Of a DNA stretch of 23,488 nt, positions 1 to 23,488 are shown piece after piece (positions within the stretch are counted from its first letter, which is position 1; each line of letters opens with the position of its first letter). The stretch is from IMG/VR virus record IMGVR_UViG_3300002503_000015, positions 18,867 through 42,354 of that record. One strand, written 5' to 3'. The stretch comes from a virus. The position numbers were made by a program, and so were the translations under genes. The notes beneath the pieces were generated by a model that saw only the letters and a program-made list of their open reading frames with translations, did no database searches and had not been told where the DNA came from.

Positions 1-1143
1 TTTGGCAACACTAATCCAATTAAATTGGGGTTGCTGAGTATATTCAAACATCTTGGCAGCGTGTAAATAACGTAATTCTTTGTCGTAATAATATGTATTC
101 AAAGCCTCGACAACATCATCTTCATGTATAATACCGCCCTCAGTATTAATCTTCAGGTTGGATAGGTATTGTCTGGCTGGCAAAAGCAGTCCACGGTCTT
201 TGAATATTTCCGCTGTAGCAGCAAAGCCGGGCACTATTTGGGGCACTCCACAAGCTGCTTGCTCAAAATTGACCAAACCCCAACCTTCACCAGAACTTGT
301 ATTCAATCCAATATCTGCCGTGTTATAAATGATATTCAATAATTCTTCTGATACCGTACTTCCAGGGGTAAGATTGGGATCAGTCAATATCAATTTATTT
401 GCACTTTCGATGCCATTGAGTTTACATTCTCGCATCATTAAAGGTATGATACTCCAACCTGCATCTACCAAGCCCATATGTAGATACAATCTGGCGTCTG
501 GCTTGTTTTTCGCAAATTTGCAAAATGCTTTGATGGTAGTATCTATACGCTTCCTAGGTTGGTTTCGATTAGCATTGAAGACGATGAAATCTTCATCCTT
601 TAAACCATTCAGGCTTTGGCGAGCTTCACTTTTATTGACTGGAAAATATATATTGGTATCGACACCGTGTGGTACGATTGAAACTTTGCGCCGAAACCCA
701 GCTTCCCGCAAAACTTGCTTGGCAAATTCTGTATAAACTAATACTTTATCCACTCGATAAAGTGGGTCCATCCATTCTGGATCATAACCATAAGCGTCTA
801 CTGGAAAGTAAATAGCCGTTTTGAAGTTTTCCAATTTAGCTTCTTTCAAGATATATAAGTAATCCAGTATTACCCATATATCGTTGAATAGAACTACAAC
901 TTCAGGCTTTATAGCCTTAACGATAGTTTCCAACCGTTTGTAACCTAGTTGATCTCCACCCAACACAGCCGGGTAAATCTTGTATGGGTAGTTGTGTGGA
1001 TCACCGTGATAATTAACACCCAATACGTGGATGTCATACATACCTGTGTTGAACAATCCATTCAATACGTTGTGTGAAACGCGGCTGAACCCGGTTTGTG
1101 TTACTGCGTCGCCACACCATAGCAGACGAACGTTACTTTTCAT
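1..1143 (-). CDS. Glycosyltransferase family 4 (GT-B), 3' end cut by the window
   Basis: The frame starts at ATG 1143 (MKSNVRLLWCGDAVTQTGF) and stays open for 381 codons to base 1, so the C-terminus lies outside. The C-terminal Rossmann half carries the GT4 signature: a TSSGEGWGLVNFE stretch with the E-x7-E pair that binds the donor sugar nucleotide, followed by QAACGVPQIV. The N-terminal half has GFSRVSHNVL, as in many GT4 acceptor domains. It is expected to be a cytosolic retaining enzyme moving a sugar from an NDP-sugar to a glycan or protein; neither donor nor acceptor can be read from sequence. It overlaps the GT2 gene upstream by 11 bp, so it is the last visible cistron of the glycan block, which may continue beyond the edge. 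Confidence 0.88.
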   Translation of the reverse strand, partial: MKSNVRLLWCGDAVTQTGFSRVSHNVLNGLFNTGMYDIHVLGVNYHGDPHNYPYKIYPAVLGGDQLGYKRLETIVKAIKPEVVVLFNDIWVILDYLYILKEAKLENFKTAIYFPVDAYGYDPEWMDPLYRVDKVLVYTEFAKQVLREAGFRRKVSIVPHGVDTNIYFPVNKSEARQSLNGLKDEDFIVFNANRNQPRKRIDTTIKAFCKFAKNKPDARLYLHMGLVDAGWSIIPLMMRECKLNGIESANKLILTDPNLTPGSTVSEELLNIIYNTADIGLNTSSGEGWGLVNFEQAACGVPQIVPGFAATAEIFKDRGLLLPARQYLSNLKINTEGGIIHEDDVVEALNTYYYDKELRYLHAAKMFEYTQQPQFNWISVAK

Positions 1144-1849
1144 TGTATGATTTTGCCTTTTCCCTTTCTTCGTCGCTGCCGGGGTAAAATCCCCACTTCT
1201 CGTAGAAATACTTTCTATTGGCATTGAATTGATTATGAAGTGGTGGAATTCCAGCCTCTTTTACTGTACGCGAACCGTAATGTGCAAACCAAGCCCACAG
1301 ATCACACGAGGCATCTATACCTTCCCCACGCATGCGATGGTGGTAATCGTTATCCTCGAAGTAAGCTATCTTGAAACCTTCATCGAATAAACCTACTCGT
1401 GTTATGGTGGGAACAGTCAACCCAAAACAACTGAAATTCATAGCTCGACTATATCTAGGTATTGGCTTGGTGCAATACATCAAGGTACTGGGGTTGTTAC
1501 CCACGTTGGTTCCACTGACAGCATCCTTACCCTCTACGAATAAAGTTTCTAACATTCTGTCGAAAGCTTCTTCGTGCATAACCAAATCATTATTCAAAAT
1601 GAAGATAGCTTCACAATCATCGTGGGATAATCCCCAATAAATAATTTGATTCCAAGATTTAGCCACGCCGAGATTTTCTTGATTGAAAATATAATCGTAA
1701 CCTGACTTTTCGATCCACTCCTTAGTTTCATCCCCTGAGCCATTGTCTATTACCAACAACTTCCAAGGGTGGTTCATTTCAATACTTTCCACCGTACCAA
1801 CTAAGTACTTTTTCAAGTTGATGGTTGGTACACCAATATAGACTGTCAT
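1133..1849 (-). CDS. Glycosyltransferase family 2 (GT-A)
   Basis: Short GT2 enzyme of 238 aa. From the chosen start, residues 2-9 form the first beta strand (TVYIGVPT), 35-38 are DNGS after the second strand, and 84-88 are ILNND, the acidic metal and UDP-sugar site in the position of the DxD motif, as in rhamnosyltransferase-like GT2 enzymes. Later it has VGLFDEGF followed by YFEDND, typical of the acceptor half with its catalytic acid. An earlier in-frame ATG at 1891 exists, but ATG 1849 is preferred: it has AAGGAG 7 nt upstream and begins 4 bp after the preceding stop. The 14-residue extension would overlap the upstream gene. It likely works with the neighbouring GT genes on one glycan. Confidence 0.88.
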   Translation of the reverse strand: MTVYIGVPTINLKKYLVGTVESIEMNHPWKLLVIDNGSGDETKEWIEKSGYDYIFNQENLGVAKSWNQIIYWGLSHDDCEAIFILNNDLVMHEEAFDRMLETLFVEGKDAVSGTNVGNNPSTLMYCTKPIPRYSRAMNFSCFGLTVPTITRVGLFDEGFKIAYFEDNDYHHRMRGEGIDASCDLWAWFAHYGSRTVKEAGIPPLHNQFNANRKYFYEKWGFYPGSDEEREKAKSYNEK

Positions 1850-1853
1850 TCCT

Positions 1854-3074
1854 TTACTCCTTAAAAAATATCCATGTGGGCCACTGTTCATTCGTTGCGT
1901 AGAGTGTATGTTTCTTGTCTTTCAGAAAATCGAACACTGCGCTCCGCACACCGAATTCACTGCCACAAATATTTTCCCCATCCAAAAAATCGTGTCCTGC
2001 CACCAAACCACCACTACGTACCTTTGGATACCAAGTTTGTAAGTCTTCTGTAGTGCTGGTATATGAATGGTTGGCATCTATATACACAAAGTCTAAATCA
2101 CCAATTATATTGGCTGCATCCTTAGAAAAAGCTTTTATAACATTGTAACGACCAACGAAGGGGGCTAATCGTTCCAAAGTTTCTGTATAATTAGCATTGT
2201 GTGCCTCATCTGAAACGTTAGAAATATCCTTGTAATTAGGAACATACTTCCAAGCATCAATTATGTGTAGTTTCTCCAACCAAGTATTATGCAATAAATA
2301 TTCGGCGTATTCGCCTTTTTGCGTGCCAATTTCTGCCCCAACTTTATAACCACGTTGACTTATTAATCTGTGTAAATCATTACGTGTGATAATCTCGCTT
2401 GGTGCAATAACCCAATTAACTCGCTTCAGAATATCGTAGCGACCTGGATTGCCAGCGAAGTGATAGATATAAGCTGTCATTGCAGCAAAATTGGAAGGAA
2501 ATTGGTAGTTCCATTCTTGTCCCAAATCGTGATAGCCACCCAATTGGCTATAGATAGCCATATTCAAAGGTATCTGATCCCACCACTGGGTATTCGTACC
2601 CAGAAACAAATTGTAGGCTATCTTATATAACTCGGTGTGGAATTCCCTATTTATCAGCACCACACCCGCATTGCAGAAGTCTCGACTGATTAAATCGACA
2701 TCTAATCTGCCTTCCACCTCTTTGAGCGATAATACCTGTTGGATATCTCTATATGCTATTTGCACATTTACGTTGTATGCGGGTGGAAAGTGTGATTGTT
2801 GATTCTTGACTGCGTATAGAAATCTGGGATCACACAGCTTAAATGGGTTGGGGGTATCACTCCTCACGACTATATCTGAATCCAGAACCAAAATTCTATC
2901 GTGATCACACAAGTCGAAAGCCAACAACTTCACGGCTGAATGATGGTGTTTGGTTGGATGCTGCTTGATTTCTATAAAATCACATTCCCACCTTCGTGCA
3001 GCATCCTTCATGCTCTGTCTGGTATTTTCTGACATCACGTCGTTGGTGTTGATGACTAAGATAGTTTCAGACAT
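1854..3074 (-). CDS. GT8-type glycosyltransferase fused to a class I SAM methyltransferase
   Basis: Two-domain protein of 406 aa. Residues 1-225 look like a GT8 (GT-A) domain: VLDSDIV with D65-x-D67 for metal and donor binding, FCNAGVVLIN at about 133-142, and YHFAGNPGRYD at about 204-214, where GT8 enzymes carry HFxGxxKPW. Residues 235-406 look like a Methyltransf_24-type Rossmann domain: VGAEIGTQKGEYAEYL (245-260) is the SAM loop, DFVYIDANHSY (328-338) the acidic strand, and GGLVAGHDF (355-363) the usual end of that core. The start has GAGGT 6 nt upstream and overlaps the GT9-like gene by 19 bp. The fusion suggests that transfer of a sugar and methylation of it or its acceptor are coupled. 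Target unknown. Confidence 0.85.
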   Translation of the reverse strand: MSETILVINTNDVMSENTRQSMKDAARRWECDFIEIKQHPTKHHHSAVKLLAFDLCDHDRILVLDSDIVVRSDTPNPFKLCDPRFLYAVKNQQSHFPPAYNVNVQIAYRDIQQVLSLKEVEGRLDVDLISRDFCNAGVVLINREFHTELYKIAYNLFLGTNTQWWDQIPLNMAIYSQLGGYHDLGQEWNYQFPSNFAAMTAYIYHFAGNPGRYDILKRVNWVIAPSEIITRNDLHRLISQRGYKVGAEIGTQKGEYAEYLLHNTWLEKLHIIDAWKYVPNYKDISNVSDEAHNANYTETLERLAPFVGRYNVIKAFSKDAANIIGDLDFVYIDANHSYTSTTEDLQTWYPKVRSGGLVAGHDFLDGENICGSEFGVRSAVFDFLKDKKHTLYATNEQWPTWIFFKE

Positions 3075-3820
3075 TCCAGCACCTCTTCTACTGTCGGATT
3101 GATTGGATAGAAATTATTTTCACTTCTAACTACGTGGCGCATGTCCCAATGAATTGAGTCATGTGGAGATACTTTGGGGAAATCGAACCCATTAGCTAAC
3201 ACTAACATGGCTGACATAATGCCAACGAAGCCAACTGACTTAGCCAACCAAGTTGTAGTCTCTAGCATATCTAAACCGGTCTTGTCGATTGCATTACCCT
3301 CGACTGCATCACCCCAACCGCCAACTTGAATTACCTTGATGGGTGATTTTTCTATAATTTCTTGGAACAATCCAGCATAAGTTGTCTTGCCTCTGGGGGC
3401 TACACAAATGTATGGCTCGTCTAGAGTTTCAAAATCTGGATATTCATATTTAACTTCTATACCATTGTGTGCTTGAATTCCAGCGAGCATGGCGATATAG
3501 TTTGGTAGTGGCCTGTCAGGAACCTGTCTATAGCCGAGTTGCCAAACTGTGTCATACAAGTTAATATCTACTGGAATATACCAAGGCTGAACCCCTAAGT
3601 CCATACGTTCCACCGCATAATTGTCTGGCATGAAGAAATTGTCGATGAAGGACTGGTGCTCGAACAACCTCTTTAGTGGTTCACAATATTTGCTGGTGTA
3701 AAAATCACAGGTGGTTTTTCTATGATTACAAATCCAACGCATGGCTGGCATCACGTACAGAGAATCACCGATTTTACCTGGGTGAGTGAAGGCCAACCTG
3801 CCCTTTTCAATAAGTCCCAT
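3056..3820 (-). CDS. GT9-like (heptosyltransferase-type) glycosyltransferase
   Basis: 254 aa. Residues 13-25 (HPGKIGDSLYVMP) match the N-terminal loop of GT9/ADP-heptose:LPS heptosyltransferases, which begin with a G-x-x-GD-x-x-x-x-x-P pattern. Later segments ICVAPRGKTTYAG, KVIQVGGWGD and a C-terminal SVGFVGIMSAMLVLANG resemble the nucleotide-sugar half of this GT-B fold, where GT9 members usually have a GDSG-type turn. It is shorter than typical heptosyltransferases (about 320-350 aa), so it may be a reduced or divergent form. The start has AGGAGAGG just upstream. It shares one base with the stop of the FkbM gene (TAATG), implying translational coupling. Donor and acceptor are not predictable. 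Confidence 0.7.
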   Translation of the reverse strand: MGLIEKGRLAFTHPGKIGDSLYVMPAMRWICNHRKTTCDFYTSKYCEPLKRLFEHQSFIDNFFMPDNYAVERMDLGVQPWYIPVDINLYDTVWQLGYRQVPDRPLPNYIAMLAGIQAHNGIEVKYEYPDFETLDEPYICVAPRGKTTYAGLFQEIIEKSPIKVIQVGGWGDAVEGNAIDKTGLDMLETTTWLAKSVGFVGIMSAMLVLANGFDFPKVSPHDSIHWDMRHVVRSENNFYPINPTVEEVLECLKLS

Positions 3821-4431
3821 TAACCTCTCCTATAAATATCATTAAACATAATGCGTTCTATTTTATTGTAACCTCTGGCGGTGAGGTATTCATCTTGTTC
3901 TATATTGTGGGGTTCGAGATTTGCAGCATCGTAATAAAGGTTCTCTACCGCAATTACTTTCAATCCCCATCTATCCAAATTGATTCCACGTAGAACATCT
4001 AATTCTGAACCCTCCGTGTCTATGGCCAAGAAATCCACATGATCTACTTTGGCAACGTTCTCTATGAACCAATCCAAGGTGCGTACTTTTACTTTGATAG
4101 TGGTCAGATGTTGTGGGTGGTCGTAATAAATTAGACCCGTCCCCCCAGCCTCTCCATTTGGTCCGTGTCCAAGATTATATATATAGAAATCTACATTATC
4201 TTTGTTTTCCGTACCCATAGCATAATTATACACATTTTTGCGGCTAACAAGCATCTCTTGGCAATGTGGGTTTGGTTCTATGCAGAATACTTCCCAACCT
4301 TTTTCTTCTAATAAATAACTATTATTGAGCCAAGTTGCGTGGTAAGCTCCTACATCTATACAGATACCTTTATAATTTTTATCAAACAAGTCTAGAACGA
4401 ATTCAGCCACACCTTCGGTATTATAATCCAT
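3820..4431 (-). CDS. FkbM-family SAM-dependent methyltransferase
   Basis: 203 aa, close to the size of compact FkbM domains. GICIDVGAYHATW (22-34) is the SAM-binding loop, FCIEPNP (49-55) the acidic second strand, and DFLAIDTEGSELDVLRG (133-149) the family's most characteristic motif. ITVENL-like AVENLYY (161-167) follows. FkbM enzymes are mostly O-methyltransferases acting on sugar hydroxyls of polysaccharides or natural products, which fits the surrounding glycosyltransferases. The gene overlaps the sulfotransferase-like gene by 11 bp and is coupled to the GT9-like gene through TAATG. A membrane anchor or signal peptide is not visible, so it should act in the cytosol on a lipid-linked, nucleotide-linked or protein-linked sugar. 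Confidence 0.88.
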   Translation of the reverse strand: MDYNTEGVAEFVLDLFDKNYKGICIDVGAYHATWLNNSYLLEEKGWEVFCIEPNPHCQEMLVSRKNVYNYAMGTENKDNVDFYIYNLGHGPNGEAGGTGLIYYDHPQHLTTIKVKVRTLDWFIENVAKVDHVDFLAIDTEGSELDVLRGINLDRWGLKVIAVENLYYDAANLEPHNIEQDEYLTARGYNKIERIMFNDIYRRG

Positions 4432-5119
4432 TGAATAATTTCAACCCAAACTCGTACAATTCTAAATCGTATTCATTAGCCAATTCTAATTTTTGCAAAG
4501 TGGAAGCATCTAAATTATTTGCTGGGTGCCTAGGTTTTTCATTGTTCACTTGAATTAAGGGCAATCCAACAAAGTCACTCAAACATTGTAATGATTTATC
4601 AAACTGTTCTTTAATTCCCACGAAAGGAAACGTAGTTAATCTGGCTTTGGCTTTCGTTAAATCTTCTTTGGTGGGTCGTATTTTGGTTGAGAAATCTACT
4701 GCGCATTTAATTTCTGCAATATCGAAGTCTGAAGCCAACATTCTGGTTTGTTGGTTAGCCATAACTGTAAACCAAAATGGATTGTCCAACAATTCAGATA
4801 AAGTATGATTGTCCAAATCTTCTTTGTTTGGGCCGGCCCACAACCCTTTGGTCATATAATAATTAGATACACATCTATTTATTGGCTCACCCAGTATGGT
4901 AATGAATGTAGGATTGCCTTTCAATAATCTAATCAAGGGGTAATAAGAATGTCCTCCGATTAGATCGTAAGTATCCAAATCTATGGCCTCTACAAAATAT
5001 TCCCAATTTCTGTAAGGGCAAACTGTCTTACCTACTTCTCGATAAGCATTAGCCAAAGCCACACCAAGTGAAGTACCTGCCGTTCTCGGCAAGTGAATAA
5101 ATACCAATTGATTATCCAT
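4421..5119 (-). CDS. Sulfotransferase-like protein (PAPS-type P-loop)
   Basis: 232 aa. The N-terminus has FIHLPRTAGTSL (7-18), matching the 5'-phosphosulfate loop of carbohydrate sulfotransferases (consensus around H-x-P-K/R-T-A/G-G-T-S). The segment ILGEPINRCVSNYYM (75-89) matches the 3'-phosphate-binding region, with R82 and S85 in the positions of the conserved Arg and Ser and the usual aromatic pair behind. This pattern is typical of Sulfotransfer_2 and Golgi-type enzymes rather than cytosolic arylsulfotransferases. It would move sulfate from PAPS to a sugar hydroxyl. No PAPS synthesis gene is in the window, so the donor would come from the host. The gene overlaps the upstream small gene by 8 bp and the FkbM gene by 11 bp. 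Some P-loop proteins of this shape have lost catalysis, so activity is inferred. Confidence 0.75.
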   Translation of the reverse strand: MDNQLVFIHLPRTAGTSLGVALANAYREVGKTVCPYRNWEYFVEAIDLDTYDLIGGHSYYPLIRLLKGNPTFITILGEPINRCVSNYYMTKGLWAGPNKEDLDNHTLSELLDNPFWFTVMANQQTRMLASDFDIAEIKCAVDFSTKIRPTKEDLTKAKARLTTFPFVGIKEQFDKSLQCLSDFVGLPLIQVNNEKPRHPANNLDASTLQKLELANEYDLELYEFGLKLFNGL

Positions 5120-5339
5120 ACGTTTTTTCGGTAACAGTTATATCTTCATTACCAAGCAATTCGTCGATGACCCGGATCAACTGATTGCGCCTAGCATTTA
5201 ACTTTAAAGCTTTGCGAGCTGCCTCAGCTACAACGTGGTCATCCTCGTTGGCATAATCTTCCTGAACCATGAAAAGTTTTACATTGTTCGTGATGAGTTC
5301 ATCCAAAAGCATTCCAAAACTCTTCATCATTATACCCAT
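5112..5339 (-). CDS. DUF4254-like small protein of the glycan cluster
   Basis: 75 aa, highly charged and helical. The pattern DELITNNVKLFMVQEDYAN followed by VVAEAARKALKLNARRNQLIRVIDELLG resembles the DUF4254 family, whose members have an N-x-x-LW-x-x-E-D helix and then ID-x-x-N-x-x-R-N/D-x-x-I-x-x-ID. DUF4254 genes are often found among glycosyltransferases. I assign this by eye, so it needs a profile search. ATG 5339 is preferred because AAGG lies 6 nt upstream; ATG 5330, which would make a TAATG junction with the methyltransferase stop, is a near-equal choice. The position between a methyltransferase and a sulfotransferase suggests an accessory or scaffolding role in glycan building. Confidence 0.72.
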   Translation of the reverse strand: MGIMMKSFGMLLDELITNNVKLFMVQEDYANEDDHVVAEAARKALKLNARRNQLIRVIDELLGNEDITVTEKTYG

Positions 5340-6535
5340 ATCTCACCTTCTTGAGTAATTAATCTCGGCTTGGGTAACATCACCAAGACTTTTCCGCCAT
5401 TATCAATGTAACTCTGCAATTTTGGCAGTATGTTGTCAGCAAATTGCCAGATCAACAACACGATATAATCTGGATTAGCATCTAAAATTTCTTTTTCTGG
5501 TACGATGGGAATATTAGTTCCGACCATCTTTAGCCCAAACTTATCAGGATGTATCTCGCCAATAGCTTTTATCTTGGAATTATCCAACCCGAAATATTGT
5601 AGGACCGTGTTGGCTTTGGTACTGGCCCCCAAACCGCAGATTGACTTATTTTTATTTGATTCGAAGAATTGATTAACTTTTTGCTTTAATTCTTGAACTC
5701 GCTTGGCAAATTCTTGCAATGAGTCATCACGCAATTCCAAAAATTCTTTTATTAGCATGCACACGAGGTGTGGTTGTATGCCCCTCTCACCGGTGTGACA
5801 GGCATAAACCCGCAGGCTACCACCGTTGACTTTGTTGTACTCAGCATCGAAAATTTCCAACCCAACTTGATCGAAGAGATCGAGTAGATTATCTAAAGAA
5901 TAATATTCTAAATGTTCGGCGCAAATATTATCGAAGCCATTAGTTTTTAGCATAGATAAGAGGTCCATGATTTGCACCACAAATATACCGCCAGCAGCCA
6001 ATGAATTTTTAACATCTTGTAGAAATTTCAATGGGTCTGGTAAATCGTAGAACATGGCGATAGCAGTAATAACTTTGGCTGGTTTGCAATCTCTTGGCAA
6101 TACTTCATACGAAAAATAATCATTTATGAAAGCATTACAATGTTTCTCTGCCTCTATCCGCAAATTGTAAGCTGGGTCAATTCCAACTTTATAGATATAA
6201 TCGGGGTAGAAATTTAATAATGATCCATCATTGGTACCGATGTCCACAACTATATGCCCCGGTTCAAGCGTAACATATTTTTGAACACTATCTACAATAT
6301 CACTAAGAGCTGTCACCATTGAGCCATTCAAAGCACTGCGGTACCAATAGTACCGATACATTTTATCCAAATCTGCGGTGTCCATCAGTTGGGCTAATCT
6401 ACATTTTGAACACAACCCTAACCGTAATGGAGCCTTTTCAAGCTGCTCATCACCACATATAAAAGTAGATGGGTAGATTTCTCCCAAATCTAAAACCTGC
6501 TTTAATTCTCCCTTACAAACCCTGCAACCTTCCAT
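5330..6535 (-). CDS. Zinc-containing sugar C-methyltransferase (TylC3/TcaB9-like)
   Basis: 401 aa, the full length of NDP-sugar C-methyltransferases, with the three expected parts. Residues 1-60 hold a zinc site with C4/C7 and C42/C45 (CRVC and CSKC), as in the Methyltransf_13 domain. Residues 90-210 hold the SAM domain: VVDIGTNDGSLL (96-107), GIDPAYN and an EHLEYYS box (207-213) carrying the family's Glu-His pair. NGGSLRVYA (237-245) is typical of the family. Residues 295-401 match the C-terminal Methyltransf_14 domain, with CGLGASTKANTVLQYFGL. Known homologues methylate C-3 of NDP-4-keto-deoxysugars to make branched sugars. AAGGAG sits 6 nt before the ATG. It is the first gene of the glycan block and follows a virion gene after only 10 bp. 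Confidence 0.88.
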   Translation of the reverse strand: MEGCRVCKGELKQVLDLGEIYPSTFICGDEQLEKAPLRLGLCSKCRLAQLMDTADLDKMYRYYWYRSALNGSMVTALSDIVDSVQKYVTLEPGHIVVDIGTNDGSLLNFYPDYIYKVGIDPAYNLRIEAEKHCNAFINDYFSYEVLPRDCKPAKVITAIAMFYDLPDPLKFLQDVKNSLAAGGIFVVQIMDLLSMLKTNGFDNICAEHLEYYSLDNLLDLFDQVGLEIFDAEYNKVNGGSLRVYACHTGERGIQPHLVCMLIKEFLELRDDSLQEFAKRVQELKQKVNQFFESNKNKSICGLGASTKANTVLQYFGLDNSKIKAIGEIHPDKFGLKMVGTNIPIVPEKEILDANPDYIVLLIWQFADNILPKLQSYIDNGGKVLVMLPKPRLITQEGEIWV

Positions 6536-6545
6536 TCAATTCTCC

Positions 6546-7076
6546 TTAGAAATTTTCACTCTCATACCGATTCGGTGGAAAACGAAAACCTAGAAGCTCC
6601 CCCTTTTTCGAGCGAGCCAATCTCTGTCTACGTTCTGGTACCAGCTTATTTAATTCTTCCCAGTCTCTAATCAAGCTGGCTTCCTGCATCTTGGCACCAG
6701 TCATATTACTGAATGAAACTTCGTCATCCCGCCATGATACAGCATTACTGCCAACTGTATAGATTAAACCGGATTTAAGAGCGATTGCAGCAGCCAATAA
6801 GATAGGTCGTTCATCCCCGTACATAATTATTGGCGGTGAGGCGTGTGTGAATACATCGGTGCTGCTTCTGGCCACATCCCAGTTCTCGGTGCTTGCATTA
6901 TAAGTTGGCACATAACGACTGTTCCAACGCGGCATAAGCATCTTTAGCCCAGCCAGAAGTACCAATTTTAATGTATCATTTGAATACGTAAAGGTAGAAC
7001 CGGTATCTCCTAAGTGTATTCTTAAGTAATCTGTAAGGTAATCGAGGTCACTCGTGTATGTAAGTTCAACAGCCAT
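6546..7076 (-). CDS. Putative head-tail connector / virion protein, function unassigned
   Basis: 176 aa. The N-terminal half (residues about 7-50) reads as alpha-helical with LDYLTDYLRIHLGD and NDTLKLVLLAGLKMLMPRW, a pattern seen in phage head-tail adaptor proteins, and the middle has RPILLAAAIALKSG. The C-terminus (SLIRDWEELNKLVPERRQRLARSKKGELLGF) is helical and basic. No enzyme motif is visible. Position supports a virion role: it is the last cistron after capsid, fibre and Ig-like genes and precedes the glycan genes by 10 bp. A strong GGGGGA lies 8 nt before the ATG. The connector label is an inference from helix pattern and location. Confidence 0.55.
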   Translation of the reverse strand: MAVELTYTSDLDYLTDYLRIHLGDTGSTFTYSNDTLKLVLLAGLKMLMPRWNSRYVPTYNASTENWDVARSSTDVFTHASPPIIMYGDERPILLAAAIALKSGLIYTVGSNAVSWRDDEVSFSNMTGAKMQEASLIRDWEELNKLVPERRQRLARSKKGELLGFRFPPNRYESENF

Positions 7077-7088
7077 AAAATATTCCCC

Positions 7089-7364
7089 CTAGAATTGGGT
7101 TTTGAGCACCGTAAAAGTAGCTTCTATGGCAGCATTTGGTGTCGTAGTTTCCAGCCGGTAATGCCATTGACCTTCACCGCTCGCGACAAGATCAACATAA
7201 TAACTACCAACCGCACTTTTAACCAATTCTGCATTTACCCCATAAGTATAAGCCGTCTTATCCCCGTTTGATTTCTTATATCGGAATATTACGGTAGTTG
7301 GATCGACGGCTGGGCTCAAAGTAAATGAGCAACGAACAGCATTTCCTGTAAAATATTGGTTCAT
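7089..7364 (-). CDS. Small beta-rich (Ig-like) virion protein
   Basis: 91 aa. The order of segments is that of a short beta sandwich found as single-domain proteins among phage structural genes: VRCSFTL, DPTTVIFRYKKSNG, TYGVNAELVKSAVGSYYVDL, then GQWHYRLETT and EATFTVLKTQF. The DP-x-x-V-x-F-x-Y, G-x-Y-x-V and G-x-W-x-Y-R landmarks are the recognisable ones. It probably serves as a capsid, neck or fibre accessory. No signal peptide or membrane segment. It begins 2 bp after the previous stop, so it depends on the upstream message. The exact attachment site cannot be told. Confidence 0.6.
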   Translation of the reverse strand: MNQYFTGNAVRCSFTLSPAVDPTTVIFRYKKSNGDKTAYTYGVNAELVKSAVGSYYVDLVASGEGQWHYRLETTTPNAAIEATFTVLKTQF

Positions 7365-7366
7365 GT

Positions 7367-7648
7367 TTAATTAACGTCCTCGGCAGTTATCGTAGTTGTT
7401 ACTACGTTAGAATCTTGCACAGTTGTTATAAATGCATCTCCTGCGGTTGGTGTAGTAACTCTGGCATCTGAAGCAATCAAGGTAGTAATTAAAGCATCAC
7501 TTGAACTAAAACCATATATGGCTACGTCTGCTCCGGCGATCTTCATTGGAACCAAAATTATAACTTGTGAGATTATAATTTTGCCGCCGGATTCCAGTAA
7601 TAGATGACTACCAGATTCCAACAATAAAAAGTAGTTTATAGTCGTCAT
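7367..7648 (-). CDS. Short repeat-containing virion-type protein
   Basis: 93 aa with internal repetition. Residues 8-27 hold a tandem turn motif: LLLESG at 8-13 and again at 16-21, then GGKIII. Residues 48-90 hold an imperfect repeat of about 10 residues ending in TT (SDALITT, SDARVTT, GDAFITT, SNVVTT). Such periodic Ser/Asp/Thr/Val repeats fit a beta-helical or collagen-like spacer in a fibre or capsid appendage. No catalytic motif is seen. The start shares ATGA with the stop of the preceding gene, indicating coupled translation. Function is not recognised beyond a likely structural role. Confidence 0.55.
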   Translation of the reverse strand: MTTINYFLLLESGSHLLLESGGKIIISQVIILVPMKIAGADVAIYGFSSSDALITTLIASDARVTTPTAGDAFITTVQDSNVVTTTITAEDVN

Positions 7649-7842
7649 GGGTCTGCTATAATCAACATCTGTGGCACATTGCCACGTGCCGTCACAAGCA
7701 CTGAGATGTCCAGCCGCACGCGGAATTCAGCCTGCCACTCGGCAACGAAAGCATCGTACTTGATCTTGGCCGCATTGACCCGTGCCTGCTGCTCTTCTTG
7801 CAGCAAGCGGCGGGCCTGGGCGGGGGTGATTACGGTATCCAT
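7645..7842 (-). CDS. Small helical protein of unknown function
   Basis: 65 aa. The N-terminal two thirds is one probable amphipathic helix, from TPAQARRLLQEEQQARVNAA to DAFVAEWQAEF, ending in a short beta stretch ISVLVTARGNVPQMLIIA. It belongs to the GC-rich patch (line 7801-7860 is 38/60 GC), unlike the AT-rich genes on either side. It overlaps the upstream gene by 13 bp and shares ATGA with the downstream gene. It may be an assembly or fibre-associated factor, but I recognise no family. Confidence 0.5.
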   Translation of the reverse strand: MDTVITPAQARRLLQEEQQARVNAAKIKYDAFVAEWQAEFRVRLDISVLVTARGNVPQMLIIADP

Positions 7843-8099
7843 GCTGTATTCGCCTTTCCCCGCAAGCGGGCCAGCAGGTTTTGCAGACCCGTGATCTCGG
7901 CGTTGGTCAGATGCGGGATTAAATTCCCTTGCCTGATCTCGATGCTGCCATCCGATAATTTCAGTTGCACGCGGTAGGTGGCTGCTTGCGGTGTACCCTC
8001 CGCATTGGTCGGGGAGGGATCAAACAGGGTGATCTCCATATCCTCCACACTCACAGGTGTGGGCGCAACAGGTCGGGCCGGAAGGGGTGAATCTGCCAT
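7830..8099 (-). CDS. Small protein of the fibre region, unknown function
   Basis: 89 aa from ATG 8099. A proline-rich N-terminus (SPLPARPVAPTPV) leads into a beta segment (DMEITLFDPSP, TYRVQLKLSDGSIEIRQG) and a C-terminal helix (TNAEITGLQNLLARLRGKA). ATG 8099 has AGGAG 9 nt upstream; the ATG three codons earlier sits only 1 nt from that motif and is unlikely to be used. DNA is GC-rich like the next gene. It lies between the fibre candidate and a small helical protein, so a fibre-linked structural or chaperone role is plausible but unproven. Confidence 0.5.
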   Translation of the reverse strand: MADSPLPARPVAPTPVSVEDMEITLFDPSPTNAEGTPQAATYRVQLKLSDGSIEIRQGNLIPHLTNAEITGLQNLLARLRGKANTAWIP

Positions 8100-8111
8100 A
8101 AATTTCATCTC

Positions 8112-9368
8112 CTATGCTGTAGGTGCACTATAAAAAGGCACATAATAAAAACCGTCCGTAATGGGATTAGTTGCTTGGTCATCCTGCACATAAATTTTCA
8201 ACCACCCTACAATCGAACCTGGTGTTGTCATATCAGCCGCATCAACTAAAGATTGAGAAGCATTAGTTGTAGAAGTGCCGATGAAATGGATGAATTCCTC
8301 GGATACGTCGGCCTGATCCAGAAGCAAAACCGGCTTAGCCGCAGTAGTGGAAGTCTGATCAATGTGCAAGCTGGCTGCCGGAGCCTGCGCGAACATGCCA
8401 ATCGCCCCAGATGTTATTCGCATCTGTTCAGCCGCGCTAACGAAAAATCGAGTAGTGGCAGCCACTTCTGACCCAAGTACCAGGCCGCGCGAAGGACCTG
8501 AGCCACCCTTATCTGTAATGATACGAAATTCATTAGCAACCCAATACATGTGTACACGAGAAAAATTGGTTGCTTCATCGGCTGTATTGTATAGAGCAAT
8601 ACCCTCCGATGCCGCCGGAAAACTCAACGCGGTTTGAGGAGTTGGCGTGCCTGCTCCAATCCTCCCATTGGTCGTATCCACCACCAGCACGTTGTCTTTG
8701 ATGCCGTCCTGCTCGACCAACAACGCCACAGCCGAGTTGACGTTGATCTTCTGCACCGCCGTGAACACGTTGGCCAGCGCCAGACCGGCTTTCTCGGTGT
8801 CCAACTCATCGATAGCCGCCTGCACTGTCACAGCGGCAATGTTGCCAGCCGCCACGTTGGTAATCAGGCTGGCGGTGTAATCTCCGGCTGTAGCCACGAC
8901 TGCGCCGGTACGGGTGAAGACGCTGGTCACACCGCCACTCACTACAGCCCAGGCTGCGTCTTGGCGAGCGTATTGGCTGCCGTTAGAAGGAGCATCGTCG
9001 ATGATAGCCATACTGCCCAGGCCAAGCGAGGTTCTGGCCGTTGCTCCATTTTCAGCAACCCAAGTGCTGCCGTTACCCACGATAAAGTTTCCATCTGTAA
9101 TGGCTAAAGCGGCGATAGCAGCTAGTTCTGCATCGTAAGCTTGTACATCTACCCCGACTTCTAATTCCAAATTGACGCGAGCCGTAGGAACGTCATCTAA
9201 ATCACTTAAGTTATTGGAACCAAGCAAGTAGCGAGCATCCAACGTGGACAATACAAGCTTTTTACTTTGGTCATTTTCGCTCGGCTCAGATATATCTACT
9301 ATATAAAGTAGATCACCGGAAGCTGGTGTGGTTAGTTCCGTTAATGCACTTAGTTTTGCATCTGCCAT
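8112..9368 (-). CDS. Tail fibre / appendage protein candidate
   Basis: 418 aa, low-complexity and beta-rich with no enzyme motif. The N-terminus (DAKLSALTELTTPASGDLLY, followed by a SKK segment) is the short anchor often seen at the start of phage appendage proteins. The middle has fibre-like units: LSDLDDVPTARVNL, ITDGNFIVGNGSTWV, and TRTGAVVATAGDYTASLI, which is common in tail fibres. NGRIGAGTPTPQTALSF and PAASLHIDQT resemble the sequence often found before trimeric fibre tips. The C-terminus GWLKIYVQDD...YVPFYSAPTA is probably the distal part. No clear Shine-Dalgarno precedes ATG 9368, 2 bp after the previous stop, so coupling is likely. Coding DNA at about 8620-8960 is near 60% GC while flanks are near 35-45%, suggesting an imported segment. 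Confidence 0.65.
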   Translation of the reverse strand: MADAKLSALTELTTPASGDLLYIVDISEPSENDQSKKLVLSTLDARYLLGSNNLSDLDDVPTARVNLELEVGVDVQAYDAELAAIAALAITDGNFIVGNGSTWVAENGATARTSLGLGSMAIIDDAPSNGSQYARQDAAWAVVSGGVTSVFTRTGAVVATAGDYTASLITNVAAGNIAAVTVQAAIDELDTEKAGLALANVFTAVQKINVNSAVALLVEQDGIKDNVLVVDTTNGRIGAGTPTPQTALSFPAASEGIALYNTADEATNFSRVHMYWVANEFRIITDKGGSGPSRGLVLGSEVAATTRFFVSAAEQMRITSGAIGMFAQAPAASLHIDQTSTTAAKPVLLLDQADVSEEFIHFIGTSTTNASQSLVDAADMTTPGSIVGWLKIYVQDDQATNPITDGFYYVPFYSAPTA

Positions 9369-9370
9369 AT

Positions 9371-9910
9371 TTAATAATCTATATCTATTCTATCAATTTT
9401 AGGTTGTGCGTCAACCTGTTCCATAGCCGAAAGTGCTTCTTTAATATATTCCACAGTTCTCACCGGCCGGTTGAGTTGTTCGGCTTTCAACAGAAAGCGT
9501 CTAATAGGAACAGATGAAGTAAATTCGTCTAATTTATTCTTGAGCGCGAAGAAAGGCTGTAATAGAATACTTTCTATCTCCGCATCGTCGATTTGGTTAA
9601 CCGTGGGAATATCTTCTTCGACACCAGAAAATTCAATCAAAGTACCATCCTGAAGGTGTATCTTGTTATTCCTGCGTAAATAGATATCCTCGGCTGCTGA
9701 CCAAACCTTGATGACCAATTCTTCTACGTCTCCGGTTTCTGGGTCACCATTAAGTACCACTTCGGCTGGTATCAACCGAATGGGGTCCAGATAGCGCACC
9801 AAAACACGAGCCATAATTGTCTTCTTATAAATTTTATAAGGAGGCTTATTTCCTTGTAAAGCCTCGTAGATATCCTGCCTTATTGATTCGTCCTTCAATC
9901 CTGTAACCAT
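9371..9910 (-). CDS. Virion-associated protein, unknown function
   Basis: 179 aa. Residues 33-80 form a beta-rich stretch (MARVLVRYLDPIRLIPAEVV, then ETGDVEELVIKVWSAAEDI) and residues 95-179 are acidic and helical (AEIESILLQPFFALKNKLDEF, RRFLLKAEQLNRPVRTVEY). No known motif found. AGGAG lies 6 nt before ATG 9910, a strong site. It sits between a beta-rich small protein and the fibre candidate, downstream of the capsid terminator, so a neck, baseplate or fibre-assembly role is likely but not shown. Confidence 0.5.
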   Translation of the reverse strand: MVTGLKDESIRQDIYEALQGNKPPYKIYKKTIMARVLVRYLDPIRLIPAEVVLNGDPETGDVEELVIKVWSAAEDIYLRRNNKIHLQDGTLIEFSGVEEDIPTVNQIDDAEIESILLQPFFALKNKLDEFTSSVPIRRFLLKAEQLNRPVRTVEYIKEALSAMEQVDAQPKIDRIDIDY

Positions 9911-9922
9911 TTAAATCTCCTC

Positions 9923-10384
9923 TTAAGTATAGTATCCACCAACTGTTATAGCTACCTCTGTATTTTTGTGGCCGGGCTTTACTTTAGCTGTAAGTACAGA
10001 ACCAGAAGGAATAATTATCTGATCACTCAAATGAATTATATTCTCTTCCAAAACTGGCAATACAGTAAATGTAACACCATCTTTGCGCAAATCTACCAGA
10101 GAGACAACATTGTTTCCGGTTTGAGCTAATATTATTGTATTTATCAATAAATCAGCATTGGCCGTAATGGAGAATTGTGTAGCCGTGTTGGTATTGTATA
10201 GGTCGTGAAAGCCTGTAGTGTTAGGCCACACATCCGTGTGATAGGCATGTTTCCATACGTAATCGTCCAGAGGTACACCGGGCGGTGTTGGGCTAAAAGC
10301 AGATGGAGCCAAAACATGTATCCGCCCATAAACATCGTGAGCAACCACCAAACCATTTTCTATTACAACTTGATCTATAAACAT
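9923..10384 (-). CDS. Beta-rich virion protein, unknown function
   Basis: 153 aa. The first 30 residues (DQVVIENGLVVAHDVYGRIH) form beta strands; the middle is aromatic and histidine-rich (DDYVWKHAYHTDVWPNTTGF); the end (IIIPSGSVLTAKVKPGHKNTEVAITVGGYYT) is a beta sandwich edge. This resembles capsid or tail decoration proteins in composition, but no family is recognised. AGAGGT is 7 nt before the ATG. It is the first gene after the terminator that follows the capsid gene, so its message relies on read-through or a promoter I could not identify in the 54-base gap. Confidence 0.5.
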   Translation of the reverse strand: MFIDQVVIENGLVVAHDVYGRIHVLAPSAFSPTPPGVPLDDYVWKHAYHTDVWPNTTGFHDLYNTNTATQFSITANADLLINTIILAQTGNNVVSLVDLRKDGVTFTVLPVLEENIIHLSDQIIIPSGSVLTAKVKPGHKNTEVAITVGGYYT

Positions 10385-10401
10385 CTATAATACCTCTGGA
10401 T

Positions 10402-10430
10402 AAAAGGGGGAGCCAAATAAGACTCCCCCT
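10402..10430 (-). terminator. Intrinsic terminator after the major capsid gene
   Basis: On the minus strand an 8-bp stem (AGGGGGAG with CTCCCCCT, + strand 10405-10412 and 10423-10430) has a 10-nt loop and a T run at 10405-10402. It starts 9 bp beyond the capsid stop. A T-rich stretch also lies on the other side, so weak bidirectional activity is possible. It would let capsid mRNA accumulate above the fibre and glycan genes. Confidence 0.8.
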
Positions 10431-10438
10431 GATTATTT

Positions 10439-11362
10439 TTAGGTCAAACCACCAACGACCACAATTCCAATCTGGCGGTCTATAATCATTCCGAACTGAA
10501 GATAGAACTCAGTATTGTAAACTGGTGGCGTTGGTTCCCAGTTGGTCCACTGCTTGTGCTTGACATCGCCGTAGGTAATGAATTCGCCTACGTTCTCGCC
10601 AATGACCAGAACTTTATTTTCAGGAAGCTGAGCGGTATAATCCACTTCGTTGTCCCAAATTTGATCTAGCCCTATGATGCGGGCACCGAAATAATTTCCA
10701 AGAAAGCCGGTACGGCTAATCTCTTCGATAGCTGAAGGAATACCCACACCCCAAGAGGTTGGAGAGGCATCGTAAGGTACATAATTACCAAACTTGGTAA
10801 TAGGCGTCATAGCTTTGCGGGTACCAACAACGGCTCGCACCGCACCAACTCGGTAGTTAACTTCATTAATGGCAGTCTCAAGAGCCGTGGCGGTCAAAGC
10901 ACCACCAACATTGATGAAGTTGCTAGGTGTATTGGTGGCACTCCACAACGTAGCCAGCTTGGTAAAGACTTGGGTCATGAAGTAGTCCTTGATCTTGGCC
11001 TTCATCTCGGCTTCGATCTCGCCAATGGTACCAAGCTCACCGGATTCAAGTTCCCACTCATTTGCATGGACACGAACATCTATGCCGGAAAGATGGTAAT
11101 TAGCCCGGTCGACCACACTTACTTCACTAGCCATATGCACGGCTCCTGGCACTAAGGTCCTCACGGTTATGCCCTTACGGACCTTCTTTACTAATTGAGT
11201 GCCTGGGGCCAGACTACGAGTATTCAACAACATTGATACAAAGTCGGTGGTAATATGGTTTGGTTGAAGGTATTCCACGATAAGCGTGGCGAAAGCTTCG
11301 CGGTCGGTCTTAGCCAAAGACGCAAGAGCTTCACGGTACTGAGTTTCTTTCTGCTTATCCAT
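10439..11362 (-). CDS. Major capsid protein (HK97-like fold candidate)
   Basis: 307 aa, placed where the major capsid protein is expected: portal, protease/scaffold, decoration, capsid. Residues 60-110 (VRKGITVRTLVPGAVHMASE and following) would form the extended E-loop and N-arm region; residues 110-150 (EIEAEMKAKIKDYFMTQVFT) the long spine helix; residues 180-205 (NEVNYRVGAVRAVVGTRKAM) the P-domain; and VLVIGENVGEFITYGDV plus FGMIIDRQIGIVVVGGL the C-terminal beta hinge, a common ending for such proteins. There is no long helical delta domain at the N-terminus, agreeing with a separate scaffold. AGGGG lies 8 nt before the ATG and a strong terminator follows the stop. The fold is inferred from pattern and position. 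Confidence 0.8.
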   Translation of the reverse strand: MDKQKETQYREALASLAKTDREAFATLIVEYLQPNHITTDFVSMLLNTRSLAPGTQLVKKVRKGITVRTLVPGAVHMASEVSVVDRANYHLSGIDVRVHANEWELESGELGTIGEIEAEMKAKIKDYFMTQVFTKLATLWSATNTPSNFINVGGALTATALETAINEVNYRVGAVRAVVGTRKAMTPITKFGNYVPYDASPTSWGVGIPSAIEEISRTGFLGNYFGARIIGLDQIWDNEVDYTAQLPENKVLVIGENVGEFITYGDVKHKQWTNWEPTPPVYNTEFYLQFGMIIDRQIGIVVVGGLT

Positions 11363-11364
11363 GA

Positions 11365-11895
11365 TTAATTCCCCTCACCATAGGTACGGAACGTCAATTT
11401 CTTATACGTAAGATCAATGGCAGTACATACTGCCACAGCCGTACCACTAGATTTCTTGGTAAGCTGCCCACGAGTACTGGAACTAGTGGACACTTCCAAC
11501 GTGGTTCCAATCACGATGGTGGCGTCATAAATCCACTGACCGGAACCAACAGTAAACTCACCCTTATCGTAGAGAAGTGCCCCAGTACCAGAGGGAATAG
11601 TCTGAGCTTCGTCTACCAGACCCGGGTAAGTGTAATAAAGCGTAGCTGACGTGACAGGTAGGTTCGTGGCTTTCTCGAAGCCATAGCGGAGCGCCTGAGT
11701 ATAGCTAGGATAGGTTTGATAAATCGGTGGTTCCCGATTATCTACCGGCCAAGCTACCAGATAACGCGCCAAAGCTGCTTCGGTAGAGTTTACCGGCAGT
11801 TTGGCTCCCGCAGCCGACAGGAGGGCCATACGCCCTTCGTATACATCTTGAGTCAGCGTGACGCCAAGAATGTCTGTAAATTTGTGAACTTCCAT
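11365..11895 (-). CDS. Capsid decoration / head-accessory protein candidate
   Basis: 176 aa, directly before the capsid gene (2-bp gap), where phages often carry a decoration protein. The N-terminal half is mixed alpha/beta (TQDVYEGRMALLSAAGAKLP, TEAALARYLVAWP). The C-terminal half is beta-rich and ends with IVIGTTLEVSTSSSTRGQLT, then SSGTAVAVC, a short barrel pattern resembling DUF2190-type decoration proteins. No enzyme motif. AAGGAG is 9 nt before the ATG. A head-fibre or head-stabilising role is inferred from location and composition. Confidence 0.6.
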   Translation of the reverse strand: MEVHKFTDILGVTLTQDVYEGRMALLSAAGAKLPVNSTEAALARYLVAWPVDNREPPIYQTYPSYTQALRYGFEKATNLPVTSATLYYTYPGLVDEAQTIPSGTGALLYDKGEFTVGSGQWIYDATIVIGTTLEVSTSSSTRGQLTKKSSGTAVAVCTAIDLTYKKLTFRTYGEGN

Positions 11896-11898
11896 GAA

Positions 11899-12336
11899 TT
11901 ACGACTCCTTCTTGCGTCGTTCGTTCAAGAACTCGCGTACAAGGTCTTCCGGTTTCTTGTTTTCGTCCCCACCAACCGGAATAGGCGGAGTACCAGTTGA
12001 AGCCTGTGTCTCCTTGGCAGGAGTATTAACCAACATCTTAAGCACGAAAGAGAAAGCGTTGTCGTCCATACCGAGCCAACGGTCGGCTTCGGCCTCGAAC
12101 TCTTCACGCTTCATCTCAACACCGGCTTCAGCGATCTGCTTGAAGCGGGCATTTAGACGATCAGCACGTTCGCGCTGAGCTTCTACTTCTTGCTTAAAGG
12201 TACGCAGGCTCTCAAGCTCTTTGAGTTGATCTTTCAACTCTTCCAAAGAAGCATCAGCCACTTCAAGCTTTCCCTCAAGCTCTTCGACCTTCTGCTCTTT
12301 GACTTCAAGCTGTGCTTTCAATTGTTCAAGTTCCAT
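11899..12336 (-). CDS. Possible internal-start scaffold protein
   Basis: An in-frame ATG at 12336 (residue 185 of the protease fusion) falls exactly at the junction between the protease domain and the coiled coil. GAAGG lies about 10 nt upstream. Translation from it would give a 145-aa free scaffold, as lambda Nu3 is made from within gene C. This is inferred from domain boundary and spacing only. Confidence 0.4.
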   Translation of the reverse strand: MELEQLKAQLEVKEQKVEELEGKLEVADASLEELKDQLKELESLRTFKQEVEAQRERADRLNARFKQIAEAGVEMKREEFEAEADRWLGMDDNAFSFVLKMLVNTPAKETQASTGTPPIPVGGDENKKPEDLVREFLNERRKKES

Positions 12337-12888
12337 GCTTGATTCGCCTTCATCTTTTTGGGTTGTCGAGATAGATTTCGCAGCCACAGCTAGAATGGGT
12401 GTTCTGCCCTCATAAGCTGGCATACTAACTACAGTTGCAGCGCGGGTAATAATATCTCGTAACCAAGACACTCCGGCTTGATCGACTTCCTCACGTCCGT
12501 AAAGCAATTCCCAAGAGACGTGAAGAGGTTGATCGTTGGCCTTGGCTTCTCGAAGCTGAGTTGCATCATCGGGATATTCTTTTTCCCAAACAGCCGCAAT
12601 AGCTTCAATGCGGTTTTCTATTTCTTCCAAACCGACGATGGTTCCAATCGGAACTGCTCCATCGTGATTTATACCTATGATACCACCTGTCATCTTCTTG
12701 AAAGGCTTGAACTTGCCAGTCTTAACTATGCTGGCAAATTCATCCTTTGGTACTGCCTGCTTGTTGGCGTTAGGTCCGTCGTCGGTGAAGATAAACTTCA
12801 CCCACATGACATTATCACCAAGTAGGCTGGCTTCAGTTTCTAGATGGCCAGGTCGTTCAGCTAGGATTTCAAAACTAGCTTGTTTCAT
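11899..12888 (-). CDS. Prohead maturation protease with C-terminal scaffold
   Basis: 329 aa in two parts. Residues 1-175 look like a serine maturation protease of the herpesvirus-assemblin/HK97 type: GINHDG with H75 and LHVSWELL with S125 are the likely catalytic pair, followed by RAATVVSMPAYEGRTPI, which resembles the third conserved segment. Residues 186-250 form a coiled coil rich in Glu, Lys and Leu (LEQLKAQLEVKEQKVEELEG), the usual scaffold core. The C-terminus PEDLVREFLNERRKK is basic, fit for binding capsid protein. AGGA lies about 10 nt before the ATG. The gene overlaps the small upstream gene by 14 bp. Such fusions process the scaffold and then themselves during head maturation. Confidence 0.82.
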   Translation of the reverse strand: MKQASFEILAERPGHLETEASLLGDNVMWVKFIFTDDGPNANKQAVPKDEFASIVKTGKFKPFKKMTGGIIGINHDGAVPIGTIVGLEEIENRIEAIAAVWEKEYPDDATQLREAKANDQPLHVSWELLYGREEVDQAGVSWLRDIITRAATVVSMPAYEGRTPILAVAAKSISTTQKDEGESSMELEQLKAQLEVKEQKVEELEGKLEVADASLEELKDQLKELESLRTFKQEVEAQRERADRLNARFKQIAEAGVEMKREEFEAEADRWLGMDDNAFSFVLKMLVNTPAKETQASTGTPPIPVGGDENKKPEDLVREFLNERRKKES

Positions 12889-13096
12889 CTGCTAAAAATC
12901 CTAGCAATTTTTCCACGTCTTCAACAAGCTTTATTTGTGCTTCGGCCTGTTGTGGAGTTACACCGTGTCGTTTGGTAAATGTAGCAGCAGCCACTCTCTT
13001 GGCATACTGCATACAAGTCTCATCCTCCTTCTTGCCCTTGGGTGGGCTGCCTTTGCGCATCTCTGCTACGCAATTTTGGTGGATGCTGTCTCTCAT
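12875..13096 (-). CDS. Small protein between portal and protease, unknown function
   Basis: 73 aa from ATG 13096, basic in the first half (MRKGSPPKGKKEDETCMQYA) and helical in the second (TPQQAEAQIKLVEDVEKLLG). It has three cysteines but no clear zinc pattern. A longer reading from GTG 13147 would overlap the portal by 29 bp and has no ribosome site; ATG 13096 has only a weak AAGAG 9 nt upstream, so the start is unsure. It overlaps the protease gene by 14 bp. A role in head assembly is suggested by location alone. Confidence 0.5.
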   Translation of the reverse strand: MRDSIHQNCVAEMRKGSPPKGKKEDETCMQYAKRVAAATFTKRHGVTPQQAEAQIKLVEDVEKLLGFLADETS

Positions 13097-13118
13097 TTTT
13101 CGGTACTCTTGTGGAATG

Positions 13119-14618
13119 TTACACCTCCACTGGTTCGCCCGGTACACTGGGTTTGGGTGAGAAAGGTAGAGCAGGAACCTCTGGAACGTCGAATTCTTTC
13201 ATCAATTCGCGCTCAGTAGATTTCTTTTCTAATTCTTCCTCGAAGTTGTAACCAGCTATACCAGCCAAACTCGTTAAACTTAGAGCATTGTTTTGATACA
13301 ATGTCGTTGCGATCTCTGTTAACTTACCTAAATCGTATAGACGCAATTCCTCGAAACTAACTTTTATCCTGTTTTCAAAGCTGTTTCGAGTTTTTATTTG
13401 ATCTATGAGTTCCTCAACCCATAAGAGGATATCTTCTCTAAATCGTTTGATTGTCTCCGCAGGCGAAAACATTGCGAACTCAGCTTGTGAGGTAGCCGAG
13501 CGTAAAGTCTCACCACTAACGAGGATTCTAGGCATACCCAAAGCGTTGAATATATCTTCGTTAACAGCTTGATATTTCTCTTGGTTAAGCATAGCCTCGG
13601 TGTCGGGGTAAATCCATTCGATGTTCAGCGTGTGGTTAGCAAAAAGTTGAAACACCCGGTCGATGTTTTTAGGTTGACTTCGCCACAACATTTGAGTTTT
13701 CAAATCGTCTAATTGGTCTTCATCATCCTCTGTGAGAGGAAAATCATCATTACCAAGTTTAATTAATTGAATGGCCCCGATCACCCTAGAAGCGATAGCA
13801 TAATCCATTTTCTTGAGGTTGCGCTTAAAAGCTAGAGATTCCAACGCCGAGAGTAGATACGGAGTTGGGTTGGGATCATAGGTTTTGGGTCTGCGTCTTA
13901 TTACGAATGCTTTCTCTAGTAAAAGAGTGCTTTGTCCTTTTTTAATTGCATTTACAAATTCAGGAAATTCTTCTGTTAAACGCGACATAGTTTCTGTATC
14001 TGTAGAACCATCCGGTCGCTTACCACCCTCCAAGACGAACTTCCTGATGTTCTCTGGAATCATCATGTAAACTTCAACGTCTGTTGAAAACGGTACCCAC
14101 TGTAAAGTCAAAAGGAATGGATCAATTATCCAACATTTTTCCGGCAATTCATAACGCCGAACAGTGTCCAGATTTAATTCATCCGGTGTGAATTGCCGCC
14201 AAGCAGCTTGGGGTACCACTAAACCTGACAATAAATATTCTAATGCGGCTTCCTTGAGGTACTTGAGAAATAATTTTTCCGCAGTTTGATAGACTGTAAA
14301 TTCTTCGTCGGTGCAATTGTTTCGGTCAAAAACCAACTTGTTAATACCAACGTCGATAATCTTATTTATAGCTGTGCTGGCAATGGGGTCTACTTCGTAA
14401 TAGTAACGTACCCAGGCTATTCTCTCTTTATAGTCAGTCGGCAATTTCATTTTGTCCGGTTCGTTAGTGCCACCAGATAAGAGAATAGGGCTTATATCAC
14501 CATACAACTGTATCGAGCCATAAGGATTAGTTACCCAAGCCGCGAAGGCATTTTTCACTCGTTGAGGTTGTGTTTCTTTGGGAAGTCTTTCCTCAATTTC
14601 GATTTCTATATTTTCCAT
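13119..14618 (-). CDS. Portal protein
   Basis: 499 aa from ATG 14618, typical for portals (about 450-550). IAWVRYYYEVDPIASTAINK (near residue 70) resembles the N-terminal helical segment of SPP1/phage T4-type portals. The wing region has ELPEKCWIIDPFLLTLQWVP. The stem and crown have QYQ-like EKYQAVNEDIFNALGMPRIL, an LVSGETLRSATSQAEFAMFS motif and a helical end (FREDILLWVEELIDQIKTRN). It forms the dodecameric ring through which DNA is packaged. ATG 14618 overlaps the stop of the zinc-ribbon gene by one base (TAATG); an upstream in-frame ATG at 14642 lies inside that gene and is less likely. It directly follows terminase genes, as expected. Confidence 0.88.
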   Translation of the reverse strand: MENIEIEIEERLPKETQPQRVKNAFAAWVTNPYGSIQLYGDISPILLSGGTNEPDKMKLPTDYKERIAWVRYYYEVDPIASTAINKIIDVGINKLVFDRNNCTDEEFTVYQTAEKLFLKYLKEAALEYLLSGLVVPQAAWRQFTPDELNLDTVRRYELPEKCWIIDPFLLTLQWVPFSTDVEVYMMIPENIRKFVLEGGKRPDGSTDTETMSRLTEEFPEFVNAIKKGQSTLLLEKAFVIRRRPKTYDPNPTPYLLSALESLAFKRNLKKMDYAIASRVIGAIQLIKLGNDDFPLTEDDEDQLDDLKTQMLWRSQPKNIDRVFQLFANHTLNIEWIYPDTEAMLNQEKYQAVNEDIFNALGMPRILVSGETLRSATSQAEFAMFSPAETIKRFREDILLWVEELIDQIKTRNSFENRIKVSFEELRLYDLGKLTEIATTLYQNNALSLTSLAGIAGYNFEEELEKKSTERELMKEFDVPEVPALPFSPKPSVPGEPVEV

Positions 14619-14851
14619 TAAAAATCTTCTCGATTGTCCCAAATTAAATAAGGCCAGACAGTGCTAGCTTTTACCATGTTAGTTCCAGAGTTTCCGTATA
14701 TACCTTTAATGGTATTGCAATTTGAGCATTTCTCCACAAACGGTGCCCATATGGAGCCACACACTGGACATTGCCAGCCAACTGGGGTTGATGTGCCTGA
14801 AACCACATCACAAGCATAAGTTGAATCTTTTCTTCCATTTATAATACACAT
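14618..14851 (-). CDS. Small zinc-ribbon protein between terminase and portal
   Basis: 77 aa with CPVC (residues 28-31) and CSNC (42-45) in WQCPVCGSIWAPFVEKCSNC, a classic zinc ribbon. A further CIING at the start and ACDVV at 13-17 are probably not ligands. The stop of the terminase is directly followed by this ATG, with AGGTGG 9 nt upstream. Possible roles are a packaging accessory or nucleic-acid-binding factor. No experimental homologue comes to mind. Similar short zinc ribbons recur in this window. Confidence 0.7.
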   Translation of the reverse strand: MCIINGRKDSTYACDVVSGTSTPVGWQCPVCGSIWAPFVEKCSNCNTIKGIYGNSGTNMVKASTVWPYLIWDNREDF

Positions 14852-17467
14852 TTATAATAACCACCTACTGCGGAGCAATTTAGGTTTACTCGGTCTGAAT
14901 TCCAATGAATCATATTTCTCAAATAACACCATGACGAAAGTTAAAAGTGCGGCAAAATTATGATCGTCACCGCGATCACTACCCAGTGGAGTAACTGCCT
15001 TATAAACAGGATTGCCGGTAGCAGTCCTGTAATAAGTTATCCTCTCTAATTCTGTGAGCAAATCTTGATCTCGCTTGGAGAAAGCTATGTCATGGTTATT
15101 GGCCATCTGTTGCAACTTAGAGGCAGAGAATTGTTTGATGCGCTCTTTCATCTCGTTGCCACCTTCGTCGAAGCCAACCACGACCGTACCACCGAACTCC
15201 ACGGGCAACATACGTTTGACGAAATCTTTATCTCTGTATGTATCTGAATGTACGAAGTTGTGGTAAAGTGACTTACCCTGACCCCCTGAGCCAACGTCCA
15301 TACCCAAGAAGCTTGGATTATATTTAGTATCCAACCGGTTGATTATCTTCTCTTGTTCATCATAGTTTATTTGGAAAAGTTCCAACCGGAACAAGAAGTA
15401 CCAAACGTGGCTATCTTGTAATCTATATAAAGCATTGATAGCCGTTGGCTGCGTGTTTCCTTGTATGGCTACTCTACCATTTCTCCTAGTTATATAGAAG
15501 CCAGTTCTGGTTTTGAAGCAATAAATTTTTCCACTGTAGTGCACCAACTTTATATTTTTCTTTTTAGAAAGTTCATTCTCTTTTCTTTTCATGACTGATG
15601 CACTATACATGCCACCACTAGACTTGTGAAATCCCACGGTGGATGAATACCCTAATATTAATGCTAATCTTTGAAATTGGTCAATTAAAGTTTTTGATTG
15701 GGTCCAATATTGAGGTGATCTTTCACAATTTATTCTTGAACCATCCCCCAACAATAATGTTCTCAGAAATAATTCTTGATCTTCAGTGGAGCAATTAAAA
15801 ATAAATTCCGGTATTTTTTTGTTTTTAGAATGTATTCCACAATTATCTCTAAGCCACAAACAAAGTTCTTTGCAAGTTATTGTCCACTTAACTTGCTCTT
15901 TACCCCATTGATTTATGTATTCTTGCCTGGTAACTGTATAGGGTAATTGTTTTAATACTTTATCAATTTCATCAGCATATCTATTCTTAGATTGTGTTAG
16001 ATTGACTTCCCATTGATGGTTTGCTGTTGCCGAGCCCTCAGAAACGAACCATGCTAGAAATTGTACCCAAACGGACATGGGTACATCTGTAGATTTTTGT
16101 ACTCGGTCCTTTCTGTTGGAATAATAGTATGGAACAGTGAATGTGGATTTTCCTATTGTATTTCTTCGGTTTGGGGCAATTTTAACTCTGAACCTATCAT
16201 TTGCCAGTTTCAACAAATCCACCGCTTGCATTTCCTCATAATCTTGAGGAACATAACCTTTTGTCTTGCAAGCCCAAACAGAATGTTCTGGCGACACCAT
16301 AAAATTTGTGCTTTTTCCAGAAACCTCAATCATCTTACCGTCATAGTCTAATTCTCGCAAGAATAGTGGTTTATCCCAAATTATTTCATTTGTATTAGTG
16401 TCGAAACAAGCTATGATATCATTCTCATTGGTTTCTTGGTGTTTCAACCAACCCCTAGAGGTTAGCACCTCAGTGTCCTCGGAATAACAATAACCCAAGT
16501 CGATGCCAAGTATCAAGTCGCTGGTATATTTAGGAGCATTGGGTAAATTTAAAATCACACGATATGGTAATTGAGAATCTCTTTTAAGCTGTTCTCCATA
16601 GAGGCGGATAACTGGAACGTCGTAATCCTCCAACCGCAACATCTCTCTATCGAAAACAGCATAAGTCGGGGTCCCATGTTCCCCCAAAACCTGCCTAATA
16701 AAGTCTTGGCTATCCTTTCCTCCATATTGGTCAATCGCACGTTTCTCTGCATCTTCGGTGAACCTAGGATTACGATACGCAGAAATTCTATGCTTACTGT
16801 AATCAGGGCTGTTGTCACAATGGTAGCACACACTCTTCTCGCGCCGACCATCGGGGACACCAGAGACCAATATTTGATAGCCAAGTTCCCAGTCGTTGAT
16901 GACTGGTTGCATTTCCAACCAAACATTCCAAGGGAAGTATGCCGATTCGTCAAGGAATATGATTGGAACGTGTAAACCAACTACGTTAACACCGGTACCG
17001 GTGGTACCAGCAATACGGCAGATGAGTGTAAACCCATTCACGAATTTAATAATAAATTGCTGGGCATTTACACTAAACCTATTTATCCACCAACGTAGAA
17101 GTGGATTTAGTCTAAATTGTCTTTGGAGCTGTAAAAATACTGGATCGAGATGTGAACGATTAGGTACCACGAATAAGGCTTCGTCGAAGAATTTATTCAT
17201 GGCGTGCCACATCAGTTTGGTGACGAGTACTTGGGTCTTTCCCACACCGCGGCCTGCTCTCAAAGATACTTGACTGGAATAATCCATCAAGAATTCATAT
17301 TGATAATCGGTATGAACCCAAGCTTCTCCTTCGTCTTCATCCTTTTCGAGATTTCTAACGAATTCTCCACACCAAGCTGGATGTCTTAAAAGCTCGTAAA
17401 CAGCCCATTCCTCTTCAGTTAATTTTTCGACCAGCGCCAATATACGGTACCGAACCTGTCCTTCCAA
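14852..17467 (-). CDS. Terminase large subunit interrupted by an intein
   Basis: 871 codons; after splicing the mature protein would be 526 aa. The ATPase domain has the Walker A LRAGRGVGKT (69-78) and Walker B IIFLDES (169-175), with D173 and E174 as the catalytic acids. The RNase H-like nuclease starts with GIDLG (321-325; D323), continues with LGMDVGSGGQGKS (D724) and ends with DRGDDHNFAALLTF (D834/D835), giving the three-acid metal site. An intein sits between Y326 and T672, three residues after D323, so the precursor cannot cut DNA until it splices. The start is uncertain: TTG 17467 is the first available codon but has no good ribosome site, and TTG 17440 is an alternative. It begins 9 bp after a terminator. 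Confidence 0.9.
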   Translation of the reverse strand: MEGQVRYRILALVEKLTEEEWAVYELLRHPAWCGEFVRNLEKDEDEGEAWVHTDYQYEFLMDYSSQVSLRAGRGVGKTQVLVTKLMWHAMNKFFDEALFVVPNRSHLDPVFLQLQRQFRLNPLLRWWINRFSVNAQQFIIKFVNGFTLICRIAGTTGTGVNVVGLHVPIIFLDESAYFPWNVWLEMQPVINDWELGYQILVSGVPDGRREKSVCYHCDNSPDYSKHRISAYRNPRFTEDAEKRAIDQYGGKDSQDFIRQVLGEHGTPTYAVFDREMLRLEDYDVPVIRLYGEQLKRDSQLPYRVILNLPNAPKYTSDLILGIDLGYCYSEDTEVLTSRGWLKHQETNENDIIACFDTNTNEIIWDKPLFLRELDYDGKMIEVSGKSTNFMVSPEHSVWACKTKGYVPQDYEEMQAVDLLKLANDRFRVKIAPNRRNTIGKSTFTVPYYYSNRKDRVQKSTDVPMSVWVQFLAWFVSEGSATANHQWEVNLTQSKNRYADEIDKVLKQLPYTVTRQEYINQWGKEQVKWTITCKELCLWLRDNCGIHSKNKKIPEFIFNCSTEDQELFLRTLLLGDGSRINCERSPQYWTQSKTLIDQFQRLALILGYSSTVGFHKSSGGMYSASVMKRKENELSKKKNIKLVHYSGKIYCFKTRTGFYITRRNGRVAIQGNTQPTAINALYRLQDSHVWYFLFRLELFQINYDEQEKIINRLDTKYNPSFLGMDVGSGGQGKSLYHNFVHSDTYRDKDFVKRMLPVEFGGTVVVGFDEGGNEMKERIKQFSASKLQQMANNHDIAFSKRDQDLLTELERITYYRTATGNPVYKAVTPLGSDRGDDHNFAALLTFVMVLFEKYDSLEFRPSKPKLLRSRWLL
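15455..16489 (-). mobile_element. LAGLIDADG homing intein in the terminase gene
   Basis: 345 residues (327-671 of the precursor). Splicing signs: Cys1 (CYSEDTEVLTSRGWL, block A), NFMVSPEHSVW with its histidine (block B), KIYCFKTRTGFYITRRNG (block F) and a terminal RVAIQGN followed by Thr as +1 nucleophile (block G). The penultimate residue is Gly instead of the common His. Between them lies a homing endonuclease of the LAGLIDADG type: FLAWFVSEGSAT (470-481) and FLRTLLLGDGSRIN (567-580). The catalytic-acid positions are an acidic residue, E477 and D575. Coding DNA here is more AT-rich than the exteins, a sign of separate origin. It is expected to splice autocatalytically. Confidence 0.92.
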
Positions 17468-17475
17468 TAGAAATG

Positions 17476-17503
17476 AAAAAGAGCAATCGTCATTGATTGC
17501 TCT
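17476..17503 (-). terminator. Intrinsic terminator between structured RNA and terminase
   Basis: Minus strand: perfect 9-bp stem AGAGCAATC/GATTGCTCT (+ strand 17495-17503 and 17480-17488), 6-nt loop, then TTTTCATTT. It would end tRNA and structured-RNA transcripts 9 bp before the terminase start codon, or act as a read-through attenuator or 3' RNA-processing site. Confidence 0.65.
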
Positions 17504-17875
17504 AGATATTAATAAGGAAGATAGCTCCGCTCGTCAACGGGGGAGTCCCTAGCTATCTTCCTAGTTAATCATTACAAGTTTTAACGGTAAACTTGTTAAC
17601 CTTAACGTACCCATACTTGGCTAGACTCAACATTGAGTACACGGAATGATCCCGACTTTCACCAGAGTGTGAGTTTCATAGGCTAGGGCTGGATTTGCAC
17701 CTGTTTTGCTCTCGGTTTAAACCCATCAAGGGCCGAAGACCGACTCTAACGGTCCTAGCAATTAGAGACAACTTGCAAGTGTCGGGCCGGCGATCCTATC
17801 CTCCGGCAGAGCAACTTATATAAGTGCAACCTAAAGCCTAAGCTCTAGGTGGGACTAACGTACTTGATAACCAGA
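17504..17875 (-). ncRNA. Candidate structured non-coding RNA
   Basis: About 370 nt with no convincing reading frame, between tRNA-Trp and the terminator. On the minus strand it can form several helices from exact complements (given as + coordinates): 17515-17526 with 17551-17562 (12 bp); 17574-17581 with 17589-17596 (8 bp, 7-nt loop); 17625-17630 with 17633-17638; 17682-17687 with 17754-17759; 17706-17712 with 17808-17814 (7 bp, long range); 17744-17749 with 17762-17767; and 17786-17790 with 17803-17807. Some are mutually exclusive. Phage RNAs of the GOLLD and ROOL classes also lie near tRNA genes but are usually longer. I could not match it to tmRNA, RNase P RNA, SRP RNA or a group I intron core. 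Orientation is inferred from neighbours. Confidence 0.5.
17515..17562. repeat. Inverted repeat with 12-bp arms
   Basis: Arms AGGAAGATAGCT (17515-17526) and AGCTATCTTCCT (17551-17562) are exact complements with 24 bases between. Inside, GGGACTCCC on the minus strand can make a small secondary hairpin. There is no T run after it, so it looks like an RNA helix and not a terminator. Confidence 0.7.
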
Positions 17876-17943
17876 CACGTGAGATAGGAATTGAACCTAC
17901 TTGGTCAAAATTTGGAGTTTCAACCCCGTCCAACGGCTCACGC
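17876..17943 (-). tRNA. tRNA-Trp (anticodon CCA), shortened D-arm
   Basis: The 68-nt sequence pairs GCGTGAG with CTCACGT as acceptor stem and has a T-arm GTAGG-TTCAATT-CCTAT. The anticodon loop CTCCAAA equals that of bacterial tRNA-Trp, giving CCA. The discriminator base is G, the identity base for tRNA-Trp. The D-arm is reduced to CCGT-TGG-ACGG with a 3-nt loop and the usual bases 8-9 missing. CCA is not encoded at the 3' end. Confidence 0.65.
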
Positions 17944-17945
17944 AG

Positions 17946-18018
17946 TAGGGATAGGAAGGTACGATCTTCCGCCATCTCACTCCCAAAGCGAGCGTGCTGC
18001 CAGTTACACCATATCCCT
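17946..18018 (-). tRNA. tRNA-Pro (anticodon UGG)
   Basis: 73 nt, cloverleaf complete: acceptor AGGGATA/TATCCCT, D-arm GTGT-AACTGGCA-GCAC, anticodon arm CTCGC-TTTGGGA-GTGAG (anticodon TGG), variable loop ATGGC, T-arm GGAAG-ATCGTAC-CTTCC, discriminator A. The T-loop starts ATC instead of TTC. No encoded CCA. Its first bases overlap the stop codon of the upstream gene. The wobble U can read CCA, a frequent Pro codon in these genes. Confidence 0.85.
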
Positions 18019-18181
18019 ATTTATTTGGAATAATATGAACAGCTTTGATTTCTACTTTGGTTATTGGTGGCTTGGATTCTATTACTTTAAGTTCAGCCAC
18101 CACGCCAGGTGAAATACTTTTAAAGGTTATGGTGTCAGGTTCATATTTTACATTCGTGAAAATTTTGGAAAATATTGACAT
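18017..18181 (-). CDS. Small beta-rich protein, unknown function (54 aa)
   Basis: ATG 18181 to TAG 18017, 54 codons: begins MSIFSKIFTNVKYEPDTITF and ends VEIKAVHIIPNK. Strand-rich and basic, without cysteines or membrane segments. The start overlaps the stop of the zinc-ribbon gene in a TAATG junction, the same coupling used elsewhere in the window, which is the main reason to accept so short a gene. Its stop codon overlaps the 5' end of tRNA-Pro by 2 bases, so tRNA processing would cut this message at its stop. Function unknown. Confidence 0.55.
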   Translation of the reverse strand: MSIFSKIFTNVKYEPDTITFKSISPGVVAELKVIESKPPITKVEIKAVHIIPNK

Positions 18182-18789
18182 TACTTATATGGATTCGCTT
18201 TTTCTATTTCTATGGCATCTTTGCTCGTAAAGTTGGATTTAGCTCCACACTTTTTGCAGGTCAATCTTATTTCGTTGTCTTCTTCAGGATACAAGAAATT
18301 AACCGTGCTGAGGATGATCCCGCAACCGGGACAGGCTAGGTAAGCTAACCGCTCTTTATAAAATTTGGCGGCTCTCCTCTTGATGTCCTCAAATAGTACC
18401 CTTGGATTGTCTTCCGCTTTATCCTTACGGCGTACACGGGTTATATTTAGTGCATTCTGAATTTCGATGATGTCCCGCTGCATACTGCTCAAACGTTGTT
18501 CTTCCCGCAAAGCATCGCCAGAAGTGATCTGGTCACTATCTTTTAATTCTTTGAGAAGTTTTTCTTCCTCGTCAAGCCGCTCACTCAAGCTGGCCCAACG
18601 TTTGAGCAAAGCATGGTCGTTGGATTTCATATCTGATAGATCGAAATCCTCTCCCAATTTATCTAACCGCGCCTGAACCTTGGCTTCAAATGTAGATGAT
18701 TCTAAATAATCCAAGAGTTCAGCGTCACTCTTATCCCTGAATTGTGGCAAGTTTTTGAGGCTAGCCACACTCTTTCCACGTTTGGTCAT
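18181..18789 (-). CDS. Coiled-coil protein with C-terminal zinc ribbon; possible terminase small subunit
   Basis: 202 aa from ATG 18789. Residues 55-120 are helical and heptad-like (SERLDEEEKLLKELKDSD, REEQRLSSMQRDIIEIQNAL). A basic stretch follows (RVRRKDKAED, DIKRRAAKFYKERL). The C-terminus holds a zinc ribbon with CPGC in ACPGCGII and CKKC in TCKKCGAKS. Position just upstream of tRNAs and the large terminase, plus an oligomerising coiled coil, suggests a small terminase, but the zinc ribbon is unusual for that family, so it could be a transcription or DNA-binding factor. AGGTG lies 4-5 nt before ATG 18789; GTG 18795 is less likely. Confidence 0.6.
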   Translation of the reverse strand: MTKRGKSVASLKNLPQFRDKSDAELLDYLESSTFEAKVQARLDKLGEDFDLSDMKSNDHALLKRWASLSERLDEEEKLLKELKDSDQITSGDALREEQRLSSMQRDIIEIQNALNITRVRRKDKAEDNPRVLFEDIKRRAAKFYKERLAYLACPGCGIILSTVNFLYPEEDNEIRLTCKKCGAKSNFTSKDAIEIEKANPYK

Positions 18790-18794
18790 ATCCA

Positions 18795-18834
18795 CCTATA
18801 GGTTTCTATAGAAAACATGTTGTCCTATATACAA
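18795..18834 (-). promoter_or_regulatory. Palindromes and possible promoter in a 64-bp gap
   Basis: Two back-to-back perfect palindromes, CCTATAGG (18795-18802) and TTTCTATAGAAA (18803-18814), lie just before the start of the coiled-coil gene. On the minus strand TTGTAT (18834-18829) and TATAGA (18810-18805) are spaced by 18 bp, like a sigma70-type promoter. This is one of the few real gaps in the array. The predicted leader would be very short, so the promoter call is tentative; an operator is equally possible. Confidence 0.3.
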
Positions 18835-18853
18835 GAAATAAAGTTTGATGGTT

Positions 18854-19132
18854 TTATGTATTGTTGGATTGCTTTTTTTCAATAATTCGTTCCAAAACTA
18901 TAGGGTCAACTGGTATTTCTTCTACATAATATTTTGATTTCCTGCGTTTATCCATTTTCTGTTGCTCATTGCATAAAAATTTCAGCCACTCAGGCCAAGT
19001 TTTGTAAGGTTGTTTATAAGTGCCATGTTCAATTGCACACTCTCTACATACGTAAAACCTAGCCAACCTAGACCTTTTGCATCCTGGGATTATACATCTA
19101 AGCATTTCCTTTACCTGTCCTTTATTGTTCAT
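18854..19132 (-). CDS. Small cysteine-pair (zinc finger-like) protein
   Basis: 92 aa. CIIPGC (residues 13-18) and CREC (29-32, in FYVCRECAIEH) are spaced like the two halves of a small zinc finger, with a histidine close behind. The rest is basic (DKRRKSKYYVEE) and ends acidic and helical. ATG 19132 has AGAGG 7 nt upstream; ATG 19105 also has a fair site, so a form 9 residues shorter is possible. It probably binds nucleic acid. No family is recognised. Confidence 0.6.
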   Translation of the reverse strand: MNNKGQVKEMLRCIIPGCKRSRLARFYVCRECAIEHGTYKQPYKTWPEWLKFLCNEQQKMDKRRKSKYYVEEIPVDPIVLERIIEKKQSNNT

Positions 19133-19145
19133 ATTATGTCCTCTT

Positions 19146-19445
19146 TTAAGTGCTTGATTGTACGAATTGTGCTACACTGGGGATTGCAAATAAATGCTCC
19201 TGAGTTAAGTCGAGCGCCCACTTTATACTCTTGATAGCTACTTCTGTATTTACTCTTTCACTTTCCATAAACCAAGCCAGTTGATAATCTTTGACTAACA
19301 AAGCTTGATCCCGCTGAAGAGTACATTGTGCAGATATAAATTGTAGAGTTTTCAGAGCTTCGTCAATCTCTGCTCTCTTGCGCGGTTTGTATTCCGACGT
19401 AATAATGGTTTTTGGGCTTTGCGCCAGCTTTAATAGTGAGTCCAT
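19146..19445 (-). CDS. Helical protein of unknown function
   Basis: 99 aa, mostly alpha-helical (RAEIDEALKTLQFISAQCTL, TEVAIKSIKWALDLTQEHLF) with no motif I recognise. Its first 27 codons overlap the end of the neighbouring gene in another frame (19363-19445). Start ATG 19445 has AGGAG but 12 nt away; no later ATG gives a sensible start without losing a third of the protein. Both overlapping frames look like real protein. Possible regulator or early-infection protein, unproven. Confidence 0.5.
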   Translation of the reverse strand: MDSLLKLAQSPKTIITSEYKPRKRAEIDEALKTLQFISAQCTLQRDQALLVKDYQLAWFMESERVNTEVAIKSIKWALDLTQEHLFAIPSVAQFVQSST

Positions 19446-19614
19446 CTATGTGTATATCTCCTGTGTAATCTTCTGGAACCAAGACCATGTTTGGTTTTAG
19501 CCCCGTCAAGGTAGTGTAATTGTATACAACCTCTTCGATGAATTTATTGTAATCGGTCTTTGGTCCCTTGGTAAAACCCAGCATATCCCCCGGCCTTAAT
19601 GTCTTAGAGCGCAT
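19363..19614 (-). CDS. Small protein of unknown function, overlapped at its 3' end
   Basis: 83 aa. Sequence landmarks are SKTLRPGDMLGFTKGPKTDY near the start, a middle with NYTTLTGLKPNMVLVPEDY and a strand-rich end KNHYYVG. No catalytic motif is visible. The start overlaps the nuclease gene by 11 bp, and the last 83 bp are shared with the next gene in another frame. Its beta-rich end and conserved-looking turns make it a credible protein. Function unknown. Confidence 0.5.
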   Translation of the reverse strand: MRSKTLRPGDMLGFTKGPKTDYNKFIEEVVYNYTTLTGLKPNMVLVPEDYTGDIHIDGLTIKAGAKPKNHYYVGIQTAQESRD

Positions 19615-20428
19615 CGGTTATATCCTCTGTAGTATCCATTCTTAGCCGACTTAAAGACCAACCTCGCATACAATGATTGTAGTAGCCACACCATTTTTCT
19701 GAGCAATACCAATTGCCAGGATCGGTTTTTGGATAAATATCTTTAGATAGCAATTCTTGGGCCACATCTATACGCTGGATATATTCTCCTATTTGATGTT
19801 CAGTTCTTGCTGTTCCTATTACTTGTATCTCGGCTTTACCCGTCTTTGGAGCCACATCATATAGAAAGAAGCTTGGCTCTTTATCAAATAAACGTATGAA
19901 TGATAAGTAATACGCGGTTGGCTGTAATTCGGAATGTGCTCTGCTTTCTGCCCAGCGTTTGTTGGAAGTTTTATGATCTACTAAATAATCATCACCATGA
20001 CTATCCATGGCTACCAAATCTATAACCCCAATAAATGGTTTATCTATTTCTGGTAAAGTTATTTCAAATTTGTATTCAGCCAGTTTAGGTTCTCGGTTGG
20101 GGGAAACCTCTTTCATGTAATTACCAATTAATGCCACACCACGATCCCCCAAATGTCCTTGGTTATCTTTTTCCTCAAATTCCCACTCGATTTCTGCTGC
20201 ATCCCGCTTCCACTCATCCACGAATATATCTTTTACTTGCTCCAATGACATATCTCTGCCAGATTGGATACGATGATCAGCATTGGCTTTCATGGTTCTG
20301 TGGTAAGATAACCCAAATTGTAACGCTGCACCTGGTGGTATTTTCCAACCTAGAATATAACGATACCAAAATTGTCGGGGGCAACGGCTCAGCATGGCTA
20401 TCTTGGAATTACTCCAATTATCTATCAT
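19604..20428 (-). CDS. Cas4/RecB-like PD-(D/E)XK nuclease with probable Fe-S cluster
   Basis: 274 aa from ATG 20428. The nuclease core shows H43 in FGLSYH, D137 in GVIDLVAMD, the D151-x-K153 pair in LVDHKTSNK, and the QPTAYYL box at 169-175, the order of RecB/Cas4 nucleases. Four cysteines, C16 in SRCPRQFWYRY and C242, C247, C253 in YCSEKWCGYYNHC, fit the split 4Fe-4S site of Cas4 and AddB. Such phage proteins resect or process DNA ends in recombination, replication or host DNA breakdown. ATG 20428 has GGAG 10 nt upstream; the longer reading to 20512 would overlap the upstream gene by 95 bp. No Cas1/Cas2 or CRISPR array is nearby. Confidence 0.83.
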   Translation of the reverse strand: MIDNWSNSKIAMLSRCPRQFWYRYILGWKIPPGAALQFGLSYHRTMKANADHRIQSGRDMSLEQVKDIFVDEWKRDAAEIEWEFEEKDNQGHLGDRGVALIGNYMKEVSPNREPKLAEYKFEITLPEIDKPFIGVIDLVAMDSHGDDYLVDHKTSNKRWAESRAHSELQPTAYYLSFIRLFDKEPSFFLYDVAPKTGKAEIQVIGTARTEHQIGEYIQRIDVAQELLSKDIYPKTDPGNWYCSEKWCGYYNHCMRGWSLSRLRMDTTEDITDAL

Positions 20429-20687
20429 GATTAAATATCTCCGCCAATCCTTTAGTATAATCATCATTTGCTGTGTGTATCCAGATAAAGTCTCGCCAAA
20501 TACCCTCCGCATAAGGTTGAATTTGTTGTTCTATATACAGACCGGTTGGGTGCAAACCAGCATCTTCTGTGAAGCAATTAATTGCTTTATGTTTAGCTTC
20601 TTCTGAAGTTTCTGCCAAAATATAATATACCGCTTCTTGTCTATGGGTTCCCCCGCTGTGCAACCGTACTTTGTAGAGAATTTTCAT
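20418..20687 (-). CDS. Small alpha/beta protein of unknown function
   Basis: 89 aa. The strand-helix-strand layout KILYKVRLHSGG, AVYYILAETSEEAKHKAINC and IEQQIQPYAEGIWRDFIWIH suggests a small ferredoxin-like fold, as in phage proteins acting as inhibitors or regulators, but no family is recognised. It overlaps the methyltransferase stop by ATGA and the nuclease start by 11 bp, so it is tightly coupled with both. Confidence 0.55.
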   Translation of the reverse strand: MKILYKVRLHSGGTHRQEAVYYILAETSEEAKHKAINCFTEDAGLHPTGLYIEQQIQPYAEGIWRDFIWIHTANDDYTKGLAEIFNHDR

Positions 20688-21505
20688 TTTATAAATTCTA
20701 CCCTAGATTCGTTGAACATGTCCAATTGCTTGCCGTCAGGATATTCCCCCAAATAAGCTCGTATGTATTCTTCCATATCCAGATTTCTTTCAATGCAAAT
20801 AGAGTTGCGATCAAGGTTGCGAGTAACCCTAGTAACAGTGCAACTGCCAGCAAAAGGATCGAGTACCCAATCATTTTCTCCCGTGTACATCCTGATAAAC
20901 CGATACGGTAATTCCTCTGGAAACTTGGCAAGTTTGAAGCCTTTGACATTTTCATTGCTCCTCACAGAACTAAAACTCCAAATAGAATCAGTCCAAGCAA
21001 TTCTTTCCTCATCAGTCATGTCCACATTTTTGATGGGTGCTTGGCCTTCACCTTGCTTGCGCCACACGAAGATATATTCCCAATTAGGAGCTACCCGCAT
21101 CTGACCTGTTTTATTATTCTTGTGGGCAAGATGTTGTGTACCTTCTGTGAAAACATCTTTCTTATCCCAAATTATTCTGGCCCACAAATCGAAACCAGCA
21201 GCCTGCATGATTGCATCGAATTTGTGGGCATATAATACCTCACAAGGTCGGCCCAACAACCGGGCGTTGGCGTATCTATCTGGAAAATTTATAGCTACTT
21301 TGCCAAAAGGTTCCACCAACCTGTCCATTTTGAGGAATACAGCTAACATTAAATTCCAATAATCATCTTCGTCTTTGAGATAAGATTCATATTCCCTGCC
21401 GACGAAGTAAGGTGGGGAAGTTACACAAAGAGCTATACTTTCTGGTTCTAATTCATCCAAAACGATTCGGCTGTCACCAAAAACAATTTTATGCCGGCTT
21501 GGCAT
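20684..21505 (-). CDS. Site-specific DNA methyltransferase (beta class, N6-adenine/N4-cytosine)
   Basis: 273 aa. The motif order is that of the beta class: TSPPYF (29-34) is catalytic motif IV, and DPFAGSCT (216-223) near the C-terminus is SAM motif I with Cys in place of the second Gly. VFGDSRIVLDEL at the start resembles the usual GDS/GDC opening. TSPPY is shared by N6-adenine and N4-cytosine enzymes, so the target base is open; the recognition sequence cannot be read. No restriction partner is nearby, so it is probably an orphan enzyme used against host restriction or for gene control. It overlaps both neighbours. Confidence 0.85.
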   Translation of the reverse strand: MPSRHKIVFGDSRIVLDELEPESIALCVTSPPYFVGREYESYLKDEDDYWNLMLAVFLKMDRLVEPFGKVAINFPDRYANARLLGRPCEVLYAHKFDAIMQAAGFDLWARIIWDKKDVFTEGTQHLAHKNNKTGQMRVAPNWEYIFVWRKQGEGQAPIKNVDMTDEERIAWTDSIWSFSSVRSNENVKGFKLAKFPEELPYRFIRMYTGENDWVLDPFAGSCTVTRVTRNLDRNSICIERNLDMEEYIRAYLGEYPDGKQLDMFNESRVEFIK

Positions 21506-21692
21506 CTCGATTTAATTCTCCCACCAGCTTGGAAGTAGGTACACCTACCACCGTATTACCTAACATCTGAGCAATGGCTGTATCGTTATCCTCGAAATCT
21601 GTGATGACCAATATGGTCAAGCTTAGCAATGTATCCCCAATGTCAACACTGCTGTCCACAGCAATTTCCACGTCGCCAATCTTTACCTTCAT
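21489..21692 (-). CDS. Small acidic protein of unknown function
   Basis: 67 aa, acidic. Begins with a beta hairpin pattern (KVKIGDVEIAVDSSVDIG) and continues with TLLSLTILVITDFEDNDTAI, a hydrophobic strand or helix. No membrane signature long enough to be sure. It shares ATGA with the upstream zinc-type gene and overlaps the methyltransferase by 17 bp. Could be a small phage inhibitor or subunit. No family recognised. Confidence 0.45.
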   Translation of the reverse strand: MKVKIGDVEIAVDSSVDIGDTLLSLTILVITDFEDNDTAIAQMLGNTVVGVPTSKLVGELNRDAKPA

Positions 21693-21919
21693 CGACTAAT
21701 TCCCACCTTATATTTTAATAATTTTTCCACTACTTTTTGATTAAAATTAAATCCGCTGGCACTGGCCATAGTTACATCTCTGATCAGTTCTTTCCATTCT
21801 GCCCGCTCCAAGCCAACATAGATGATATCATGGCTGAGCGTGCACTTATCACAAGCAACCTCGTTATCATAAGATTTTCCACAATGCTTACAGATAAATT
21901 CTTCCTTAACTTGGCGCAT
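21689..21919 (-). CDS. Small zinc-binding protein candidate
   Basis: 76 aa. CKHCGKSYDNEVACDKC (residues 10-26) holds two CxxC pairs 10 residues apart, a compact zinc ribbon or C4 finger, followed by a histidine at 30. The rest is helical (ERAEWKELIRDVTMA, QKVVEKLLKYKVG). It shares ATGA with the next gene and overlaps the previous one by 14 bp. It is probably a nucleic-acid- or protein-binding regulator. Confidence 0.6.
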   Translation of the reverse strand: MRQVKEEFICKHCGKSYDNEVACDKCTLSHDIIYVGLERAEWKELIRDVTMASASGFNFNQKVVEKLLKYKVGISR

Positions 21920-22187
21920 CGAGTAATTTCTTGGTGGTCGTAGCTTCTCTGATGGCTGCTTGAACCACTTTATCCACGGTGTTGTACAGGTCTTCGAAGG
22001 TTTCAGAAGTAAAAGTCAGACTCTTTTCGGCTTTTAGTTCGTACCTACCACCCTCACCGTCGGTAACCAAAACCTTAGTATAAACATCGAAGGTTTGTTC
22101 GTCGTCTTCTTTGGATTCTAATTCCGTAACCGCCAAAACATAACGGTCATTCCAACCAAACCCGAATTCGCTATTCAATCTCAACAT
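21906..22187 (-). CDS. Beta-then-helix small protein, unknown function
   Basis: 93 aa. Strands in RYVLAVTELES, FDVYTKVLVTDGEG and RYELKAEKSLTFT are followed by a C-terminal helix (TFEDLYNTVDKVVQAAIREA). No motif recognised. AGGAG is 7 nt before ATG 22187, a good start. It overlaps the previous gene by 17 bp and the next by 14 bp, as in the rest of this block. Confidence 0.55.
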   Translation of the reverse strand: MLRLNSEFGFGWNDRYVLAVTELESKEDDEQTFDVYTKVLVTDGEGGRYELKAEKSLTFTSETFEDLYNTVDKVVQAAIREATTTKKLLDAPS

Positions 22188-22356
22188 TTTCTGTCTCCTC
22201 TAAAATATTTGCATCTGGAAAACATATATAATATAGTTCTAAGATATTAAGTAATGTGTCGATAGCCCCTTGGTAATAAGGATTAGCCCCATCTGCATCA
22301 TGATATGTTCTGTACAGAGTTAGAAGTTGCCTCAACCCCTTCCTAAAGTCATTCAT
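22171..22356 (-). CDS. Small helical protein, unknown function
   Basis: 61 aa from ATG 22356 (MNDFRKGLRQLLTLYRTYHD). Mostly helical with a hydrophobic, tyrosine-rich second half (DTLLNILELYYICFP) and an acidic tail. ATG 22356 follows the RNase H stop by one base and has GGGG 7 nt upstream, so it is preferred over ATG 22389, which would overlap RNase H by 32 bp. No family recognised. Confidence 0.5.
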   Translation of the reverse strand: MNDFRKGLRQLLTLYRTYHDADGANPYYQGAIDTLLNILELYYICFPDANILEETENVEIE

Positions 22357-22357
22357 T

Positions 22358-22726
22358 TCAATGCCCCAAAAATTGTTTGCTTTGGTCACCAGGCCACCAG
22401 ATTAGTTTACAATCTATCTGTCCGATAAGGTCGGAAGCCCTTTGGTAAAAAGGTTTCAAGCTCTCAGAGCTAACCTGCCACAAGCCATTTAATTGATTGA
22501 TCACTAATCTGGAATCACCTAGAATCAAGACTTCTTCGCCTGAATAATTTGATTGTAAAGATTCCAATGCGCGAATAAGAGCAAGGTATTCGGCTTCGTT
22601 GCTTGTTTTGACCTGCTCACTGATTCTATTCCCACGACCGATTAATTTATCGCCTTTAAAAATCAGGAACGAAAAATAAGTTCCTTGTTTATTTTTACCA
22701 CCATCAAATACGAGAATATAGCCCAT
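22358..22726 (-). CDS. RNase H-like protein, short C-terminus
   Basis: 122 aa from ATG 22726. The core has the ordered acidic residues of RNase HI: D8 in ILVFDGG, E46 in TSNEAEYLALIRALE, and D71 in LILGDSRLVINQL. WWPGDQ near the end resembles the last conserved strand, but the protein stops before the fourth acidic residue that usually follows (N-x-x-AD). This could be a reduced family member, and activity is uncertain. ATG 22783 upstream lies in the HNH gene; ATG 22726, one base past that stop, fits the fold better. In phages, RNase H helps remove primers and RNA-DNA hybrids. Confidence 0.75.
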   Translation of the reverse strand: MGYILVFDGGKNKQGTYFSFLIFKGDKLIGRGNRISEQVKTSNEAEYLALIRALESLQSNYSGEEVLILGDSRLVINQLNGLWQVSSESLKPFYQRASDLIGQIDCKLIWWPGDQSKQFLGH

Positions 22727-22727
22727 A

Positions 22728-23204
22728 TTATAAATGACGCCAAGTTCTATTATGTTTAATGTGCTGAACAGTTGTCTCACCAACTGAATATTTAAGTGCT
22801 AATTTAATGCTGGACAAATTACTTTGTCTAATTTCCAAAACTTCTTTTTCAGTCAATCTTGATCGACCATTCCGTTGACCAAATGATGACCTGCCCTTAT
22901 TAACCATGTCAGATAAGTTATCCTTATAAGTCCCTGTAAATAAATGGTTTGGATTGACACATTTTCGGTTGTCACATCTATGACATATACATAATCCTTC
23001 AGGTATTTCCCCGAAATGCAACATCCAACTAAAGCGGTGCGCTAGAACTTGTTTTGAGTTGGCCCAAAATTGGCCATAACCTCCATACAATAAAGCTCCC
23101 TTCCATTCCCAACAATCACTGTTCTTATCAACTTTATTCCAAAATCTGTTTATTACATCTTGATTGATTTCTGTTTCATTAAACTTAGTATTTTTATAGC
23201 CCAT
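22728..23204 (-). CDS. HNH homing-type endonuclease
   Basis: 158 aa with the HNH layout: CWEWKGALLYGGYGQFW (31-47), AHRFSW (55-60), H75 with CHRC (74-77), C82, and NPNHLFTGTYKDN (84-96) with the last histidine. The C-terminal LTEKEVLEIR (117-126) plus VGETTVQHIKHNRTWRH (141-157) is the DNA-binding repeat found in phage free-standing homing endonucleases. It is expected to cut a specific site and spread itself. It starts directly after the stop of a 37-codon membrane peptide and ends one base before RNase H. Because the host gene is not visibly interrupted, it is a free-standing insertion. Confidence 0.88.
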   Translation of the reverse strand: MGYKNTKFNETEINQDVINRFWNKVDKNSDCWEWKGALLYGGYGQFWANSKQVLAHRFSWMLHFGEIPEGLCICHRCDNRKCVNPNHLFTGTYKDNLSDMVNKGRSSFGQRNGRSRLTEKEVLEIRQSNLSSIKLALKYSVGETTVQHIKHNRTWRHL

Positions 23205-23318
23205 TTAATGCCCGCCAAGATACGTGATTATCACCGCCAATGCTAGAATTAGAATTATTATGGCCCCAATAGTGTAACACCCCTTTGGATCACTCGGTGG
23301 TGTATTTACGCTGAACAA
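23205..23318 (-). CDS. Single-helix membrane peptide (37 aa)
   Basis: TTG 23318 to TAA 23205. The peptide has 16 polar residues (LFSVNTPPSDPKGCYT) and then one strongly hydrophobic run IGAIIILILALAVIITYLGG, a clear membrane helix, ending in His. It follows the upstream TAG without a gap; GGAG lies about 14 nt before the TTG, rather far, so the start is uncertain. It could be a small membrane protein such as a holin-like or inhibitor peptide. The long hydrophobic run in frame is the reason for listing it. Confidence 0.45.
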   Translation of the reverse strand: MFSVNTPPSDPKGCYTIGAIIILILALAVIITYLGGH

Positions 23319-23488
23319 CTAACTGGTTCTCACTCCTATATAATTTAATGCATCTGGAACTACTTCTACTAAATCCTTGCCGGGCACAACTACCACATCA
23401 CAATCCATAAATCTAATTATAGAGTGTGGCCTTTGGTAGACTTTTTGGGACATGTGCAACAGCAATTCTAGATAATTTTTATAACCCA
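23319..23488 (-). CDS. Small protein, 5' end at the window edge
   Basis: Frame open from the right edge to TAG 23319. The visible 55 residues read GYKNYLELLLHMSQKVYQRP at the start and FMDCDVVVVPGKDLVEVVPD later, with NYIGVRTS at the end. The outermost two bases (TG on the minus strand) could be the end of an ATG start, because the sequence matches the start of the HNH gene (ATGGGCTATAAAAAT). If so, the protein is 56 aa and nearly complete here. It appears to be alpha/beta with the strand DVVVVPG; no family recognised. Confidence 0.5.
   Translation of the reverse strand, partial: GYKNYLELLLHMSQKVYQRPHSIIRFMDCDVVVVPGKDLVEVVPDALNYIGVRTS

What the first reader, a model, noticed from the sequence alone, without database searches (positions are those of the whole stretch)
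1..6535. Eight-gene glycan building and modification block fused to the virion operon
Directly behind the head and fibre genes on the same strand lie a sugar C-methyltransferase, a DUF4254-like gene, a sulfotransferase-like gene, an FkbM methyltransferase, GT9-like, GT8-methyltransferase, GT2 and GT4 genes, each overlapping or touching the next. The families are established; their combination in one coupled phage message implies a dedicated product, a methylated and possibly sulfated oligosaccharide. Inference: it decorates phage particles (capsid or fibre) or rebuilds host surface sugar. No nucleotide-sugar synthesis genes are visible, so host donors are implied, and the block may continue past base 1.
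Basis: partly seen in the sequence, partly recalled or inferred. Interest (0 to 1): 0.85.

Follow-up and report, generated by a model that had tools for sequence, protein, structure and literature searches.

The report
Phage virion-operon sugar-modification gene block
In a family of uncultured tailed phages, one sugar-attaching enzyme gene accompanies the genes for the virus neck, and in this phage seven more mostly sugar-modifying genes sit right beside it, which suggests that the phage coats its own particle with a custom glycan.

Summary
The block is real: eight touching genes on the minus strand, nested inside the virion operon rather than attached to its end. GT4, the last, stops 33 bp beyond the window and shares a TGATG junction with a stopper-fold neck gene; tail genes follow. 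The eight are of two kinds. GT4 is core: in loci found with the stopper protein alone, GT4 lies upstream in 49 of 50 (the exception shows 128 bp). It co-diverges with the stopper (Mantel r 0.74), keeps the EX7E motif, and its nearest solved relative by sequence is a chlorovirus glycosyltransferase, B736L. The other seven (sugar C-methyltransferase, DUF4254-like, sulfotransferase-like, FkbM, an unassigned protein, GT8-like/methyltransferase fusion, GT2) look like an exchangeable cassette: relatives carry equivalents upstream of the terminase, between portal and protease, or here, some with GDP-sugar or NeuB genes. Most likely it makes a C-/O-methylated, possibly sulfated glycan for a virion protein, as reported for mycobacteriophage Corndog. 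No acceptor, product or activity was shown. The GT9 call is unsupported; DUF4254 and GT8 fall below cut-offs. New variant of a known kind.

The parts
6546..7076 (-). ADAP: 176-aa head-completion (adaptor-like) protein, upstream border of the slot; role inferred from position between capsid and stopper genes
   Evidence: homologs in the same place in relatives; no PHROG hit
5330..6535 (-). CMT: sugar 3-C-methyltransferase (TcaB9/MtmC-like, Zn-binding + SAM + C-terminal domains)
   Evidence: Pfam PF08421, PF13489, PF08484 above cut-off; PDB 4rv9 E 1e-40, residues 4-393 of 401; E207-H208 invariant in all 5 sequences of A7
5112..5339 (-). 75-aa DUF4254-like protein (below the Pfam cut-off), recurrent companion of CMT
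   Evidence: within 6 genes of CMT in 46 of 80 CMT-seeded loci, directly after it in 30
4421..5119 (-). ST: sulfotransferase-like protein (tentative)
   Evidence: no Pfam hit itself; relative L083 PF03567 6e-10; PDB 5t03 E 0.0047; predicted model unusable, pLDDT 43
3820..4431 (-). FkbM-family methyltransferase
   Evidence: PF05050 6.5e-19, TIGR01444 3e-16
3056..3820 (-).
   Evidence: no hits; no match to a PF01075 protein by hhalign; homologs near CMT in L269, L270, L300
1854..3074 (-). GT8-like half (sub-threshold) fused to a Methyltransf_24 methyltransferase
   Evidence: PF13578 2e-13, PF01501 17.0 bits < 24.3
1133..1849 (-). GT2 glycosyltransferase (start placed at the conserved Met; ORF opens at 1891)
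   Evidence: PF00535 1.5e-13; 55% identical to the L045 GT2
1..1143 (-). GT4 glycosyltransferase, the core gene; continues 33 bp past the window to G000:18834 (ORF opens at 1224)
   Evidence: PF00534 2e-8; A3 alignment with EX7E; B736L 3oy2 E 2e-23 single sequence, 1e-45 profile; shares TGATG with the stopper start
10439..11362 (-). Putative major capsid protein (by position), seed for relatives
   Evidence: PHROG families of unknown function only
13119..14642 (-). Portal protein, seed for relatives
   Evidence: phrog_2739 portal 1.6e-20

Best explanation
The block makes and attaches a glycan to the phage's own particle during late infection. Steps. (1) The host supplies an NDP-4-keto-6-deoxyhexose; the C-methyltransferase adds a branch methyl at C-3 (inferred from full-length homology). 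(2) GT2, the GT8-like/methyltransferase fusion and possibly the unassigned 254-aa protein build a short chain; FkbM and the fused domain O-methylate it; the sulfotransferase-like protein may sulfate it with host PAPS (inferred). (3) GT4, the conserved member, most likely performs the constant step, joining the first sugar to a virion protein or closing the chain, while the seven-gene cassette sets the variable outer structure (inference from conserved versus variable gene content). Shown: gene content, coupling, position inside the virion operon, GT4-stopper linkage, intact GT4 motif, different cassettes at different sites in relatives. Not shown: any activity, product or acceptor.
For: Nested between adaptor and stopper genes with overlapping junctions. 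Stopper: predicted model pLDDT 84; 11 of the first 13 structural matches are neck or particle entries of phages, a satellite or a gene transfer agent, lambda Z 9.1, SPP1 connector Z 7.8 (Foldseek E 3e-3 at best). GT4 lies upstream of the stopper in 49 of 50 stopper-seeded loci (42 clusters at 95% identity, 41 with GT4; 43 of 49 within -100..+10 bp) and in 17 of 17 non-redundant capsid/portal-seeded contigs showing both borders. GT4-stopper distances correlate at r 0.74, 0 of 2000 permutations. Motif GEG[WF]xL...E in 49 of 50; the other has an intein inside it. Nearest solved structure by sequence is B736L of a chlorovirus, a group that glycosylates its capsid protein largely with its own enzymes, one a GT-methyltransferase protein (PMC7019647 passages). 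Corndog: an O-methyltransferase and three transferase genes between portal and protease, found in infected cells and not in virions (PMC4351075 passages); gp38 named as essential for capsid glycosylation (PMC12363180 passages). No flippase family among the block's Pfam hits and no clear membrane segment (highest 19-residue hydropathy 1.76).
Against: No acceptor, product or proteome. The GT4 family is not confined to necks: only 6 of the 80 best GT4-seeded loci show the stopper. Two searched records show neither GT4 nor stopper: G002 (L005, 23 kb, which does have the adaptor) and G013 (L079, 66.5 kb); being possible fragments they do not settle the matter, but they could be members without GT4. 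Co-divergence also follows from plain vertical descent, and GT4-portal is as high (0.74, 17 loci). B736L has no proven acceptor, and NY-2A capsid glycans lack mannose (PMC9614988 passages). A related cassette (L103) has a predicted membrane protein, DUF2061. Hydropathy maxima of GT4, the 254-aa protein and CMT (1.62-1.76) lie near the usual membrane threshold of 1.6 (recalled). Sulfation rests on weak homology.
Confidence: 0.6

Rival explanations
1. The block remodels the host cell surface (LPS, capsule, S-layer) late in infection, to stop progeny re-adsorbing to debris or to exclude other phages.
For: Same enzyme families serve cell-surface polysaccharides; GT2 has a weak GtrB-like PHROG match (E 0.007); related cassettes hold NeuB, GMD, LicD, DUF2061 and DegT genes of the kind found in surface-glycan pathways (that association is recalled).
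Against: No flippase, polymerase or lipid-linked initiating transferase among the block's Pfam hits and no clear membrane segment; GT4 accompanies a neck gene.
Confidence: 0.22
2. The glycosyltransferases modify phage DNA bases (T4/RB69-like), with methylation as a second layer.
For: Phage enzymes that glycosylate DNA exist, and T4 alpha-GT also resembles B736L by HHpred (PMC6024577, one table passage).
Against: No thymidylate-synthase-type enzyme in the 87-kb record, with controls ringing in 9 of 14 genomes; the Tet/JBP search was uninformative because no control rang; sugar C-methyl, FkbM and sulfotransferase-like genes are not known to me in DNA modification (recalled); linkage to neck genes.
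Confidence: 0.07
3. GT4 is retained mainly as an assembly factor or structural neck protein, its enzyme activity being secondary; the cassette is unrelated cargo that the operon tolerates.
For: Constant neighbour of the stopper and co-divergence with it (r 0.74, against 0.52 with the adaptor and 0.49 with the capsid protein; 0.74 with the portal on 17 loci).
Against: EX7E kept in 49 of 50, with inteins inside or just ahead of the motif in two phages; in the window and L045 the cassette directly adjoins GT4.
Confidence: 0.1

Closest known systems
Corndog/Che8/Myrna mycobacteriophage virion glycosylation loci
   Same: GT and methyltransferase genes inside the virion operon (Corndog: between portal and protease), with capsid and tail-tube glycans reported
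   Different: Here a GT4 accompanies the stopper across an environmental family, with a larger cassette including sugar C-methyl and possible sulfo steps; no glycan shown; homology to the Corndog enzymes was not tested (record not held)
Chlorovirus capsid glycosylation (PBCV-1 A064R, NY-2A B736L)
   Same: GT4 relative (3oy2 E 1e-45 to the profile); a GT-methyltransferase protein; fucose/GMD genes, as in relatives of this phage; conserved core with variable outer sugars parallels the logic proposed here
   Different: Eukaryotic virus; B736L acceptor unknown; no neck operon
Synechococcus phage S-CBS4 and Microcystis phage Mae-JY09 GT4 genes
   Same: Homologous GT4 (S-CBS4 41% over 90% of the query; Mae-JY09 32% over 56%) within the head/neck gene region, S-CBS4 with an adjacent GT and methyltransferase
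   Different: S-CBS4 has it between portal and protease; its capsid protein gave no match to the capsid profile
Gtr-type O-antigen conversion clusters
   Same: Phage-encoded glycosyltransferases
   Different: Gtr clusters use a flippase and polyprenyl-linked sugar (recalled); none among the block's Pfam hits

Membership tests
Phage virion-glycosylation loci (Corndog type) | GT and methyltransferase genes embedded in the virion operon | tested here: met
   precedent layout in PMC4351075
Phage virion-glycosylation loci (Corndog type) | Glycan on capsid or tail-tube protein | not testable with these tools
   needs mass spectrometry of particles
Phage virion-glycosylation loci (Corndog type) | Homology to Corndog gp36-38 / Che8 gp110 | not tested
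   Corndog record not held
GT4 glycosyltransferases, B736L-like | Glycos_transf_1 domain above the curated cut-off | tested here: met
   PF00534 34.4 bits against 26.4; not every family member reaches it (L102 only PF13692, 17.2 bits)
GT4 glycosyltransferases, B736L-like | EX7E motif | tested here: met
   A3 alignment; 49 of 50
GT4 glycosyltransferases, B736L-like | Donor and acceptor specificity | not testable with these tools
   B736L bound GDP-mannose best (PMC9614988 passage); not shown here
Sugar 3-C-methyltransferases (TcaB9/MtmC) | Three-domain architecture PF08421-PF13489-PF08484 | tested here: met
   4rv9 aligned over 4-393 of 401
Sugar 3-C-methyltransferases (TcaB9/MtmC) | Active-site Glu-His pair (role recalled) | tested here: met
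   E207-H208 invariant in the 5 sequences of A7
FkbM methyltransferases | PF05050 / TIGR01444 above cut-off | tested here: met
   69.1 against 22.7 bits; 60.1 against 37.7
Sulfotransferases (PF03567) | Profile match above cut-off | tested here: inconclusive
   window protein no hit; relative L083 40 against 22 bits
DUF4254 (PF14063) | Profile match above cut-off | tested here: not met
   16.5 against 27 bits; called DUF4254-like only
GT9 (PF01075) | Profile match | tested here: not met
   no hit for the window protein or four relatives; hhalign probability 0.3% to a PF01075 protein
GT8 (PF01501) | Profile match above cut-off | tested here: not met
   17.0 against 24.3 bits
Phage neck stopper (SPP1 gp16 / lambda neck type) | Stopper fold | tested here: met
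   lambda 8xow_f Z 9.1 (rmsd 5.2, 102 aligned), SPP1 7z4w_1 Z 7.8 (3.9, 100 aligned); 11 of the first 13 rows are phage, satellite or GTA entries; Foldseek E only 3e-3, so the fold match is moderate

The most novel reading that the evidence does not exclude
GT4 is an obligatory, neck-linked protein glycosyltransferase of a whole phage family, putting a constant first sugar on a head-neck or tail protein; the neighbouring cassette is a serotype-like exchangeable island that sets the outer, methylated, sulfated, phospho- or nonulosonate-type structure and moves among three docking places in the packaging/virion operon, giving phages an antigenic or adsorption polymorphism comparable to O-antigens.
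Probability: 0.3. Interest if true: 0.82.

Novelty: new variant of a known kind. Interest (0 to 1): 0.62.

Why it matters
Virion glycosylation in phages has been demonstrated, as far as the papers seen here tell, in a few mycobacteriophages. A glycosyltransferase that stays with the neck operon of a large environmental family would mean particle glycosylation is a core trait of some phage lineages, not an accessory. The exchangeable cassettes offer a natural library of unusual sugar-modifying enzymes, and cultured phages with a related GT4 (S-CBS4, Mae-JY09) make the question testable.

Tried and rejected
Nucleotide search of the block against 50,697 phage records: no match. Tblastn of GT2 at 1e-8: none. 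Capsid protein against cultured phages: one weak hit, Microcystis phage MaeS, 23.9%. Portal: two records of Bacillus phage G, 22.8%. Host: two portal scans of the genome collection; the first confirmed none of 215 pattern matches, the second gave three MAG contigs, one Bathyarchaeota and two from one TM6 bin, which may be binning errors; host left open. Sulfotransferase model: pLDDT 43, discarded. S-CBS4 capsid protein did not align with the capsid profile. DUF4254-like alignment too diverged to scan with. FkbM had no solved relative at 1e-3. The 254-aa protein's profile hit only Tako8, a designed protein (recalled), E 7e-5 over about 55 positions, no stretch passing on its own; taken as chance. 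Promoter- and terminator-like sites in 1-8200: 28 against 23.5 (sd 4.4) and 3 against 6.2 (sd 2.4) in shuffles. Tet/JBP search uninformative. Slot labels come from home-made HMMs that miss genes they do not cover (for example L056's sulfotransferase) and look only eight genes upstream of the terminase, so slot counts are lower bounds.
Full report
WHAT IS THERE. The window is bases 18,867-42,354 of a 42,354-bp virus record, G000. On its minus strand, from 6535 down past base 1, lie eight ORFs that touch or overlap. Downstream of the window GT4 stops at G000:18834, 33 bp away, and shares the bases TGATG with the start of the next gene; then follow a 74-aa protein, a 260-aa protein with a weak Neck1/tail-completion PHROG match (E 0.0016), a 154-aa protein, a 373-aa protein taken as the tail tube and a 1334-aa protein taken as tape measure. 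Apart from that PHROG match these tail names are by position. The block is thus nested in the virion operon between an adaptor-like gene (window 6546-7076) and the gene I call the stopper. The two unread bases at the window border (G000) read AG in a nearly identical 87,332-bp record, G001, whose ends overlap by 137 bp with 2 mismatches, as expected of a circularly permuted or repeat-ended genome.

FAMILIES. Above Pfam cut-offs: C-methyltransferase (three domains), FkbM, GT2, GT4, Methyltransf_24. The C-methyltransferase aligns over its length with D-mycarose 3-C-methyltransferase 4rv9 (E 1e-40) and TcaB9. Below cut-offs or indirect: GT8 half, DUF4254-like, sulfotransferase-like. The 254-aa 'GT9-like' protein is unassigned.

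STOPPER. A model from 22 family members has mean pLDDT 84. Foldseek's best PDB matches are phage necks and stoppers, though only at E 3e-3. VIA-align gives lambda Z 9.1, SPP1 connector Z 7.8, T1 stopper Z 7.8; the tool warns that Z under 8 may mean only a common arrangement. The run of neck entries (11 of the first 13 rows are phage, satellite or GTA) and the gene position carry the assignment.

GT4 BELONGS TO THE NECK OPERON. Capsid- and portal-seeded scans, made without reference to GT4, gave 29 loci and 80 loci (the best 80 of 135). Among these, 39 contigs show the adaptor, 32 after collapsing at 95% adaptor identity. All 17 of the 32 that also show the stopper have GT4 between the two. Over all 32: GT4 lies downstream of the adaptor in 26; in L071 it lies upstream (its record G010 has a second GT4 next to the stopper); in five (L005, L044, L055, L068, L100) the stretch ends with no GT4 called. 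With the looser labelling a 406-aa GT ORF in L044 also matches the GT4 profile. A scan seeded by the stopper alone found 50 loci: GT4 is upstream on the same strand in 49; the exception, L231, has 128 bp before the stopper. These are 42 clusters at 95% identity, 41 with GT4; the distance is -100 to +10 bp in 43 of 49, otherwise 200, 200, 2190, 3781, 4988 and 5000 bp. Of 16 records I chose for a whole-record search, 10 have the stopper and all 10 have GT4 upstream of it, in one (G006) about 3.8 kb away; four sister-branch records (G008, G010, G012, G014) have two GT4 genes, one of them next to the stopper. Pairwise distances of GT4 and stopper correlate at r 0.74 (50 unique stoppers, 0 of 2000 permutations as high); GT4-portal 0.74 (17 loci), GT4-260-aa protein 0.71 (43), GT4-adaptor 0.52 (43), GT4-capsid 0.49 (32), stopper-adaptor 0.43, stopper-capsid 0.39. 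This shows joint descent, not function. The GEG[WF]xL...E motif is present in 49 of 50; in L213 an intein interrupts it, and L206 has an intein just ahead of it. The profile of 26 GT4 proteins has one PDB match at 1e-8 or better, chlorovirus NY-2A B736L (E 1.1e-45); the window protein alone gives E 2.1e-23, the next match 1.6e-5.

LIMITS OF THAT CLAIM. Two of the 16 records have neither gene: G002 (L005's contig, 23 kb, adaptor present) and G013 (L079's, 66.5 kb); four more (G005, G009, G011, G015) have GT4 but no stopper found. Records may be fragments, so members without GT4 are not excluded. All scans start from short conserved peptides, so diverged members are missed.

THE SEVEN-GENE CASSETTE. 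The other genes are not fixed at this place. In the 41 stopper-seeded loci showing both borders none has another gene labelled by my HMMs between them, although Pfam finds a sulfotransferase (3e-23) and a GT in L056, the same contig as L213. L045 (capsid 60% identical) has the closest equivalent seen: C-methyltransferase 47%, DUF4254-like 41%, FkbM 48%, GT2 55%, GT4 55%, with a PF01075 GT9, another GT2 and a second FkbM. L050 has a sulfatase-like protein, FkbM and a GT4/GT2 fusion; L044 a PglD-like protein and a GT; L055 (contig end open) a Polysacc_synt_2 (PseB-like) protein, two GNATs and NeuB. In other members an equivalent cassette, often in similar order (CMT, DUF4254-like, FkbM..., GT2), lies directly upstream of the terminase (L256, L276, L280, L287); L103 there has GMD, LicD, cytidylyltransferase-like, DUF2061 and DegT genes. 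In the sister branch it lies between portal and protease: L086 has epimerase, Nudix, GMD, GNAT, DUF4254-like, FkbM, DegT and CMT genes. In 33 non-redundant portal-seeded stretches with at least 4 kb upstream of the terminase, labelled glycan genes are upstream of the terminase in 14, between portal and protease in 7, in both in none. The remaining 12 have no label at either place: the near-identical record of the window's phage, L050 and L044 (insert in the adaptor-stopper place); L020, whose contig does show such genes when read as L083; and L029, L040, L065, L072, L076, L081, L104, L107, several of which end early or hold unlabelled ORFs. I infer one exchangeable cassette with three docking places. 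Of the 80 C-methyltransferase-seeded loci kept (442 relatives), 46 have the DUF4254-like gene within six genes and 30 directly after; 25 of 80 show a structural gene of this family.

HOW IT LIKELY WORKS. Soluble-looking transferases and methyltransferases, no flippase among the Pfam hits and no clear membrane segment (highest hydropathy window 1.76, with GT4, CMT and the 254-aa protein between 1.62 and 1.76), and an operon shared with neck genes point to a cytoplasmic acceptor made late: a virion protein. The nearest tested precedent is Corndog, where four modification genes lie between portal and protease, were found in infected cells, and were not identified in virions (PMC4351075, passages); PMC12363180 and PMC12619734 (passages) report capsid and tail-tube glycans from Freeman 2023, which was not held. 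Chloroviruses offer the second parallel: own enzymes, a GT-methyltransferase protein, a conserved core with variable outer sugars (PMC7019647 passages). B736L bound GDP-mannose best, but its acceptor is unknown and NY-2A capsid glycans lack mannose (PMC9614988 passages; PMC4691112 passages). GDP-sugar genes in related cassettes fit a GDP-linked donor. That GT4 does the constant protein-linked step is inference.

LITERATURE CHECK. Ten searches of the open PMC library returned no paper whose listing describes a glycosyltransferase fixed beside a neck gene; DUF4254 occurs in one paper (listing only). Most subscription papers are not held, so this is weak evidence of absence.

VERDICT. New variant of a known kind.

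Noticed in passing
window 14852-17467: The terminase large subunit ORF (871 aa) appears by eye to hold an intein; the relative L005 has a 514-aa terminase without it.
   Followed up: no
L213:3536-6004 and L206:3782-6004: GT4 genes of two relatives carry intein-like insertions inside or just ahead of the catalytic GEG..E motif.
   Followed up: partly
window 17945-18018: A single tRNA-Pro (TGG) gene lies just upstream of the terminase.
   Followed up: no
G001 about 41,600-51,200 (L009): A cluster that by eye looks like ATP-grasp, two amidoligase-like and three glutamine-amidotransferase-like genes, possibly a peptide-modifying system.
   Followed up: no
L055:7925-11180: Polysacc_synt_2 (PseB-like), two GNATs and NeuB in the adaptor-GT4 place: a possible nonulosonic-acid pathway inside a phage virion operon.
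   Followed up: partly
L103:1-7140: GMD, ATP-grasp, cytidylyltransferase-like, DUF2061, LicD and DegT genes directly upstream of the terminase: possible phospho-substituent on the glycan.
   Followed up: partly
L114-L187 (most): Another large phage group carries the same GT4 family divergently beside a 506-aa protein (terminase-like by eye; not matched by this family's terminase HMM) and a ~360-aa unknown protein.
   Followed up: partly
window 5112-5339 and 46 of 80 CMT-seeded loci: The tiny DUF4254-like protein is a recurrent neighbour of the sugar C-methyltransferase; its function is unknown.
   Followed up: partly
L002:16174-16788 and L002:8746-9279: Homing-endonuclease-like ORFs (by eye) lie in the tail gene region.
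   Followed up: no
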